A stretch of 64,000 nt of DNA. It comes from Fulvivirga marina (GTDB lineage: Bacteria; Bacteroidota; Bacteroidia; Cytophagales; Cyclobacteriaceae). The DNA lies in NCBI RefSeq assembly GCF_016775155.1, contig NZ_JAEUGD010000066.1, positions 64,763 to 128,762 on the forward strand, given 5' to 3'. A program made the translations under genes and the position numbers. Below are positions 1 to 64,000 of the stretch, piece by piece. Under the pieces are notes generated by a model. The model was not told the DNA's origin. It saw only the letters and a list, made by a program, of their open reading frames with translations, and did no database searches. Each line of letters opens with the position of its first letter. The stretch's first letter is position 1.

Positions 1-32
1 AAAAGTAATACTTTTTCGGCCCCCTCAGAAAC

Positions 33-72
33 AAAAAAGGGAGAGTAGCAATTACCACTCTCCCTTTTTTGT
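33..72. terminator. Rho-independent terminator
   Basis: A perfect 14-bp inverted repeat (33-46 and 57-70) with a 10-nt loop, A-rich on one side and T-rich on the other, so it can work in both directions. It lies just past the stop codon of the leftward protease gene at 92. Confidence 0.85.
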
Positions 73-91
73 TTAATTTTACTTACAATTT

Positions 92-2158
92 TTACCCTAT
101 GTCGGAAATCATTTGTGTCAAAATGATAACCCCTTCTTTTAGGTATTGATCTTCTATATTAATTTCATCAGAACTGCCTTCCCCTTCCTTCTGTATTTGA
201 GCCCCTGACAAGCTTACACGTTTTGCTTCACGCTTTTCTGCTTCATCAATCTCTTTTCTTCTTTTCTCTTCATTTAACGAGATTTGCGTTTTAGAGAGAT
301 TGAGTTTGAGTTCTTTGGTATCCTCTACCAACGCTTTTAATTCAGCACTGGTTTCAAGTCTCTTGGCGTATTCATCATTCAGTTTAAGTACCAACTGTGG
401 TGATACTTCCTGGGTCATATTAAAAGTTGTGCTGTTGATCTGATCCCAAGGTAGAGCACTTTTGCTTGCGCTTTCTCCAAACTCTTCAGCATCAAAGGCA
501 GAAGGAAGGTTAACATCAGGACTTACCCCTAAGTGCTGTGTGCTGCTACCTGTAACCCTGTAAAATTTCTGAAGTGTTAATTTCAACTGACCTACCTTTT
601 CGCCCTCCGGCACCTGCAAATATCTCCCCAAGTCTATTACACTTTGAACAGTCCCTTTTCCAAAAGTTGGTTCTCCTATCACCACCCCCCTATGGTAATC
701 CTGAATAGCTGCAGCAAAAATCTCGGAAGCAGAAGCACTAAATCTATTGATCATAACTGCCATCGGTCCATTATATATAATCTCAGGATCTTCATCTTCA
801 CCAACTTCCACTTTATTGGTAGAAGTTCTCACCTGAACCACAGGACCATTTTTTATAAACAATCCGGTCAAGTCTATAGCTTCAGCCAGCGATCCCCCTC
901 CATTGTTTCTAAGATCCATCATCAGGCCATCAATACCCTTCTTTTCCAACTCTTCAACCAACCTTTTAACATCTCGGGTTGTACTGGTGTAATTTGGATC
1001 TCCTTGTTGATAGGCATCAAAATCCATATAAAAGCTCGGAAGTGTAATCACCCCGATCTTATATTCCTTACCATTCTTCATCAGAGGAATCACATCGGCC
1101 TTCGCCTGCATATCCTCAAGCTTAATTTTATCGCGTACAAGTGTGATCACCTGAGAGGGACCATTTACGCCGGTTTCGGCTGGTAATATTTCTAATCTTA
1201 CTGTAGTACCTTTAGGCCCTTTGATGAGCTGCACCACATCATCTATTCTCCAACCTATAACATCAACGATCTCTCCATCTTCACCCTGTGCAACACCTGT
1301 AATGCGATCATTCTCATGCAACAGATTACTTTTTTCGGCAGGCCCTCCGGGTAATATCTGTACTACTTTAGTAAAATCAGCCTCGGTTTGCAACCTGGCA
1401 CCTATACCTTCCAAAGAAAGGCTCATGTTTTGTTTGAAGCGGTCAGAAGTTCTAGGTGAAAAATAATTAGTATGCGGATCAAACGCCTCAGCCACGGCAT
1501 TCATAAACACCTCAAAGACATCTTCCGAACGGTGCTGTTGAGCTGCCTTACTAAATCGCTCATAACGCTTCTTAATAGTTTCCTTTATACCTTCCTTGTC
1601 TTTTCCATTAAGTTTCAATGATAAAGTCTGACTCTTCACCATTTTCCTCCATAGATCATCAAGCTCCTTTTCTGATGTAGCCCATTCTCCCTTTGAGCGA
1701 TCAGTATTATAATACTCATCTACCGAATAATCAAAGTCCATATTGATCATACTGTCTAATACAAAAGTCATACGGTTATCAAAACGCTCCTTAAACACAT
1801 TGTAGATTTCATAGGCGGGATTGACGTTGCCTCCTTCCAGATAATCATCAATCTTAGTTCTGTATTTCTCAAATTTTTCAATATCAGATTTTAGAAAATA
1901 CGACTTGTTGTTATCCAGTGTCTCAATATAATCAGTGAGTATAATTGATGACAGGGAATCGTTGAGCTTTATTTTTTTGTAATGATAGGTATCGAGAATT
2001 TGAGTAATAAGTTTGGCTTCATTGCCATAGTACGACTTAGGCGTAATTTTAGTAGAATCACTTAATGTAGTATTAAAATCTAGGACTGAGTTGGAGCTGT
2101 AGGTGATAAAACTTAAAAGTACCAGAATTGGTGCTATGAGTATCGCGATCTTCTTCAT
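92..2158 (-). CDS. prc: Carboxy-terminal processing protease (tail-specific, S41 family)
   Basis: Periplasmic serine protease of the Prc/Tsp family, which degrades or trims envelope proteins from the C-terminus. The 688 residues start with a signal peptide (about 1-24), followed by the Prc N-terminal region, a PDZ domain (about 240-330) with the family's GIGARL-type opening, and the S41 catalytic core. The nucleophile is the Ser in SASASE (about residue 475) and the general base is the Lys in FGKGTVQ (about 501); both are present. The charged C-terminal part (about 540-688) matches the Prc-specific tail. Length is close to E. coli Prc (682). It appears to be a single-gene unit ending at the terminator at 33-72. 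Confidence 0.95.
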   Translation of the reverse strand: MKKIAILIAPILVLLSFITYSSNSVLDFNTTLSDSTKITPKSYYGNEAKLITQILDTYHYKKIKLNDSLSSIILTDYIETLDNNKSYFLKSDIEKFEKYRTKIDDYLEGGNVNPAYEIYNVFKERFDNRMTFVLDSMINMDFDYSVDEYYNTDRSKGEWATSEKELDDLWRKMVKSQTLSLKLNGKDKEGIKETIKKRYERFSKAAQQHRSEDVFEVFMNAVAEAFDPHTNYFSPRTSDRFKQNMSLSLEGIGARLQTEADFTKVVQILPGGPAEKSNLLHENDRITGVAQGEDGEIVDVIGWRIDDVVQLIKGPKGTTVRLEILPAETGVNGPSQVITLVRDKIKLEDMQAKADVIPLMKNGKEYKIGVITLPSFYMDFDAYQQGDPNYTSTTRDVKRLVEELEKKGIDGLMMDLRNNGGGSLAEAIDLTGLFIKNGPVVQVRTSTNKVEVGEDEDPEIIYNGPMAVMINRFSASASEIFAAAIQDYHRGVVIGEPTFGKGTVQSVIDLGRYLQVPEGEKVGQLKLTLQKFYRVTGSSTQHLGVSPDVNLPSAFDAEEFGESASKSALPWDQINSTTFNMTQEVSPQLVLKLNDEYAKRLETSAELKALVEDTKELKLNLSKTQISLNEEKRRKEIDEAEKREAKRVSLSGAQIQKEGEGSSDEINIEDQYLKEGVIILTQMISDIG

Positions 2159-2308
2159 GCTTCTCTTCTTCTTATTTCAGTATTAAATATTTTGATGTAT
2201 AACGTATATACAACGAAAAGGGTGCCAGATGTAAAAAAAACTTAGTTAAAACACAGAACGAACCACTGCAGTTCAAAGTCTACAATCGTTCATTTAATTA
2301 AAAAATGA

Positions 2309-3214
2309 CTATCCAGCTTTCTCAAAATCAAATTCTTCCAGAAAACTTTTAGCTTGCTCCACGGTCTGAAAGGTATATGCTTTCCTTTCACCAGACGAAC
2401 CGTGAATCTCTACTTTAACTACACTCACCAGAGCATTTTTCTTGAATTGGGACTTCTCAGGCTTAAACCCTTCATAACTCTCCTCTTTAGCTATATGGAA
2501 CTGAGTAGCTCTAACCGAACCACAATACTTACACTCATAATGCTTTATGAGTTCGCCTTCCTTAGTTTCTGTAGGAGGCTCTATGATCTCCTCACGCACA
2601 ACTTTAAGTGTATAAAAACCACAGTTACCACACTGTAAAGCCTCAAGGTGACCAGGGTATTTTTCGATTTTAGTATAACCAGTATCTTCATCAATCCACA
2701 CATCATAGTCTACAGAAAAAACATTTTCTTCGGCTTTCATCCCTTCATCCAGATGGACATCTTCCTCATCCTCACTTAAAAGCCTCATCTTATTACCAGT
2801 CTCAGCATTTATTCGCGGCGTATAACGCCACTTTCTTAGCTTCTTATTGAGTTTGGTTGGGTAATAGTATTGTAAGACCAATGAAGCTATGTAACCTACT
2901 AGCGTACCCCCTGCTACTGAGATAAACGACCTGACAAAAAACCAAACAGGATCAAAAGTTAAAGAACCTTTGCCATAAGTATTGATCATCATTGCTACAG
3001 CTACAGCTATACAAATGAAGCTTATCTTATAGACCTTGATTTCATTGTTGCGTATGTAATCATATTTTTCCTTGAACCCGCTTATCATAGATATGCGTAA
3101 CTGGTGGTAAATAAAGATAATAATGGATAATACAAAAAAGAAGATAGCCCCAATTATCATCGTTAAATGCCACGTTTCAAGAAAGCCTCCTGCCGTAGAT
3201 TCTTCCATAGTCAC
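2309..3214 (-). CDS. Membrane protein with cytoplasmic-type zinc ribbon, function unknown
   Basis: 301 residues. Three hydrophobic segments are visible at about 15-37, 62-82 and 90-115. They are followed by an acidic linker (about 145-185) and a domain with two CxxC knuckles (CGNC and CKYC, about 195 and 230), the pattern of a zinc ribbon. The C-terminus is a mixed alpha/beta stretch without a recognised motif. No catalytic residues are apparent. It stands alone between prc and a 404-bp intergenic stretch. I do not recognise a characterised family; it looks like a lineage-restricted Bacteroidota protein. Confidence 0.8.
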   Translation of the reverse strand: MTMEESTAGGFLETWHLTMIIGAIFFFVLSIIIFIYHQLRISMISGFKEKYDYIRNNEIKVYKISFICIAVAVAMMINTYGKGSLTFDPVWFFVRSFISVAGGTLVGYIASLVLQYYYPTKLNKKLRKWRYTPRINAETGNKMRLLSEDEEDVHLDEGMKAEENVFSVDYDVWIDEDTGYTKIEKYPGHLEALQCGNCGFYTLKVVREEIIEPPTETKEGELIKHYECKYCGSVRATQFHIAKEESYEGFKPEKSQFKKNALVSVVKVEIHGSSGERKAYTFQTVEQAKSFLEEFDFEKAG

Positions 3215-3618
3215 TTTTCTGTTTTATAGTTTTACAATTCTTAAATATAATTAAATAGTTGATAATCCCCCGTTATAAGCATAGTCTAATTGAGTGCGCC
3301 GGCAAGAATAATATGAAGACTTCCATATACTTAACCAGGAACAGCTAATACTTTACTAACTGACACTAAAAATGTTCAACATACATTTCTGAAAACTACA
3401 TTCACCTGAATAGTAAATTTCTTAGCTATAGACCTTAAATAAAAAAATCACAAAAAATCATTTAACAAACTCAAAATCAACTATTTAAATAGAACAACCT
3501 TAAATCACACTCAAAATTATCTTGTGCATTATTACACAATAATAATTTATATAAATTTGCTTATATAGCTTATATTATGTATTATTACATTTCAAACGTG
3601 TGCAAAATAACACATTAA
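3215..3618. other. AT-rich intergenic region
   Basis: About 400 bp without a convincing gene, between a leftward and a rightward gene. It is strongly AT-rich. The right half holds a TAnnTTTG-type -7 element (TAAATTTG, 3552-3559) and three dyads described separately. Nothing was found in the left half. Confidence 0.5.
3523..3614. promoter_or_regulatory. Cluster of three related dyads, candidate operator
   Basis: TGTGCATTATTACACA (3523-3538) and TGTGCAAAATAACACA (3599-3614) share the TGTGCA....ACACA frame and are 76 bp apart. A third, looser copy, TGTATTATTACA (3578-3589), lies between them and shares the ATTATTA core of the first. They bracket a -7-like TAAATTTG (3552-3559), and the last one ends four bases before the start codon at 3619. 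The arrangement suggests repressor sites, but the protein that binds is not identifiable from the sequence. Confidence 0.4.
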
Positions 3619-3864
3619 ATGAGCGAATTTGAGAAAAGGAAATTAGACGAACAATTTTCAAGTTTTGCCAGACGAAACTTTGAAAAGCCCAAAAGATGCA
3701 AAAACCTTGAACAAATCAGGTTTTACATTAAAGAGTTATCCTCTGAAGTAGAGAACCTTAAACTAAGGTTTAACTATGTGCCCAATTCGGCATATGCTCT
3801 TTTAGCACAATACAACTCTATTCAGAACAGTATGCTTTACTCTGACTTCAAGAATTCATATTAA
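3619..3864 (+). CDS. Small orphan protein, 81 residues
   Basis: Small, charged, soluble protein with no signal peptide or membrane segment. The first 35 residues are rich in Lys, Arg and Glu; the middle (about 29-50) could form an amphipathic helix; the end is rich in Asn, Tyr and Ser. No known domain is recognised. It starts four bases after a TGTG/CACA dyad and is followed 12 bp later by another small gene on the same strand, so the two are probably co-transcribed. Coding status is supported by the clean frame, the operator-like upstream region and the adjacent second small gene, not by homology. Confidence 0.6.
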   Translation: MSEFEKRKLDEQFSSFARRNFEKPKRCKNLEQIRFYIKELSSEVENLKLRFNYVPNSAYALLAQYNSIQNSMLYSDFKNSY

Positions 3865-3876
3865 AAGGAGATTTTT

Positions 3877-4110
3877 ATGGGTAGTTTGAGATTTGTACCC
3901 TCCCCTATTCCTTTCAGATACAATTTTGTTTACAGTGCTACTGCAAATCAGTCCGGTCGTATGCAATACCACAAGATCAAACCGGGACAAAGCAAGGAAC
4001 GTATTAGCCGGACTGAGTTTATCCATGTCTTTAACAACGCCAATATTCTAGCGGTACGCCCTCTACCACTAAGCACTTCGCCTGTATTCCAACTGGAATT
4101 TTACATCTAG
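3877..4110 (+). CDS. Small orphan protein, 77 residues
   Basis: A 77-residue basic protein without signal peptide or membrane helix. It has an unusually strong purine-rich ribosome binding site for this phylum: AAAGGAG ends six bases before the ATG. The sequence shows alternating polar and hydrophobic stretches that fit a small beta-rich fold, but no motif is recognised. It follows the 81-residue gene by 12 bp. No function can be assigned. Confidence 0.6.
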   Translation: MGSLRFVPSPIPFRYNFVYSATANQSGRMQYHKIKPGQSKERISRTEFIHVFNNANILAVRPLPLSTSPVFQLEFYI

Positions 4111-4238
4111 AAACTATTTCATATTACATACGTTGCCATTGATCATTCATTGCATGTTGTTGGTCTAAATGGTCTCTACAATGTCATCTTTTCATCATTG
4201 AAGCTCGTAAAAACCTATAGGTTCAATAGACACACTCA

Positions 4239-5027
4239 ATGACAACACTCTTATATCGCTTCATATCATTAAACATCTGGGGGCTTCTTCCTGCTTATTG
4301 GCAAAAGCAAGTATCTAAAATTTACTCCAAAGTCTACAACAAAACCTTCACTCGGTATATAATTCAGCCTTACTGTAAGTTTAATGGACTGGGTGACGAC
4401 TACCTGGGTTTATTCCAATCAGAGAACGGACGCAAGGGATATAGAAATTTTCAGGATTTCTTTACAAGAAAGTATATAGAACCTCCCAAAATTAACTCTC
4501 CTTATATCTGGCCATGCGAGGGCCTGCTTTGCGACATCGGCCTGGTAAGCAGCATGCCTAAAATTAATGTCAAGGGTGACAAAAGGCACATTCGAGCTAT
4601 TTTTGGCAGCTATGGAAGTAAAATACCCGATGACTACTACTTTTCCAATATATTCCTACATAACAATAATTACCACAGAATACATGCCCCTGTTAGTGGC
4701 ACTGCTGTTGACTATGAGCGCATTCCTGGTGAACTGATACTTCTAAGGCCGTGGGTCTATAAAACAGACCCTTCACTACCAGCAATACGTAATGAACGGG
4801 TTAATGTAATACTTAGGGATGACGATGGTCTTTTTTGGTACCTTTCAATCGTCGGAGGACCGGCAGTCGGCACTATAGTGCTTAACAAAAACTTTAAACC
4901 TGGGACTTATCTATCTATTGGAGATGAAATAGGCATGTTTTTACTAGGGTCAACTTGTTGTATGGCAACTCCAATCGAAAGCACAGTGATAAAAGGAAGT
5001 AAAGTACAAATGGGGTCTACTTATTAG
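4239..5027 (+). CDS. Phosphatidylserine decarboxylase family protein
   Basis: Member of the pyruvoyl-dependent Psd family, which converts phosphatidylserine to phosphatidylethanolamine and matures by cleaving itself before the Ser of an LGST motif. Here LGST is intact, with the Ser at residue 238. The family's FQDFFTRKY stretch and the YHR(I/V)H motif (His146) are also present. In place of the usual P-x-D-G, whose Asp belongs to the Asp-His-Ser triad of self-cleavage, this protein reads PCEG (Glu94). The 262 residues begin with a hydrophobic stretch. No phosphatidylserine synthase gene is nearby. It could be a true Psd or a Psd-like enzyme acting on another amino acid or lipid. Confidence 0.8.
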   Translation: MTTLLYRFISLNIWGLLPAYWQKQVSKIYSKVYNKTFTRYIIQPYCKFNGLGDDYLGLFQSENGRKGYRNFQDFFTRKYIEPPKINSPYIWPCEGLLCDIGLVSSMPKINVKGDKRHIRAIFGSYGSKIPDDYYFSNIFLHNNNYHRIHAPVSGTAVDYERIPGELILLRPWVYKTDPSLPAIRNERVNVILRDDDGLFWYLSIVGGPAVGTIVLNKNFKPGTYLSIGDEIGMFLLGSTCCMATPIESTVIKGSKVQMGSTY

Positions 5028-5037
5028 ACATCAGCTT

Positions 5038-6183
5038 TTATTGCAGACTTGGCAGCCTAATCTCAAAACAAGTACCCTCTTTAACCTCTGAAGTACATTT
5101 TATCGTTCCACTTAACTTAAGTAAAGTTTCCTTAACAATGTATAATCCAAGACCCGAACCAGTCTTTACATCTGTAGCACGATAAAACATATTGAATATA
5201 TTTTCAAAATGTTCTTTGGCTATCCCAATCCCGTTGTCCTCAACAGATATCACTACAGCACTACGATCTCTGGTTATCGATATTTTCATGTAACTTGTCT
5301 CCTTGTCCAAGTCACTGTAACGGATAGCATTTGAAACAAGGTTATTAAGAATAATAAATATTCTGTAACGGTCTGAGTAAAAATCATCAATGGGATCAAT
5401 ATTGATAATCTTTTTGATTTGTTGGTCTTCCGGCAAAAACTCGAAGTTATGAAACACTTCAATCAGTAGACGATTAAAGTTGACCCTTTCAACCTTAACC
5501 TCAGTTCTGGTATTCCTGGAATACTCCACAAGGTCATTCACAAAATCAGCTAATTTCTCTATGGCCAGCTTGATCCGTTCGAGATAATAGTCAGGATCAG
5601 TATCATGGTCAACCTCCATTAAGTTGAGTAGCCCCTTAACGGACAGAAGCGGAGCTTTTAAGTCATGTGAAGCACTATAAACAAATGCATCAAGAGTCGC
5701 ATTGAGGTTTTTGAGTTCTTTATTATTTTTTAATAACTGATTCTCAACCGCTTTTCTTTCTGTGATATCGCGACCCGTTGCCACTATAACATCTCTACCA
5801 AAGTACCTGCCTTTTCTTAAAATCAGCTCTTTAAGGAAAATCCCCTGATCTCTTTTTATACTCCACCACTCAACTGACTGTGCGACTCCTCCCTCCCACA
5901 CAATTTTGATCTTGCTTTCTACATCCTCTATGTCATTCATATTGGGGGCAGAAAACATAACTGGCGTATTGCCTATAACTTCTTCTTTGCTATAGCCATA
6001 CTTATCCACCACCGCCTGATTAACATCAATAAATACACCATTCTCATCGTGTATATAAATCAAATCAGTGCTATTGTCAAATAAATCTTTGAATGTTTGA
6101 TCCCCCCCAGATGATTTGTTTTGGTGGACCAACGCTTTTAACCGCTTTACTTCAGCCTTTAGATCTTCGATTTCCTTTGACAT
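5038..6183 (-). CDS. PAS-domain sensor histidine kinase
   Basis: Soluble two-component kinase of 381 residues. A short coiled coil (1-25) is followed by one PAS domain (about 28-145) ending in the typical GRDITERK linker. The HisKA dimerisation domain carries the phospho-acceptor His in SASHDLKAPL (about residue 170), and the HATPase domain has an N box (NNLVSNAIRY), a G1 box (DNGIGI) and a G2 box (GSGLGLYIVK). No membrane segment or receiver is attached, so it senses something in the cytoplasm. No response regulator is adjacent. Its stop codon lies close to that of the convergent decarboxylase-like gene. Confidence 0.92.
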   Translation of the reverse strand: MSKEIEDLKAEVKRLKALVHQNKSSGGDQTFKDLFDNSTDLIYIHDENGVFIDVNQAVVDKYGYSKEEVIGNTPVMFSAPNMNDIEDVESKIKIVWEGGVAQSVEWWSIKRDQGIFLKELILRKGRYFGRDVIVATGRDITERKAVENQLLKNNKELKNLNATLDAFVYSASHDLKAPLLSVKGLLNLMEVDHDTDPDYYLERIKLAIEKLADFVNDLVEYSRNTRTEVKVERVNFNRLLIEVFHNFEFLPEDQQIKKIINIDPIDDFYSDRYRIFIILNNLVSNAIRYSDLDKETSYMKISITRDRSAVVISVEDNGIGIAKEHFENIFNMFYRATDVKTGSGLGLYIVKETLLKLSGTIKCTSEVKEGTCFEIRLPSLQ

Positions 6184-6208
6184 TTAAAATCCAGAATATT
6201 CTATAATT

Positions 6209-6240
6209 TAATAATTTCTGTGTTTAAACAGAAATTATTA
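6209..6240 (-). terminator. Possible terminator hairpin overlapping a stop codon
   Basis: A perfect 13-bp stem (6209-6221 and 6228-6240) with a 6-nt loop covers the stop codon of the leftward MazG-like gene. The stem is AT-rich and the U-tract behind it is weak, so terminator function is uncertain. Confidence 0.45.
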
Positions 6241-6705
6241 CTTAAGAATAGATTTTAAATCGGCAGGAGAATAGTTTATAGATTTGATAGTCTTGTTATC
6301 TGAAGTACGGAATACCAGGTACTTCCCATCAATTTCTTTGTAATAGCACGCTGTATCTTTCTCGGCTTTGTAATACTCAACTGTTGCCTGAGCATCTTCT
6401 TCAGTATCACAAGCTTTACTCATATTTGATCTTTGAACTTCATCAAACAGTTCTTTAAATTTTTCTCCAAGACCAAACTCTAACACTGCGCCTGACAACA
6501 CGTATTGAATATCGCATAAAGCATCCGCAATTTCAATGATATCCTTGTCCTTAATAGCTTCTTCAAGCTCCTTAAGCTCTTCTGCAATTAAGGATACCCT
6601 TAAAGCACATCTCTTTTCATCGGGAATTGATGGATTATCCAGAATAGGATGTTGGAAAGTTTTGTGGAACTCTGCCACCTGCAAAAGAGAATCTGGTTGT
6701 TTCAT
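6238..6705 (-). CDS. MazG-like nucleotide pyrophosphohydrolase
   Basis: 155-residue all-alpha NTP-PPase fold protein. The metal-binding signature is clear: EELKELEEA (about 42-50) followed by EIADALCD (about 57-64), matching the EExxE...ExxD pattern that holds magnesium. Relatives hydrolyse nucleoside triphosphates, or phosphoribosyl-ATP, to the monophosphate. The C-terminal 60 residues add a small beta domain. It has its own short upstream region and ends in a hairpin at 6209-6240. The actual nucleotide is not predictable. It is not the HisE fused enzyme because no HisI part is present. Confidence 0.85.
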   Translation of the reverse strand: MKQPDSLLQVAEFHKTFQHPILDNPSIPDEKRCALRVSLIAEELKELEEAIKDKDIIEIADALCDIQYVLSGAVLEFGLGEKFKELFDEVQRSNMSKACDTEEDAQATVEYYKAEKDTACYYKEIDGKYLVFRTSDNKTIKSINYSPADLKSILK

Positions 6706-6814
6706 ATATATAAGGAATTAATACAAAGGTAAAATCAATGATAAGATAACTGGAAGACAATGACTTGCCAGTACTACTAATCAGTTGCAATTTTAAACAT
6801 TAAATTGTAGTGGG

Positions 6815-6849
6815 AAAAGAAAACCCATGATAATCATGGGTTTTCTTTT
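6815..6849 (-). terminator. Rho-independent terminator of the efflux operon
   Basis: A perfect inverted repeat (6815-6831 and 6833-6849) 38 bp past the stop codon of the TolC-like gene. On the minus strand it ends in a T-rich run. Confidence 0.8.
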
Positions 6850-6886
6850 AAAGTCATCATATCATAGTTTACAACCAGGCCGCGCT

Positions 6887-8260
6887 TTACTCGGAAAGAT
6901 AAGTTTCTATTATACCTCCTGTCAGACGCATTAAGCTCACCTTTGAGTCTATAACATTATAAAGTGATTGTAATTCCTGAATAGCAGCAGTAAGGTTATC
7001 ATTTTGAACGGTTCTATAGTCGAACGAATTGATTGTTCCATTTTTAAACTTCTCCTCTGAAATTTGAAGGTTTTTTTCAGTGGCCTGCATTCTCCTGTCA
7101 CTGATCCTGTAAAGTCTCGTCCTGATTTCATATTCATCGTGAGCCTTGGCCAAGTCCCTGTACAATGTATTTTGGAGACGCTCAGTTCTGATATTTTCAA
7201 TATCTTCAGTAATGAGAGTATTTTCAATTGCTCTGTTTATTTTACCACCATTAAACAGTGTAAACGAGAGTGTGAAGTTGCCAAAGTAAGTATCCGTTAT
7301 CGCATTTAATGGATCAGAAGGGCCGGGGGTGCTTGTTCCATCACTAGAAGGAAAGGTTGCATTACTCAAATCTACCCTACTGCGATTGTGAGAGTATCCA
7401 GCGCTAAAACTTAATCGTGGATATTTATCAGCTCTACTTATAGCCACATCGTAGTCAAGGATACGTTGAGCAATATACTGCTTCTTTAAATCAACATTTT
7501 GCGCATTGAGCTTAGACATTAGATCGGCCATTTCATAAGTTTGGATTTCCACCTCCAGCTCATCTGTTAATACATAGGTTTTATCAACATCCTGCTCCGC
7601 TAATAGTACATTTAAATCCCTTATTGCGTTCCTGTAATTCAGCTCCTGATTGATAAAATTGGTCGAATCAGTTAGGTAATTAGTTTCTTCAAGCAGCAGA
7701 TCTGTACTCACCGCACTTCCTATATCTGACTTTATTTTAGTATACTCATATTTGTCTCTTGAAAGATGCAACTGCTTTTGAAACTCTTCCAAGCGTTCCT
7801 TTTCTAATACAGCCTTATAATAACCTAAAATTATAGATTGGATCGCATTAGCTATAACAATCTCTGCATTGCCTTTAGACTGAGCCTGGAGTTGCTCCAG
7901 GCGATGTTTGCTCATATTGATCTTAAAGCCATTAAATAATGTCCAATCAAGATTAACTGATGGGTTTAAGCTATTGGAAATGGTCTGATCCTGAAGCTGA
8001 AAGGGACTAGCTGTCTTCACATTGTCCGTTAACGAGTTGTTTTGATTGAGGTTAAGTGTAATTGTAGGGTAGCGACCTGCTTGCCCCCAGCTATTATTAT
8101 TTTCAGCAATCTCGACGTTCTTTTTTTCAATATTAATATCATAGTTCCTTTCCAGACCTAATTGTATGGCTTCAGAAAGAGATAATTCCTGTTGGCCAAC
8201 AGCTTTTAGAGAAGCTGCCAAAAACATAAAAAGTATTAGTATTAAATAATTATATTTCAT
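6887..8260 (-). CDS. TolC-family outer membrane efflux protein
   Basis: Outer-membrane channel component of a tripartite RND pump. The 457 residues start with a signal peptide (about 1-22, ending GQQ) and contain the two internal repeats of the TolC family, each with long coiled helices. The first repeat opens with LSLSEAIQLGLERN and the second contains the typical LFNGGKINRAIEN pattern after strands with alternating residues. Its length is normal for the family. It is the last gene of a three-gene operon, 27 bp after the RND pump gene, and is followed by a strong terminator. Confidence 0.92.
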   Translation of the reverse strand: MKYNYLILILFMFLAASLKAVGQQELSLSEAIQLGLERNYDINIEKKNVEIAENNNSWGQAGRYPTITLNLNQNNSLTDNVKTASPFQLQDQTISNSLNPSVNLDWTLFNGFKINMSKHRLEQLQAQSKGNAEIVIANAIQSIILGYYKAVLEKERLEEFQKQLHLSRDKYEYTKIKSDIGSAVSTDLLLEETNYLTDSTNFINQELNYRNAIRDLNVLLAEQDVDKTYVLTDELEVEIQTYEMADLMSKLNAQNVDLKKQYIAQRILDYDVAISRADKYPRLSFSAGYSHNRSRVDLSNATFPSSDGTSTPGPSDPLNAITDTYFGNFTLSFTLFNGGKINRAIENTLITEDIENIRTERLQNTLYRDLAKAHDEYEIRTRLYRISDRRMQATEKNLQISEEKFKNGTINSFDYRTVQNDNLTAAIQELQSLYNVIDSKVSLMRLTGGIIETYLSE

Positions 8261-8287
8261 TCTTAGCTAAAGTTTCAAGAAGTTTTA

Positions 8288-11200
8288 TCAGGCTGATTTC
8301 TTGTATTTTTCCAATCTATGCTCATCAATAAGCACTCTTTCAACGTCTTCACGAGTTGGCTTCTCTCCTGTCCAAAGCCACTTAGCATATCTCCTCACAT
8401 CATTAAAAACGAGGATAATCACAGGGAAGAAAAGTAGGATAATAAATGTACCTATCAGTACACCGTAGGCTACGGCAATAGCCATAGGAATTAAGAACTG
8501 AGCCTGGAAACTCTTTTCTATAATGAGTGGCCATAAACCAACCACTGTAGTGATAGAAGTCAGCATAATAGCCCGGAACCTTGCAATACCAGCATTGTAG
8601 GCAGCTTGATACACAGATTGACCTTCGTCTTTAACCAGTGAATTATACTTTGACAAAAAGACAACGGCATCGTTAATGATCACTCCCGAAAGTGCTATCA
8701 TACCCCAGGCACTCAGCAATGACACGGGGTGTCCTTCAATACCATGACCTATTGATGCACCTACCCAGCCTAAAGGGATCATCATAATGATCATTATTGC
8801 CTGATAAAAAGAGCGAAATGTGATCATGATAATAAAGAATATCAACAAGAATGCACCCCCAAAGAATAAGCCTATCTCCTGCCCTGCTCTGGCACTTTCT
8901 TTAGCCTGCCCTCCATAGTCAACTTTTACGGTAGGAAACTTAGCCTGCAGTTGTGGGATGATCTCATTTTGAACCTTATTTTGTATAGGAGGAACCTCTG
9001 CAAAAGGGTCAACAAGATCCGCTTCAACAGTTACTGCCCTGTTACTATTAAAGTGACGTATACCGGAAATACCTCTCTCCACTTTATACTCTGACAGCTG
9101 AGACAATGGGTACTGCTCACCACTAGATGTCTTGACTTTCATGTCCTCGATATGACCTATATTTAAGCGTCCAGAACTCGGGTACCTTACCCAAACTCTA
9201 ACCTCATCGTCACCCTTTTGGAGCCTTTGAACTTCCTCACCAAAAAAGCCCTGCCTGATCTGCTGCGTGATATCATTATGTGTTAAGCCTAAGAAGTAAG
9301 CTTCAGGGGTCAGCTCAAAGAGCATTTCCCTCCTGCCTATCGCAACATTATCTTCAATATCCTTCAGGTCAGTAATTTTACCTAGCTCCTCTTTCAAAAA
9401 CTCCTTAGCGGTCCGAAGTTCGTCATAGTTTTTTCCGAGTAGTTTTACCGACACTGGTTTACCCCATCTGTTTCCACCCCCTATGTTATACTTTTCAGCC
9501 TCAGGCACCTTGCCAATTTTTGCTTCAATTCTGTTGATCAGGTCAAAGCTATTAATACCATAGTCATCTAACTCCTTATAAAAGACATTGATATTTCCTG
9601 CATGTGAACCTGACTCTGAACCATCACTGGTGTTGCCAACTGACCCAAAAGTGTAATTAATAATATTGTCTTCTGTTTCAAGGTCATCCTTAAGGTCCTC
9701 ATTGACTTCCCAAACTGCATTATCAAACCTATCCAGATAGGCCTCCACTTTTGTTTCTCTCTCTCCTGGTTTAAAAGCTATATTAATATTGAAGCTATTA
9801 AATGGGATTTGTGGAAAAAAGGTTGACTTGATAAAACCTCCCTGAAATAACCCAGCCGTAATTACAAACAAAGAAAGAATGAGACACATAGAAATAAACC
9901 TATACTTCATCGTATATTTCAATGCATTGCCATAGAGGTTAAATCTCATGAAATCAATTACTTTATTGATAGAGTTCCTGATCTTATAGCTCCGGGTATC
10001 TTCCTTTTTAACACTGAGAACACTTTTACTAGCCAGGTGAGCCGGAAGCACAAAAAATGCTTCAACTAAAGAAAACCCAAGACTGAAGATTACGACAAAC
10101 GCCATATCACGAAGAAACTCAAACCCCCCGGTAAGCAGAAGCAAGGGAAGAAATGCTACAATGGTAGTTGTTACAGAAGTAAAAACAGCCGGAACTACCT
10201 CCATAGTCCCCTGAACTGCTGCCTTAATAGGATTCTTGGTCTTTTCAAAGTGGGAGTAAATATTTTCTGCAATTACAATCCCGTCATCCACCAAAATACC
10301 GATAACCAGTATCATTCCGAACAATGATATCATATTGATGGTAAGCCCTACAAATGATCCCAATATAAACATCCCCAGAAATGATGATGGAATACCCCAG
10401 GCAACCCAAAATGACAATCTCAGACTAAGGAAAGTACCTAGGGCTATGAGCACTAACAGCAAACCTATAACACCATTACTAGTCAGTAATTCCAATCGCT
10501 GATTCAGCATGGTCATGAAATCCCAAGTCAGATCAAGCTGTACTCCTGAATGTGTAGCATTGAAGTTTTCTACATAAGGCGTCACAAATTCCGAAATCTC
10601 TTGCAAATCCTCTTCTTCAAGCTTGCTAACCTGGATAAATACAGCTCGTTTCCCGTTCAACAATGCCTTATTGGGCTGATCGGCATATTGCTCTTTTATG
10701 CTGGCTACATCTTTTAAAAGTAAATTGCTACCATCAGAGTTTGAGCGGATTATAATTTCAGCAATAAGCGCAGCGTCGGTTTCTTTGGCTTTCGACCTGA
10801 TCAATATCTCTTCACTTTGGGCTTTGATAGATCCTGCGGAAATATCCCGGTTATTTTGACGAACTGCCGTAGCCACCTGACCAAAGGTGAGTCCAAAACG
10901 GCTAAGGTCTGCTTCTGAAACTTCAATGGAAATCTCTCGTTCCGGAAGCCCGCTAATGCTGACTTGAGAGATTACCCCAGAAGCTAAGAGATCATCTTTG
11001 ATTTCCTCTCCATATTGCTCCAATACACGCAAATTGACATCACCAGTTAATGCCAGCCATTGAGCTACAGACTGTTGCCTCTGCTTATAAATGATAGGCT
11101 TTTCAGCACTTACAGGAAAGGAATTTATACCATCAACTGCATTTTTAACATCCGTATAAACTTCATCAATATCATAATTTTCTAATGTCAAAACATTGAT

Positions 11201-11485
11201 ATTGGCGGAGTTTTCCGATGAGGTGGATGAAACCTCGTCTATCCCGGCAATGCTGGTTAAAGCCTCTTCTATTTTCAAAGTAACCCCCTCTTCCATCTCT
11301 TCAGGGGAAGCTCCGGGATATGTTACCTGGATAATTATATTCTTATCTTTCCTAGTGGGAAAAAATGATTTTTTGGTACCCAATAAACTAGCCAGACCTG
11401 CAAGTAATGTGATAGCAATAACTATATTGGCTAGTATAGGGTATTTAACAAAATACTCTACTAAATTCTGTATGCCTTTTACCAT
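8288..11485 (-). CDS. RND-family inner-membrane efflux pump (AcrB/MdtB type)
   Basis: Proton-driven trimeric exporter of 1065 residues. It shows the RND layout: one N-terminal membrane helix (about 12-32), a large periplasmic loop, six helices (about 335-530), a second loop and a final set of helices (about 870-1030). The transmembrane motif GILVDDGIVIAEN carries the Asp-Asp proton relay in helix 4, and the matching GVIINDAVVF motif is in the second half. Substrates are probably drugs, bile-salt-like compounds or lipids; the heavy-metal class is less likely because its signature acidic motifs are not apparent. It lies 6 bp after the membrane fusion gene. Confidence 0.95.
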   Translation of the reverse strand: MVKGIQNLVEYFVKYPILANIVIAITLLAGLASLLGTKKSFFPTRKDKNIIIQVTYPGASPEEMEEGVTLKIEEALTSIAGIDEVSSTSSENSANINVLTLENYDIDEVYTDVKNAVDGINSFPVSAEKPIIYKQRQQSVAQWLALTGDVNLRVLEQYGEEIKDDLLASGVISQVSISGLPEREISIEVSEADLSRFGLTFGQVATAVRQNNRDISAGSIKAQSEEILIRSKAKETDAALIAEIIIRSNSDGSNLLLKDVASIKEQYADQPNKALLNGKRAVFIQVSKLEEEDLQEISEFVTPYVENFNATHSGVQLDLTWDFMTMLNQRLELLTSNGVIGLLLVLIALGTFLSLRLSFWVAWGIPSSFLGMFILGSFVGLTINMISLFGMILVIGILVDDGIVIAENIYSHFEKTKNPIKAAVQGTMEVVPAVFTSVTTTIVAFLPLLLLTGGFEFLRDMAFVVIFSLGFSLVEAFFVLPAHLASKSVLSVKKEDTRSYKIRNSINKVIDFMRFNLYGNALKYTMKYRFISMCLILSLFVITAGLFQGGFIKSTFFPQIPFNSFNINIAFKPGERETKVEAYLDRFDNAVWEVNEDLKDDLETEDNIINYTFGSVGNTSDGSESGSHAGNINVFYKELDDYGINSFDLINRIEAKIGKVPEAEKYNIGGGNRWGKPVSVKLLGKNYDELRTAKEFLKEELGKITDLKDIEDNVAIGRREMLFELTPEAYFLGLTHNDITQQIRQGFFGEEVQRLQKGDDEVRVWVRYPSSGRLNIGHIEDMKVKTSSGEQYPLSQLSEYKVERGISGIRHFNSNRAVTVEADLVDPFAEVPPIQNKVQNEIIPQLQAKFPTVKVDYGGQAKESARAGQEIGLFFGGAFLLIFFIIMITFRSFYQAIMIIMMIPLGWVGASIGHGIEGHPVSLLSAWGMIALSGVIINDAVVFLSKYNSLVKDEGQSVYQAAYNAGIARFRAIMLTSITTVVGLWPLIIEKSFQAQFLIPMAIAVAYGVLIGTFIILLFFPVIILVFNDVRRYAKWLWTGEKPTREDVERVLIDEHRLEKYKKSA

Positions 11486-11491
11486 TGAGTT

Positions 11492-12670
11492 TTAATTTTT
11501 AACCAATTTGCTACCTGAGCCATCTTTCTTCTCCAGATCAATATCTTTTTCACTTTCCAGTTTATAGGCCCTCATATTATTGTGAGCATTGATCAATGGC
11601 TCTACAACCAAATCCGATTGTTCTTTAAGCCCTGAAAATATCGCAGTTTCTGCATTCATTTTATGAATGTCTATTTGCTCTACATTTAGCGTACTATCAT
11701 TGAGTACGAATACTTCATTTCCATTAAAGATTGCACTACGAGGGATTATCATTCCATTTTCGACCACTTTACCCGGTATAATGGTTTTTAAATATTCACC
11801 ATCGTACATTCTATTTTTCCCTGCAACAATGCTGATAAAAACATCAATAGATTGGGTTTGCTGATTAACGAACTCTCCTATTCGTGTTACCATACCTGAC
11901 CATTCGTGGCCACTTTCAGAAACTACTCTCGCCGGAGACCCAATTTCTATCCAGTCAATATCTGAAGTAGCCACATCAACGCGTAGCTCGAGCTTATCAG
12001 ACCTCAAGAGTTTACCAATATTATTGCCAGGGTTAACATAGGAACCTGACTGTAAATTAACTATTGAAATAGTACCATTAAATGGCGCGTAGAATCTATA
12101 CTTCCTTAAATGAGCTTCCGCACTTTTTATACTGTAAAAGCTGCTAAAAATATTCTTCGTAGCAAGAAAAGTCTTCTCCTTATTACTTTTGTATTCAGGA
12201 AGTTTCGGCAACGATTTGTTAAGATCAATAGAGTTAAAGTAGTTTTCCCAAGCACTATAATTATCGCTAAAGTCAATTTTAATGTCAGGCAAAATAGCTG
12301 CTAAATCCTTTAGGAAAGTACTCTTTTGTGATTGAAGATTTAGTCTTGTTTCTGTATCATCAATTTTATATAAAAGCGTTCCTTTTTTAAAGCTTTGCCC
12401 TTCTTTTAAAGGCACTGCCCCTCCTGACATTCTCCCTGATACCTCTGCTATCATATCTAAAGACTCGGCCGTTCGAACCCTACCGAAGGCCTCTATCTCT
12501 GTTTTGATCGATTTATATGCAACGGGTTCGGTTTTAACATATTTTTTCACTTCAACAGGTGTCTCTACTTTAGGAGGATCTTTCATACCACCTAAAATAC
12601 CACTCAATAGAAAAGAACCGATAAGTAAAAACAAACCTATCCCAATAATAACGACTTGCCGTAATTTCAT
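11492..12670 (-). CDS. RND efflux membrane fusion protein (periplasmic adaptor)
   Basis: 392-residue adaptor linking the inner-membrane pump to the outer-membrane channel. An N-terminal membrane anchor (about 7-27) precedes a split lipoyl (biotinyl-like) domain, with halves at about 60-105 and 190-215 (FYAPFNGTISIVNLQSGSYV). A helical hairpin lies between, then a beta-barrel domain (about 220-300) and a membrane-proximal domain. It is the first gene of the operon, with about 310 bp of upstream sequence shared with divergent tyrS. No regulator gene is adjacent. Confidence 0.92.
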   Translation of the reverse strand: MKLRQVVIIGIGLFLLIGSFLLSGILGGMKDPPKVETPVEVKKYVKTEPVAYKSIKTEIEAFGRVRTAESLDMIAEVSGRMSGGAVPLKEGQSFKKGTLLYKIDDTETRLNLQSQKSTFLKDLAAILPDIKIDFSDNYSAWENYFNSIDLNKSLPKLPEYKSNKEKTFLATKNIFSSFYSIKSAEAHLRKYRFYAPFNGTISIVNLQSGSYVNPGNNIGKLLRSDKLELRVDVATSDIDWIEIGSPARVVSESGHEWSGMVTRIGEFVNQQTQSIDVFISIVAGKNRMYDGEYLKTIIPGKVVENGMIIPRSAIFNGNEVFVLNDSTLNVEQIDIHKMNAETAIFSGLKEQSDLVVEPLINAHNNMRAYKLESEKDIDLEKKDGSGSKLVKN

Positions 12671-12983
12671 AATTAATTAAATATATCTAACAATAGAGAC
12701 TGATATAATATCATTAAGTTTCATTTCGAAGACAAAAAATGCTGCCCCTGTTGTTTTTATTACTTAAGCGGACAAAAAAGATGGTGAATGATCGCTAAAA
12801 CATGCCTTTTCGCATGCCTGATACCATTTCAAACAAATATAGCGACTGTTAGTTTTCCTTGCACCAGACAAGTTCAAAATATTATTTCTTATGGCAATAA
12901 AGGCTTCTGAAACTCTTATTTGATACAGCTGATTTTCTATATTTGCAGCCTATATATCACCTAATTTTCAACAAACAATAGAA
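12671..12983. other. Divergent intergenic region, efflux operon / tyrS
   Basis: About 310 bp with no gene. It must hold the promoters of both the leftward efflux operon and rightward tyrS. A minus-strand -7-like element (TATATTTG on the minus strand, 12834-12841) and the tyrS element at 12938-12945 are the only signals found. A short repeat of CATGCC around 12800-12817 is noted without interpretation. Confidence 0.4.
12938..12945 (+). promoter_or_regulatory. Candidate -7 element of tyrS
   Basis: TATATTTG matches the Bacteroidota -7 consensus TAnnTTTG. It lies 38 bp upstream of the start codon, giving a leader of about 30 nt. A TTTG at 12919-12922 is only 15 bp upstream, shorter than the usual 19-21 bp spacing, so the -33 box is unsure. 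Confidence 0.4.
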
Positions 12984-14267
12984 ATGACAGATTTTGTAGA
13001 CGAACTTAGATGGAGGGGCATGATCCATGACATTATGCCAGGTACTGAAGACCAACTAAAAAAAGAAATGACTTCCGCTTATATTGGCTTCGATCCTACT
13101 GCCGATTCGTTGCACATTGGAAATCTGGTTCAGATCATGACACTGGTTCATTTTCAAAGGTCTGGACATAAGCCCTTTGCACTTGTTGGAGGAGCCACTG
13201 GCATGGTTGGTGACCCATCTGGTAAGTCCGCTGAAAGAAACCTGCTATCCGAAGATACCCTAAATCATAACCTGGCCTGTGTTAAGGCACAACTTGAAAA
13301 ATTTCTTGATTTCGATTGTGGAGACAACTCAGCTGAAGTTGTTAACAATTATGATTGGTTCAAAGATTTCAAGTTCCTGGATTTTATTCGTGATGTGGGC
13401 AAGCACATTACCATTAATTACATGATGGCTAAAGATTCAGTAAAAAACAGGTTGGAAGGTGGTATGTCCTTCACTGAATTTAGCTACCAACTGGTACAAG
13501 GCTACGATTTTTATCACCTATTCTCTAATAAAAACTGTAAACTGCAACTGGGTGGTTCGGACCAATGGGGCAATATTGTTACAGGTACCGAATTGATTAG
13601 AAGAAAAGCTCAGGGCGAAGCATTTGCTATAACCACTCCACTAATTAAAAAAGCGGATGGTACGAAATTCGGAAAAACTGAAGAAGGTACAGTATGGCTG
13701 GACCGTGAGAAGACTTCTCCGTATAAATTCTACCAGTATTGGATGAATGCGTCGGATGAAGATGCAGCAAACTTTATCAGAATATTCACACTTTTTGAAA
13801 GGGAGTATGTTGAGGCTATTGAAAAAGAACACGCTGAGGCTCCGCATGAGAGAAAGTTACAACAGGCTTTAGCCAAAGACATAACTACAAGAGTACACTC
13901 AGAAGCTGACTATGAAATGGCGGTAAAGGCATCTGAGATTCTTTTTGGAAAGTCTACAACTGAAGACCTAGCCTCTTTAGATGAAAACACTTTGCTTTCC
14001 GTTTTTGAAGGGGTTCCACAAACTGAAATTAGCAAAGAGGCTTTGCTGCAAACTGCCAATGTAACTGATCTCCTTTCTGAGAACACCAATGGTATCATTT
14101 TTTCTTCCAAAGGAGAAGCCAGAAAAATGATCAAAGGTGGCGGAGTAAGTATCAATAAGTCAAAAGTAAATGACCCCAACGGTATCATTAATTTTGATTT
14201 ATTGCAAGGCAAATACCTTTTAGCTCAAAAGGGAAAAAAGAATTACTTTTTGATCCATGTAGTATAA
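12984..14267 (+). CDS. tyrS: Tyrosyl-tRNA synthetase
   Basis: Class I aminoacyl-tRNA synthetase that charges tRNA-Tyr. The 427 residues contain the HIGH-type motif as HIGN (about 48-51), the tyrosine-binding YDFYHLF and GGSDQWGN stretches, and a KMSKS-type loop reading KFGKT (about 230-234). A C-terminal S4-like RNA-binding domain (about 345-427) contains [16 protein letters not shown]. Length and order are typical of bacterial TyrS. It is a single-gene unit closed by a bidirectional terminator at 14293-14328. Confidence 0.98.
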
Positions 14268-14292
14268 ATTCTGTTAAACTACATTATGCACA

Positions 14293-14328
14293 AAAAGGCC
14301 TCACCAAGAGATAATAGTGAGGCCTTTT
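14293..14328. terminator. Bidirectional terminator between tyrS and an outer-membrane barrel gene
   Basis: A 12-bp perfect stem (14293-14304 and 14317-14328) with a 12-nt loop, flanked by A and T runs. It lies between convergent genes and suits both. Confidence 0.85.
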
Positions 14329-14348
14329 AATTTTAGAAGGATACTAAT

Positions 14349-14936
14349 TTAATTTCCTAACTCAAAAAGCCTGTAACCTACTGATACCTGAAATACTTGA
14401 TTTTTAGCCTCTGCTGATGAATCTCCTGTATCATTGATATCCGACAACCCTAAGTTGTAGCGAGCATCCACCGTAAGACCAAAAGGTAAATCCCATCCGG
14501 CACCAAGCCCCAGACTTACCTCAGAGCCTTTAAGTTGCTTTTTTACATCTTCTTCAACGCCATCATAAACTTGTTCTGCCGAAGCAAGAAAACCAAATTG
14601 TGGTCCAAGTTGCAGGTTTAAACCTCCCAGAAGGTATAACTTGGCAATAACAGGAATGTTGATGTAAGAGTAGTTAGACTCCAATTCACTTCCATTAATA
14701 TCTAACTTAGCACCTTGCTTAGAGAAGATCACCTCTGGTTGTACTGCCAGTTTGGTAAACTTCAACGTAGCAAACACACCTGCATGATAGCCAGTCTTAG
14801 CATCTGTATCAAAGTCTGAGTTGAAATTGGCAAAATTCAACCCTCCTTTGATCCCTAATCGAAGCCCAGCCTGAGCGTTAGATTCTACAACATAGCCAAA
14901 TAGACAAATTGCTGTAATCAGTAGTATTTTTTTCAT
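14349..14936 (-). CDS. Outer membrane beta-barrel protein (PorT-like family), paralogue 1
   Basis: 195 residues with a signal peptide (about 1-21, ending SNAQA) and a predicted eight-stranded barrel. Shared features with the next two genes are GxKxGxNFAN near the N-terminus, the LQPEVIFSKQGAK-type strand, a YINIPVIAKLYL strand, and a turn reading QLGPQFGFLASAEQ. The last strand ends in a phenylalanine-rich motif, as expected for BAM insertion. Family members are small barrels of mostly unknown role; PorT itself belongs to the T9SS. No evidence ties this copy to secretion. Confidence 0.88.
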   Translation of the reverse strand: MKKILLITAICLFGYVVESNAQAGLRLGIKGGLNFANFNSDFDTDAKTGYHAGVFATLKFTKLAVQPEVIFSKQGAKLDINGSELESNYSYINIPVIAKLYLLGGLNLQLGPQFGFLASAEQVYDGVEEDVKKQLKGSEVSLGLGAGWDLPFGLTVDARYNLGLSDINDTGDSSAEAKNQVFQVSVGYRLFELGN

Positions 14937-14972
14937 TTCACAAATTAAGTATGGTTAAAATTTCAAAAGAAA

Positions 14973-14993
14973 AGCCTCAATTAACTTGAGGCT
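14973..14993 (-). terminator. Terminator of barrel paralogue 2
   Basis: An 8-bp GC-containing stem (14973-14980 and 14986-14993) with a 5-nt loop. On the minus strand it runs into a T-rich stretch. It lies 43 bp past the stop codon of the gene ending at 15036. Confidence 0.65.
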
Positions 14994-15035
14994 CTTTCAA
15001 AAAAACGAAAACAAATCTCTTTATGTTATACTGAA

Positions 15036-15614
15036 TTACATAAATTTCCATCCAACAAAAAGCTGGAAAGTTCTATTTTTAACTTCAGTGTTAGAAGTAG
15101 AAACATCATTAATGTCAGAAAGACCAAGAACATACCTTGCTCCACCTACAAAGCCAAGGGGTAACTCAACCTGACTACCTACAGCCAAGCTTAAATCTGA
15201 ACCTTTAAGGTTGTCCTTTATATCTGTACCATCCTGCTCAGCAGACGCTAGTATACCAAACTGAGGACCGGCATGTACACTTAATATTTCAATAGGCTGA
15301 AATCTTAGCAAAATTGGAATCTCTAAATAACTTAAGTCCGTTTCGGTTGACCCAAGCGCTCCCAGGTCAAACTCAGAACCTTTAGTAGAATATAATATTT
15401 CAGGCTGTAAACCCAATTTGTCTGAAAACATCAAGGAAGCAAAGGCTCCAAAATGGAAGCCTGTTTTTCCATCTGGAGAGACAGATAAACCATCGGCCTC
15501 AAAATCCTGATTGGCAAAGTTAACACCTGCCTTTACTCCCAGGCCAATGCCCTGAGCATGCAGACCTATAATAGAGATTATACTAAAAATCGCTAATAAA
15601 GTAATTTTTTTCAT
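15036..15614 (-). CDS. Outer membrane beta-barrel protein (PorT-like family), paralogue 2
   Basis: 192 residues; signal peptide about 1-20 (ending LHAQG). It aligns with its neighbours along the whole length: GVKAGVNFANQ, SDKLGLQPEILYSTKGSEFD, LSYLEIPILLRF and HAGPQFGILASAEQD. The three genes are tandem, separately terminated copies, which points to local duplication followed by divergence. No ligand or transport function can be inferred. Confidence 0.88.
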   Translation of the reverse strand: MKKITLLAIFSIISIIGLHAQGIGLGVKAGVNFANQDFEADGLSVSPDGKTGFHFGAFASLMFSDKLGLQPEILYSTKGSEFDLGALGSTETDLSYLEIPILLRFQPIEILSVHAGPQFGILASAEQDGTDIKDNLKGSDLSLAVGSQVELPLGFVGGARYVLGLSDINDVSTSNTEVKNRTFQLFVGWKFM

Positions 15615-15737
15615 ATTGTTGTTTTTTTGTTTTTGGTTTGTTGCAATATAAAAAACAAACTGCTAATTGGCTTATTATATTGAGTAATACTTTAAGTCAA
15701 GACTATGCTGTATCTTATAAATTGATCTGGTTTTACA

Positions 15738-15764
15738 AAAAAGCCTGACAAATTTGCCAGACTT
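15738..15764 (-). terminator. Probable terminator of barrel paralogue 3
   Basis: On the minus strand a 10-bp stem with two G-U pairs and a short loop (15741-15764) is followed by a run of T. It lies about 30 bp past the stop codon of the gene ending at 15793. Confidence 0.55.
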
Positions 15765-15792
15765 ATCCTTTATCTATATAATATAATAACTC

Positions 15793-16398
15793 TTAATTAT
15801 CCAAAATCTTAAACCCAACGTTTACTTGAATAACCGCATTTTTTGCATCGCCTTCAACTCCATTTACATCCTCCGCTATATTAGCTAACCCCAGTTGATA
15901 TCTCATACCAAAGTTGAATTTCCCGGCATTCGCACCAAAACCAAGCATAGCACCAAAATCAGTACTTTTAAAAGCATCTTTATTGTCTCCACCTAATACA
16001 CCGAGTGATCCTGAAATATTGGCCTCTGCATTTGTTAAGAAACCAATGTATGGTCCACCTTGCAAATAAAAGTTCTCGCCTAAGTAAACATTAGCTAAAA
16101 CAGGAACATTAACATAGCTAAGTTTTTGCTTAAGTTCAATTGAAGTTCCTGAACCATCATCAAAATCATATTTTGCTCCTTGTCCAGAAAGTATTAATTC
16201 AGGTTGTAAGCCCAGTTTGTCAGAAAGCATAAATTCAGCAAAAACACCAAACGTAAAGTTGAATTTAGAGTCAGAATTATCGAAAGAATCCCCATTGAGG
16301 TTAGCTATATTAGCACCCACTTTAACTCCAAAATCCTGCGCGTTTGTAGCTGCTACAAATGCGATCACTGCGAAAGCAGAAAGTAAAACTTTTTTCAT
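15793..16398 (-). CDS. Outer membrane beta-barrel protein (PorT-like family), paralogue 3
   Basis: 201 residues; signal peptide about 1-20 (ending TNAQD). It shares GVKVGANIANLNG, SDKLGLQPELILSGQGAKYD, LSYVNVPVLANVYL and QGGPYIGFLTNAEA with the two genes downstream. It is the leftmost-reading gene upstream of the other two and the longest copy. The last strand ends NVGFKI, suited to outer-membrane insertion. Function unknown. Confidence 0.88.
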   Translation of the reverse strand: MKKVLLSAFAVIAFVAATNAQDFGVKVGANIANLNGDSFDNSDSKFNFTFGVFAEFMLSDKLGLQPELILSGQGAKYDFDDGSGTSIELKQKLSYVNVPVLANVYLGENFYLQGGPYIGFLTNAEANISGSLGVLGGDNKDAFKSTDFGAMLGFGANAGKFNFGMRYQLGLANIAEDVNGVEGDAKNAVIQVNVGFKILDN

Positions 16399-16609
16399 AA
16401 TTATTGTTTATAGATTAAAAAGCGATCAGATAATTTTTATCTGATTTGTTTAACATTTAACTGCTCCATACCAAAAGCATGCCAACCTATCCAGCGTAAG
16501 CAAAATTCTTAACCCCTCTTTAAAAATTTCGCTTTTCCCATTGGATTTCATATTTTGGCGCAACTTATTTCGCAAGCGAAATAGATTTTTTTTAACCAAA
16601 CTTTATTCT

Positions 16610-17203
16610 ATGAACAGATTTCTATTATCCATTACGCTACTTCTCATAGGGGCAGTAGCCGTTAACGCACAAGAGTACAAGCCTTTTAAATTAGGTTTAG
16701 GACTAGGGTATGCATCACCTAGTGACGGTGGTGGTGGCGTTCTTTTTGAAGTTGAACCTGCTTACAGGCTTAGTGATGAAATTGCCATTGGCCTGAGACT
16801 GGGCTCTGCAGCTATGGCAAGAGCCATTGGAGCAACAGAAGGAAGTGTTTCAGGAAATGCCTCTTATACAGTTAATGGCCAGTATTACTTAAGTAATGAA
16901 AAATTCAGACCCTATGTAGGAGTTGGTGTTGGTGTTTTCTCTTTAGCTTCAGTTTCATCATCAGTTACTATTGGAGGTACTACCGCTACCGCTGCAGCAT
17001 CTAGTGAATCTAAAATTGGATTCTACCCAAGAGTTGGGTTTGATCTAGGTCACTTCAATGTCAATATCGACTATAACATCATTGGAGCAAGCTCCCCTGA
17101 TGTTGTTGTAACCGGTGGTACAGGTACTGTAGAAGTTGATGATATCAAAAATAGCTACCTGGGAGTCAGAATTGGTGCATTTTTCTTTGGTGGCAGGAAC
17201 TAG
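16610..17203 (+). CDS. Outer membrane beta-barrel protein, OmpA/OmpW-like size
   Basis: The start is placed at the ATG at 16610 because it gives a clean signal peptide (MNRFLLSITLLLIGAVAVNA, cut before QEY); an upstream in-frame ATG at 16541 would add 23 charged residues ahead of it. The mature part of about 177 residues has glycine- and serine-rich alternating strands and an internal low-complexity loop of Ser, Thr and Ala (about residues 115-135). It ends in an aromatic strand. It differs from the PorT-like copies to its left. It is followed by a strong terminator at 17218-17245. Confidence 0.82.
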   Translation: MNRFLLSITLLLIGAVAVNAQEYKPFKLGLGLGYASPSDGGGGVLFEVEPAYRLSDEIAIGLRLGSAAMARAIGATEGSVSGNASYTVNGQYYLSNEKFRPYVGVGVGVFSLASVSSSVTIGGTTATAAASSESKIGFYPRVGFDLGHFNVNIDYNIIGASSPDVVVTGGTGTVEVDDIKNSYLGVRIGAFFFGGRN

Positions 17204-17217
17204 ATAGTTTATAAGTC

Positions 17218-17245
17218 AAAAGCCCTCAAAACTGAGGGCTTTTTC
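17218..17245. terminator. Terminator between convergent barrel genes
   Basis: Perfect 11-bp stem (17218-17228 and 17233-17243), 4-nt loop, followed by a T run on the plus strand. It suits the gene ending at 17203 and possibly the convergent gene ending at 17295. Confidence 0.85.
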
Positions 17246-17294
17246 TCATATTTTACGTTATAAACTAGTAGCCAACTGAGGCTACTATAGAGTA

Positions 17295-17885
17295 TTATAG
17301 AAAGATCTGAAAACCAACACTTATCCTTAAGCTATTGTCTATAGTCTTAACCTCTGGGTCAGAATCTTTATTAGTAAAGTTGTATGAACCATATGATAGC
17401 ATAGGCTCCAGTGAAACATTATCATTTAAAAACAAAGCGTATCCTGCTCCAAGCCTCCATGTAAATACACCAAATTTGGTTTCATCTGTTCCTCCAGCAT
17501 CTTCATCCACTTCTTTAGCTGAGCCAACACCAAACCTTCCTAATCCAAAAAGGCCACTGCTATGATAATATTTCACAAAAGGGCCGAAATTAAACGTAGA
17601 AAACTTGGTCTCAAAATCTGTTTGATCTTCCGTAAAAGTTGACGAAGATATTTCCAACTCAAGGCCTCCTGCCAATCCGTCCATAAAGAAATACCCCACA
17701 TTAGGGTTAAAAGATACAGAAAAGGTATTCCCTCTATCCACAGTAGTACTTCCTGCCTCTAGTTTATTGTTTTCAAAATCCATAGATACACTACCACCTG
17801 CTAAAATACCACCCTGCTCTGTTTGCGCTTGGGCAAAGCATGCACCAGCTATCATAATAATTCCAGTAAGTAAAGTTTTTTTCAT
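17295..17885 (-). CDS. Outer membrane beta-barrel protein
   Basis: 196 residues with a signal peptide (about 1-20, ending AQAQT). The body shows about eight amphipathic strands with turns rich in Asp, Asn and Gly, and ends in SLRISVGFQIFL, a typical terminal barrel strand. Residues GRFGVGSAKE and WRLGAGYALFLNDNVSLEP fit the OMP_b-brl domain. It forms a convergent pair with the barrel gene at 16610. No function beyond a small outer-membrane barrel can be supported. Confidence 0.82.
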   Translation of the reverse strand: MKKTLLTGIIMIAGACFAQAQTEQGGILAGGSVSMDFENNKLEAGSTTVDRGNTFSVSFNPNVGYFFMDGLAGGLELEISSSTFTEDQTDFETKFSTFNFGPFVKYYHSSGLFGLGRFGVGSAKEVDEDAGGTDETKFGVFTWRLGAGYALFLNDNVSLEPMLSYGSYNFTNKDSDPEVKTIDNSLRISVGFQIFL

Positions 17886-17967
17886 TATTTCGGTTTGTTT
17901 AGTTAGTTATGACGCAAAGTTATTTTTTATTTATATCTTATCAATCATATTTCCACCCAAAAGTTTC

Positions 17968-19959
17968 TTAGCCCTTCAAAAGAGACTCATCCACAAGGTT
18001 AGGCACAGTCACCTTTAAACGACTGTTTCTTTCCATTTCCCTTTTAATGGCAAACATGGCTTCGTCATTCCTTGCCCAACTTCTGCGTGCAATACCATTA
18101 TTGACATCATAAAACAACATGCTCTCCAGTTTTCGCTGAGCGTCAGAGGTTCCATCGAGTAGCATACCGAAGCCACCATTAATCACCTCTCCCCAGCCAA
18201 CGCCACCACCATTGTGTATAGACACCCAGGTTGCCCCTCTAAAGGAGTCTCCTATAACATTGTGGATAGCCATATCCGCAGTGAACTTTGAGCCATCATA
18301 GATATTTGATGTCTCTCTATATGGACTATCTGTCCCGGAAACATCATGATGATCCCTTCCTAATACTACCTCTCCTACTTCCCCTTTTCTTATTGCTTCA
18401 TTAAAGGCTGAAGCTATTTTCATCCTACCTTCTGCATCTGCATATAAAATTCTTGCCTGCGAACCTACAACCAGTTTATTCTCCCCGGCTGCCTTTATCC
18501 ATTTGATATTATCAGCCATTTGCTGCTGTATACGCTCTGGGGAGTCTTTCATAATTTCTTCCAACACTTTTGAAGCTATCTCATCAGTTTTTTCGAGATC
18601 TTCTGGTTTTCCACTTGCACAAACCCAACGGAACGGTCCAAAGCCATAATCGAAGCACATTGGTCCCATAATATCCTGAACATACGAAGGATATTTAAAA
18701 TCAATACCGTTATCAGCCATAATATCGGCCCCTGCTCTCGATGCTTCCAGCAGAAAGGCATTTCCATAATCAAAAAAGTATGTTCCTTTTCCTGCATGTT
18801 TGTTGATGGCAGCCGCTTGTCTTCTTAGGGATTCCTGAACGTGCCCTTTAAACTTCTCAGGCTCATCAGCCATCATTTGATTAGCTTCCTCAAAGGTCAA
18901 CGTCACTGGGTAGTACCCTCCTGCCCATGGGTTATGCAATGATGTTTGATCTGACCCCAGATCAATAAACAAGTCTTGTTTATAAAACTTCTCCCATATC
19001 TCAACCACATTACCCTGGTAGGCTATAGATACAACTTCTTTATTTTCCTTGGCTTGCTTAACTCTTTGCACAAGCTCATCCATACTATCAATCACCTCGT
19101 CCACCCAGCCTTGGGAATGTCTGGTATGAGTAGCTTTTGGATTTACTTCAGCCACGACAGAAACACAACCTGCAATATTACCCGCCTTAGGTTGAGCACC
19201 ACTCATTCCCCCAAGGCCTGAAGAAACAAATAATTTACCTGAAAGGCCTTCACCCGATTTTGATATTTTCCTTCCTGCATTCAATACAGTAATTGTAGTA
19301 CCGTGCACTATCCCTTGAGGGCCGATATACATGTATGACCCTGCAGTCATTTGTCCATATTGGGTAACTCCAAGCGCATTGAATTTCTCCCAATCATCCT
19401 GCTTTGAATAATTAGGTATCATCATACCATTAGTAACAACCACTCTGGGAGCCTCTTTTGAGGAAGGGAATAATCCCATTGGGTGTCCGGAATACATATG
19501 CAAAGTCTGTTCATCAGTCATTGTGGCAAGATATTGCATAGTAAGTAGATACTGTGCCCAGTTTTGAAATACAGCTCCATTTCCACCATATGTAATCAAC
19601 TCATGAGGATGCTGAGCCACAGCAGGATCAAGATTGTTTTGGATCATCATCATGATAGCAGCCGCCTGCTTTGATTGATGAGGATACTCTTCAATAGGTC
19701 GCGCATACATATCGTAGTCAGGGCGTAACCTATGCATATATATTCTACCATACAGATCTAACTCTTCTCTAAATTCATCAATGAGCACTTTATGATGACG
19801 CGGATCAAAATACCTCAGAGCATTCCTTAAGGCCAACTCTTTCTCGATTTCACTTAAGATCTCTTTTCTTTTAGGCGCATGATTAACATCTTTATCATAC
19901 TCTTTTTTTGAGGGTAATTCATAGGGGATACCTTGAAGTATCAGTTCTCTAAAATTCAT
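17968..19959 (-). CDS. hutU: Urocanate hydratase
   Basis: Second enzyme of histidine degradation: it adds water to urocanate to give imidazolone propionate, using tightly bound NAD+ as an electrophile. The 663 residues belong to the long form of the family (the common bacterial form is about 556). Landmarks are YGGNGAVFQNW, the MSGHPMGLFPSS-like stretch (here YSGHPMGLFPSS), the NAD-binding GLGGMSGAQPKAG, and DYGNAFLLEASRAGAD. The start overlaps the stop of the patatin gene by 4 bp, so it is the last gene of a three-gene operon. Histidine ammonia-lyase and imidazolonepropionase are not in the window. Confidence 0.95.
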   Translation of the reverse strand: MNFRELILQGIPYELPSKKEYDKDVNHAPKRKEILSEIEKELALRNALRYFDPRHHKVLIDEFREELDLYGRIYMHRLRPDYDMYARPIEEYPHQSKQAAAIMMMIQNNLDPAVAQHPHELITYGGNGAVFQNWAQYLLTMQYLATMTDEQTLHMYSGHPMGLFPSSKEAPRVVVTNGMMIPNYSKQDDWEKFNALGVTQYGQMTAGSYMYIGPQGIVHGTTITVLNAGRKISKSGEGLSGKLFVSSGLGGMSGAQPKAGNIAGCVSVVAEVNPKATHTRHSQGWVDEVIDSMDELVQRVKQAKENKEVVSIAYQGNVVEIWEKFYKQDLFIDLGSDQTSLHNPWAGGYYPVTLTFEEANQMMADEPEKFKGHVQESLRRQAAAINKHAGKGTYFFDYGNAFLLEASRAGADIMADNGIDFKYPSYVQDIMGPMCFDYGFGPFRWVCASGKPEDLEKTDEIASKVLEEIMKDSPERIQQQMADNIKWIKAAGENKLVVGSQARILYADAEGRMKIASAFNEAIRKGEVGEVVLGRDHHDVSGTDSPYRETSNIYDGSKFTADMAIHNVIGDSFRGATWVSIHNGGGVGWGEVINGGFGMLLDGTSDAQRKLESMLFYDVNNGIARRSWARNDEAMFAIKREMERNSRLKVTVPNLVDESLLKG

Positions 19960-20723
19960 ACTTTACAGGTTTCTGTTATTTTTTGTTCTTCTATCTGCTT
20001 TATGGCTTGTTCATACCCTATTCTATAGATATCATCAATATTTGTCAGGTCAAGCACTTTGTAAGTTTCAAGTCCCAAAGGTTCTATAAAAAAATCACAT
20101 TGACTACTTCTATTATAGACATTGCAACCAATTGCTAGCAACAAGGCTCTTTCCATTACCAGTCTCGCATTTTTCGGCTCAAAATTATGATCAATAGGGT
20201 TTGAGTGCGAACCTATAAGAACATCGCAACTCTTTCTTAAAGGTTCATAAGGTAAATTATTTAATATCCCGCCATCTATATATAGCTCTCCTTCGAATTC
20301 AATAGGGTCAAACAATACCGGTATACATGATGAGGCGCACACTGCCCCAATAAGCTTCCCTGAACTAAAGTATTCAGTCATGCCAGTTCTCAAGTTTGTC
20401 GCAGCAACGTGCAAAGGGATTTTTAGTGCCTCAAAACTATTGTGAGGCATAAGTTGCTCTAAAAATTTATGCATCACGTCCATTTTAAGTATTCCACGCC
20501 AACTCATGGCTGGTTGCAGAAAACGAAAAGCCTTAACTTCTTTTACAATACTGAGAATGTCGTCAGTACTATAGCCATGCGAGTAAAGAGCTCCAATAAT
20601 AGAGCCTGCACTGGTTCCTGATATCTCAGAAAAATTAATTCCTGCCTCCTGAAGCGCTTTTATCACACCAAGGTGAGCAATACCACGAGCCCCTCCTCCA
20701 GATAAGACCAATCCAATTTTCAT
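19956..20723 (-). CDS. Patatin-like phospholipase (RssA-type)
   Basis: 255-residue cytoplasmic serine hydrolase of the patatin family, which attacks acyl esters of lipids with a Ser-Asp dyad. All signatures are present: the oxyanion-hole GGGARG (about 9-14), the nucleophile elbow GTSAGS (about 39-44) and the Asp in DGG (about 150). There is no signal peptide. It overlaps the metallo-hydrolase upstream by 1 bp and the hutU downstream by 4 bp, so translation of the three is probably coupled. The physiological lipid is unknown. Confidence 0.92.
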   Translation of the reverse strand: MKIGLVLSGGGARGIAHLGVIKALQEAGINFSEISGTSAGSIIGALYSHGYSTDDILSIVKEVKAFRFLQPAMSWRGILKMDVMHKFLEQLMPHNSFEALKIPLHVAATNLRTGMTEYFSSGKLIGAVCASSCIPVLFDPIEFEGELYIDGGILNNLPYEPLRKSCDVLIGSHSNPIDHNFEPKNARLVMERALLLAIGCNVYNRSSQCDFFIEPLGLETYKVLDLTNIDDIYRIGYEQAIKQIEEQKITETCKV

Positions 20724-21565
20724 TAAAGCACCTCCTTTAAAGAAAAAGTTTTATCAAGCCTCACTCCTTTTTCAGTATGCTTAACTGTACAGCATTCATT
20801 AACTGGGTCATGCTCCAAAAAAAGTATGTACCCATTATCTGCCGCTTCCTTTAGGAAAACTTCTTTTTCGGACAATGTAAGTAGCGGCCGGGTATCATAT
20901 CCCATGACATAAGGCAACGGGATATGGCCTGTAGAAGGCAGTAAGTCAGCGGCAAATACGATTACTTTATCCTTATATTTGATCTTAGGAATCATTTGCT
21001 TATCTGTATGCCCATCGACTGTTAATATATCAAACTGGGAAAAGGGCGAACCTCCATCCAACGGCACGAAATTCAAATGTCCACTTTCCTGTATGGGCAA
21101 AATGTTCTCCTTTAAAAAACTAGCTTTCTCTCTGGCATTAGGCTCTGTAGCCCATTGCCAATGATCTTGATTGGACCAATATTTCGCATTTTTAAAAACC
21201 AGTTCTAAATTACCCTCTCCAACATACTTTACTCCTCCTCCACAATGATCAAAATGCAAATGAGTAAGAAACATATCTGTGACGTCATCATGACTAAAAC
21301 CTGCCTGATTCAATGAAGCCTCAAGGCTGGCATCGCCATGTAAATAATAATGACTAAAAAACTTTTCACTTTGCTTATTTCCTATACCATTGTCAATTAA
21401 TATGAGCTGGCCTCCATCCTCTATTAACAGACATCGCATTGCCCAATTACACATATTATTTTCATCTGCTGGGTTTGTTCTTGACCATAGGGTTTTGGGC
21501 ACAACACCAAACATTGCACCTCCGTCAAGCTTGAAAAAGCCTGTATTAATTACGTGTAGGTTCAT
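20723..21565 (-). CDS. MBL-fold metallo-hydrolase (lactonase/AiiA-like)
   Basis: 280-residue zinc hydrolase of the metallo-beta-lactamase fold. The metal-binding motif HLHFDHCGG (about 101-109) is intact, and further ligands are seen in VDGHTDKQ (His), FAADLLPS (Asp) and FLEHDP (His), which gives a two-metal site. The overall pattern is that of the lactonase-like branch rather than of glyoxalase II or RNase J. There is no signal peptide. It is the first gene of the operon with the patatin and hutU. Its substrate might be a lactone or ester, but nothing here fixes it. Confidence 0.88.
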   Translation of the reverse strand: MNLHVINTGFFKLDGGAMFGVVPKTLWSRTNPADENNMCNWAMRCLLIEDGGQLILIDNGIGNKQSEKFFSHYYLHGDASLEASLNQAGFSHDDVTDMFLTHLHFDHCGGGVKYVGEGNLELVFKNAKYWSNQDHWQWATEPNAREKASFLKENILPIQESGHLNFVPLDGGSPFSQFDILTVDGHTDKQMIPKIKYKDKVIVFAADLLPSTGHIPLPYVMGYDTRPLLTLSEKEVFLKEAADNGYILFLEHDPVNECCTVKHTEKGVRLDKTFSLKEVL

Positions 21566-21883
21566 AGACTATAAATTATTCTGTTTTCATTTGTTTCAGC
21601 ACCTCTTTCGCTCTCACCAAAAAAAGACAACCTCTTCCCCTGCACACCCCATAAAAGCCAACCTTGGTTAAAAAATTAGTTTTCAAACGGGTCAAAAAAT
21701 ACTATCTTCCAATAGCAGAGAATCCAAACCCTGAACGCCTTTCTATCTGAGGTCATCAGTTTTCAAATAAGTTTCCTGAAGGTGGTTTTTCCCTGCGGCT
21801 ATCATTTCAAATATGCACTGGCACCAATTAAAAAGCCACAAGAAAATTCCTGTGGCTTAAATTTATAAAGATTTTTAATGAGC
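21566..21883. other. Intergenic region, no gene seen
   Basis: About 320 bp between the divergent-side start of the metallo-hydrolase gene and the stop of accA. Apart from the accA terminator at 21829-21860 I see no gene, repeat or clear promoter. Confidence 0.5.
21829..21860 (-). terminator. Terminator of accA
   Basis: An 8-bp stem (21833-21840 and 21851-21858) that runs into a T-rich stretch on the minus strand, 24 bp past the stop codon at 21884. Confidence 0.7.
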
Positions 21884-22831
21884 TTACTCCTTTACAACTC
21901 CCATTTGACAGAATTTATCTATCCTCTTTTCAATCATTTCCTCAACTGGCATCGACTGCAACTCCTTGGTGTGTTCAATAATCACCTTCTTCATCTCTTT
22001 AGACATAGCCTTGAGGTCTGTATGTGCTCCACCTAAAGGCTCGTTAATGATACCATCTATAAGCTGCAAGTCTAACATATCATGCGCAGTAACACGCATG
22101 GCCTCCGCTGCCTGTTCTTTATAATCCCAGCTTCTCCAGAGAATAGTGGAACAATTTTCAGGAGATATTACAGAATACCAGGTATTCTCTAACATAAATA
22201 CCTTATCTCCGATGGCTATGCCCAAGGCTCCCCCTGAAGCTCCTTCTCCTATTACGATACAGATAACAGGAACCTTCAGCATAAACATTTCTTTGAGGTT
22301 ACGGGCAATGGCTTCACCCTGACCTCTTTCCTCGGCTTCGAGTCCAGGAAAAGCTCCAGGAGTATCTATCAGCGTAATAATAGGTTTATTGAACTTTTCA
22401 GCCATCTTCATTAAACGAAGCGCCTTTCTATAACCTTCAGGATTAGCCATTCCAAAATTGCGCAACTGCCTCTGCTTGGTGTTACGTCCCTTTTGCTGAC
22501 CTATAACCATAAAAGTTTGGTCATTAATCGTAGCAAATCCTCCCACTATGGCCTTATCATCCTTTACGGTCCTATCTCCATGAAGTTCAACAAAGTCATC
22601 CGACATCTCGTATATATAATCAAGCGTATACGGCCTTTCAGGATGTCTAGACAGTTGAACCCTCTGCCATCGTGTGAGATTACTAAATGTTTCCTTCTTC
22701 AGATTCTTAATCTTAGTTTCCAGAGATTTTACAGCATCTTTGACATCTACATCGCTCTCCTGAGCAATTTTCTTCATGTCATCTAACTTAGCTTCTAGCT
22801 CTGCAATGGGTTTTTCGAAATCCAATAGCAT
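21884..22831 (-). CDS. accA: Acetyl-CoA carboxylase carboxyltransferase, alpha subunit
   Basis: Transfers the carboxyl group from carboxybiotin to acetyl-CoA to make malonyl-CoA for fatty acid synthesis, working with AccD. The 315 residues show the standard order: an N-terminal coiled coil (1-50), then the crotonase-like core with [34 protein letters not shown] and [16 protein letters not shown], which form the CoA-binding site and oxyanion holes. Length is close to E. coli AccA (319). accD is not in the window, which is usual in bacteria that keep the two apart. A terminator follows. Confidence 0.97.
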
Positions 22832-22937
22832 GTCTGTTTAGTTAAGGGTACAAAAATATAACTAATATTCACTTTTGGTAAGCATATGAGTTATTTTAAA
22901 GGGGTGTGAAAAAAAAATAAATAAATTCCATCCAGGT

Positions 22938-22969
22938 GTTGCATTTAAAAAAAGGTAGATATACATTTG
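22938..22969 (+). promoter_or_regulatory. Promoter of tRNA-Asp
   Basis: A TTG (22939-22941) and TACATTTG (22962-22969), 20 bp apart, match the Bacteroidota -33 and -7 consensus with correct spacing. The tRNA begins 40 bp downstream. Confidence 0.65.
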
Positions 22970-23009
22970 CATCACCTTAAACGAAAGGGCTAAAAACATA
23001 ATTTAGAAT

Positions 23010-23083
23010 GGTCTGGTAGTTCAGCTGGTTAGAATGCCTGCCTGTCACGCAGGAGGTCGCGGGTTCGAGTCCCGTCCAGACCG
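23010..23083 (+). tRNA. tRNA-Asp (anticodon GTC)
   Basis: 74-nt cloverleaf. The acceptor stem pairs GGTCTGG (23010-23016) with CCAGACC (23076-23082) and has discriminator G at 23083. The anticodon stem CCTGC/GCAGG encloses the loop CTGTCAC with anticodon GTC, and the T arm carries GGTTCGAGTCC. The 3' CCA is not encoded. The gene has its own promoter upstream and a strong terminator downstream. Confidence 0.97.
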
Positions 23084-23094
23084 CAAAACAATGT

Positions 23095-23129
23095 AAACCG
23101 TTTAAAACAGAGTTTTAAACGGTTTTTTT
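23095..23129 (+). terminator. Terminator after tRNA-Asp
   Basis: A perfect 14-bp stem (23095-23108 and 23112-23125) with a 3-nt loop and a following T run, 12 bp past the tRNA. It also lies just past the stop of the convergent gene at 23147. Confidence 0.9.
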
Positions 23130-23146
23130 ATGCCAAATTCTAGGCA

Positions 23147-24829
23147 TTATGGGTTCATCATCACTAACTCTTCTGAATCATTAAAAGCATATTTTTTCGA
23201 AGTATCCTCAGGCTCAAAATGATCTGCATTTTCTAGAGATGTACTATGAATACTGAAAGTGGGCTTTTCACTTAAGTTATCAGCTTTCCTTTTATCTGGG
23301 ATATCCTTTAAAAAGTACTTCGCCCCTCTTCTTCCCACCATAACCCCAGGAATATAAATTTTCTTCCTGGTCCACAATTCAATGGTCCTTGCCTTTGAGA
23401 GATAAAACTCATTTTCAAAACCGTAACTTCTAATTGTTCCGGAAGGTCTGTAAACCGCATCTAAATTAAGCTTCCTTAACTCGTACTTTATACCTCCAAA
23501 TCCAGGTCCACCAATCATAAGGCCCTCTTTTTTAATTACAATAGTATTAGGCGTACCCCATGGCACTGCACTCTCCCTGGTCATAAACATATTTTTACCA
23601 AATAATTCCATTCCCGAAGGGAAGGCTCCCAACAATGCTCTGTTCAATGTATTGGCTACGGTTTTTGTAGCGCCGCCTCTCGCTTCATTTTCAGAATCTT
23701 CATAAAATCCTGTCCACCCAAACTCAGCAAAACCGAGAGTCAACACATCAGTAAGCCCTCTAATGAAATCAAGCCACGCAGGTAAGTCCACATCAAGGTC
23801 CTTCCCATCACCTTTCAACTTACTGTCTACACCATCAACTTCGAAGTCAAAACGGATTGGTCCTTCAATACAAATTGTCGCATCAGGTACAATTCCCCGA
23901 CCATGAACAGTAATCTTCGTATCCAAATCAACATGCCCATTTCCAAGTTTAAGTTTCACATGGTGCAGGGTCTCCCATCGCTCGTCATCCCAATTGTATG
24001 ACTTCTCTGGCAGATTGGAACTAAAGTTCTCAACTTTTTCTTCAAATAGTGATTTTGACACACTAATCGTCACCCCATCACCACCATCAAGCAAAGGCAA
24101 TAACTGTTCAGCTCCAGCCGTCCCTCCCAACCCAATAGATAAGGTAGCCGGCTGAATTTCATTAAAATGAGGGAACAACTTCATTGCCCGAACAGAAAGT
24201 CCATCTATATCAGGCAATTGAAACTTTGCCTTTTCTATTAGTTCAATTATCTTGGGGTAAAACTTATTTAGAAGTCCCGGCCTTATAACATTATCATTAA
24301 TAATTTTAATATTTGAAGGCCCCGTTGAGGTAATTTCAAGATTAAAATCATACCTGATAACTCCTACACCCACTGAAGGCGAAAAATACGGCAAAGCTAC
24401 CATGATCAGGGTACCAGTAATTTCCTCTACATCCACAGAAGCCAAATCAGCATTGTTAGTTTGCAAATGAAAAGGTACCTGTATTTCAAACAAGACATCC
24501 TGCTGCTCCCTATCCACTGGAGGGTCCACATCCTCAAGAGGAATTTCGTTACCATTCTCATCTTTGATTGTCAGCCCCTCAGGGACCGGAACAATTTCCT
24601 GATCTTCCAATAAGACTAATTCAATAACTGGTGGAGAGAGCAATATTTCGTTTTTTTCCACCCATATAGTGCCATCGTCATTTTCATGATCAATCTTATC
24701 CACAATTAATGGATCGACAATTCCCTTCAGCATGGCCTGCCTTAGCGTCTCTATAATAATATTAAAATCGAAATGAGCAGTAGCTTTAAAGTCTTCCGCC
24801 AGCAATGATTCAAAGTTTTCTTTTGACAT
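23147..24829 (-). CDS. Large orphan protein, 560 residues, function unknown
   Basis: I do not recognise this protein. It has no signal peptide or membrane helix and is acidic. The N-terminus (1-40) is helical. Most of the rest alternates hydrophobic and polar residues, as in extended beta structure: long strands around 100-190, a GLGG turn near 228, and strands around 290-345 (for example GHVDLDTKITVHGRG). A helical stretch with aromatic residues (about 350-375) and a Gly-rich segment (about 435-445) follow. The mix of amphipathic strands and helices recalls lipid-binding TULIP-like folds, but this is only an impression. It stands alone between a terminator and the receiver gene at 25007. Confidence 0.75.
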   Translation of the reverse strand: MSKENFESLLAEDFKATAHFDFNIIIETLRQAMLKGIVDPLIVDKIDHENDDGTIWVEKNEILLSPPVIELVLLEDQEIVPVPEGLTIKDENGNEIPLEDVDPPVDREQQDVLFEIQVPFHLQTNNADLASVDVEEITGTLIMVALPYFSPSVGVGVIRYDFNLEITSTGPSNIKIINDNVIRPGLLNKFYPKIIELIEKAKFQLPDIDGLSVRAMKLFPHFNEIQPATLSIGLGGTAGAEQLLPLLDGGDGVTISVSKSLFEEKVENFSSNLPEKSYNWDDERWETLHHVKLKLGNGHVDLDTKITVHGRGIVPDATICIEGPIRFDFEVDGVDSKLKGDGKDLDVDLPAWLDFIRGLTDVLTLGFAEFGWTGFYEDSENEARGGATKTVANTLNRALLGAFPSGMELFGKNMFMTRESAVPWGTPNTIVIKKEGLMIGGPGFGGIKYELRKLNLDAVYRPSGTIRSYGFENEFYLSKARTIELWTRKKIYIPGVMVGRRGAKYFLKDIPDKRKADNLSEKPTFSIHSTSLENADHFEPEDTSKKYAFNDSEELVMMNP

Positions 24830-25006
24830 GTTTAGGTTGATTTTCAGTTAATTTATACGATTACTACTAGTTAAGATACTTTTTATAGCCTATTGAAATA
24901 TGCTAATGAAATACTGTCTTGTTTGATAATATTACGAAATGAAAACCCGGAGGCAATTAAATAAACTAATTTTCCAGGCCCACATTAAGGTGAAGACCCG
25001 TTTGAT

Positions 25007-25381
25007 TTACAGATTCTGGACCCACTCCATAGTTAATGGCTTTGAGATAAAACCTTTTACAGAAGAGTAAGTAAATGCCTTTTCTTTATCTTCCGAGGCT
25101 ATTGATGAGGTAAGCATAAATAGTCGACAATTATTATTAGAAGCAAATTCAATTTTCTGGTATTCATCCAGAAATCCCCACCCATCCATTTCGGGCATAT
25201 TAATATCCAGCATAATAATATCAGGAATATCACCCAGACTCGAATTGGCAGACTCTAGATACTCAAGAGCTTCTTTTGGGTTAGTATAAGCATTTACAAC
25301 ATATCCCCTGATTTCGAATAATTCCCGATTAATCATATTAGCAATGGGGTCGTCATCGATGAGCAAAACTTTCCTATCCAT
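25007..25381 (-). CDS. Stand-alone response regulator receiver
   Basis: 124-residue CheY-like receiver without an output domain. The acidic pair (LIDDDP, residues 7-10), the phospho-acceptor Asp (IIMLDINMPEMDG, about 56), the Thr/Ser of LTSS and the Lys of ISKPL are all present. It lies 4 bp after the multi-PAS kinase and is most likely its phosphorylation partner. With no DNA-binding domain it must act through protein contacts. Such single-domain receivers are common beside hybrid-type kinases in Bacteroidota. Confidence 0.92.
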   Translation of the reverse strand: MDRKVLLIDDDPIANMINRELFEIRGYVVNAYTNPKEALEYLESANSSLGDIPDIIMLDINMPEMDGWGFLDEYQKIEFASNNNCRLFMLTSSIASEDKEKAFTYSSVKGFISKPLTMEWVQNL

Positions 25382-25385
25382 TTAA

Positions 25386-28300
25386 TTACTTTAACTTTTT
25401 ATAGTTTAAAGGTAAGTATACCTTGAAAATCGAACCTTCATTAATATCACTTACAACCTCCACATACCCACCCAAAGCACCAGTCATTGTTTTAACCATG
25501 TTTACTCCACCTTTTGCATTACCACCACTATGAAACCGTTGATACAACCCGAAAATTTTATCTCCATACTTTTGCAGATCTATTCCGCACCCATTGTCTT
25601 CAACTGACAGACGGATAAAAGCTCCATCATAGACTGTTTTTACCTTGATTTTAGGCTCGCGCTGAGGGTACCTATACATAATAGCATTTGTCAAAAGGTA
25701 TAACAAGATGTTTCTAATGTAGTTTTTTAATGTGTCAATATGAGCAACCTTAAGATCTTCTAAAATAGAGGCCGAGGAAGCTTCAATATCTACTGACAAC
25801 TGACCAACTACCCAATCCAGTTCCTCCTTAAATGAAACAGTCTCCATTTTCTCTGCAACCATCTCCCTCACTGAGACAACCGAATTCATATCCCTTACTA
25901 CCTGATCAAGGCGACTGGCTTCGTCTGCCATTGCCTGAACACAAATTTTATCAACTGTCTCACTTTCATTAATAACCCCCGCAAGACCTAAAATATTAGC
26001 AAGAGGTGCCCTTAAATCATGAGACACAATATACGAGAACTGCTGAAGGTTTCTGTTTTTTTCCTTAAGGTTATTGATCAGGTTCAGAATCTCCTGCTCG
26101 GCCTTTTTCTTCTCAGATATATCTCGAAAAAACACAGTAAGTCCGTCTTCTGAAGGGTAAGCTTTTGCTGAAAACCATAACTGCAATGAAGAGTAATACC
26201 CTTCTGTTTCCATAACTTCCATGGCTTGCATCGCTTGTTTTAACATTTTATAGACAGGCCCACCTTCCAACTCAGGATGTACTTCAAGAAACTCCTTTCC
26301 AATAGTCTTGTCTTTACCTAACGGATGCATTCGCAAGGCTGCATCGTTCAAGAATGTATATTCCCACGAGTTGTTAAGAGAAATTACAGAATCATTTATC
26401 CTGTTTAAAACAGTTTCCTTTTCTCTGTATTCTGCAAGAGCCTTTTTCTCGGCCTCTAACCTCTGAGTGATGTCAATACCCATACCTATAAGGTATTCTC
26501 GCCCTTCGATACAAATACTACATCCCGAGAAATAATAAGGAATTTTCCTTTCAGATTTTGTATAGAAGTAAGATTCTATATCGTCTTTACCTTTTATAAA
26601 TACAGATTCAATTTTCTCACGCATCACCTCCTTATCCCCCTCATCAAAAAAATCAAGCGGATGCATTTGACTCACCTCTTCGGAAGTATACTCGGATATT
26701 TTTTCAAAATTTTTATTCCACCGATAAAATCTCCCGTACCGATCATACAAGTAGAATATACCGGGCAAACTATTTATAATAGAGTCAGACAAGTATTTCT
26801 CATAACTGATGGCCTGCTGGGTTTTGACTCTTTCCGTAACATCATAATAATTATAAACTATGGCACCAATGTTAACATCTTCAAGCAAATTGATATAATA
26901 CCCCTCTAACCAAATGTACCTACCACTTTTATGTTTAAACCTATACTCCGTATGAAATACCCTTCCTGGAGATTGCAACACTTTTTCAAACAATCGCACA
27001 ACAGCATCTCGATCATCAGGGTGTACCAGGCCAACACCATCTAGTTCCAACATATCAGAAAGTGAATATCCACTTATTCTAATAGTAGAAGGGCTTTGAT
27101 ACCTTACACCCCCATTGGCATCCATTAAAACGATGGCATTGGCACTGTTTTCAATCAGTGCCCTAAAGTACTTTTCACTACTAGCCAGCCGCTCTTTAGC
27201 CGTTTTCTGTTCTGTAATATCACGAATGAATATAGATACCCCATCAACAGACGGATAAAAATGACTTTCTAGCCATTTACTTTTTTCAGAGAAGAAGAAT
27301 TCAACGGATACGTATTCTTGTAAATCCATTGCCTTTTCAAAAGCATCATACCATGGACTTCCCGATAATTCAGGAAACTTAGCCCTGATATTCATCCCTA
27401 TAACCTGCCCGGATTTCAATCCAAAAAGCTTTGTCGCGCGTTGATTGATATAGGTACATCGCCAATCATTATCAAATGAAACAAAAGCATCACTTATACG
27501 GTCCAGGGTGGTTTTTGAATTTTCCTGAGTTGCCAGGAGTTGTGAAGTCATCTCTTTTACAAGTTTTTTGAGCTTTTCCGGTTTTTCCACCCATTGGAAT
27601 ACAAATACGCCCAGTATAAAGGAAAACAATATACCTCCCAAAACAAAGCCATAAACGCTATAATAGATTATTGAACCAGAGGCGCTACTCACATAAAGCA
27701 TCCATGCTCCGTCCGGCACTTCAATAAAAACTGAAGCTTCTTCCTGAGCGTTAATTTCATCCTTCAGAAAGAACTCCTGTTGCCTGGTAACCGGATTTAT
27801 TTTTGATAATTGGTATTTAAAATTATGATTTTGGTTTTGCATACCAAAAGCATCAAGGAGTGTGGATAGCTTGATGATTACGACTGAAAAACCAAAAAAC
27901 TCGCCATCCTTAAATATGGGCAATCTGCCCACAACTCCTTTACCCCCTTGCTTGAGATTAAGTGGCCCTGCAAAAAAAAGCTCTTTTCTTTCAATAGCTT
28001 TCATTGCTTCTCCACTAACAGATGAGTCTCTAAGTACATCAAAGCCCAGAGCTGGTTCATTTCCCTGTACGGGGTACACATGCGTAATCACCCCTTTACG
28101 GGTAAGCTGTAATGCATCAATATACTTATGAGAATCAAGGATATCATAAGCTACACTGTCAAAGTCTTCAGGCACACCATACTTTTCTACCAAATAACCC
28201 AATATACGGGTTGCAGACATACTATATTTTAACATTGCCTCTACCCTGTCACTTAATGAGTAGAGTTCATGCTTCACCTTTTTAGTTTCATTTTCTTTAA

Positions 28301-28388
28301 CAATGAGATATTGCTGATAGGCAAGGTACTGTGTTAAAGACAAAGTCAACAGAAAAGCAAAAAAGCCAATTACACGAGATCTTTTCAT
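25386..28388 (-). CDS. CHASE / multi-PAS sensor histidine kinase
   Basis: 1000-residue membrane kinase. A first membrane helix (about 7-27) and a second (about 240-262) enclose a periplasmic sensor that fits the CHASE family (LDSHKYIDALQLTRKGVITHVYP-type core, shown here only in part). Four PAS units follow (about 290-400, 405-525, 530-650 and 660-770), each ending in a DITE- or DISE-type linker. The HisKA domain has the acceptor His in IVSHDLRAPLANI, and the HATPase domain has an N box and a DNGCGI motif. No receiver is fused; the next gene supplies one. The divergent neighbour across 878 bp is a receiver that opens the polysaccharide locus, so a link is possible but unproven. Confidence 0.9.
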   Translation of the reverse strand: MKRSRVIGFFAFLLTLSLTQYLAYQQYLIVKENETKKVKHELYSLSDRVEAMLKYSMSATRILGYLVEKYGVPEDFDSVAYDILDSHKYIDALQLTRKGVITHVYPVQGNEPALGFDVLRDSSVSGEAMKAIERKELFFAGPLNLKQGGKGVVGRLPIFKDGEFFGFSVVIIKLSTLLDAFGMQNQNHNFKYQLSKINPVTRQQEFFLKDEINAQEEASVFIEVPDGAWMLYVSSASGSIIYYSVYGFVLGGILFSFILGVFVFQWVEKPEKLKKLVKEMTSQLLATQENSKTTLDRISDAFVSFDNDWRCTYINQRATKLFGLKSGQVIGMNIRAKFPELSGSPWYDAFEKAMDLQEYVSVEFFFSEKSKWLESHFYPSVDGVSIFIRDITEQKTAKERLASSEKYFRALIENSANAIVLMDANGGVRYQSPSTIRISGYSLSDMLELDGVGLVHPDDRDAVVRLFEKVLQSPGRVFHTEYRFKHKSGRYIWLEGYYINLLEDVNIGAIVYNYYDVTERVKTQQAISYEKYLSDSIINSLPGIFYLYDRYGRFYRWNKNFEKISEYTSEEVSQMHPLDFFDEGDKEVMREKIESVFIKGKDDIESYFYTKSERKIPYYFSGCSICIEGREYLIGMGIDITQRLEAEKKALAEYREKETVLNRINDSVISLNNSWEYTFLNDAALRMHPLGKDKTIGKEFLEVHPELEGGPVYKMLKQAMQAMEVMETEGYYSSLQLWFSAKAYPSEDGLTVFFRDISEKKKAEQEILNLINNLKEKNRNLQQFSYIVSHDLRAPLANILGLAGVINESETVDKICVQAMADEASRLDQVVRDMNSVVSVREMVAEKMETVSFKEELDWVVGQLSVDIEASSASILEDLKVAHIDTLKNYIRNILLYLLTNAIMYRYPQREPKIKVKTVYDGAFIRLSVEDNGCGIDLQKYGDKIFGLYQRFHSGGNAKGGVNMVKTMTGALGGYVEVVSDINEGSIFKVYLPLNYKKLK

Positions 28389-29266
28389 TGCATATGGTAA
28401 AAGAAACTTGCCAAACTCATTACCAAAACCCAGGATACGTAAGGAAGATATTAAAATTATAGCGAGAATCCAATGCCTAGACTAACATCAAAGCTGACAA
28501 GGGTGAATTTCCCCTTTACACTTACTCCACAAATCACTAACTTGCTTATTAATAGATTTTTATAAAAAAATCATATTTATATCAAAGTTAGAGGTTACCT
28601 TTTCACTACCTTGTGTAATTACTATAACAACCTCTCCACTAACTGTTTAATTAAAATTATAAAATGATAATTTACAAAACAGGAATGTATCTGTCAGGAA
28701 TGTTTCTATTATCATTCCCTTTTTATAATATTAACAATTTAGTAATTAACAGGTCAATTTCATAAAAGGCATGCGCTATTAACTTTGTGTTATAGTCAAC
28801 CAACATTTGCTATCTGGGATGGCTGTATAGCCCAGAGCCTGTTGTTTGTTAGTATTTAAATGATGGAGTCATCAACATCAAAACAAAAAACATTGATACA
28901 AATTACATGTTATGACTTACATCATTGAATATCCAACGAAATTATGGTAAATATCCATTGGATAGATTTATAATGAATATTATGTATGAAAAAATTAAAA
29001 AAAGTACTTTAATCGTTCATATGTAACTTTTTGAAAAGATCTAACCAGTATAATATTTGGAAAATTAAAATTGTTTAAAAATAAATTTGAATTGTAAAAT
29101 AAAATTAAACTACTTTTGTCTTTCTAAAAGTCCTTAATTTTTATTATAATTGATGTTCTCAGTTTTGTAAATAGATGGTTGGCTTAATAATCTTAAAGGT
29201 TGAATCCATACGGGAGTACAATCGGATAAGTGGCGAGCATCTTAGTGTAAGTTTAAGAAAATTGCG
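28389..29266. other. Long AT-rich intergenic region at the edge of the polysaccharide locus
   Basis: 878 bp between divergent genes with no convincing reading frame. It holds a good rightward promoter (29086-29118), a -7-like TAACTTTG at 28780-28787, a short hairpin near 28813-28834 (CTGGG...CCCAG), and a minus-strand TAACTTTG (28583-28590). I see no known riboswitch. The length leaves room for regulator sites or a small RNA. Confidence 0.45.
29086..29118 (+). promoter_or_regulatory. Promoter of the polysaccharide operon
   Basis: TTTG at 29086-29089 and TACTTTTG at 29111-29118 are spaced by 21 bp and match the Bacteroidota -33/-7 consensus exactly. The leader to the start codon at 29267 would be about 140 nt, long enough for post-transcriptional control. 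Confidence 0.6.
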
Positions 29267-29662
29267 ATGAAGAAAAAGATATTGGTAATTGACGATGATG
29301 AGGCCATGAGATGGCTCATTAAAAAGATGCTTGAGAAGGACTATATTGTTGATGTGTTTAGTAATGTAGCACATGCATTGAAACATATGAATCAATTTGG
29401 CCACCCTGATGTTATTGTAACTGATATCCACTTACCAGTTATTGATGGAAAGGACTTTCTGACTAATCTAAAAACTAACGGTCTATATTCCGGGATACCT
29501 GTAATTGTCATCTCATCTTTCCGAGATGATAAAACTAAGAATTACTGTTTGGAAGCAGGTGCTGACGAATACATAGTAAAGCCATTTAATCCCGAAAAAC
29601 TAATTGAACTGCTCAACAACCTAATTACCAATAAACGAAAGGAGAACTCTCTAATCAATTAA
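29267..29662 (+). CDS. Stand-alone response regulator receiver, first gene of polysaccharide operon
   Basis: 131-residue receiver with all active-site residues: the Asp triplet in VIDDDE (about 8-10), phospho-acceptor Asp53 in VTDIHLP, Ser in ISSF and Lys in VKPF. No output domain. It is followed after only 3 bp by a gene that fuses a dead receiver to a sugar-phosphate transferase, so the likely partner of this receiver is that transferase rather than DNA. The kinase that phosphorylates it is not known; the nearest candidate is the CHASE/PAS kinase transcribed away from it. Confidence 0.92.
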   Translation: MKKKILVIDDDEAMRWLIKKMLEKDYIVDVFSNVAHALKHMNQFGHPDVIVTDIHLPVIDGKDFLTNLKTNGLYSGIPVIVISSFRDDKTKNYCLEAGADEYIVKPFNPEKLIELLNNLITNKRKENSLIN

Positions 29663-29665
29663 GAT

Positions 29666-30814
29666 ATGAAAGATGGTTATGTTTTGGATTTTCAGTCTCT
29701 CAAGCATGATAGCTCATTAATGGGAGAAACACCTAAAGTTGAGCATAAGAAGAAGGGGAATGTATTTTTCATTGGAGAATATGGCGATTTATGCCTGGAC
29801 CTGAAGCTTGAGAGTTATGACGTACATAACGTTAAGGATATCAGTGAAGGGGTTGAAATTTTACTTCATAATGCAAATTCTTCCACAGATAAACTTCCCG
29901 ACGTTATTATTATCAGCCAGAAAATAACGCCTGACTCCGTAGAAACAATAAAATCGTTAAAGAAAAGTAAAAGTTTAATAGAGATTCCGGTAATTATCAT
30001 AGCCGAAAAATTTGATGAAGAAGAACGCGATCTGGCCATCAAAGTTGGAGCGGAAGATTATTATACGGATAACATTAGTGCAAAATATCTTACACTTCGC
30101 ATTGAATTCCTGACCAGGTTGAAAACCTTATCCAACAACCAGGAACAGGAAGTTGGTATCAAACCTAAACCATCTCTTCATAATGGTGATTCTTTCAAAA
30201 TGTGGTCACTTAAGCGCGCCTTTGACATCGCCATATCAGCCTCATTATTATTAATGGTCAGTCCCATATTATTGATTATAGCCATAGCTATTAAAATCGA
30301 CTCTAAGGGGCCCATATTCTACATCTCTAAGAGAGCAGGGAAAGGATATCAGATTTTTAATTTCTATAAATTCAGATCCATGAGACAGGATGCTGATCAG
30401 GTTGTTAATGACCTCAAACATTTGAATCAGTATAGCAATGGTGATGATGCTTTATTCTTCAAAGTAAAAAATGACCCAAGAATAACCAAGTTGGGTTCAT
30501 TCCTAAGAAAGACAAGTCTTGATGAATTACCTCAATTATTCAACGTACTAAAAGGTGACATGTCGTTAGTTGGCAATAGGCCATTACCACTATACGAAGC
30601 TGAAAAACTCACACAAGATCAATGGGCTCTTAGGTTCCTTGCCCCAGCAGGCATTACAGGACTGTGGCAAATAACCAAAAGAGGGAAAGAGGAAATGTCT
30701 GAAGCTGAAAGAGTTGCCTTAGATATGGAATATGCCCAGAAAAACTCCTTCTGGTATGATCTGAAAATTATGCTAAAAACACCAGCCGCACTTCTGCAAT
30801 CAGAAGACGTATAG
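29666..30814 (+). CDS. Pseudo-receiver fused to polyprenyl-phosphate sugar-1-phosphate transferase
   Basis: 382 residues. Residues about 30-155 follow the receiver fold (PDVIII, IPVIII, KVGAEDYY), but the four active positions are lost: the acidic pair is replaced in FFIGEYG, the phospho-acceptor is Ser84, the Thr is Ala, and the Lys of the KP motif is Asp. Residues about 180-382 are a small monotopic phosphoglycosyl transferase with one membrane segment, KFRSMR, the catalytic Asp-Glu in TSLDELPQLFNV, and GNRPLP. Such enzymes load the first sugar phosphate onto undecaprenyl phosphate at the inner membrane. The C-terminal domain is sure; a regulatory role for the dead receiver is inferred. Confidence 0.92.
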   Translation: MKDGYVLDFQSLKHDSSLMGETPKVEHKKKGNVFFIGEYGDLCLDLKLESYDVHNVKDISEGVEILLHNANSSTDKLPDVIIISQKITPDSVETIKSLKKSKSLIEIPVIIIAEKFDEEERDLAIKVGAEDYYTDNISAKYLTLRIEFLTRLKTLSNNQEQEVGIKPKPSLHNGDSFKMWSLKRAFDIAISASLLLMVSPILLIIAIAIKIDSKGPIFYISKRAGKGYQIFNFYKFRSMRQDADQVVNDLKHLNQYSNGDDALFFKVKNDPRITKLGSFLRKTSLDELPQLFNVLKGDMSLVGNRPLPLYEAEKLTQDQWALRFLAPAGITGLWQITKRGKEEMSEAERVALDMEYAQKNSFWYDLKIMLKTPAALLQSEDV

Positions 30815-30851
30815 TATAATAGTGTTTTAAAACTTAAACCCAACTTAGACC

Positions 30852-32036
30852 TTGAATATAGTCTTTTTTATTATTGAGATAGTCTTACTATCCTATTTTG
30901 CCTATGTAGCTCTGTACAACCTTACTCTTTCTGTAGCAGGACTTTTTTATCAAAAACCTCCCCTTGCTAAAGTAACCCGTAAAAATAAGTTTGCAGTACT
31001 GATTCCTGCATACAAGGAAGATGGCGTTATATTCCATGTGGCAAAAGAAGCACTTAATCAAACATATCCTAAGGATAGATATGAGGTGGTTGTGATTGCA
31101 GACTCCCTTCAGCCGGAAACCATTAGCAAGCTAAAAACATTACCCATTAATACATGTGAAGTGTCCTTTGAAAAAAGCACAAAGGTGAAAGCCATGAATG
31201 AAGCCATGAAACGAATTGGCGATGATTATGACTTTGTTGTGATTCTGGATGCGGATAATATCATGGAACCTGATTTCCTTGAAACCATGAACAATCTCCA
31301 TGAACAGGGATTTCTGGCAATACAAGGTCGCAGAGCAGCAAAAAATGAAAACAACTCACTATCTTACCTCGATGGACTTAGTGAAGAAATAAATAACCAT
31401 GTTTATGGTCGTGGAGGAACAGCACTCCACCTTTCAGCTGCTCTTAAGGGTTCCGGCATGTCATTCCGCTATGCTATATTGAAAGATATGCTCAAGCAAA
31501 TGGCTTCAATTGGAGGCTTTGACAGGGAACTTGAGCTAAGGTTGGTAAATGAAGGTATAAAGGTGAAATATGCTTCCAATGCAATAATTTATGATGAAAA
31601 GGTTGAGAAGTCCCATGTTTTTGAAAACCAAAGAAAGAGATGGATATCGAGCCAGTACTTTTATCTAAAACAATACTTTTTATCAGGAATTGTAAACCTT
31701 TTTAAAGGAAGAATAACTTATTTTAATAGTACCGTCCTTCGTAATGTGCAATTACCACGCTTGATTAACCTTGGACTTATCACTGGTGTTACTTTTACTC
31801 TTTTCTTTCTTCAGTCAGTCATAACCATTCCATTCAATATATGGTTTATGACCTGGAGTGCAACCATATTAGGAATTCTTCTGGCAATTCCCAAGAGCTA
31901 TTATGGTCCAAGACTAATAAAATCTGTATTTAGGCTACCGGCTATATTCTGGAAAATGTTCCTGCTGCTGTTTAAGCTCAAAGGAGCAAACAAGAAATTT
32001 ATTCATACACCCCATAGTTCCCCTAGTCAAAAATGA
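30852..32036 (+). CDS. Membrane-bound family 2 glycosyltransferase
   Basis: 394 residues. An N-terminal membrane helix (about 2-25) is followed by a GT-A domain with PAYKED, the nucleotide-sugar DAD motif (ILDADN, about 133-138), GFDRELE and QRKRW (a QxxRW motif), the set seen in processive or membrane-anchored GT2 enzymes. Two or three helices close the protein (about 300-365). The start is a TTG at 30852, chosen because no in-frame ATG precedes it after the upstream stop. It overlaps the next glycosyltransferase gene by 4 bp. Confidence 0.88.
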   Translation: MNIVFFIIEIVLLSYFAYVALYNLTLSVAGLFYQKPPLAKVTRKNKFAVLIPAYKEDGVIFHVAKEALNQTYPKDRYEVVVIADSLQPETISKLKTLPINTCEVSFEKSTKVKAMNEAMKRIGDDYDFVVILDADNIMEPDFLETMNNLHEQGFLAIQGRRAAKNENNSLSYLDGLSEEINNHVYGRGGTALHLSAALKGSGMSFRYAILKDMLKQMASIGGFDRELELRLVNEGIKVKYASNAIIYDEKVEKSHVFENQRKRWISSQYFYLKQYFLSGIVNLFKGRITYFNSTVLRNVQLPRLINLGLITGVTFTLFFLQSVITIPFNIWFMTWSATILGILLAIPKSYYGPRLIKSVFRLPAIFWKMFLLLFKLKGANKKFIHTPHSSPSQK

Positions 32037-32938
32037 AACCTATAATCAAACCGCTGGTTTCTATAGTTAGCATAAATTATAACAGCACTGTTCAGACCAA
32101 AGAGTTATTACTGTCCCTCAGAAAAGTTAACTATGAAAATCTGGAAATAATAATTGTTGATAATGGTTCTGCCAACAGGGATATAGAAGATATTGTCGAT
32201 GAATTCCCTGAAGTGAACTTTATCATGAATTCTGACAATTTAGGTTTTGCGGGAGGAAACAACGTAGCGATAAAAGAAGCTAAAGGCGAATATGTCTTTT
32301 TAGTAAACAATGATGCAGAACTGACCCCTGATTGTATCCCCCCCCTTTTGGATACATTTAAGCAGTTCGAAGATGTAGGGGCTGTGAGTCCTAAGTTTCA
32401 TTATTTCAATAAGCCCGGAATAATTGAATATGCAGGATATTCCTCCATTAGCGCTCTTACAGGAAGAAACGAAACAATCGGTGCCGATGAAAAAGACCAA
32501 GGACAATATGACCAGGTATCAGTAACTCATTATACCCATGGTGGTGGCATGATGGTTCCCAAAAGTATTATTGAGAAAGTTGGACCAATGCCCGAAGATT
32601 ACTTTCTCTACTATGAAGAGTTTGACTGGTGTGAAATGATAAAAAAGGCAGGCTATAAAATATATTATCAGCCAAAAGCGCTTGTATGTCATAAGGTTTC
32701 TGCTTCTATAGGTCAGGACAGTACACTTAAAACATACTACCTAACAAGAAACCGCATTCTTTTCATGCGAAGAAATAAAAGTAGCGTCTCATATGCCATT
32801 TTTCTAACGTTTCTCCTGTTCTTTACAATACCCAAAAACGTATTATCCTTTATTAGCAAAGGCAAATACAAACACTTATCTGTCTTCTGGAAAGCAATAA
32901 CCTGGAATTTTGGAATTAAAGAAGTACCACAGTTTTAA
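32033..32938 (+). CDS. Family 2 glycosyltransferase (rhamnosyltransferase-like)
   Basis: 301-residue GT2 enzyme. The fold is visible from VSIVSINYNS, IIIVDNGS, NLGFAGGNN and VNNDAE, followed by the acceptor-side DYFLYYEEFDWCEMIKKAG, which resembles the WbbL group of rhamnosyltransferases. The C-terminus has one hydrophobic stretch (about 255-275), suggesting membrane contact. Overlap with the previous gene implies translational coupling. The sugar added cannot be told. Confidence 0.9.
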   Translation: MKPIIKPLVSIVSINYNSTVQTKELLLSLRKVNYENLEIIIVDNGSANRDIEDIVDEFPEVNFIMNSDNLGFAGGNNVAIKEAKGEYVFLVNNDAELTPDCIPPLLDTFKQFEDVGAVSPKFHYFNKPGIIEYAGYSSISALTGRNETIGADEKDQGQYDQVSVTHYTHGGGMMVPKSIIEKVGPMPEDYFLYYEEFDWCEMIKKAGYKIYYQPKALVCHKVSASIGQDSTLKTYYLTRNRILFMRRNKSSVSYAIFLTFLLFFTIPKNVLSFISKGKYKHLSVFWKAITWNFGIKEVPQF

Positions 32939-32947
32939 TAGTAATTT

Positions 32948-34834
32948 ATGTGCGGCATAGCTGGTTTTATAGATTTTAATAAGCATTCGTCCGAAGAGAT
33001 ATTGAGGGCGATGACTGATGAATTGATCCATCGCGGACCTGACGATAGTGGTATTCATTTTGAAGATAATGAATACGCTCAGATCGGATTAGGACATAGA
33101 AGACTTTCTATTCTTGACCTGAGTATGCTGGGTCATCAACCCATGCAATTCCAACAATATACAGTTGTTTTTAATGGAGAGATCTATAATTTCAAAGAGA
33201 TTGCTGAGCTCCTTTCTCAAAAGGGATATAAGTTCAAATCCCACTCCGATACTGAAGTACTTCTCAAAGCTTTTGATTGCTGGGGTACCAAAGCAGTAGA
33301 TCATTTTATTGGCATGTTTGCTTTTGTACTCTACGACAAAAACAATGACGAGGTACTTTTCTTTAGAGATAGGGCTGGAGTAAAGCCCCTATATTATTAT
33401 TTTAAAGACGGATGTCTACTATTTGCATCAGAACTAAAAAGCTTTCATAAACATAGTTCTTTTAGGAAAGAAATAGATCATGATAATCTTGCTCTCTTTC
33501 TTCAGTATAACTATTTACCCGCTCCCTACTCTATATTCAAACATAGCTTTAAATTAGAACCTGGTCATTTTCTAAGACTCGACTTAAAAAATAAGGATCT
33601 CAAGAAGCATAAATATTGGGATGTTGTGGATCATTACAACAAACCAAAGCTGGACATATCTTATGACGAGGCTGTTGAAGAAACTGAGAAACTGCTTATG
33701 AGCGCATTCTCATATCGAATGGTCTCCGACGTACCAGTAGGATTGTTTTTAAGTGGTGGCTATGATAGCACTGCAGTTACGGCTCTGCTTCAGTCTCAAA
33801 GCACCGAAAAGATCAAAACATTTACCATTGGGTACGAAGAACAGGCCTTCAACGAAGCCCCCGAGGCTAAAAAAGTCGCTGATTACCTGGGAACCGACCA
33901 TACGGAAAAGTATTGTACTGCTAAGGATACAGCAGATATCCTCCATAAGCTTCCTCAAATTTATGATGAGCCATTTGCAGATAATTCAGTGGTACCTACA
34001 TTTCTTGTAAGTCAACTGGCACGTACTAAAGTAAAAGTAGCGCTTTCCGGTGATGCAGGCGACGAAATATTTGCCGGGTATGACAAGTTTAACAGAGCAG
34101 TTAATTTCACTAAGCTTCCAGGAGTAGCTCAAAGCCTCATGAGTAGTGCCATGGGATTGATATCTCCGGAAAACATCCCTGTATTCAATAAAAAATACAA
34201 CTTCTCGACAAGGTATGAGAAGATGAGAGAAATATGGAAGTATAAATCTCCATCTCACGCCATGAAAGTGATCTCTCAATTCATTACAGAGCAAGAGGCT
34301 AGAAAATATCTCACAAAAGACTTTCAAAATAAGAAGACATATTTCGACATTGAATCTGAATTGAATAATGGTAATGACCCTCTGAACAAGCTTCTTGCCA
34401 TTGATTACAAAACGTTTCTTTTAGATAACAACCTCACCAAAGTAGATAGGGCTACCATGGCAGTGGGCTTGGAAGGCAGAGAGCCTATACTGGATCACCG
34501 AATAGTTGAATTCGTAAGTCAGCTCCCTTCAAGTTATAAGATAAAGGATGGCGTCAACAAAAGTATATTGAAAACGATAGTTCATAAATATGTACCCAAA
34601 GCTATCATGGATCGTCCTAAAAAGCCATTCCTTGCACCCCTTACGGTTTGGTTTAAAGATGAGTTAAAAGACTATTACCTTGAGTATTTGGATGAGACTA
34701 GATTAAAAAATGATGGTATTTTTACTAAAAGTGTAATAGAACTTAGAAATGCGTATCTTTCAGGAAAAGAAATAAACCATCAAAAGCTGTGGAATATCTT
34801 GATTTTCCAACTGTGGAAAGAAAAATGGATGTAA
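32948..34834 (+). CDS. asnB: Asparagine synthase (glutamine-hydrolysing) family amidotransferase
   Basis: 628 residues with an N-terminal class II glutaminase domain (Cys2 as nucleophile in MCGIAGF, with HRGPDDSG and the NGEIYN motif) and a C-terminal ATP-pyrophosphatase domain with the PP-loop LSGGYDSTA (about 260-268). Housekeeping AsnB makes asparagine from aspartate. Copies inside surface-polysaccharide loci often amidate sugar acids or amino acids, and this position between glycosyltransferases and secreted hydrolases suggests that role here. The substrate is not proven. It overlaps the next gene by 10 bp. Confidence 0.9.
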   Translation: MCGIAGFIDFNKHSSEEILRAMTDELIHRGPDDSGIHFEDNEYAQIGLGHRRLSILDLSMLGHQPMQFQQYTVVFNGEIYNFKEIAELLSQKGYKFKSHSDTEVLLKAFDCWGTKAVDHFIGMFAFVLYDKNNDEVLFFRDRAGVKPLYYYFKDGCLLFASELKSFHKHSSFRKEIDHDNLALFLQYNYLPAPYSIFKHSFKLEPGHFLRLDLKNKDLKKHKYWDVVDHYNKPKLDISYDEAVEETEKLLMSAFSYRMVSDVPVGLFLSGGYDSTAVTALLQSQSTEKIKTFTIGYEEQAFNEAPEAKKVADYLGTDHTEKYCTAKDTADILHKLPQIYDEPFADNSVVPTFLVSQLARTKVKVALSGDAGDEIFAGYDKFNRAVNFTKLPGVAQSLMSSAMGLISPENIPVFNKKYNFSTRYEKMREIWKYKSPSHAMKVISQFITEQEARKYLTKDFQNKKTYFDIESELNNGNDPLNKLLAIDYKTFLLDNNLTKVDRATMAVGLEGREPILDHRIVEFVSQLPSSYKIKDGVNKSILKTIVHKYVPKAIMDRPKKPFLAPLTVWFKDELKDYYLEYLDETRLKNDGIFTKSVIELRNAYLSGKEINHQKLWNILIFQLWKEKWM

Positions 34835-36516
34835 AAAGAAACAAATACCTGCTAATTTTACTTAGCGGGTGCCTGTTTTTCTTTTCCCATTCAAGTGGCC
34901 AAACTTTAACACCCAAGCAAACAAGTACCATTTCCAATATAAAGTTTTGGGAATATTTACCTACTGATTACCAAGCTCACAGTAGTAAAAGTCCTGTAAT
35001 ATTTTTTCTGCATGGTAAAGGCGAACGTGGTGATGGTTCCGACTCTTCTATGCAGGCAGTTTTAAAACATGGGCCCCTAAAACATATTCAAAATGGAGAT
35101 TTCGGAAAGTTTAAATCATATGGAAAGAATTACTCTTTTATAGTTCTTGCCCCGCAACTGGATAAACCAAATACTTTTTGGGAGCCAGGATATGTTGACG
35201 AATTCATCAATTATGCTCTTTCGGAATATAATATAGATCCGGGAAGAATTTACCTTACAGGCTTAAGTATGGGCGGAAATGGTACCTGGAATTATGCATA
35301 CAGCAGCTATAACGCGGAAAATAAGCTCGCAGCAATTGCTCCAATCGCAGGCTGGGGCAGTACCAATAAGGTATGTATTGTCAAAGAGCGGAATATCCCT
35401 GTTTGGGTCTTTCATGGTGTAGATGATAAAACAGTATCATTTGCCAGAGGCAAGGCCATGTTTGATAAAATTGATTCGTGCAAAAGTGGTTTTGAAAAAG
35501 ATTATAAATTCACCGCATATAAAAATACAGGTCATAACTCATGGCAAAAAGCTTATGATTTAACCCATAAATGGAATAGCCCCAACATCTACGAATGGTT
35601 TTTATCACACCAACTGAACCAGGATCAATCCACTGTACTTTATGAGGGCATTGGTCTCAAGGATAATACTGCAGCATCTTTAGCGAGTGAAAATAACGCG
35701 AAACTCAAAGTAGTTTGTACCCTTCCTCAGTCACTAAATGAAATCTCCGGGTTAATTAAAGATAGTAAAGGTGTATTATGGGCACACAATGACAGTTATA
35801 ATGGGCCATACATTATGCAATTAGATACCTCCGGTACAATAAATCAGTTTAAAAAAGTAATTTTCTCTTCAAATTTTGATTGGGAAGACCTTGCCATAGA
35901 CCATAAAGACAACATATACATTGGTGACATTGGAAATAACGAAAATAATCGAAAAAAACTTTACATCTACAAATTCTCGGCAAACGATACTTCGAAGCGA
36001 GTTAAATCAGAAACCATAAGCTTCAATTATCCAGACCAAAAAAACTTCCCTCCTTCTACTAAGGAAATGAATTATGACTCTGAGGCCATGATTCATTATA
36101 ACAACTCTCTTTATACCTTCTCAAAAAATCGCGCTAATCCATTTACAGGTGTTGTTAAAATATATAAAATACCCACTACTCCCGGAGACTATGAGGCAGA
36201 GTTGATTGACAGCTTGAAGCTTGAGTCCGGATCTATGCATGACAACTGGATAACAGGAGCTGACATCAGCCCTGATGGAAAAACCATAGCACTACTCTCC
36301 CATAGAAAAATATGGGTACTTAGTTGTTTTGAAGGAAAGAAATTCTCCGAAGGAAAAATCACAAAAATTATTCTCGACAGTTTTACACAAAAAGAAGCCA
36401 TTACATTTATTGACAATGAAACCTTATATATAGCTGATGAGAGGTTTAAGAAGATGCTTGGAGGCCATTTATACAAAATCAACATTAAAGACTGGATATC
36501 AAAGAATTGCGATTAA
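34825..36516 (+). CDS. Secreted alpha/beta-hydrolase with C-terminal beta-propeller-like domain
   Basis: The start at 34825 gives a signal peptide whose core contains LLSGC (possible lipobox) and ends SSGQ; an upstream ATG at 34789 is less suitable. The hydrolase domain (about 35-275) has FFLHGKGERG, the nucleophile elbow GLSMGG (Ser148), Asp200 or Asp201 in HGVDDK and His237 in TGHNSW, so the triad is complete. It resembles PHB-depolymerase or feruloyl-esterase-like proteins. The remaining 290 residues have repeated sheet-like units (WEDLAIDHKDNIYIGDIGNN) typical of a propeller. No T9SS sorting domain is seen, unlike its two paralogues. Probably acts in the periplasm or on the surface on an ester. 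Confidence 0.85.
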   Translation: MDVKRNKYLLILLSGCLFFFSHSSGQTLTPKQTSTISNIKFWEYLPTDYQAHSSKSPVIFFLHGKGERGDGSDSSMQAVLKHGPLKHIQNGDFGKFKSYGKNYSFIVLAPQLDKPNTFWEPGYVDEFINYALSEYNIDPGRIYLTGLSMGGNGTWNYAYSSYNAENKLAAIAPIAGWGSTNKVCIVKERNIPVWVFHGVDDKTVSFARGKAMFDKIDSCKSGFEKDYKFTAYKNTGHNSWQKAYDLTHKWNSPNIYEWFLSHQLNQDQSTVLYEGIGLKDNTAASLASENNAKLKVVCTLPQSLNEISGLIKDSKGVLWAHNDSYNGPYIMQLDTSGTINQFKKVIFSSNFDWEDLAIDHKDNIYIGDIGNNENNRKKLYIYKFSANDTSKRVKSETISFNYPDQKNFPPSTKEMNYDSEAMIHYNNSLYTFSKNRANPFTGVVKIYKIPTTPGDYEAELIDSLKLESGSMHDNWITGADISPDGKTIALLSHRKIWVLSCFEGKKFSEGKITKIILDSFTQKEAITFIDNETLYIADERFKKMLGGHLYKINIKDWISKNCD

Positions 36517-36595
36517 GCCCAATTAGTACTAAACAGGTAGAATTCAATTTTAAATTATTTTTTTAATAAATTAATTTCTTTTTTTGTACCTTGTA

Positions 36596-36621
36596 TTGAT
36601 ATAGCTACCGGTATATATCAA
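36596..36621. promoter_or_regulatory. Dyad upstream of the PKD-repeat hydrolase
   Basis: TTGATATA (36596-36603) and TATATCAA (36614-36621) form an 8-bp inverted repeat around a 10-bp spacer, 15 bp ahead of the start codon at 36637. It could be an operator; nothing else supports it. Confidence 0.3.
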
Positions 36622-36636
36622 ATAGTTTTTGGCCCC

Positions 36637-39600
36637 ATGAACACCAAACCTAATTTTCTGCTTTGGGCGATTGTATTTTTACTTTCTCCAACAATTGGTC
36701 TGTCTCAGTTTACCCCTAGAATGACTCCAGCAGGAACAGGTTATCTGGAGTATTTACCTCCTGATTATGCCACAAATTCCACAAAAAAATATCCTTTGAT
36801 GATGTTTTTGCATGGTGCCGGTGAAAAAGGTAGTGGTTCCCCTTCTGACCTTGAAAAAGTAAAGGCACATGGCCCCCCAAAAGAGATTCAAAATGGCCAC
36901 AATATGTGCTTTACTGTAGATGGAGTGGAAAAATGTTTTATTGTCATTGCACCTCAATTACCAGGGGATAAGCCTTCTTGGGGCGTTTCTCTGATCGATG
37001 AAGTTTTTAGATATATACTTAATGGTTCATTAAACTATAGAGTTGATCTTAACCAAATACACCTGACAGGACTAAGCCTGGGTTCAAATGGTGTATACAA
37101 ATATTCTTACATGTCAGTGAATGACCCTAACAAACTGGCATCCATATCTCCCATAGCAGCATGGGCAGACACTAACAAGGGATGTGTGATCTCTGAAAGG
37201 GAAATACCACTCTGGGCATTTCATGGTGATCAAGACAAAACTGTTGGCTACGCCAGTGGGCTTGCCATGTTTAATTCTGTAAAAGACTGTACAACTCCGG
37301 TACCTACTGCAGAATTGATATTCACCACCTATGAAGGCATTGGGCATAACTCATGGACCAGAGCATACAATACAGGGCATACATACCACAACCCCAATTT
37401 ATATGAGTGGATGCTCTCTAAATCTCTATCAGGAAACCCAACAGCGAATGCAGGACCTGATCAATCTATTACACTACCTACGAACAGTATAACCATTAGC
37501 GGGTCTGGAAGTGACCCTGATGGCACAATTACATCATATCAATGGAAGCGAATATCAGGTCCATCAGCTAGTTTGGCTAATAATAACACTGCAACGCTCA
37601 CTGCAAACAACCTACTGGAGGGAATTTACACCTTTAGACTTACAGTAACAGATAATAGCGGAAATACAGCAACTGATGATGTTAACGTTACAGTAAACCC
37701 TGCCGCTGTAAACGTGTCCCCTACTGTTAATATTGATGCAGATATAACTTTGATACTACCTACCAGCAGTACCAACATTACAGGTACGGCGAGTGATGCG
37801 GATGGTAATATAGTAACCTATGCATGGACTCAACAATCCGGACCATCCACTGCAACAACCACTGGTGCCGCCAGCGCTACCATAACAGTAAGTAACCTAA
37901 TCGAAGGTACCTATAAATTTCGAATTACAGTTACTGATGATGATGGAGCTACAGCTTTTGATGAAGTTAATGTGATTGTAAACCCTGCAACTATAAACTC
38001 TCCTCCTACCGCAAATGCGGGTTCGGATAAAACTATTAATTTACCTACGAACAGTACTACACTTACAGGTAGTGGTAGCGATAGTGATGGATCAATAGTT
38101 TCTTATGCATGGGCGCAGCTAAGTGGCCCTACAGTAACTTTAGCTAACCAAAACACAACTACATTAGGTTTATCTGACCTAATCGAAGGAAGCTATGAAT
38201 TCAAAATAACTATTACTGATGATGATGGGGCTACAGGATCTGATAATGTTTTGGTAACGGTAATTGCAGCTAACCAAAATCCTAACGCCAATGCCGGTGC
38301 GGATATTAACCTGACGCTCCCCACCAATGCGACAAACCTTAGTGGAAGCGCAACAGATGCTGATGGTACTGTTACAGCGTACCTATGGCAACAAATAAGT
38401 GGCCCTGCGGCATCTACAATGGTCAATGCCAGCACTGCTACAGCCAGTATATCAAATCTTGTAGAAGGCACATACGAGTTTCAACTTACTGTCACAGACG
38501 ATGATGGTGCAGAAGATACGGATATTGTACAGGTTACAGTAATATCATTACCTCCAAATATTGCTCCTGTTGCCAATGCAGGTTCAGACAAAAATATAAC
38601 CCTCCCAGTAAATTCTGTTATGTTGAATGGGTCAGGCTCTGATTCTGACGGCACCATTGCCAGTTATTCCTGGACTAAAACTTCTGGCCCCTCTACCTTT
38701 TCACTTTCGGGCCAAAACACTGCAACACTAACTGCAAACAACCTGGTGGCAGGAACATATATATTCAGGCTTACAGTAACAGATGATGACGGAGCAACTC
38801 ATTTCGATGAAGCTACTGTGAGTGTCGCTCCAGAAACAGTTAACCAGTCTCCGGTAGCAGATGCAGGCACAAATATTAGCATCACATTACCAACGAATTC
38901 CGTTGTGATAAATGGCTCAGGAACCGACGCGGATGGTACAATAGCCAGCTATGGATGGACTCAAGTATCGGGTCCTTCAACGGCAACATTATCTGGAGAA
39001 ACAACGGCTGATCTGAGTGCAAACAATCTCATTGAAGGTGTTTATACATTCCAACTTACTGTTACCGATGACCAGGGAGCCTCTGGCTCAGACAATGTAA
39101 ACGTAACTATCACTGCATTAAACACCCCTCCTGTTGTTAATACCGGGGCGGATGTCAACCTTGTACTTCCTACAGATAACGTAGATATAACTGGTACAGC
39201 AACCGATAATGATGGAACGATAGCATCTACTCAATGGACTCAGATAAGTGGTCCGGCAGCCTCATTTACAGTAAGCGGCAATATAATATCAATAACTGGC
39301 CTTACGGCAGGAACATACATTTTCAGATTCTCAGCCACTGATAACGATGGTGATTCTGCTCAAGATGATGTAGAAATTGTAGTAACAGCATCTAATGTGC
39401 TACCTACTGTAAATGCCGGCCCTGATAAAAATGTAACACTTCCCACGAACAGCATTAACCTTACAGGTACAGCAAGTGATAGCGATGGCTCCATTGTATC
39501 ATACTCATGGAGTATAATAAGTGGCCCTATAGCCACTTTGGCTAATCAAAATACTACGACAGTAACAGTAAGCGACCTCACCGAAGGGTCATTTACCCTG

Positions 39601-41928
39601 CGATTTACTGCAACTGATAATGATGGGGGCTCTAAATCTGACCAAGCTATAATAACTGTAAATCCAGCAGCTACAAATCAGGTTCCTACCGCAGAAGCAG
39701 GCTCCAACTTATCCATTACACTACCTACTAACTTTGTTACCATTTCTGGAAGCGGGTCTGACACTGATGGTTCCATAGCCTCATATAACTGGACAAAAAA
39801 AAGTGGTCCATCAGCAGGAACTTTATCAAATAATACCACTCCTACACTTACTGTTTCAGGTTTGATAGAGGGTACTTACGTATTTACTTTGATGGTAACG
39901 GATGATGACGGGGCTACTGACATGGATGATGTTACAGTTACTGTAAACCCGGAAGCTGTAAATCAGTCTCCTACATCAAAAGCAGGTAGTGATATAACAT
40001 TGGTATTGCCTACAAACAGCACAAACATAGTAGGTGCGGGCAGTGATCCTGATGGTACTATTGTCAGTTATTCCTGGAGTCAGGCAAGCGGACCAACTGC
40101 GGCCACCTTATCAGGAGCCTCAAACCCTACAGTAACAGTAAACGATTTAGTCGAAGGTACATATACCTTTAGCTTAACCGTTCAAGATGATGACGGAGCA
40201 AGTGATGATGATTATGTCAATGTCATTGTTCAACCTGAAACTGTCAATCAAAAACCTACGGCTAATGCTGGTTTGGATAAAACTTTAGTGCTACCAACCA
40301 ATACAATTAATATTGTAGGTTCAGGTAGTGATGTAGATGGTTCCATTACAAATTATTTATGGACTAGAATCAGTGGTCCCGCAGCCGATCTGACTAATAC
40401 GTCCACTCCTACGATGACCGCAAGTAATTTACTGGAGGGGCAATATAAATTTAGACTTACTGTAACTGACGATGACGGTGACACCGGATCCGATGAAGTT
40501 ATAATAACAGTGCAACCAACTACGGTGAACCAATCCCCACTAGCCAGTGCAGGTGCTGACTTCACCTTGGTATTACCTACCAACTCAGCAATAATCTATG
40601 GATCTGGCAGTGACCCTGATGGCACAGTTTTAACCTACAATTGGAGTCAACTCAGCGGACCTTCGGCCACTTTAACCAATCAAAATACGCCACAACTCAC
40701 CGTAACCGATATGCTGGAGGGCGTCTATATATTTCGCCTTATCGTAACTGATGAAGATGGCGCTCAAGACTCCGATGATGTTCAGATAACCATCCTGCCA
40801 CTAAATACTAACCTTGCTCCAACAGCTTTTGCCGGAGCGGACCAAGTAATAAAACTCCCCACGAATACTGCCGTACTAAACGGTTCAGGAAATGATGTTG
40901 ATGGTACCATAGTCTCATATCTGTGGGAAAAGGTTAGTGGTCCCAATGGAACTTCTAGCGACCAGACTCAGGCCACACTTAACCTTTCTGACCTTTTAGA
41001 AGGTATTTACATCTTCAGCCTCACGGTAACCGATGACGATGGAGCTCAGGGGGCCGACGAAGTACAAATCAGCATTCTCCCTTCTTCTTTCAATCTGACA
41101 CCAGTAGCCAACGCAGGAGAAGACCTGTTTCTGGAACTTCCAACAAGCAGCATTGTGATCAATGGATCAGGTCAGGACCCAGACGGTATAATAGACACTT
41201 ATCACTGGTTTATGGCAAGTGGTTCAAATACACCTAGCCTTTCTGGAGAAAACACTTCAGACCTTTCCATTTCCGGTTTAATAGAGGGTGTCTACATCTT
41301 TACGCTTGAAGTAACCGATGATGGAGGACTGGCAGATTCTGATGATGTAAAAGTTGTAGTGACATCGCCTGATGTAAACGAAAATCAACCTCCCTTAGTT
41401 GATGCGGGACGGGACCAAATCATTATTCTTCCTGAAAACAACGCACTGCTAACAGGCAAAATGATAACCCCCGGCTTAATTGAATCTTACGCTTGGACGC
41501 AAATAGCAGGTGCAACAGCTCAACTAAGTGGAGTGGATTCTGATTCTCTGGTTGTAACCGGACTTGATGAGGGAGACTATACCTTTGAATTAACTATTAC
41601 CAACAACCAGGGGCTTTCAGGTAGTGACAGGGTTAATATAGAAGTTATTTCTCAATTTACCGACCTCCAATTTCCTATGAAAATGTTTAGCCCCAATCGT
41701 GATGGGGAAAATGATACATGGATACTCGATCCTGATTTGAGTAAGTATGAGAATTGCCATCTCTACATTTATAATAGACGAGGTTCTCAGGTGTATGAGT
41801 CAATATCATACCAAAACAACTGGGAAGCTCAGCTAAATGGTCAGGAGTTACCAGATGGAGTTTATTTTTACATTTTAAAATGTGATAACAAAACATCGTC
41901 ATCAGGAAGTATAACAGTAATAAGATAG
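36637..41928 (+). CDS. T9SS-exported alpha/beta-hydrolase with 15 PKD/Ig-like repeats and type B sorting domain
   Basis: 1763 residues. After a signal peptide (about 1-24) comes an alpha/beta-hydrolase (about 30-265) with FLHGAGEKG, GLSLGS (Ser147), HGDQDK (Asp200) and GIGHNSW (His237). Residues 268-1674 are 15 tandem PKD-like repeats of about 94 residues, each with a core like ITLPTNS, then SDPDGTI, SY.W...SGP, LxEGxYxFxLTVTDDDGA. The Asp-rich turns suggest calcium binding. The last 85 residues (FSPNRDGENDTW to the end) are a type B T9SS C-terminal domain, as in gliding-motility surface proteins. This is therefore a long surface-attached enzyme. The adjacent PorP/SprF gene fits as its secretion partner. 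Confidence 0.92.
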   Translation: MNTKPNFLLWAIVFLLSPTIGLSQFTPRMTPAGTGYLEYLPPDYATNSTKKYPLMMFLHGAGEKGSGSPSDLEKVKAHGPPKEIQNGHNMCFTVDGVEKCFIVIAPQLPGDKPSWGVSLIDEVFRYILNGSLNYRVDLNQIHLTGLSLGSNGVYKYSYMSVNDPNKLASISPIAAWADTNKGCVISEREIPLWAFHGDQDKTVGYASGLAMFNSVKDCTTPVPTAELIFTTYEGIGHNSWTRAYNTGHTYHNPNLYEWMLSKSLSGNPTANAGPDQSITLPTNSITISGSGSDPDGTITSYQWKRISGPSASLANNNTATLTANNLLEGIYTFRLTVTDNSGNTATDDVNVTVNPAAVNVSPTVNIDADITLILPTSSTNITGTASDADGNIVTYAWTQQSGPSTATTTGAASATITVSNLIEGTYKFRITVTDDDGATAFDEVNVIVNPATINSPPTANAGSDKTINLPTNSTTLTGSGSDSDGSIVSYAWAQLSGPTVTLANQNTTTLGLSDLIEGSYEFKITITDDDGATGSDNVLVTVIAANQNPNANAGADINLTLPTNATNLSGSATDADGTVTAYLWQQISGPAASTMVNASTATASISNLVEGTYEFQLTVTDDDGAEDTDIVQVTVISLPPNIAPVANAGSDKNITLPVNSVMLNGSGSDSDGTIASYSWTKTSGPSTFSLSGQNTATLTANNLVAGTYIFRLTVTDDDGATHFDEATVSVAPETVNQSPVADAGTNISITLPTNSVVINGSGTDADGTIASYGWTQVSGPSTATLSGETTADLSANNLIEGVYTFQLTVTDDQGASGSDNVNVTITALNTPPVVNTGADVNLVLPTDNVDITGTATDNDGTIASTQWTQISGPAASFTVSGNIISITGLTAGTYIFRFSATDNDGDSAQDDVEIVVTASNVLPTVNAGPDKNVTLPTNSINLTGTASDSDGSIVSYSWSIISGPIATLANQNTTTVTVSDLTEGSFTLRFTATDNDGGSKSDQAIITVNPAATNQVPTAEAGSNLSITLPTNFVTISGSGSDTDGSIASYNWTKKSGPSAGTLSNNTTPTLTVSGLIEGTYVFTLMVTDDDGATDMDDVTVTVNPEAVNQSPTSKAGSDITLVLPTNSTNIVGAGSDPDGTIVSYSWSQASGPTAATLSGASNPTVTVNDLVEGTYTFSLTVQDDDGASDDDYVNVIVQPETVNQKPTANAGLDKTLVLPTNTINIVGSGSDVDGSITNYLWTRISGPAADLTNTSTPTMTASNLLEGQYKFRLTVTDDDGDTGSDEVIITVQPTTVNQSPLASAGADFTLVLPTNSAIIYGSGSDPDGTVLTYNWSQLSGPSATLTNQNTPQLTVTDMLEGVYIFRLIVTDEDGAQDSDDVQITILPLNTNLAPTAFAGADQVIKLPTNTAVLNGSGNDVDGTIVSYLWEKVSGPNGTSSDQTQATLNLSDLLEGIYIFSLTVTDDDGAQGADEVQISILPSSFNLTPVANAGEDLFLELPTSSIVINGSGQDPDGIIDTYHWFMASGSNTPSLSGENTSDLSISGLIEGVYIFTLEVTDDGGLADSDDVKVVVTSPDVNENQPPLVDAGRDQIIILPENNALLTGKMITPGLIESYAWTQIAGATAQLSGVDSDSLVVTGLDEGDYTFELTITNNQGLSGSDRVNIEVISQFTDLQFPMKMFSPNRDGENDTWILDPDLSKYENCHLYIYNRRGSQVYESISYQNNWEAQLNGQELPDGVYFYILKCDNKTSSSGSITVIR
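37438..41658 (+). repeat. 15 tandem PKD/Ig-like coding repeats
   Basis: In-frame repeats of about 281 bp, each coding for about 94 residues. Protein similarity is high and DNA similarity is lower, so they are old or under diversification. The last unit is the most degenerate: its SDPDG turn is replaced by a GKMITPG stretch. Confidence 0.9.
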
Positions 41929-41945
41929 CAAGAAGTAAACCCAAC

Positions 41946-43373
41946 ATGCGAAAAATAACTTCACTAATTGCCTTACTTATACTTGTGACCATGAACGCAT
42001 TTGGTCAACAAGTACCGTCATATAATCAATTCTTTTTTAACCCGGCGCTATATAATCCATCTTTCATTGGTCAATCAGGTTATACAGAAGCAAACATTAA
42101 TCACCGTCAACAGTGGGTTGGAATAGAGGGTGCTCCAGTAACTACCAATGTCAATATTCAGACTCCTCTTTCAGAAAGACTTGCCTTCGGTTTAGTATTA
42201 TATAGCGACAAACTTGGATTAATAACCACCTATGAAACAACCGCTGGGTTTAGTTACAATATCAATCTTGGTCCCACGAGTCGCTTATCTTTTGGACTAA
42301 CCGCTGGTGTAGGTAGAAACGAGATCGAATTTGTCAACAATGATCCTGCTTATGCCAATGCCTTGGATAGGAGCTTTTATTTTTCCGGACAGTTTGGAGT
42401 CAATTTTACTTTGAACAGATTAACGGTAGGTTTTGCTCTACCTCAATTGATGGAATCTCAGTTTGCCCAGGAAAAGAATTTTGAAGAAATAGGGCTTGAA
42501 GCAACTAAACTTACTTTTTCATCTGTTTCCTATAAGTTTGATTTAGGGCAAAAACTGACCCTTGAGCCGACCATTTTTTATCAGAGTGACGAAAAGTCGA
42601 TTGATCAGCTAGGAGGTTTAGCTGCTATTACTTACAATGACCTTTTTTGGGTTGGTGGAGGATACAGAGAAGAACAAGGAGCTAATGGTTTTGCAGGCTT
42701 CACTATCAATGAATTTATCAAGGTGGGTTATGCCTATGAATTTGCTCCTGCCGCCATATCATCTGAACTTGGTGATGGCACCCATGAGTTTCAGGTTAGC
42801 ATAAAACTAGGCAAGAACAAAAGACAAAAAAATAAGACTATAGTAAGCAATGAAGTAATTCCCACAAGAAAAACTGACAATATCGGTAAACGCAGCGAAG
42901 TAATAGATAAAGAAGAGGCAGAGGAAACTGCAGGTATTCAACCAATAACCAAAGAAGGACTCATCCATACTGATGAGGCAAATAAAGCTATAAATAACAA
43001 GGAAGTGGCACCTGAAGAAAAAGAAGAAGATGTTCCGGTGATCCAAAAGAAATATGTTACCGAACTTGAAGAACGCTTATATGACGAGGATGAGGCGGCA
43101 AAAAAAGAGAAAGTCATCAAACCAGGGGAGCTTGCACCAGGTTTCTATGTAATAGTAGGTACATATCAAAGCAAACAAAATGCTGAATCATATGCTGCCC
43201 AGGTAAGAGCATCCGGTTACTATGTCTCTGTAGGATTTAACCCGGCAACAAGCCTTAACTATGTTTACATTAAGCATTCTGAGGATTTCGATTCCGCATC
43301 AGAAGTAAGGAATCAAATCAGGAAAATATATGAATTTGAATTCCAAGAAGCGTGGATTTTAAACATAAAATAA
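41946..43373 (+). CDS. PorP/SprF-family T9SS protein with C-terminal SPOR domain
   Basis: 475 residues. The N-terminal part (signal peptide about 1-21, ending FGQQ; barrel about 22-290) has the family signature NPALYNPSFIG and the HRQQWVGIEGAP motif of PorP/SprF outer-membrane proteins, which help type B cargo reach the surface. A lysine- and glutamate-rich linker (about 295-395) leads to a SPOR-like domain (about 399-475, FYVIVGTYQSKQNAES...), a fold known to bind denuded peptidoglycan glycan strands. The gene follows the type B cargo by 17 bp, which fits a dedicated partnership. Confidence 0.9.
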   Translation: MRKITSLIALLILVTMNAFGQQVPSYNQFFFNPALYNPSFIGQSGYTEANINHRQQWVGIEGAPVTTNVNIQTPLSERLAFGLVLYSDKLGLITTYETTAGFSYNINLGPTSRLSFGLTAGVGRNEIEFVNNDPAYANALDRSFYFSGQFGVNFTLNRLTVGFALPQLMESQFAQEKNFEEIGLEATKLTFSSVSYKFDLGQKLTLEPTIFYQSDEKSIDQLGGLAAITYNDLFWVGGGYREEQGANGFAGFTINEFIKVGYAYEFAPAAISSELGDGTHEFQVSIKLGKNKRQKNKTIVSNEVIPTRKTDNIGKRSEVIDKEEAEETAGIQPITKEGLIHTDEANKAINNKEVAPEEKEEDVPVIQKKYVTELEERLYDEDEAAKKEKVIKPGELAPGFYVIVGTYQSKQNAESYAAQVRASGYYVSVGFNPATSLNYVYIKHSEDFDSASEVRNQIRKIYEFEFQEAWILNIK

Positions 43374-43665
43374 TACATTATTATTCGGTCTTTATTATAT
43401 CGGAACATACTTAAACAAAATGAAGTTGCCTACCATTTTATTCTGAAATTCAAAACCTAACAAAGGGCAACACAAATTCGACGAATGACAGGAAGTTATT
43501 GGTGTAAAAATTTAAGTATTAGAAGAAATTGTTTAATTTTACAATCTATAAAAGTATAAATACTAAAATAGAGCTTTATTAAAAGGGTTTAAAAAGGGTT
43601 TTAAATATTACATCCATTTGTGATTTTAATATTTGTCTCATTAGGTTGTCTAAACGGCGTTAAAA

Positions 43666-46600
43666 ATGAAAAGAAATTTCACTACCGTATTTATTCTGCT
43701 GCTGGCGACAATAACCTTGTCGGCACAAGTCCCTAAAGATTATTATTATATTGTTCCTGGTACCATGAGCTATCGAATGGATGGTTCGGGTAACCCACAA
43801 CTCAAGCCAGACACCTTGGTCAGAGGAACTTATTATGGGTCAGACTATGGTGGTGCCATGACAGGTTTTAATTCATCTCAGTATAAAGACTTTACGTTAT
43901 TTCGTCACCCCACCGACCCAAACTGGATAACCGACCCACATCAAGTAGATTTACTTCCTAAAACCGGAAACGGTGGATATAACCAAGGAAATAATAAATG
44001 GTTAATCAATTATAGAATTGCCTACCCCACTGACTTTGACTCCTTAGGCAGCGACTTAAAACCTATGGTAGTCTTTATGCACGGCGCCGGAGAAAGAGCA
44101 GATTGCTGGGGAGGAAACTGTTATGGAGAAAACGACCCCAGGATGTGGAACAATGACCATAATCTGCAACATGGAGGACGCCAACACCTAGAAGCCATTA
44201 ACAGAGACCCTTCAGACACACGGCATTGGCCAGGATTTGTGTTGTTCCCACAAAACAAAAATGGTTACAATCCAGGGCCAGGGCTAGAGACCTATACAGG
44301 GCGGGTTATTGCTCTGGTAGAACAACTCATAAAGCACTACCCCATTGACCCAAACAAAATCTATATACATGGACTTTCTGAAGGAGCTCAGGGTACATGG
44401 ATGCTTATTAACTCAAGACCGGATCTATTTGCAGCAGCAGCTCCGATGTCAGGTCACAGAGACCATGGTGCATTTGACACTAACGTAGTATCTCCGGATA
44501 CTACGATGATCCACCTGCCGGTATGGCAATTTCAAGGGGGAAGGGATACCAGACCCAAACCTTCTGCTACAGAGCAAAAACTTAATAAAATCAGAAACCT
44601 TGGAGGTACGCCAAGGTATACCCTATACCCTACACTGGGGCACGGTGTTTGGAATACAGCCTATGCTGAGCCCGACTTCTTTTCATGGTTTTTACAATAT
44701 AGCAAATTAACCATCCACGGCTACTATGGAGTTAAATCCGTTTGCGAGGGAGACGAAGTCAATGTTAGGCTTGGTATTTCTAAAGGGTTTGACGAATACG
44801 AATGGAGAAAGATAAAGGATGGTGTTATTACTGCAATGCCCCCTTCGCCGGAAAGAGATAATGAAACAATAGCTGATGATTTCGCCAGTTATCAAGTTAG
44901 ATTTAGAAGAGGAGCTGTATGGACAGCATGGTCAGAGCCTTATATAATTACTAAGAAGCCGCGACCAATGGCACACATATTCGCTGAGGGAAGTACTGCT
45001 TTACCCGGTTTAGATGGTAGCACAGAAGTAAACTTATCTACTGATGAACCTGGTATCTATTATGAATGGTATAAAGATGGTGTTTTATATGCTGATGACT
45101 CTACATTAAATACCATAACAGTTTCAACTCCTGGAGCTTATTCATTGATTGTAAAAGACGAAGGACTTTGCAGAGGTTTTGAATCCAATAAAATATACGT
45201 ATCCAATCAACCTTATTCAGGCTCACTACCTGCAGCTCCTGATAACATCTATGCTTCAGCAAGTTCTGCTACCTCAATAAATGTTTATTGGCAGGACAAG
45301 TCTGATGATGAACTTGGCTTTGAAGTTTACAGAAGTACAGATGGGGTCAATTTCACCTGGGTAACTACCACTGCCCCCAACAAATTGCTTTATGCCGATA
45401 CCGCTTTAAATAGTGTTACAACCTACTATTACAAAGTAAGGGCATATAACGCCAATGGTCCCTCTGCCCCAACAGAGATTGCATCAGCAACAACACTCGC
45501 TGACAGTCAAAAGCCAACAGCACCTGGCGACTTTAAGTTCGAAAATTTTGCCTATACAGAGCATAGGGTCAATACAACAATTGATAATTTGGCCGATGAA
45601 TACTTCACTGTTCATACTGATCAGGCAGTGCTTTCCTGGTTGCCTTCAACTGACAATGTTGGAGTTACTGAATATAAAGTTTACTTCCTGGACGGAACTT
45701 TAGCAGCCACAACAGCAAATACAACGGCAACAATCACCGGACTGGAAAAAGAAAAAACATACAGTTTTTATGTGGTTGCATATGACAATGCAGGAAATGC
45801 TTCAAGTCCCAGTAACGCTGTTTCAGTAACCACTGTTCTTGAAGGACTGTACTTTAACCTTTTTGCGGGAGGCACTTGGGATGAAATTAGGGACTTCTCA
45901 GATTGGGCATTGCACGCTAAGGGTGCCCATCCCAACTTCAAAATTTCGGTGCGAGAAGATTATACCGAAGACGATGACTATTTTGCCTTCGACTTCTTTG
46001 GTTACATTTACATCAATACACCTGGTACATACACTTTCTATACCGTATCAGATGATGGTAGCCAGTTATGGATTGGAGACGAAGAAATTGTTGATAATGA
46101 CGGACTTCATGGTAACAGGGAAAGAAGTGGCTCAATTTATTTGACTACCGGAGCTCACCCAATAACTGTCAAGTACTTTGAAAGGTCAGGAGGTAACAAC
46201 TTACAAGTTTACTACAAAGGGCCTTCTGGTAGCGGAATATACAAACAACAAATTCCAGATATTGCTTTGAAAAGTGGTTTTATGCCAGCGTTGAATCTTC
46301 CTAACACGCCAACTAACTTGACGGCTAATGCAAATGCAACAGAATTTAGTATCAATCTGAATTGGGATTATGAATCAACAGATATAGTAGTATTGGGTTC
46401 ATCAACAGCCAATGGTGCTGAAGTCTCTTCCAGTGATAGCTGGGTCGCAAGACTGGACAGTACTATGACTGCCAACAATGCCAACTACACCTTGACTAAT
46501 CTTGCCGCCAATGGCTTGAATACCTATAATGTAAGGGAAACAGGAACTAACGGAGAGGGTTTCTTTGCTGACCCGGCTCATAACATAACTGCGGCCCTGG

Positions 46601-48051
46601 CTCTCAATCCAGATATTATTATTGTCAATCTTCCTTCAAACAATGTTGCTGAAAATATAGATGCAGCAACAACGGTAGTACACTACAATGAACTTCTAAG
46701 CTTGGCCTTGGCTCAAGATGTAGAAATTTTCTTCACCACCACTCAGCCTAGGAACTTCAACAATAACTCGAATAAGAGACATCTGTTGGAAACCGAAGCC
46801 AATGCTGTAAGAGCTTCTTTGAGTAATAGGGTTATCGATATTTATAATTATCTGACAGATTTTGGTAATGACAATCGAATAAAGGGTCAATTTGATTCAG
46901 GGGACGGAATCCACGTAAATGCCCCAGGCCACTATTACATATTCACACAGGTACTACAAAAAGTAGGTCCTTATATACCAAAATTTGAAGTTTATGCCTC
47001 AACCGCTGGTTCGGACTTTGAAATAGTGCATACTACAGGTTATGGAGAAACTTCTTATAACCATACAGACTTAGTCCCTAATCTCAATTATGCTTACAAG
47101 GTCAAAGCAGTAAACACCTATGGATCATCTGATTTCTCAAACACTGCCAACACAGCAACGCCTTCAGACGTGGTTCCCCCATCTATTCCCCAAAACTTAT
47201 GGGTCAGAGCCAAAACTGATACCCAGGTCGCGCTGTCATGGGATAATTCAGTGGACAACGTAGGAGTTACTGGGTATATTGTAACTTATGCACTTGCCTC
47301 AGAAGCCAGCGGGTCTAGAAAAAACTCTTCTGCACGTACTCAGGCTGAGACGGTTTTCTCAAGCAGCAATGGTGTTACTATTGAAGGACTAACTCCCGAA
47401 ACTTTGTATACTTTCTCCGTAGCAGCGCAAGATGGTGCTAATAATACGTCAATAGATAGCGATCCTATTACAGTTGAAACGCTTAGTGGCAGTCCACTCC
47501 CTGTTGAGTTTACAGATTTCTCTTACTCCATCAGTGGTGGCAATGTAATCTTGAATTGGATTACAGGTAGCGAAATCAATAATGAATATTTCTCAATAGA
47601 GAGAGCAAGAAATATTAAAGATTTCTCTGAAATCGGCAGAGTTAATGGCTCTGGTACTACTACAAATGCTTCAAGCTATGAATATACGGATTCCAAACCT
47701 TTGAATTTAGCTTATTACCGAATTAAACAGGTTGACTTTGATGGCAATTTTAGTTACTCAAATGTTATTAGAATTACGCTCAAAAACAGTTTTGATGAAC
47801 TTTCGGTATACCCTAATCCAACTAGTCCCAATAACATTAACATTAAGGGATATGTAGAATCAGAGTCTGACAGGGTAAGCATTAACTTCTACGATGTAAT
47901 GGGTAAAAGCTCACTGTTAATAGAAACAGATCCTAATAGTTTATTAGAGGGACTATCAATTGACGCCAGAAACAATTTGCACAAAGGAATTTATATTGTA
48001 GTTATTTCTGACGGAAATAATAAATCACAGAAACGCGTTATTATTAGATAA
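43666..48051 (+). CDS. T9SS-exported double hydrolase: alpha/beta-hydrolase, FN3, PA14, SGNH nested in FN3, type A sorting domain
   Basis: 1461 residues. Signal peptide about 1-20. The alpha/beta-hydrolase (about 95-350) has VFMHGAGER, GLSEGA (Ser238), GGRD (Asp294) and LGHGVW (His326). Two FN3 domains follow (about 520-612 and 613-722), then a PA14 carbohydrate-binding domain (about 725-872). Residues 906-1090 are an SGNH hydrolase with VVLGSSTANG (block I Ser), an Asn block (NLPSNN) and DGIHVNAPGH (block V Asp and His). It is flanked by the two halves of an FN3 fold (about 880-905 and 1106-1165). Another FN3 and a type A T9SS sorting domain ending GIYIVVI close it. Probably removes acyl groups from a surface polysaccharide. 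Confidence 0.9.
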   Translation: MKRNFTTVFILLLATITLSAQVPKDYYYIVPGTMSYRMDGSGNPQLKPDTLVRGTYYGSDYGGAMTGFNSSQYKDFTLFRHPTDPNWITDPHQVDLLPKTGNGGYNQGNNKWLINYRIAYPTDFDSLGSDLKPMVVFMHGAGERADCWGGNCYGENDPRMWNNDHNLQHGGRQHLEAINRDPSDTRHWPGFVLFPQNKNGYNPGPGLETYTGRVIALVEQLIKHYPIDPNKIYIHGLSEGAQGTWMLINSRPDLFAAAAPMSGHRDHGAFDTNVVSPDTTMIHLPVWQFQGGRDTRPKPSATEQKLNKIRNLGGTPRYTLYPTLGHGVWNTAYAEPDFFSWFLQYSKLTIHGYYGVKSVCEGDEVNVRLGISKGFDEYEWRKIKDGVITAMPPSPERDNETIADDFASYQVRFRRGAVWTAWSEPYIITKKPRPMAHIFAEGSTALPGLDGSTEVNLSTDEPGIYYEWYKDGVLYADDSTLNTITVSTPGAYSLIVKDEGLCRGFESNKIYVSNQPYSGSLPAAPDNIYASASSATSINVYWQDKSDDELGFEVYRSTDGVNFTWVTTTAPNKLLYADTALNSVTTYYYKVRAYNANGPSAPTEIASATTLADSQKPTAPGDFKFENFAYTEHRVNTTIDNLADEYFTVHTDQAVLSWLPSTDNVGVTEYKVYFLDGTLAATTANTTATITGLEKEKTYSFYVVAYDNAGNASSPSNAVSVTTVLEGLYFNLFAGGTWDEIRDFSDWALHAKGAHPNFKISVREDYTEDDDYFAFDFFGYIYINTPGTYTFYTVSDDGSQLWIGDEEIVDNDGLHGNRERSGSIYLTTGAHPITVKYFERSGGNNLQVYYKGPSGSGIYKQQIPDIALKSGFMPALNLPNTPTNLTANANATEFSINLNWDYESTDIVVLGSSTANGAEVSSSDSWVARLDSTMTANNANYTLTNLAANGLNTYNVRETGTNGEGFFADPAHNITAALALNPDIIIVNLPSNNVAENIDAATTVVHYNELLSLALAQDVEIFFTTTQPRNFNNNSNKRHLLETEANAVRASLSNRVIDIYNYLTDFGNDNRIKGQFDSGDGIHVNAPGHYYIFTQVLQKVGPYIPKFEVYASTAGSDFEIVHTTGYGETSYNHTDLVPNLNYAYKVKAVNTYGSSDFSNTANTATPSDVVPPSIPQNLWVRAKTDTQVALSWDNSVDNVGVTGYIVTYALASEASGSRKNSSARTQAETVFSSSNGVTIEGLTPETLYTFSVAAQDGANNTSIDSDPITVETLSGSPLPVEFTDFSYSISGGNVILNWITGSEINNEYFSIERARNIKDFSEIGRVNGSGTTTNASSYEYTDSKPLNLAYYRIKQVDFDGNFSYSNVIRITLKNSFDELSVYPNPTSPNNINIKGYVESESDRVSINFYDVMGKSSLLIETDPNSLLEGLSIDARNNLHKGIYIVVISDGNNKSQKRVIIR

Positions 48052-48052
48052 T

Positions 48053-49480
48053 ATGACAGACCGTTATGATCTGATCATAGTTGGAACCGGCTTTGCCTCG
48101 TCTTTTTTCCTAAAATCTTATTTGGAAAAAGCCGGTACCAATAAAAAAGTATTGGTTCTTGAAAGAGGCAAATTCCACCCCTATACTGAAAGATTAGCCT
48201 TAAAACGAGGTCAAAAAAGGTTTCAAATAAAAAAAGCAGGTCAGACATACTCCTCTGATGTTGACAAAATTTGGGTCTTTGATCCCAACTTCGGTGGTAG
48301 CTCCAATTGTTGGACAGGCTGCACCCCTAGGTTTCTTCCTAATGACTTCAAAATCAAATCACTATATGGTGTAGGTCAGGACTGGCCCATATCCTATGAT
48401 GATATTGAACCTTATTACAATGAGGTAGAAAACATAATGGCAATTTCAGGGCCTGAACAAACACCATTTCCTAAGAAAGGCCCCTATCCCCTTCCTGCTC
48501 ATCAGCTCAGCACCGTTGATCGTTTATTACAATCTAAATATGGAGATAAGTACATTAGTCAACCTACGGCAAGAGCCAGTAGAACTGTCGGTGAACGTGG
48601 AGCATGTTGTTCCAGTTCTGTTTGTGATCTATGTCCGGTAAACTCCAAGTTCACTATTGAAAATGGACTAGGCTACATCTACGAAGACCCTCGTGTAACA
48701 GTTAAATACGAAGCCCAGGTAATAGGTCTCGATACCCAAGAAAACCTGGCAAAATCTGTTCATTATGTTCAGGAAAACACTGAAAAAAAAGCTGATGGGG
48801 AAACCATTGTATTAGGAGCTAATGCAGTTTTTAACGCACATATTCTGTTAAACTCAGGAGATTCAAACCTCAATACCGGAACCGGAATATGTGAGCAGGT
48901 TGGAGTATTTGCTCGGCTGTATTACAATGACCTTGATAATGTTGGGGGCAGCTCAATCATATCAGCAAATGGATATATGATGTATGATGGTGAGCATAGG
49001 AAAAATTATGCAGGCTGTATTATTGAAAGCTTTAATACCCCATTTGTGAGAAATGAAGCCGGAAAATGGAGAAAGCTTTCCATCTTTAAATTCATTTATG
49101 AAGACCTCCCTCAACAAGAAAACAAAATAGTACTCTCTGATGATGAAAGAAAGCCGAAAGTTGTTTATAACTCGCATTCCGATTATGCACAAAGAGGTAT
49201 AGCCCGACTTCCAGAAGACATCAATAAGTATTTTGGATTCTTACCAATTGAAAAAGTGGAAATTGATGATTATAGTCAAAAAACTGAATTCCATGTTTGC
49301 TCCACAACAAAGATGGGGCTAACTTCAGATGACAGTGTTATTGACAAAAACATGGTTCATCATAAATATAGAAATGTTCTGGTTTTAGGGAGCAGCTCAT
49401 ATCCTTCGATCACTCCGGCTAACCCTACACTGACTTTATCCGCCCTTTCTTTAAGGGCTGCAGAAAAGTATTTAGCATGA
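48053..49480 (+). CDS. GMC-family FAD oxidoreductase
   Basis: 475-residue flavoprotein of the glucose-methanol-choline family. The Rossmann motif IIVGTGFASSF opens the chain; GGSSNCWTGCTPRF (about 82-95) is the family's substrate/FAD region, and HVCSTTKMGL with NPTLTLSALSLRAAE marks the C-terminal active-site and FAD segments. A cluster of cysteines (CCSSSVCDLC, about 185-195) is unusual and could bind a metal or form disulfides. There is no signal peptide. It begins 1 bp after the double hydrolase gene and overlaps the Tat-signal gene by 4 bp. Confidence 0.88.
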   Translation: MTDRYDLIIVGTGFASSFFLKSYLEKAGTNKKVLVLERGKFHPYTERLALKRGQKRFQIKKAGQTYSSDVDKIWVFDPNFGGSSNCWTGCTPRFLPNDFKIKSLYGVGQDWPISYDDIEPYYNEVENIMAISGPEQTPFPKKGPYPLPAHQLSTVDRLLQSKYGDKYISQPTARASRTVGERGACCSSSVCDLCPVNSKFTIENGLGYIYEDPRVTVKYEAQVIGLDTQENLAKSVHYVQENTEKKADGETIVLGANAVFNAHILLNSGDSNLNTGTGICEQVGVFARLYYNDLDNVGGSSIISANGYMMYDGEHRKNYAGCIIESFNTPFVRNEAGKWRKLSIFKFIYEDLPQQENKIVLSDDERKPKVVYNSHSDYAQRGIARLPEDINKYFGFLPIEKVEIDDYSQKTEFHVCSTTKMGLTSDDSVIDKNMVHHKYRNVLVLGSSSYPSITPANPTLTLSALSLRAAEKYLA

Positions 49481-49944
49481 CAGGTAAAACTGGAAAAATA
49501 TCGAGGCGCAAGTTTCTATGGATAGCTTTACTTACCGTTATAGCAGCAGTAATAGGCACTGTTGCCATACTGGATTTTAATACCGTGGTTATCAAAATGC
49601 TAAAACATGATCTTGCTCACTTAAAGGTGGACGAAACCAGCTATGAAACCTTTGTAAGAGAAGCAGAGCAAAAACAACATTGGCAAGGTAAATTTTTTGA
49701 TTGGAAGAAAAGACAATTGGTCCGCTTTAGCTATATGGTAGATGCCATACTCCCAAGCTTCCCCTATAAATACAAGTACTTACAGTACCGTAGTGATATC
49801 GTTGGGGATTTTTTACTCTCTACAGATTTCTTTATTAACAAAATGGATCGTGACAAAACAGTAACCTACATCGGTCTGTATAACCCATACTTGCGTCCTT
49901 GTTCTAACCCTTTTTCCAATTTATACTATCCGCAGAAGGTATGA
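49477..49944 (+). CDS. Tat-signal small protein, probable partner subunit of the GMC oxidoreductase
   Basis: 155 residues starting with a twin-arginine signal: ISRRKFLW is close to the SRRxFLK consensus, followed by a hydrophobic stretch (about 17-32). The mature part is mainly helical with no recognised catalytic motif and ends FSNLYYPQKV. Its size, Tat signal and coupling to a signal-less GMC enzyme match the gamma-type (gluconate 2-dehydrogenase subunit 3) pattern, in which the small subunit carries the folded flavoprotein through Tat. The subfamily match is an inference from this context. Confidence 0.75.
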   Translation: MTGKTGKISRRKFLWIALLTVIAAVIGTVAILDFNTVVIKMLKHDLAHLKVDETSYETFVREAEQKQHWQGKFFDWKKRQLVRFSYMVDAILPSFPYKYKYLQYRSDIVGDFLLSTDFFINKMDRDKTVTYIGLYNPYLRPCSNPFSNLYYPQKV

Positions 49945-50993
49945 ATAAAAAAGAAGGCTACCTCAATTACATTCACTTGTTCAGAGGGTTCGCGATTTTA
50001 GTTATTGTTGGTATACACTGCCGTATTTCTTTCAGATGGTCCGAAAACTCCCTATTCAAGGATATTTTTATTACGCTATTGGATAATGGCACCGTTCTGT
50101 TTGTATTCATTGCAGGTTTCTTGTTTCAGTATCTTCAAAGTAAATTTGAATATTTCTCTTACTTAAAAAGAAAGGCTAAATATGTAATACTCCCTTACAT
50201 AATAGCTTCTACTCCAGCTATCATTTTAGACTTGTACTCGGATATACCACCCGTTTGGATGCCGGAAAGTATCGTTGATCAGTCAAAAATAATTCATGCT
50301 CTTTATATGCTGGCCACAGGAAAACACCTGGGTCCCTTCTGGTTCATACCAATGATTGTCATTTTTTATTTGATATCCCCATTATTGTTAAAGATGGACC
50401 GTCCCTTCTTTTACAAGTTTATATTTCCTGCCGTGTTTACAGCAGGTTTGTTTACATATAGATTTGGATTCTTTTCTAATACCATAGACTCGTTCATTCA
50501 TTACTTACCTGTTTACATCTATGGAATGGGAGCTGCAAGATACCGCAAAGAACTCATTAATCTAAAATCCTCATGGGCGGTACTGCTGGGAGCCATTTAT
50601 TGTGTAATCGCCTTATTAGAAGTGATAAATATTATAGACATTCCAAAACTCAGCTCTTTTGAGTATTCTCGCACGGCACCTTATTTTGCATTTAACTTTT
50701 CTAAGCTAAAAGTTAGCCTCCTTTGTATTATTTTACTTAGAGGCTTTTATGTTCTTAACCGTGACAATGTAATTTTGAAAGCTTTGGGCGATTACAGTTT
50801 TGGTATTTACTTTGTTCATCTCTACGTGATCACCGCCTTCGAAATTACAATGAAGCAAATTGAGCCAGATTTTAGACTTGGGCCACTAACCTTCTTAATT
50901 TACACTACTCTGGTCACTACACTTTCAATTGTAGCTGTTATAGTTGTTAAAAGAATATTTCCCAAGTATAGCAGATTACTTATAGGCAGCTAG
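49941..50993 (+). CDS. Acyltransferase-3 family membrane protein
   Basis: 350 residues with about ten membrane helices. The N-terminus has the family pattern LFRGFAILVIVGIHCR, which contains the catalytic-type Arg and His. Relatives O-acetylate or O-succinylate polysaccharides and lipids across the membrane. It overlaps the Tat-signal gene by 4 bp and is the last gene of the rightward group. Its stop abuts the stop of the convergent HAD gene with no base between them. It probably adds acyl groups to the same polymer that the secreted hydrolases treat. Confidence 0.9.
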   Translation: MNKKEGYLNYIHLFRGFAILVIVGIHCRISFRWSENSLFKDIFITLLDNGTVLFVFIAGFLFQYLQSKFEYFSYLKRKAKYVILPYIIASTPAIILDLYSDIPPVWMPESIVDQSKIIHALYMLATGKHLGPFWFIPMIVIFYLISPLLLKMDRPFFYKFIFPAVFTAGLFTYRFGFFSNTIDSFIHYLPVYIYGMGAARYRKELINLKSSWAVLLGAIYCVIALLEVINIIDIPKLSSFEYSRTAPYFAFNFSKLKVSLLCIILLRGFYVLNRDNVILKALGDYSFGIYFVHLYVITAFEITMKQIEPDFRLGPLTFLIYTTLVTTLSIVAVIVVKRIFPKYSRLLIGS

Positions 50994-51581
50994 TTAGAAT
51001 TTTTTGTAAAAAGGGTGAGTTGCTAATTCAAGCATTTCCCTGTCACCTCGGCTATCACCATATACATAGACCTCTAAATAATCATGGGTATCAATCTGCT
51101 GGCTGATTCGGGAAACCTTTTCTGGCCCGTAGCAATTTCTACCTCGTATCCTGCCGGTTAGCCTGTCATTTTCTATCTCAAGATTAGTTGCTATCAGGTC
51201 TACTCCCTGTTGATCAGCCCATGGTTTTACCCAATTAACTGCTGAAGCGCTAACAATAATGACCAAGTCCCCTTGCTCACGGTGTTTATTAAATTTATCA
51301 ATCGCCTTTTTCCTAATCATATTAGGCACTACGATTTCAGCAAAGCTCCTACCCTTTTCATTGAACTTATTAAGGTGTTCCCCTTTGAAAAAATACGTTA
51401 GTACATATTCTTTAGCCCTCCAGTTTGGAATAATTTTCAACTTGAATAAAACCAGTACCGGTGAAAGCAATAAGAAGCCAAGATAAAACCTTAATGTACC
51501 ACTATAAAATTTAATAAACTCAATAAAGGTATCTCCAGAGGTTAGGGTACCATCAAAATCAAATAACACTAATCTCCTCAA
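50994..51581 (-). CDS. HAD-family phosphatase, likely decaprenylphosphoryl-5-phosphoribose phosphatase type
   Basis: 195 residues. The HAD motifs are clear: DFDGTLTSG (nucleophile and acid Asp, about 8-16), a Ser motif (IIVSASA, about 108-114), and YGDSRGDREML (about 173-183). It is class HAD-IB, like phosphoserine phosphatases. It is the last gene of the arabinofuranose-donor operon, overlapping the DprE2-like gene by 4 bp. In other Gram-negative Araf clusters a HAD protein supplies the dephosphorylation step that follows the phosphoribosyltransferase, and this is the natural role here. Confidence 0.85.
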   Translation of the reverse strand: MRRLVLFDFDGTLTSGDTFIEFIKFYSGTLRFYLGFLLLSPVLVLFKLKIIPNWRAKEYVLTYFFKGEHLNKFNEKGRSFAEIVVPNMIRKKAIDKFNKHREQGDLVIIVSASAVNWVKPWADQQGVDLIATNLEIENDRLTGRIRGRNCYGPEKVSRISQQIDTHDYLEVYVYGDSRGDREMLELATHPFYKKF

Positions 51582-52309
51582 AGCTTCAATCTTTTGAAAA
51601 TAGGTTCTGGAATAGATGTAATGATGGTCATGATCAACCTCCAGATACCTAAGACATAGATGGTATTTTTTCTTTTCTTAACAGCCTTGAATATTGCAGT
51701 AGCCACCTTTTCAGGTTGTGCTGTAAGAGGGGCCGGCAAATCTAAATGTTCAGTCATTTTGGTATCAACGAATCCAGGTTTAACCGTCAAAACATGTACG
51801 TTGCATTTAAATAGCCTGTTCCTTAGCCCTGCTAAGTATACTGTAAAACCCGCTTTAGCACTTCCATAAAAATAGTTACTCTGTCTGCCCCTATCCCCTG
51901 CGACCGAACTAATTCCAACAATAGTACCGGCAGATTTCTCTTCATAACTATTAGCAATCAGGTTTAGTATGGAAACAGCACCCTTATAGTTTGTATCCAA
52001 TATATTCTGGCACACATTCCACTCCCTCTCAGCTTTCTCCTGATCACCCAGGTAGCCAAATATGCACACGGTAATATCAGGAACACCAGGAAGATCACTA
52101 TAAAATTTTTGATGCGAAGCATAATCAAGTGCCTCAAACTTATAGTATTCTACATTTGCCTCGTGTCTTATTTTCAAGTCTGATGCAATGTCCTGCATAT
52201 GACTCGTATTTCTTCCAGCTAGCCATACGGTATATCCTTCTTTTGCATATTTATCAGCCAGTGCCTGGCCTATATCTGAGGTTGCCCCAAGTAATAAAAC
52301 TGTTCTCAT
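51578..52309 (-). CDS. DprE2-like short-chain dehydrogenase (keto-ribose reductase)
   Basis: 243-residue SDR. The Rossmann motif LGATSDIGQAL (about 7-17) and the catalytic YGSAK (about 150-154) are present, with a Ser nearby in GISSVAGDRG. In mycobacteria DprE2 reduces the 2-keto intermediate made by DprE1 to polyprenyl-phospho-arabinofuranose. This assignment rests on the 4-bp overlaps with the DprE1-like gene upstream and the HAD gene downstream and on the SDR fold. A C-terminal hydrophobic stretch (about 218-235) suggests membrane contact. Confidence 0.85.
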   Translation of the reverse strand: MRTVLLLGATSDIGQALADKYAKEGYTVWLAGRNTSHMQDIASDLKIRHEANVEYYKFEALDYASHQKFYSDLPGVPDITVCIFGYLGDQEKAEREWNVCQNILDTNYKGAVSILNLIANSYEEKSAGTIVGISSVAGDRGRQSNYFYGSAKAGFTVYLAGLRNRLFKCNVHVLTVKPGFVDTKMTEHLDLPAPLTAQPEKVATAIFKAVKKRKNTIYVLGIWRLIMTIITSIPEPIFKRLKL

Positions 52310-53640
52310 TTAGTTATTGAAAGTCTGTCTGAAAGCACTGATTTAAACTCAGCGTTTGGATTATATTTATTCACAATTTGCATAAATTCCTCAAGTCTGG
52401 GATACGATTTATGAAAAAAGTCCTTATTCATTCTGGCATCTTTGGTCAGGTAGATACGTCCTCCGCAATCTTCTACAATTTTATCCAGTTCGTCGAGGAA
52501 TTCAAGAAGACTATCGGTTATTGGAAAGTCCAATGCAAGTGTGTATCCTTCTTCAGGGAATGAGATAAGATCATTTTGAGCCCCGAACACTTTAAGGACT
52601 GATAAGAACGAACCTTGCTTCTTTTCAGCAATTCTATTCATTATTACTTTCAGTCCATCTATCTGATCAAGGGGCAGAACAAATTGATATTGTAAAAAAC
52701 CTGGTTTACCATACATTCTATTCCAGTTCCTTATGTTATCCAACGGATAGAAAAAACCATCGTAGTGCACGATATTTTCTTGAAGTTTCTTTAGATTCTT
52801 ATGGTAATAAGCAAAATTAAAAAGCTTTATGCTATACTTATTCAAGACGAAAGATGGGAAGTTAAACGGAATATTCAGACCTGCTTCTGAATGTACTTTT
52901 AAAGGAGCTTTAGTCTTACTCCCTTTAAGTTCGTCAAGCTCACTATGTTCCCCCAACATTAAAATACTCCTGCCAAACTTCTTTCCTCGAGCAAGACAAT
53001 CCACCCAGGCAACGGAATATGTGTACTCTTTGTACTTCTCAAACAGTACTATCAATTCATCCAGATTTGAAGCTTTAATTTGCTTTTGTGTTATATACGA
53101 GGTAGAAATTTTTTTAAGCTGAAACCTAACGGAAAGGATAACTCCTGTCAGCCCCATGCCCCCACATGTAGCCTCAAACAGATCACTGTTTTCAGTGCGG
53201 GAGCATTCATATATTTTACCATCACCACATAGCACCTTTATGTTTAAGGTATGCCTGGAAAATGATCCCTCTTTATGGTGGTTTTTTCCGTGGATATCAG
53301 ACGCAACAGCTCCCCCCAGCGAAACAAACTTAGTTCCAGGCGTTACAGGCAAAAACCAACCTTTAGGAACTGCAAGCTGTAGCACTTCATCTAGTGTAAA
53401 GCCAGCCTGACATTCTATGACTCCGCTCTGGACATCAAAAAAGGTAACCTTATTATATTTAAGGGTTGACAGTACATTTTGTCCCAAGGAAGCATCGCCA
53501 TAACACCTTCCCATACCTCTGGCTATCCAGTGCTTCTCCTCTATACACAGTTTTTCAACCATGCCAGTTGTATCGAATGACCTTACATTGCTGATTAATT
53601 CCGGATAATTTCCCCAGTTTGTTAATTTTCTCTCCGCCAC
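52306..53640 (-). CDS. DprE1-like FAD oxidoreductase (decaprenylphosphoryl-ribose 2'-oxidase type)
   Basis: 444 residues of the VAO/FAD_binding_4 fold. Motifs matching mycobacterial DprE1 are RGMGRCYGDAS, SDIHGKNHH (FAD-histidine loop), GGMGLTGVI and LTKDAR with its catalytic-type Lys (about Lys400). DprE1 oxidises the 2'-hydroxyl of polyprenyl-phospho-ribose. The segment equivalent to the M. tuberculosis loop around Cys387 reads GYTLALDFPI, with Ala369 at the position of the cysteine that benzothiazinone drugs attack. It follows the UbiA gene by 4 bp and overlaps the DprE2-like gene by 4 bp. Confidence 0.9.
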   Translation of the reverse strand: MAERKLTNWGNYPELISNVRSFDTTGMVEKLCIEEKHWIARGMGRCYGDASLGQNVLSTLKYNKVTFFDVQSGVIECQAGFTLDEVLQLAVPKGWFLPVTPGTKFVSLGGAVASDIHGKNHHKEGSFSRHTLNIKVLCGDGKIYECSRTENSDLFEATCGGMGLTGVILSVRFQLKKISTSYITQKQIKASNLDELIVLFEKYKEYTYSVAWVDCLARGKKFGRSILMLGEHSELDELKGSKTKAPLKVHSEAGLNIPFNFPSFVLNKYSIKLFNFAYYHKNLKKLQENIVHYDGFFYPLDNIRNWNRMYGKPGFLQYQFVLPLDQIDGLKVIMNRIAEKKQGSFLSVLKVFGAQNDLISFPEEGYTLALDFPITDSLLEFLDELDKIVEDCGGRIYLTKDARMNKDFFHKSYPRLEEFMQIVNKYNPNAEFKSVLSDRLSITK

Positions 53641-53644
53641 TTAC

Positions 53645-54529
53645 TTAGACATTTAAAACATATATGATCAGGTAAAAGCTCAACAACCACCCTAGCAAGG
53701 TAAAATGAATGAACCGATCTTTATATAATATACTAGTAGGAAAACCACTATTATTTTCCACCATTGTAATCTGAATGTAGCGCATCACCCCTGCTATTAC
53801 AAATATACTGGTAAGGTACAAATCATCCGTATTAAACTGCTGCTGAATGTCATCAGAAACCGTATAGATTATATATGCTGTAATCAAAATAGCAGAAAGC
53901 ATGGTAAGTATCGAATGGATATAATCAAGGTTATAATGCTGGCTTGATGCTCTTAGTACTTTTCCAGAGTTCTTAAACTCAACAAGGTCATCTCTCCTTT
54001 TAGCAAGAACGATAAACAATGACAAAAGGAATGTCATAATAATCAACCAATGGGATAATGAAACATCTGCCACTACGCCACCTGCTATAACTCTAAGGAC
54101 AAAGCCAATAGAAACCATCATGAGATCAAGAATAGATATCTTCTTTAAGCCCATGCTATATGCTACATTAATTAGCATATAGGCCATGATGATGATAAAG
54201 AAATTAATATCAATAAGGAAACTTAACAAAAGACTAAAGATCAGAAAAGAAGTATAGAGTATATACGCAGTCACCATGGATACTGCTCCCGAAGCCAGGG
54301 GACGCTTCGATTTTTCCGGATGAATCCTGTCGAGATCAACATCCTTTATGTCATTTAAAATATAAACAGCACTTGCGCACATGCTATAAATGGCAAAGCC
54401 ACTCAGAACCATTAAAAGTTTATCAACATCAAATATCTCTCCTGCAAAGAAAATTGGAATGAATAAGAAAACATTCTTAACCCACTGTTTGACACGAATT
54501 AGCTGTATTATATCGCCAACCTTTCCCAT
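53645..54529 (-). CDS. UbiA-family polyprenyl-phosphate phosphoribosyltransferase
   Basis: 294 residues with about nine membrane helices. The first Asp-rich motif is NDIKDVDLDRIHPEKSKRP, close in pattern to the phosphoribosyltransferase branch (Rv3806c-like) rather than to the menaquinone or heme branches. Such enzymes move phosphoribose from PRPP to polyprenyl phosphate, the first step towards polyprenyl-phospho-arabinofuranose. The start codon overlaps the stop of the GT-C-like gene by 1 bp. The neighbouring DprE1/DprE2 pair confirms the pathway. Confidence 0.9.
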   Translation of the reverse strand: MGKVGDIIQLIRVKQWVKNVFLFIPIFFAGEIFDVDKLLMVLSGFAIYSMCASAVYILNDIKDVDLDRIHPEKSKRPLASGAVSMVTAYILYTSFLIFSLLLSFLIDINFFIIIMAYMLINVAYSMGLKKISILDLMMVSIGFVLRVIAGGVVADVSLSHWLIIMTFLLSLFIVLAKRRDDLVEFKNSGKVLRASSQHYNLDYIHSILTMLSAILITAYIIYTVSDDIQQQFNTDDLYLTSIFVIAGVMRYIQITMVENNSGFPTSILYKDRFIHFTLLGWLLSFYLIIYVLNV

Positions 54530-56148
54530 TAATTATTCATTATTAATTTATATGTAGTGAATTGTTCATTGTCTCTGCCCCATACCAACTCCGACCTATA
54601 TTCCCGATCCTTATAGATATTAAATAACTGCTCTATGTCAAACTGCGACCTGTAAAGAATAGCACGAGGCGGGTGAAATATATTTTCCGAAAGATATACC
54701 TTTCCTCCATTTAACTTGCCCGCATTTTGTAATAATTTAATTGCAGTTTTCTGTTCTTCTTCCAAATTTATGACCTTAGCATCTGTATGATACCGCATAT
54801 ACCGGATAAACGACACAGGTCCATAAGAAATAACATAATCCTTTTCTGTGGCATTAGAAATTAACCACTTAGATTTCTGATAATAATAATCGTAGTGGAT
54901 ATCCTTTAATAAATTCATTCCCCCAAGAAAATTATTTATAAAAACCAGGGTAAGAAAACCATAGATAACCCAATATTGGTTTCTTTTTAGTGGTTCGATC
55001 AATAACGCTCCAAACAGAATTATAATAGGTACTTGAAGCATTAGCCATGGCTCATTTGAAGTAGGGTCCATTAACATCAAAAAACCACCATATAGTAAAA
55101 CCCATAAAACTAAAACCAAAAGCATCCTGAACCTTGATACAGAAAAGTTTTTTCTCTTTCGAATTGCGTTACCAACAAACCAGCAAAAAATTACTATGGT
55201 TGCCACCAAAACCAGTAGTAAAAAATATTTGAGTTCTCCTACCTGTTGAGCCAGAAAAACTTCTTCTTCTATCACTTTATGAGGGAACCCGTTAACGATA
55301 AATGTAGTAGCTTCATCAAAACTAAACACCCATAACACAGACATGATGTTGGAGGCTATCACTAACGTTGACGCCATAGGATTACCAATAGGATGGTTAG
55401 TACCACCAAACAGATAACCAATAAACGATTCACCTGGGGAGAGTTGTACATGCACAATATAAAAGCCGCCCACAATAATAATGGCACTGAGACTGTAGTA
55501 AATTACTAAATGACCTATTTTTCTGTAGTATAGAAACAAAAGCGGAAATACTACAAAGAGTGGGATAAAATTAGGCTTATACAAAAGTGTAGTGAAAGCA
55601 GCCAGAGCACTTAATAAAAATACATGGCCAAACTTTCTTGTATGTTTATACTTTAAGAAAAGTCTCAATGTCAGCAAAATAAAGAACATTGACATGACAT
55701 AGACTTCTGCTTCTACGGAATAACGCCAATACTCATATGAAATAGTAACAAAAACTGTAATCGCAAATGCAGTTTTCTTTTGAAACTTGAGATAGTTACA
55801 TAATGTATCATAAAGCAAGATCAGCATCATTCCTGAAAAGACAATGCTTATCACACACATGAAATCGTATGCATCCAAAGTCAACCCTAAAGACGAGAAT
55901 GTATTATAGAATAACTTTACAATAGGTAAGAACAGAAAGAACCTAGGATTAAACAGCTCTAAATATTCGCTATCACGTATATCGGTGGCATACCAATAAC
56001 CATCATCCACCTCGGTCCTATTTGCAGGGAAAAATGCTATAAAAAACACCTCCAGCAAAAGAAAAGAAGTCAAATAAATTATAAATTTATTTGTTGGCTT
56101 TGCTAGCTTCAAAAGTCTTACTTTTATTATTTTGCCGCAAGTTATCAA
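54529..56148 (-). CDS. GT-C-like membrane glycosyltransferase, candidate arabinofuranosyltransferase
   Basis: 539 residues with about a dozen membrane helices and a soluble C-terminal part (about 430-539). The first outside loop carries TEVDDGYWYA, the acidic pair typical of the GT-C fold, whose enzymes use polyprenyl-linked sugars. It heads the arabinofuranose-donor operon, so it may consume that donor. The start is uncertain: the TTG at 56148 gives the longest reading, and another TTG at 56112 is possible; no ATG lies close. It is divergent from the next GT-C-like gene by only about 27 bp. Confidence 0.82.
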   Translation of the reverse strand: MITCGKIIKVRLLKLAKPTNKFIIYLTSFLLLEVFFIAFFPANRTEVDDGYWYATDIRDSEYLELFNPRFFLFLPIVKLFYNTFSSLGLTLDAYDFMCVISIVFSGMMLILLYDTLCNYLKFQKKTAFAITVFVTISYEYWRYSVEAEVYVMSMFFILLTLRLFLKYKHTRKFGHVFLLSALAAFTTLLYKPNFIPLFVVFPLLFLYYRKIGHLVIYYSLSAIIIVGGFYIVHVQLSPGESFIGYLFGGTNHPIGNPMASTLVIASNIMSVLWVFSFDEATTFIVNGFPHKVIEEEVFLAQQVGELKYFLLLVLVATIVIFCWFVGNAIRKRKNFSVSRFRMLLVLVLWVLLYGGFLMLMDPTSNEPWLMLQVPIIILFGALLIEPLKRNQYWVIYGFLTLVFINNFLGGMNLLKDIHYDYYYQKSKWLISNATEKDYVISYGPVSFIRYMRYHTDAKVINLEEEQKTAIKLLQNAGKLNGGKVYLSENIFHPPRAILYRSQFDIEQLFNIYKDREYRSELVWGRDNEQFTTYKLIMNN

Positions 56149-56174
56149 TTAATTTTTTTATAAAAAATATCCAA

Positions 56175-57791
56175 ATGTTTAAACACCCGTATTTAAAAAA
56201 CAGGGAGTTAAATATCCTCGAAATATTAGTAGCACTAATATTTTGCTGTATCCCTCTTTTCATCACATTTCCCTATAAGATAAACCTTTATCTTGCATGG
56301 GATGGGGCTTACAGGATGTATTCAGGTCAGTTCCCTTATCGTGATTTCGGCATGCCTCTTGGATATGGGTTTTGGATAATACCTTCCTTATTTTTCAAAA
56401 TTTTTGGTCCTTTCATGTCATCCCTAATAAAAGCACAGGTACTTCTCAACGCCATATCGATCGCAGCCGTTGTTTCGATAATGAAAACCTTTAAAGTGTC
56501 TACTCCTATCAGGATATTAGGCATTATTTTCTTTTGTCTATCATACGTGTTTGTGAATTTTTGGCCTTGGTACAACCACACTGTATTTGTTTATGAATTG
56601 GTAGGCCTAGCCTTTTTAGTGAGAGGCATTTTCTTAAAAGGTAAGTACTCATGGCTCAACTTGGTAATTGCCGGTATTTTCATTTTCTTTTCTTTATTTA
56701 CTAAACAAGACATTGGCGGCCTGGGTTTGATTATTTCCCTAACGCTACTTGTCATTAACAATTTAGTAGAGAAGGAGTTTAAAACAACTTTATTTTTTTT
56801 GCTTTCGTTTATAGCAACCTCCGTTTTAGTTATTGCTCCTCTACTTTCATACGAATTTAGCTATTGGTTTAATTATGGACAACTTCCTCACACATCGAGA
56901 ATTGCTTTGTTCGATTACCTTGACGACACCTTCAATGAGGGGGCTCTTATTTTAAGGGTTTACCTGGCCGCTATTATAATAGCACTGCTTTACAAACTCA
57001 ACAAAGGAGGGGTTAAGTCTATGATTGCAGATAAAAGGCAATTGTTTTTTACATTATTCACCCTTGCCCTTATCCTTCAGGTTTTATTGGCACAGGTAAC
57101 CACCTATATCCCGGCCAATGCCCATTATTACTACCACAGCTTCTTCTTTGTTTTTATTGTATCTCAGATCCCACAAATTGAGTTTAGAAAGCCCTGGGTA
57201 TTTGGTGTGCTTTTAGTTCTGATTATTTTTCTATGGTCTCATGACTATTGGAGGTATGGTAAGCGTATCATGCAAAAAGTGTTTGGGATCGAGCAGGAGG
57301 TCAATTACAACTATGTAAGTAAAAGAACATGGAAGCTTAAAGAATTCGAAGGCCCTAGCACGGACAGATCAGATTGGCAACCCACTCCGTTTAGATCATT
57401 AGATAATGTATATCTCCCCAAAGAAACTATTGAAGGCATTAAAAGGCTTAAAAGTAAATGGACAGGTAAAGAAGACCTGAATGTACTCAACATGTCAGAG
57501 TTGACTCAACTCGCCTATGAAATCGGCTATATACCTCAGGCAGGATCGAATCAACCGCTTTGGTTTCATCGCAATGTGGCATTCTTTCAAAGAGAAGTTG
57601 ATATGATATGTGATAAAATAGTAAGTAAGGAATACGACCTTGTCCTATTTGAGGTGATCCCTATGCTTAATAGATTCTATCCACCATCTGTGCGCGAATG
57701 CCTTCAGCAATATTATAAATTGGATGATAAGTTTTTGGCCCCACGGATACCTGAAAATGCTTATATCGAAGCATATGTAAAACCTCAATAG
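56175..57791 (+). CDS. GT-C-like membrane glycosyltransferase
   Basis: The ATG at 56175 is preferred; an earlier ATG at 56091 would make the protein overlap the divergent gene. The 538 residues have about ten membrane helices and a C-terminal soluble region (about 360-538) rich in aromatic and charged residues. The first loop has AWDGAYRMYSGQFPYRD, the pattern of GT39/ArnT-like and related enzymes with Asp in the active site. The sugar and acceptor are unknown. No operon partner is on the same strand, and an inverted-repeat element follows. Confidence 0.82.
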   Translation: MFKHPYLKNRELNILEILVALIFCCIPLFITFPYKINLYLAWDGAYRMYSGQFPYRDFGMPLGYGFWIIPSLFFKIFGPFMSSLIKAQVLLNAISIAAVVSIMKTFKVSTPIRILGIIFFCLSYVFVNFWPWYNHTVFVYELVGLAFLVRGIFLKGKYSWLNLVIAGIFIFFSLFTKQDIGGLGLIISLTLLVINNLVEKEFKTTLFFLLSFIATSVLVIAPLLSYEFSYWFNYGQLPHTSRIALFDYLDDTFNEGALILRVYLAAIIIALLYKLNKGGVKSMIADKRQLFFTLFTLALILQVLLAQVTTYIPANAHYYYHSFFFVFIVSQIPQIEFRKPWVFGVLLVLIIFLWSHDYWRYGKRIMQKVFGIEQEVNYNYVSKRTWKLKEFEGPSTDRSDWQPTPFRSLDNVYLPKETIEGIKRLKSKWTGKEDLNVLNMSELTQLAYEIGYIPQAGSNQPLWFHRNVAFFQREVDMICDKIVSKEYDLVLFEVIPMLNRFYPPSVRECLQQYYKLDDKFLAPRIPENAYIEAYVKPQ

Positions 57792-57817
57792 GCTGCGTGT
57801 TCTAACAATGCACCATT

Positions 57818-57908
57818 TGATCCTTCCTAAAATAAGTTGATGTTTTTGGTACAAAAAAGATGTTTTACAATAAGTCAATTTTGTATCAACTTATTTTAGG
57901 AAGGGTCA
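57818..57908. mobile_element. Possible MITE-like relic with IS3-type ends
   Basis: Inverted 24-bp arms with one mismatch (57818-57841 and 57885-57908; inner 20 bp perfect) begin TGA and end TCA, as in IS3-family ends, around a 43-bp centre. No coding capacity and no clear target duplication. It could also act as a terminator for the gene ending at 57791. Confidence 0.4.
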
Positions 57909-57918
57909 CTGATAATAA

Positions 57919-57950
57919 AAAAGCCGGTTTGCCTTTGCAAACCGGCTTTT
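57919..57950 (-). terminator. Terminator of the leftward Wzx/Wzy group
   Basis: Perfect 14-bp stem (57919-57932 and 57937-57950) with a 4-nt loop and a T run on the minus strand, 17 bp past the stop codon of the half-TolC gene at 57967. Confidence 0.88.
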
Positions 57951-57966
57951 AAAAGTGAAATAATAT

Positions 57967-58665
57967 TTACTGAACATCTTCCAGCCTCATTCCTATCATC
58001 TCCTCAATAGCTATTTTAGATATATTGAAATCACCCTGAGCATTTATTTGCTTAACCCTTTGATTGTTATATCTATCCTGTTGGATATTATACGCATTCA
58101 GAGTAATTTCACCGTTTTTAAACTGTTGTTCGGCCAGTGAAAGTGAAGCATAAAGATCTTCCACTATTTCCGTTTGTATTTTTAGCAATTCACGGTTCAT
58201 CAAGTAGGTCTGATAGCGGGTAAGTACCTCAGCTCTAATAGCCAGTTTTTGTAAATTAGTATTAGACTTAGATATTAACACCTCCTGTTTTTTCTTTTTT
58301 ACCTCCAGAGGAATATCAACAAAATAGCTCAGTCTGATCATCCCTGTAACATTATACTTAGGATAAAATTGTGCTCGATCACCCACATCAGCATTATCGT
58401 TTATGGTAAATTCGTTTAAGTTACCTTGTACTCTCCAATCATCCAGCCAGCTCCAACGCGCCTGTTTAACTTCAATATTAGATATATTGGCCTGATAATC
58501 AAGTATCTTATTTGCTGGATTGTTTTGCCAGGCTAATCTTACAAGTTTTTCTTCAAAACTGATATCCGTAACGTTGTTGGGTAGAATAATAGCATTGTAA
58601 TCAACGTTCTGAGCCTTTACCAACAAAGGCAGCAATACTATTGTTAGGATGATTAACTTTCTCAT
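57967..58665 (-). CDS. Half-length TolC-like periplasmic/outer-membrane protein
   Basis: 232 residues with a signal peptide (about 1-18, ending VKAQ). The body has the helix-strand-helix order of one TolC repeat: a helix starting FEEKLVRLAWQNNP, two short beta strands (about 95-115), and a long helix with LAEQQFKNGEITLNAYNIQQDRYN, a motif characteristic of TolC family members. A normal TolC has two repeats and 430 or more residues; this one has a single repeat, so an oligomer would need six rather than three chains, or it is not a channel. It overlaps the Wzy-like gene by 4 bp and ends the operon. Confidence 0.8.
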   Translation of the reverse strand: MRKLIILTIVLLPLLVKAQNVDYNAIILPNNVTDISFEEKLVRLAWQNNPANKILDYQANISNIEVKQARWSWLDDWRVQGNLNEFTINDNADVGDRAQFYPKYNVTGMIRLSYFVDIPLEVKKKKQEVLISKSNTNLQKLAIRAEVLTRYQTYLMNRELLKIQTEIVEDLYASLSLAEQQFKNGEITLNAYNIQQDRYNNQRVKQINAQGDFNISKIAIEEMIGMRLEDVQ

Positions 58666-60134
58666 TTCGATTGATTAGTTTTTTGAACTAAATAAATATC
58701 AAATTGCTTCATTTTATACATTAAAACAAAAATACCATAAAGTATCAAGTTAAGTGGGAATTGTTCAATATTTTCTTTTGCATAAAGTGCTATGGTCAAA
58801 GCGAAAAAGGAAACGATATATGCGGTATAATATGCCTTTATAATCGGATCCCTGGAATTGTAGTAATTAGTAATACCCACAGCCAGTATTACAGAGTACA
58901 TGATAAGTTCAAAAAGCAGCCCTATCCAACCTACTTCCAATAATGTTTTCATAAATCCACTATCAGGAGGAAAACCTGCCAACGGATGACTTGGGGAGAA
59001 CCTCTCTCCATAAACCCCACTGGTAGTTAACCCTCCGCCAATAGGGTGTGCATGGATATAAGGCTGTATACGCGCTCGGTTATAGTCTCTCAAATTCATA
59101 GAGGCATCCTCCGTAGGGTTGAAAGCGGAACGGAACCTGACTATTGGCTTGCTATAAAACGGCCCGAAATAAACAATGAGAAAAAGAACGACGCTCACGC
59201 AGGCAAATACCAAAGTTTTTACTTTGGTTATATTAAGTAAGACATATAGTATTACAGCCACTGGGACCATCACATATGCAGTCCGCGTGCCTGAAAAGAA
59301 CATTGCCAGAAGCATAAACGCACCAGCAACCGCAAAATATATCCTCTTACCCCATTTAAAAGGCCCCAGTGCTAGCATAAAAGCTACTATACTACAAAAG
59401 CTCATAAACAAGCCAAAAATAGCAGGATCGGATAAAAATGACCATTTTCTCCATTTACCCTGAATAAACAGGAGGTTGATTCGCTCATCAGTAGCAGTTG
59501 CCCATTTATGATCGTACCCAGGTAAGCCAACAAATTCCTGATAAATGCCATAGAGGGCCACAAAAAGGCCCAGTGAAATAAAAAAAGTAGCAAATACATG
59601 AACGGCTTTAAGGCTATTAAACACCCGTTGAGCTACAATAAATACTATAACCACCCTCAATATATTTCTGAGTCCAAATAACCATCCTGCCGGTGTGCCT
59701 GCCGGATTAAATGCCTGAAGCAACAAATAACCTGTCCATGCAAACAGAACTATTGATACGGGATTTTTAAGAGAAAAATCTTTTCCTTTACGTGGATCGC
59801 TTGAAAATATCTGTTCGAGAAGTATCCAAGAAAACATCAATGTAAAAAGTAGATCTATTCCAACACCAAAAGGGATATTGGCTGAAGTCAGGCGACTAAT
59901 AAATGACATGAAAGTCGAAAACCCCATAATCATCAAAAAGCCAAATCTGTTATTGGCAATGCTATATAGAGCTACAGGAACACCAATGATGCCTGCTAAA
60001 ACAATGACACCACCCTTGATCCCCATAAATGCTATAGCAAAAGCAGATAAAACACATAGACCGGTAAGTACTATAAACCCAAAAACGTTATTGAACTTTT
60101 CTACTACAATACGGTCAAACAGCCACTGCTTCAT
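58662..60134 (-). CDS. O-antigen ligase / Wzy-type polymerase
   Basis: 490 residues with about twelve membrane helices and a large outside loop (about 340-400) containing RARIQPYIHAHPIGGGLTTSG and PDSGFMKTLLEVG, the O-antigen-ligase domain pattern. Such proteins join polysaccharide units in the periplasm, either as polymerase (Wzy) or ligase (WaaL). The neighbour Wzx-like flippase makes polymerase the likelier role. It precedes the half-TolC gene by overlapping 4 bp and follows the 41-residue peptide gene by 55 bp. Confidence 0.88.
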   Translation of the reverse strand: MKQWLFDRIVVEKFNNVFGFIVLTGLCVLSAFAIAFMGIKGGVIVLAGIIGVPVALYSIANNRFGFLMIMGFSTFMSFISRLTSANIPFGVGIDLLFTLMFSWILLEQIFSSDPRKGKDFSLKNPVSIVLFAWTGYLLLQAFNPAGTPAGWLFGLRNILRVVIVFIVAQRVFNSLKAVHVFATFFISLGLFVALYGIYQEFVGLPGYDHKWATATDERINLLFIQGKWRKWSFLSDPAIFGLFMSFCSIVAFMLALGPFKWGKRIYFAVAGAFMLLAMFFSGTRTAYVMVPVAVILYVLLNITKVKTLVFACVSVVLFLIVYFGPFYSKPIVRFRSAFNPTEDASMNLRDYNRARIQPYIHAHPIGGGLTTSGVYGERFSPSHPLAGFPPDSGFMKTLLEVGWIGLLFELIMYSVILAVGITNYYNSRDPIIKAYYTAYIVSFFALTIALYAKENIEQFPLNLILYGIFVLMYKMKQFDIYLVQKTNQSK

Positions 60135-60189
60135 CTGTATAAACTAATTTTCAATTGACTAGTAATCGACAAATGCCTTTGGTTGGTTA

Positions 60190-60315
60190 TTAAAAAAACA
60201 TCAGCTTAATATAGATAAAAAGATAAACTACTACTATGAAAGATATTACGATACCCTTATAAATAACTGTACTTACCTTTTTCTCCGCGTCCCTTCCCTC
60301 TTCTTCCTCACCCAT
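60190..60315 (-). CDS. 41-residue single-helix membrane peptide between flippase and polymerase genes
   Basis: An ATG at 60315 opens a 41-codon frame ending TAA at 60190. It has an acidic head (MGEEEEGRDAEKK, residues 1-13), one hydrophobic helix (about 17-40) and no tail. Its start overlaps the flippase stop by 8 bp (ATGGGTGA), so translation is probably coupled. The clean charged-head plus single-helix layout and the coupling argue for a real gene. Function unknown; it could be an accessory of the Wzx or Wzy protein. Confidence 0.65.
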   Translation of the reverse strand: MGEEEEGRDAEKKVSTVIYKGIVISFIVVVYLFIYIKLMFF

Positions 60316-61663
60316 TTTTTAAACTTTTATTACGAATCGCCTTCATTACTATTTGCCAGCCTTGCTGTATTGCCTGAATACTTAATTTAAATATATTTAA
60401 AGTTCTCACATCGATCTGCTTATATAAAATATATTGAATAAAAGCAGCTCCTAGTGCATAGGTTAGAATAGTTCCATACGCAGCTCCCATAATGCCGAAA
60501 TACTTAATAGAGAGCCACGTGATAAGAATCCCTACTGCAGAACTAATAATGATAAAATAGAAATTTATATGTGCTTTTCCAATTGCATTCAAGGTTACTC
60601 CAAACTGGCGTTGGAAGGGTTCGAAAATTCCATATAATACCATAACCTGTAAAACAGGTACTGCCTCAGGGTATTTTGGACCTGCAATGATTAAAACAAT
60701 AGGTTCTGCAAGGAAAAATATGAATACCACACAAGGTATTATAGCTACCATGATAATGGCTACTGATCGTTCATAAAGGTGCTTAGCTGCAGACACACCC
60801 TCTTTCTTCACCCTGTTGATCATTTCAGGATAAAACACTGATGCAATGGCTGCAAGGGGAATTTCAAATAAGTTGGTGACTTTAACAGCTGGCGAGAATA
60901 TGGCTACAGATGCAGGGCCTATCATTCCTCCCAAAAACCACTCCTTGGTGTTTTTATTGAGCATAGTACTTATGTTAGTCCCAAGGGTAAATTTGCCATA
61001 GTGAAAAAGCCTGCTTATCCAAACCTTTTCGAACCCAAAAGTAAACATACTCTCCTTTCTCGCAAACCAATAAGCTAGCAAGGAACTTATTACGTAACCA
61101 AAACTAAAAAACAAAGCTAGTTCAAACATCGTCAGCTCATAACCTGTAACAAATGCATAAAGTATGAATACCAATAGCACCAGCTTTTGAAAAAAGGTAC
61201 TAACCACCGTACCCCCGAACCTTAGATTGGCTTGTTGTAAAAAGGTAAAATGGGCAAATAAAGTAAACCCAAATACAGATATGATACTAATCAACAGCAT
61301 CCCCTTCAATGCAGGTGCCTCAAAAAAGTAGTTTACTGTATAAGCCAGACCTATAAATACAATTGAAATAATGAAGGCAGCAAGAAGGTTCAGGACTAAT
61401 GAAGCACTAATAATATCCTTATGATTCTCTTCATCTTCAGAATTCAGGTATCGTAAAAGAGGATTATATATGAATGCATTTCTAATGGATTCTGAAAGCC
61501 CGGTTATTGACAAAAATATAACCCAAACACCAAAGTCATTCGGACTTAATATCCTTATTAGAAAAAAGAAGTTTAATAACCCGAATAGTGTTATAGAAAT
61601 ACGATTAAGCAACGTAAGGGAACCTGACTTGAACCAATACGACTTTGTAAGCTTATTTAACAT
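60308..61663 (-). CDS. Wzx-type oligosaccharide flippase (MATE/MOP superfamily)
   Basis: 451 residues with about twelve to fourteen membrane helices in the polysaccharide-transporter arrangement. Flips lipid-linked oligosaccharide units across the inner membrane. The N-terminal part has SLTLLNRISITLFGLLNFFFL-type helices (shown in part) and the family's early NDFGVWVIFLSITGLSESIRNAF-like loop in pieces. It lies 5 bp after the sulfotransferase gene and overlaps the 41-residue peptide gene by 8 bp. Confidence 0.88.
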   Translation of the reverse strand: MLNKLTKSYWFKSGSLTLLNRISITLFGLLNFFFLIRILSPNDFGVWVIFLSITGLSESIRNAFIYNPLLRYLNSEDEENHKDIISASLVLNLLAAFIISIVFIGLAYTVNYFFEAPALKGMLLISIISVFGFTLFAHFTFLQQANLRFGGTVVSTFFQKLVLLVFILYAFVTGYELTMFELALFFSFGYVISSLLAYWFARKESMFTFGFEKVWISRLFHYGKFTLGTNISTMLNKNTKEWFLGGMIGPASVAIFSPAVKVTNLFEIPLAAIASVFYPEMINRVKKEGVSAAKHLYERSVAIIMVAIIPCVVFIFFLAEPIVLIIAGPKYPEAVPVLQVMVLYGIFEPFQRQFGVTLNAIGKAHINFYFIIISSAVGILITWLSIKYFGIMGAAYGTILTYALGAAFIQYILYKQIDVRTLNIFKLSIQAIQQGWQIVMKAIRNKSLKNG

Positions 61664-61668
61664 GCCAA

Positions 61669-62676
61669 TTACCAGTCATTATTTTTGGCAAAACCAAGCT
61701 TAACAAGATTATCACCCGCCGCCTTTTTAAATATATCCTTTTTGCTCTTATCCCAGGTAAGCCACTTTTGTGTTGGTTTGAATTTTTCATCTTTTTCTAC
61801 AGGCTTCCAGTGTACTTCTCCCTGTTCACCCTTATAACTAGATGAACCTAAAACAGGGATTTCATCTAACTCATCCCAAGGATACTTGTCAACATCTACA
61901 TTCAGGAATTTCAAGATTCTGGGCAGCTCTTCCCTTGCGTTATCGTTCAAGTGGTCATATCGGGTGGTAATAACCCTGTCTCCATACCCAGCTCTTTCGG
62001 CCATATTAACAAATTCTGTAATTGTATCAACTCTCTTTGACCATCGATCACACATTTTCCTGAATGCCCCTTTACCACCCCACGACTTTGAAAAAGACTC
62101 GATAGTATCACGACCATCTCTATAAAGGATTACCACCTTGCACTGAGGAAAAAGGTGAAAGAAATTATCAAGGTGACCAGCATCGGGTGTTTTAAACAGT
62201 ATTGTGCTTCCTGTTTTTGTAAAACGGGCAAAGTATTGAAGAATACCATTGCCCATAGCGCCCATAAGGGCACGAGCATGTTCCTGAAGCACTGACTCAC
62301 CCCCATCAACCCACTTATTCCATGTACTCACTGTCTTGTACGCATACTGTTTTAAATGCTCTGAGTATGTATAAAGACACTGCTCATCAGGTAGATCAGC
62401 TCCTGATGGAAATTCCAATTCCGGATGTTTGTCGAGCATATGACTAAGAAAATTAGTTCCGCTACGTTGAGTTGGAGAAACTATATAAGCCGTTTTAACC
62501 TCAACGACAGGTTGGGCTACGGCAGGAGTAAAATTAGCCCAGTCCATGTTAAATGGAGTATCCGGATATAGTGGATATGGGCTATCCAAGTCTCTAAACA
62601 AATAGTTGGCCCTTATATCATTATATACCTTGCTACCAAATAGTCTCTTAGCAGTTGCCGACAACGATTTGATCAT
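61669..62676 (-). CDS. Sulfotransferase family protein
   Basis: 335 residues with the PAPS-binding signatures: a 5'-phosphosulfate loop SPTQRSGTNFLSHML (about 68-82) and a 3'-phosphate motif ILYRDGRDTIESFSKSWG (about 183-200). No signal peptide or membrane helix, so it would sulfate a cytoplasmic substrate such as a lipid-linked sugar before flipping. It is adjacent to the Wzx gene, 5 bp apart. Sulfated exopolysaccharides are known from marine bacteria, which fits, but the acceptor is not proven. Confidence 0.85.
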   Translation of the reverse strand: MIKSLSATAKRLFGSKVYNDIRANYLFRDLDSPYPLYPDTPFNMDWANFTPAVAQPVVEVKTAYIVSPTQRSGTNFLSHMLDKHPELEFPSGADLPDEQCLYTYSEHLKQYAYKTVSTWNKWVDGGESVLQEHARALMGAMGNGILQYFARFTKTGSTILFKTPDAGHLDNFFHLFPQCKVVILYRDGRDTIESFSKSWGGKGAFRKMCDRWSKRVDTITEFVNMAERAGYGDRVITTRYDHLNDNAREELPRILKFLNVDVDKYPWDELDEIPVLGSSSYKGEQGEVHWKPVEKDEKFKPTQKWLTWDKSKKDIFKKAAGDNLVKLGFAKNNDW

Positions 62677-62734
62677 ATTATTGCGTCTTATAACTATAAT
62701 TTAAACCACAAAGCTAATGCTTTGATTTACTTAT

Positions 62735-62758
62735 TCTAATAATATTAAAATTATTAGA
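62735..62758 (-). terminator. AT-rich hairpin after the glycoside hydrolase
   Basis: A 9-bp perfect stem (62735-62743 and 62750-62758), 2 bp past the stop of the gene at 62760. It contains one G:C pair per arm and lacks a clear U-tract, so termination is doubtful and read-through into the sulfotransferase gene is possible. Confidence 0.3.
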
Positions 62759-62759
62759 T

Positions 62760-64000
62760 TCAAGGTTCGAGAATAATCAGGCGGGGAAACTCTGTTACTT
62801 TAATGTTTATGCTCTTATTTGGGTCCAAACAGTTGGGTTTAAACTCATTATCAAAATGTTCCAGAACAAACTCAGAGACGGAGCTGTAATTTCTCTTTAA
62901 TGGCAGGTTTACCTTCGTAGTGCTATTATTATTGGTTCCCATCCAATACATGAATGCTACTTTATCTCCGCTATTAAGCTTCATAACACTCAAAGGACCT
63001 TTAAAATAAGCGTATTCCAATTTATATCCGGTCAGTTTATTCCCTAAAAAATTAACAACATACCAAGCCAAATCCTTGTCTCCATTTTTTCTGATAAGTC
63101 CGGATGTACTAAACTTCCTTCGAAACCCCCATGCTTCAATCGCAACAGGGTCTTTCAGGGTGAATAGGAAAGTCTTATCATAACCCGCGCCATACATGGA
63201 CATCAGTAACCGGGTAATATGCTTAGCCTGAGCAAAAGTACTGATCTCATGCGAATCCATGCTATCTATGTTGGTGGTGGGCGTACCTATAGGGCTCACA
63301 TCACCCACTACCTTATCATACCCTGTTTCAGTCAAGTATATGGGGCTGGAATACTTGGACCTAAGCACCTCAACAAAATCTTTTGACCTGGATATCATCT
63401 CCGTATTCTCTACAATATCACTGGCTTCTGCTCCTGATTGGCTACCATTTTTAAATGGATAAGCATGTGCAGTCAGAATTAGGTTTTCCTCAGGCACAAC
63501 CTTCTTTCCGTGCTTTTTTGCATCATACCGGAGTATTTTCAATTCCTCCAATACGCTAAGTACATAGTCAGATTTAATATCTATAGGACTCGGAAAAGCT
63601 ATTTGCATAGTTGGGTCAGCCATAAGTATACCATGACCTTCTCCCATTTTCCCCATATGCCCATCAATGGCCGCCGATAAAAATGCCGCCATAATCTTTG
63701 GTGTAGCTCTCTCTCTTTCACTAAACCAGTCCTTGTCCATTTCATTTCCTGGCTCAATGGCAAAAACAAGATCAAGCCCTGCTTTGATTTCATTATTAGA
63801 AGCTAATTTCAACAATTTAGGGTCAATAGTCCCTCCCTCACTTATCAACTTATTTTTACCATACCTGGCCGTAAACTGATATAAAAATGACGCGTAAGCC
63901 TTATAGTCCATAGGGTTTTCAGGATTCCCCCCCTCATCCCAGGGTATTTGCCATACGTTGATCATGCTATCTTTGGGGACATTAGTATACAGCAGATTTC
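62760..64000 (-). CDS. Glycoside hydrolase, clan GH-A type, N-terminus outside the window
   Basis: The reading frame stays open up to the right edge, beyond the Met at 63965, so the gene is cut off at its N-terminus. The visible 413 or so residues contain a TIM-barrel pattern with AIEPGNEMDK (acid/base Glu after Asn) and YLTETGYD (nucleophile Glu), the two-Glu arrangement of clan GH-A (for example GH5, GH39 or GH51). A C-terminal beta domain follows (about the last 100 residues). It would be a retaining enzyme cutting the locus polysaccharide or helping its release. Family assignment within the clan is not possible here. Confidence 0.8.
   Translation of the reverse strand, partial: NLLYTNVPKDSMINVWQIPWDEGGNPENPMDYKAYASFLYQFTARYGKNKLISEGGTIDPKLLKLASNNEIKAGLDLVFAIEPGNEMDKDWFSERERATPKIMAAFLSAAIDGHMGKMGEGHGILMADPTMQIAFPSPIDIKSDYVLSVLEELKILRYDAKKHGKKVVPEENLILTAHAYPFKNGSQSGAEASDIVENTEMISRSKDFVEVLRSKYSSPIYLTETGYDKVVGDVSPIGTPTTNIDSMDSHEISTFAQAKHITRLLMSMYGAGYDKTFLFTLKDPVAIEAWGFRRKFSTSGLIRKNGDKDLAWYVVNFLGNKLTGYKLEYAYFKGPLSVMKLNSGDKVAFMYWMGTNNNSTTKVNLPLKRNYSSVSEFVLEHFDNEFKPNCLDPNKSINIKVTEFPRLIILEP

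Follow-up and report, generated by a model that had tools for sequence, protein, structure and literature searches.

The window analysed here, a 64,000-nucleotide stretch of the Fulvivirga marina genome, contains two adjacent genes that lie on the plus strand and share one frame. The first (29267..29662) encodes a lone, that is, single-domain receiver of 131 amino acids, which matches PF00072 with E = 7.8e-27. Its pocket is complete in alignment (D9 D10 D53 S83 K105); among 17 lone receivers, the window's included, D10, D53 and K105 are invariant, and D9 and S83 nearly so. The second (29666..30814) encodes a fusion of 382 amino acids, recognized from Pfam, AlphaFold2 and Foldseek as a pseudo-receiver joined to a monotopic phosphoglycosyl transferase (PGT). 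Only 3 nt (29662 to 29666) separate the two. An earlier note on this DNA had described an intact lone receiver (Asp53) 3 bp upstream of the fusion; its coordinates, strand and gap proved exact, and all five pocket residues are indeed present.

Downstream, and also on the plus strand, the gene next to the fusion encodes a family 2 glycosyltransferase (30852..32036); it is followed, with a 4-nt overlap, by a second one (32033..32938), for which the best NCBIfam model is the rhamnosyltransferase TIGR01556 at a score under the cut-off. An asparagine-synthase-type amidotransferase comes next (32948..34834): it exceeds the TIGR01536 cut-off and has its top score with the XrtA/PEP-CTERM amidotransferase model, under that model's cut-off. 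The region 36637-43373 encodes a protein of 1763 amino acids in which 15 PKD stretches were matched and which has a type IX secretion signal of the CHU_C kind; a PorP/SprF-SPOR protein follows it. On the other side of the pair, on the minus strand and divergent from it, 25007-28388 holds a CHASE-PAS histidine kinase (25386-28388) with its own single-domain receiver. The genome carries two more PF02397 genes, and no receiver was found within about 3.5 kb around either. A F. kasyanovii protein is 93% identical to the window's, and, among 1035 records matched in a plasmid search, a single one covers the fusion for 80% or more of its length.

The catalytic domain of the PGT occupies residues 181-377 of the fusion (30206..30796, plus strand), as delimited by PF02397, which matches residues 183-377 with E = 4.2e-63, and by invariant columns. 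With the DX12P motif definition and the catalytic residue roles taken from section 8 of PMC12802240, the membrane-helix motif corresponds to D187/P200 and the catalytic dyad to D286-E287, all invariant in 45 fusions; K235, R281, R305 and D365 are invariant in the same set and were equated with PglC residues by spacing. The fold is PglC-like, Foldseek aligning the model with 8e37_A over about 200 columns (E 1.0e-13, TM 0.83 by target length). The Asp-Glu dyad, the DX12P motif and this fold place the window protein among the monotopic PGTs (Bac_transf), and the assignment made in the earlier note is thereby borne out. At a related locus (L079:1432-2796, genomes G164 and G137), the PGT match breaks in two at about profile position 65, suggesting an insertion within the catalytic domain.

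The N-terminal half is less easily recognized. The match to PF00072 is weak (E = 0.0058, 17.2 bits vs a cut-off of 30.2), and the pseudo-receiver domain was placed at residues 31-156 (29756..30133, plus strand) from alignment, from its (beta-alpha)5 fold and from Foldseek matches to PhoB receivers. In the AlphaFold2 model, built on a 45-row alignment, residues 1-30 are disordered and beta1-alpha1 to beta5-alpha5 span residues 31-162, with pLDDT at 90-96 per ten-residue block from residue 31 to 150. Residues 157-180 (30134..30205, plus strand) comprise the end of the last receiver helix, at residue 162, and a poorly modelled linker, pLDDT being under 50 at 161-176. Foldseek matches were allotted to the halves of the fusion according to Pfam domain positions, and about 127 columns align with PhoB receivers (TM 0.78 by target length for 1zes_A). 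We also considered whether the domain could be a relic of the DUF of large PGTs; this was ruled out, since the model shows the topology of a receiver and its Foldseek matches include receivers. PF13727 was absent from the window fusion at E <= 0.1.

In an alignment of lone and fused domains, the five pocket positions of the window's fused domain read G37 E38 S84 A113 D135. An intact pocket upon proper alignment, the outcome that could have overturned the original proposal, thus did not materialize. As for the claim that the acidic pair, the phosphorylated Asp, Thr and Lys were all lost, it is correct for Ser84 and for the absent Thr and Lys, and too strong for the acidic pair, of which an acidic residue (E38) is left at the second position. 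With these pocket residues lost, the domain should be phosphate-blind. An excerpt of PMC12632262 defines a pseudo-receiver as a receiver without any one of five pocket residues, and a receiver fold with an incomplete pocket is what we find here; Ser84 at the phosphorylation site further makes the fused domain an aspartate-less receiver. Across the 45 fusions, 27 match PF00072 at E <= 0.01 (5 of the 27 being one-piece forms, with an intact fused receiver) and 18 have no such match, nor have the divergent fusions L122, L136 and L142 any receiver match before the PGT at E <= 0.1; in part of the family, the term 'pseudo-receiver' therefore denotes an assignment by alignment only.

To examine how widely the pair is conserved, we collected related loci from genome contigs (36 loci), 58 near genomes, 390 genomes of the window's order (158 with a match at E <= 1e-60), 395 genomes of the phylum (100 with a match), 396 genomes of a second order of the class (110 at E <= 1e-100) and 98 genomes of an order outside the class (3 at E <= 1e-90). 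Searches used the proteins of the window together with a profile (A1) derived from 19 fusions, and we chose regions among the better matches; the fractions given below therefore apply to this PGT clade, not to all PGTs. Clade membership was set at 200 bits or more to the clade profile, and copies with identical last 200 residues were merged, which reduced 306 rows to 277 distinct loci. A lone receiver was counted if it lay upstream on the same strand, with a gap of -260 to +700 nt.

In 240 of the 277 loci the catalytic domain is preceded by at least 95 residues, and 37 are short. The fused pocket is degenerate in 229 of the 240 long PGTs and intact in 11. Upstream, on the same strand, a lone receiver is present at 220 of the 229 degenerate fusions, and at none of the 11 PGTs with an intact fused receiver; the short PGTs are divided between 17 with and 20 without one. 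The median gap in the 220 paired fusions is 14.5 nt, with 174 between -30 and +60 and 46 overlapping, some of these gaps and overlaps being overcalled since each ORF start was taken as the earliest possible start codon. The pocket of the lone receiver is intact in 208 of 237 cases. The layout of a receiver followed by a pseudo-receiver-PGT is conserved across Bacteroidota, and the search for the same two-gene arrangement in other genomes of the phylum, which the earlier note had put forward as a check, therefore came out in its favour.

Could such adjacency arise from a chance neighbourhood? As a control, we considered 30 PF02397 loci from 14 family-carrying genomes, out of the 51 match rows listed. 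Eight were family members, and all eight had an adjacent lone receiver, whereas none of the 22 non-family PGTs of the same genomes is directly preceded by a receiver; for 3 of these 22, a receiver ORF does occur at another place in the stretch. Chance neighbourhood was ruled out on these grounds.

By the automatic rule, nine degenerate fusions have no upstream lone receiver (L330, L243, L245, L130, L251, L260, L293, L327 and L347). L330 may be no true exception, for its receiver match is in an ORF of 286 aa, overlapping the start of the PGT, that was dropped by a 260-aa length limit. No receiver was found in 5.4 kb upstream of L243 (the same gene as L011); L245 (L118) is truncated at the N-terminus, the nearest receiver being 4.9 kb upstream; and at L130 a receiver gene of 118 aa is convergent, 13 nt away. 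The L130 PGT itself (4254-7130) is 958 aa long, its first ~600 residues giving no Pfam match at E <= 0.01. The remaining five showed no receiver in the sequence examined, which for L260 is a stretch of only 587 nt. Among the loci counted as paired, L077/L244 has its receiver as far as 637 nt upstream.

Degeneration of the fused pocket has gone to different lengths: of the five residues, 73 of the 229 domains retain none, 92 one, 55 two, eight three and one four. The Asp of the phosphorylation site is kept in 68 and the Lys in 18, so loss of the Asp is not family-wide. The fused receivers of L101 and L106 read DHESK and DPESK, with Glu at the phosphorylation site and an intact lone receiver upstream of each; these partly kept pockets are perhaps an intermediate stage.

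In the 17 short loci that have a lone receiver, fewer than 95 residues precede the catalytic domain, too few for a receiver; these loci keep the lone receiver without a pseudo-receiver, and the constant pair is thus receiver plus PGT. A quickly built tree of 171 PGT domains requires 9 changes for the combination of short PGT and lone receiver, 3 of them forced, and the pseudo-receiver appears to come or go while the lone receiver persists. The mutual exclusivity of one-piece and two-piece forms is striking in our sample and rests on few events: the same tree requires 3 changes to the one-piece form, with well-supported branches forcing 1, which leaves too few pairs for significance in an independent-pairs test. 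On a tree of receivers that included 69 lone ones, and in which many forks are unresolved and at least 6 of the 30 'generic' comparison rows duplicate, exactly or nearly, lone receivers of other loci, the smallest set that contains all 11 one-piece receivers has 14 members (support 92, not starred). The other three of the 14 are the lone receivers of L049, L152 and L162, all short-PGT loci. This placement fits a simple fusion of a lone receiver gene with a short PGT gene.

The lone receiver can degenerate as well, and it does so in about one in eight cases (29/237), so that control by phosphorylation is not universal. A Glu at the phosphorylation site can mimic phosphorylation. In the window's order, the lone receivers of L181, L183, L184 and L201-L204 read DEESK or EEESK, with Glu at this site and the remaining pocket kept, and these seven are possibly locked in an active-like state. 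At L264, L285, L313, L316, L317, L321, L322, L331, L341, L345, L346 and L349, lone receivers missing one or both acidic-pair residues or other pocket residues stand next to degenerate fusions, so that neither receiver of the pair is live. In lineages with degenerate lone receivers, either the switch would be frozen or another signal would be used.

What could phosphorylate the lone receiver? We looked for HPt proteins on the same strand and within 3.5 kb upstream, in loci with at least 3 kb of upstream sequence, with a profile built from L041, L044, L172, L149 and L133, five loci that match by construction. An HPt was found upstream of 13 of 63 two-piece loci (2 of the 13 scoring just 19-20 bits), 8 of 15 short PGTs with a receiver, 1 of 9 one-piece forms and 0 of 19 receiver-less short PGTs; PF01627 was matched in 5 of the 10 proteins scanned. 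L041 (4211-10485) and L044 (4158-10411), of flavobacterial type, share a gene row made of a ~447-aa receiver-bearing regulator, an HPt, the lone receiver, the fusion and proteins of ~250 and ~740 aa. For parts of this row, Pfam identifies the regulator as NtrC type and the HPt in L044, and in L041 the HPt, an OEP match in the ~250-aa protein and a weak, sub-threshold Wzz match in the ~740-aa protein. L172 encodes a hybrid kinase as well as a separate HPt, and kinase-receiver-HPt hybrids lie upstream in L149 and L133. The window contains no HPt gene; the genome has 8 HPt matches, 7 of them above the cut-off, all outside the window. A near relative (L034) has a kinase and receiver at the same place as the window's kinase, and no kinase was found within 3.5 kb at L035 and L037; the window kinase (25386-28388), the nearest to the pair and with its own receiver beside it, is at most a candidate for the cognate one.

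The closest functional precedent is found in Myxococcus xanthus, where, according to excerpts of a 2025 mBio article (PMC12802240), EpsW~P activates EpsZ, lies near it as detected by proximity labelling in vivo, and EpsW co-expression raises EpsZ activity in a heterologous host. Like the window pair, EpsW and EpsZ are a single-domain response regulator and an initiating monotopic PGT, and allosteric control of the first step was proposed for them. EpsZ, however, belongs to the large PGTs and has both a transmembrane bundle and a cytoplasmic DUF, on which the published structural (dimerization) model relies, whereas the 180 residues ahead of the window PGT consist of a disordered stretch, then a receiver fold, then a linker. 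Against the NCBIfam models, the window proteins score far too low, at 52.8 bits where the EpsW cut-off is 200 and at 166.6 where that of EpsZ is 800; Pfam and AlphaFold2 give no large-PGT architecture. By analogy, the window pair would most likely work like EpsW/EpsZ without being a member of that system. The suggestion that such a regulatory layout was undescribed has to be narrowed accordingly: the principle that a receiver switches a PGT was in print in 2025 for EpsW/EpsZ, and what differs is the layout with a dead fused receiver and a live lone one.

Three other known systems bear on this question. PMC12802240 cites O'Toole et al. 2021 (PNAS) for receiver domains in small monotopic PGTs, which share with the window fusion a receiver attached to a monotopic PGT. 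In the sentence with this citation, dead and intact fused receivers are not told apart and no partner lone receiver is named, and overlap with our family is possible. A receiver fused to a PGT is thus already known, and the association of a dead fused receiver with a live lone one is new in the literature searched: a search of titles and abstract openings returned, among the matches listed, no pseudo-receiver PGT paired with a lone receiver. In PleD, as described in part of PMC12632262, a receiver and a pseudo-receiver adaptor likewise precede an enzyme; there both receivers belong to one chain and the enzyme is a diguanylate cyclase, whereas in the window the receiver is a separate protein, encoded by its own gene, and the enzyme is a PGT. 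Finally, WbaP-type large PGTs also have a cytoplasmic domain before the same kind of catalytic domain, which an excerpt of PMC10942596 gives as PF13727 with a dimerizing beta-hairpin and not, as in the window, a receiver fold.

Taken together, we propose that the two genes probably constitute a single post-translational switch that controls the first committed step in making a surface polysaccharide. The lone receiver would be phosphorylated at Asp53 by a histidine kinase, in several relatives perhaps via an HPt; the phosphorylated receiver would bind the adjacent PGT at the inner membrane and change its activity, most likely upwards. Sugar-1-phosphate would then be loaded on undecaprenyl phosphate only while the signal is on, a behaviour that published work reports only for the analogous EpsW/EpsZ. 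The pseudo-receiver, unable to take phosphate, would most likely be a fixed adaptor for docking or dimerization, keeping the lone receiver in contact with the catalytic domain, and would stand where large PGTs have their cytoplasmic DUF. We are not equally confident in each part: it is very likely that the lone receiver acts on the PGT, and likely that the effect is activation rather than inhibition; that the pseudo-receiver is an adaptor is, on balance, the better guess.

That the lone receiver, once phosphorylated, switches the first step of polymer synthesis, as initially put forward, is supported, and the principle is in print for EpsW/EpsZ. Its second half, that heterodimerization with the dead receiver is the essential step, fares less well. 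In the strict form of this reading, the phosphorylated lone receiver and the dead receiver heterodimerize via their alpha4-beta5-alpha5 faces and the contact itself is the switch. Conservation within the pseudo-receiver is highest at D131 and R145, and D/E131 with R/K145 are retained in 104 of 117 two-piece pseudo-receivers despite the lost pocket, vs 74 of 117 at the matching lone positions. We take these two residues to lie on the alpha4-beta5-alpha5 face and to match the salt-bridge pair of PhoB-type dimer faces. This face is the dimer surface of many pseudo-receivers (PMC12632262, section 15), and phosphorylation-dependent heterodimers of receivers and pseudo-receivers are proposed in the same review (sections 15 and 19). 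Modelling is consistent with a contact: the AlphaFold2 pTM is 0.54 for the fusion alone vs 0.74 with the lone receiver tethered in front (515 residues, read-through linker), at about equal mean pLDDT and with alignments and lengths that differ between the two models. By rough arithmetic, the first value would be about that of a PGT with an unplaced pseudo-receiver, and the second that of three placed domains. When the tethered model is aligned to the PleD chains listed, 299-317 columns are covered but the rmsd is 13.4-18.0; the model hence does not arrange the two receivers as in PleD.

Covariation does not single out the receiver/pseudo-receiver contact either. The top 100 mutual information scores of 117 pairs, with ancestry uncontrolled and without a null, include 28 lone/PGT, 6 lone/pseudo-receiver and 4 pseudo-receiver/PGT couplings; the lone side was often at alpha4-beta5-alpha5 positions, a clustering absent from the later mean-field DCA. 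In that analysis (220 pairs, effective number 175, 435 columns; again with ancestry uncontrolled and without a null), the top 100 comprise 20 lone/PGT couplings (of 23,716 possible), 9 lone/pseudo-receiver (14,278) and 8 pseudo-receiver/PGT (23,128), scattered along the chains and naming no interface. The pseudo-receiver alignment used for covariation is poor, with a mean identity of 0.17. Partial distance correlations are 0.35 for lone/PGT and 0.22 for lone/pseudo-receiver, with ancestry uncontrolled and only 4 rows in the thinned set. Both coupling analyses lean to the lone/PGT side, and we base no conclusion on any of these figures. Relatives dispense with the pseudo-receiver (the 17 lone-receiver loci with short PGTs and the 11 one-piece forms), so the heterodimer step cannot be the whole story, and we consider its strict form unlikely.

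Less probable still is a pseudo-receiver that serves as a constitutive homodimerization module of the PGT, the co-transcribed lone receiver acting elsewhere, for example on transcription or on another export protein. The conserved D131/R145 pair would suit a homodimer, and the NtrC-type regulator within the L044 gene row would suit a transcriptional output; against this stand the 11 loci in which an intact receiver is naturally fused to the PGT, and the adjacency of receiver and PGT in 220 of 229 loci vs 0 of 22 for other PGTs of the same genomes. It is equally improbable that the lone receiver is a brake, its unphosphorylated form holding the PGT off or its phosphorylation inhibiting it, as the phosphorylated receiver activates in the EpsW/EpsZ analogue (PMC12802240, in the part cited above).

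Our preferred reading therefore remains that of a phosphorylated lone receiver acting on the PGT, with the pseudo-receiver as adaptor. More tentatively, a broader picture is possible, to which we give somewhat less than an even chance: a Bacteroidota PGT clade would be under the control of phosphorelays through a trans-acting receiver read by a built-in pseudo-receiver, a split counterpart of PleD that gates the loading of the lipid carrier, and lineages would repeatedly have lost the pseudo-receiver, fused the live receiver or killed it. If this is true, killing the live receiver would freeze the switch.

The authors of the 2025 mBio article proposed, in the text excerpted here, that receiver control of initiating PGTs may extend past myxobacteria (PMC12802240). 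The Bacteroidota loci would carry such control to a second phylum, and to an enzyme without DUF or transmembrane bundle. They would also link phosphorelays to the use of a limited carrier, undecaprenyl phosphate. The working of pseudo-receivers was called a mystery in a 2025 review, in the part that we cite (PMC12632262), and this family, in which the pseudo-receiver is present, absent or replaced by an intact receiver, offers natural test cases.
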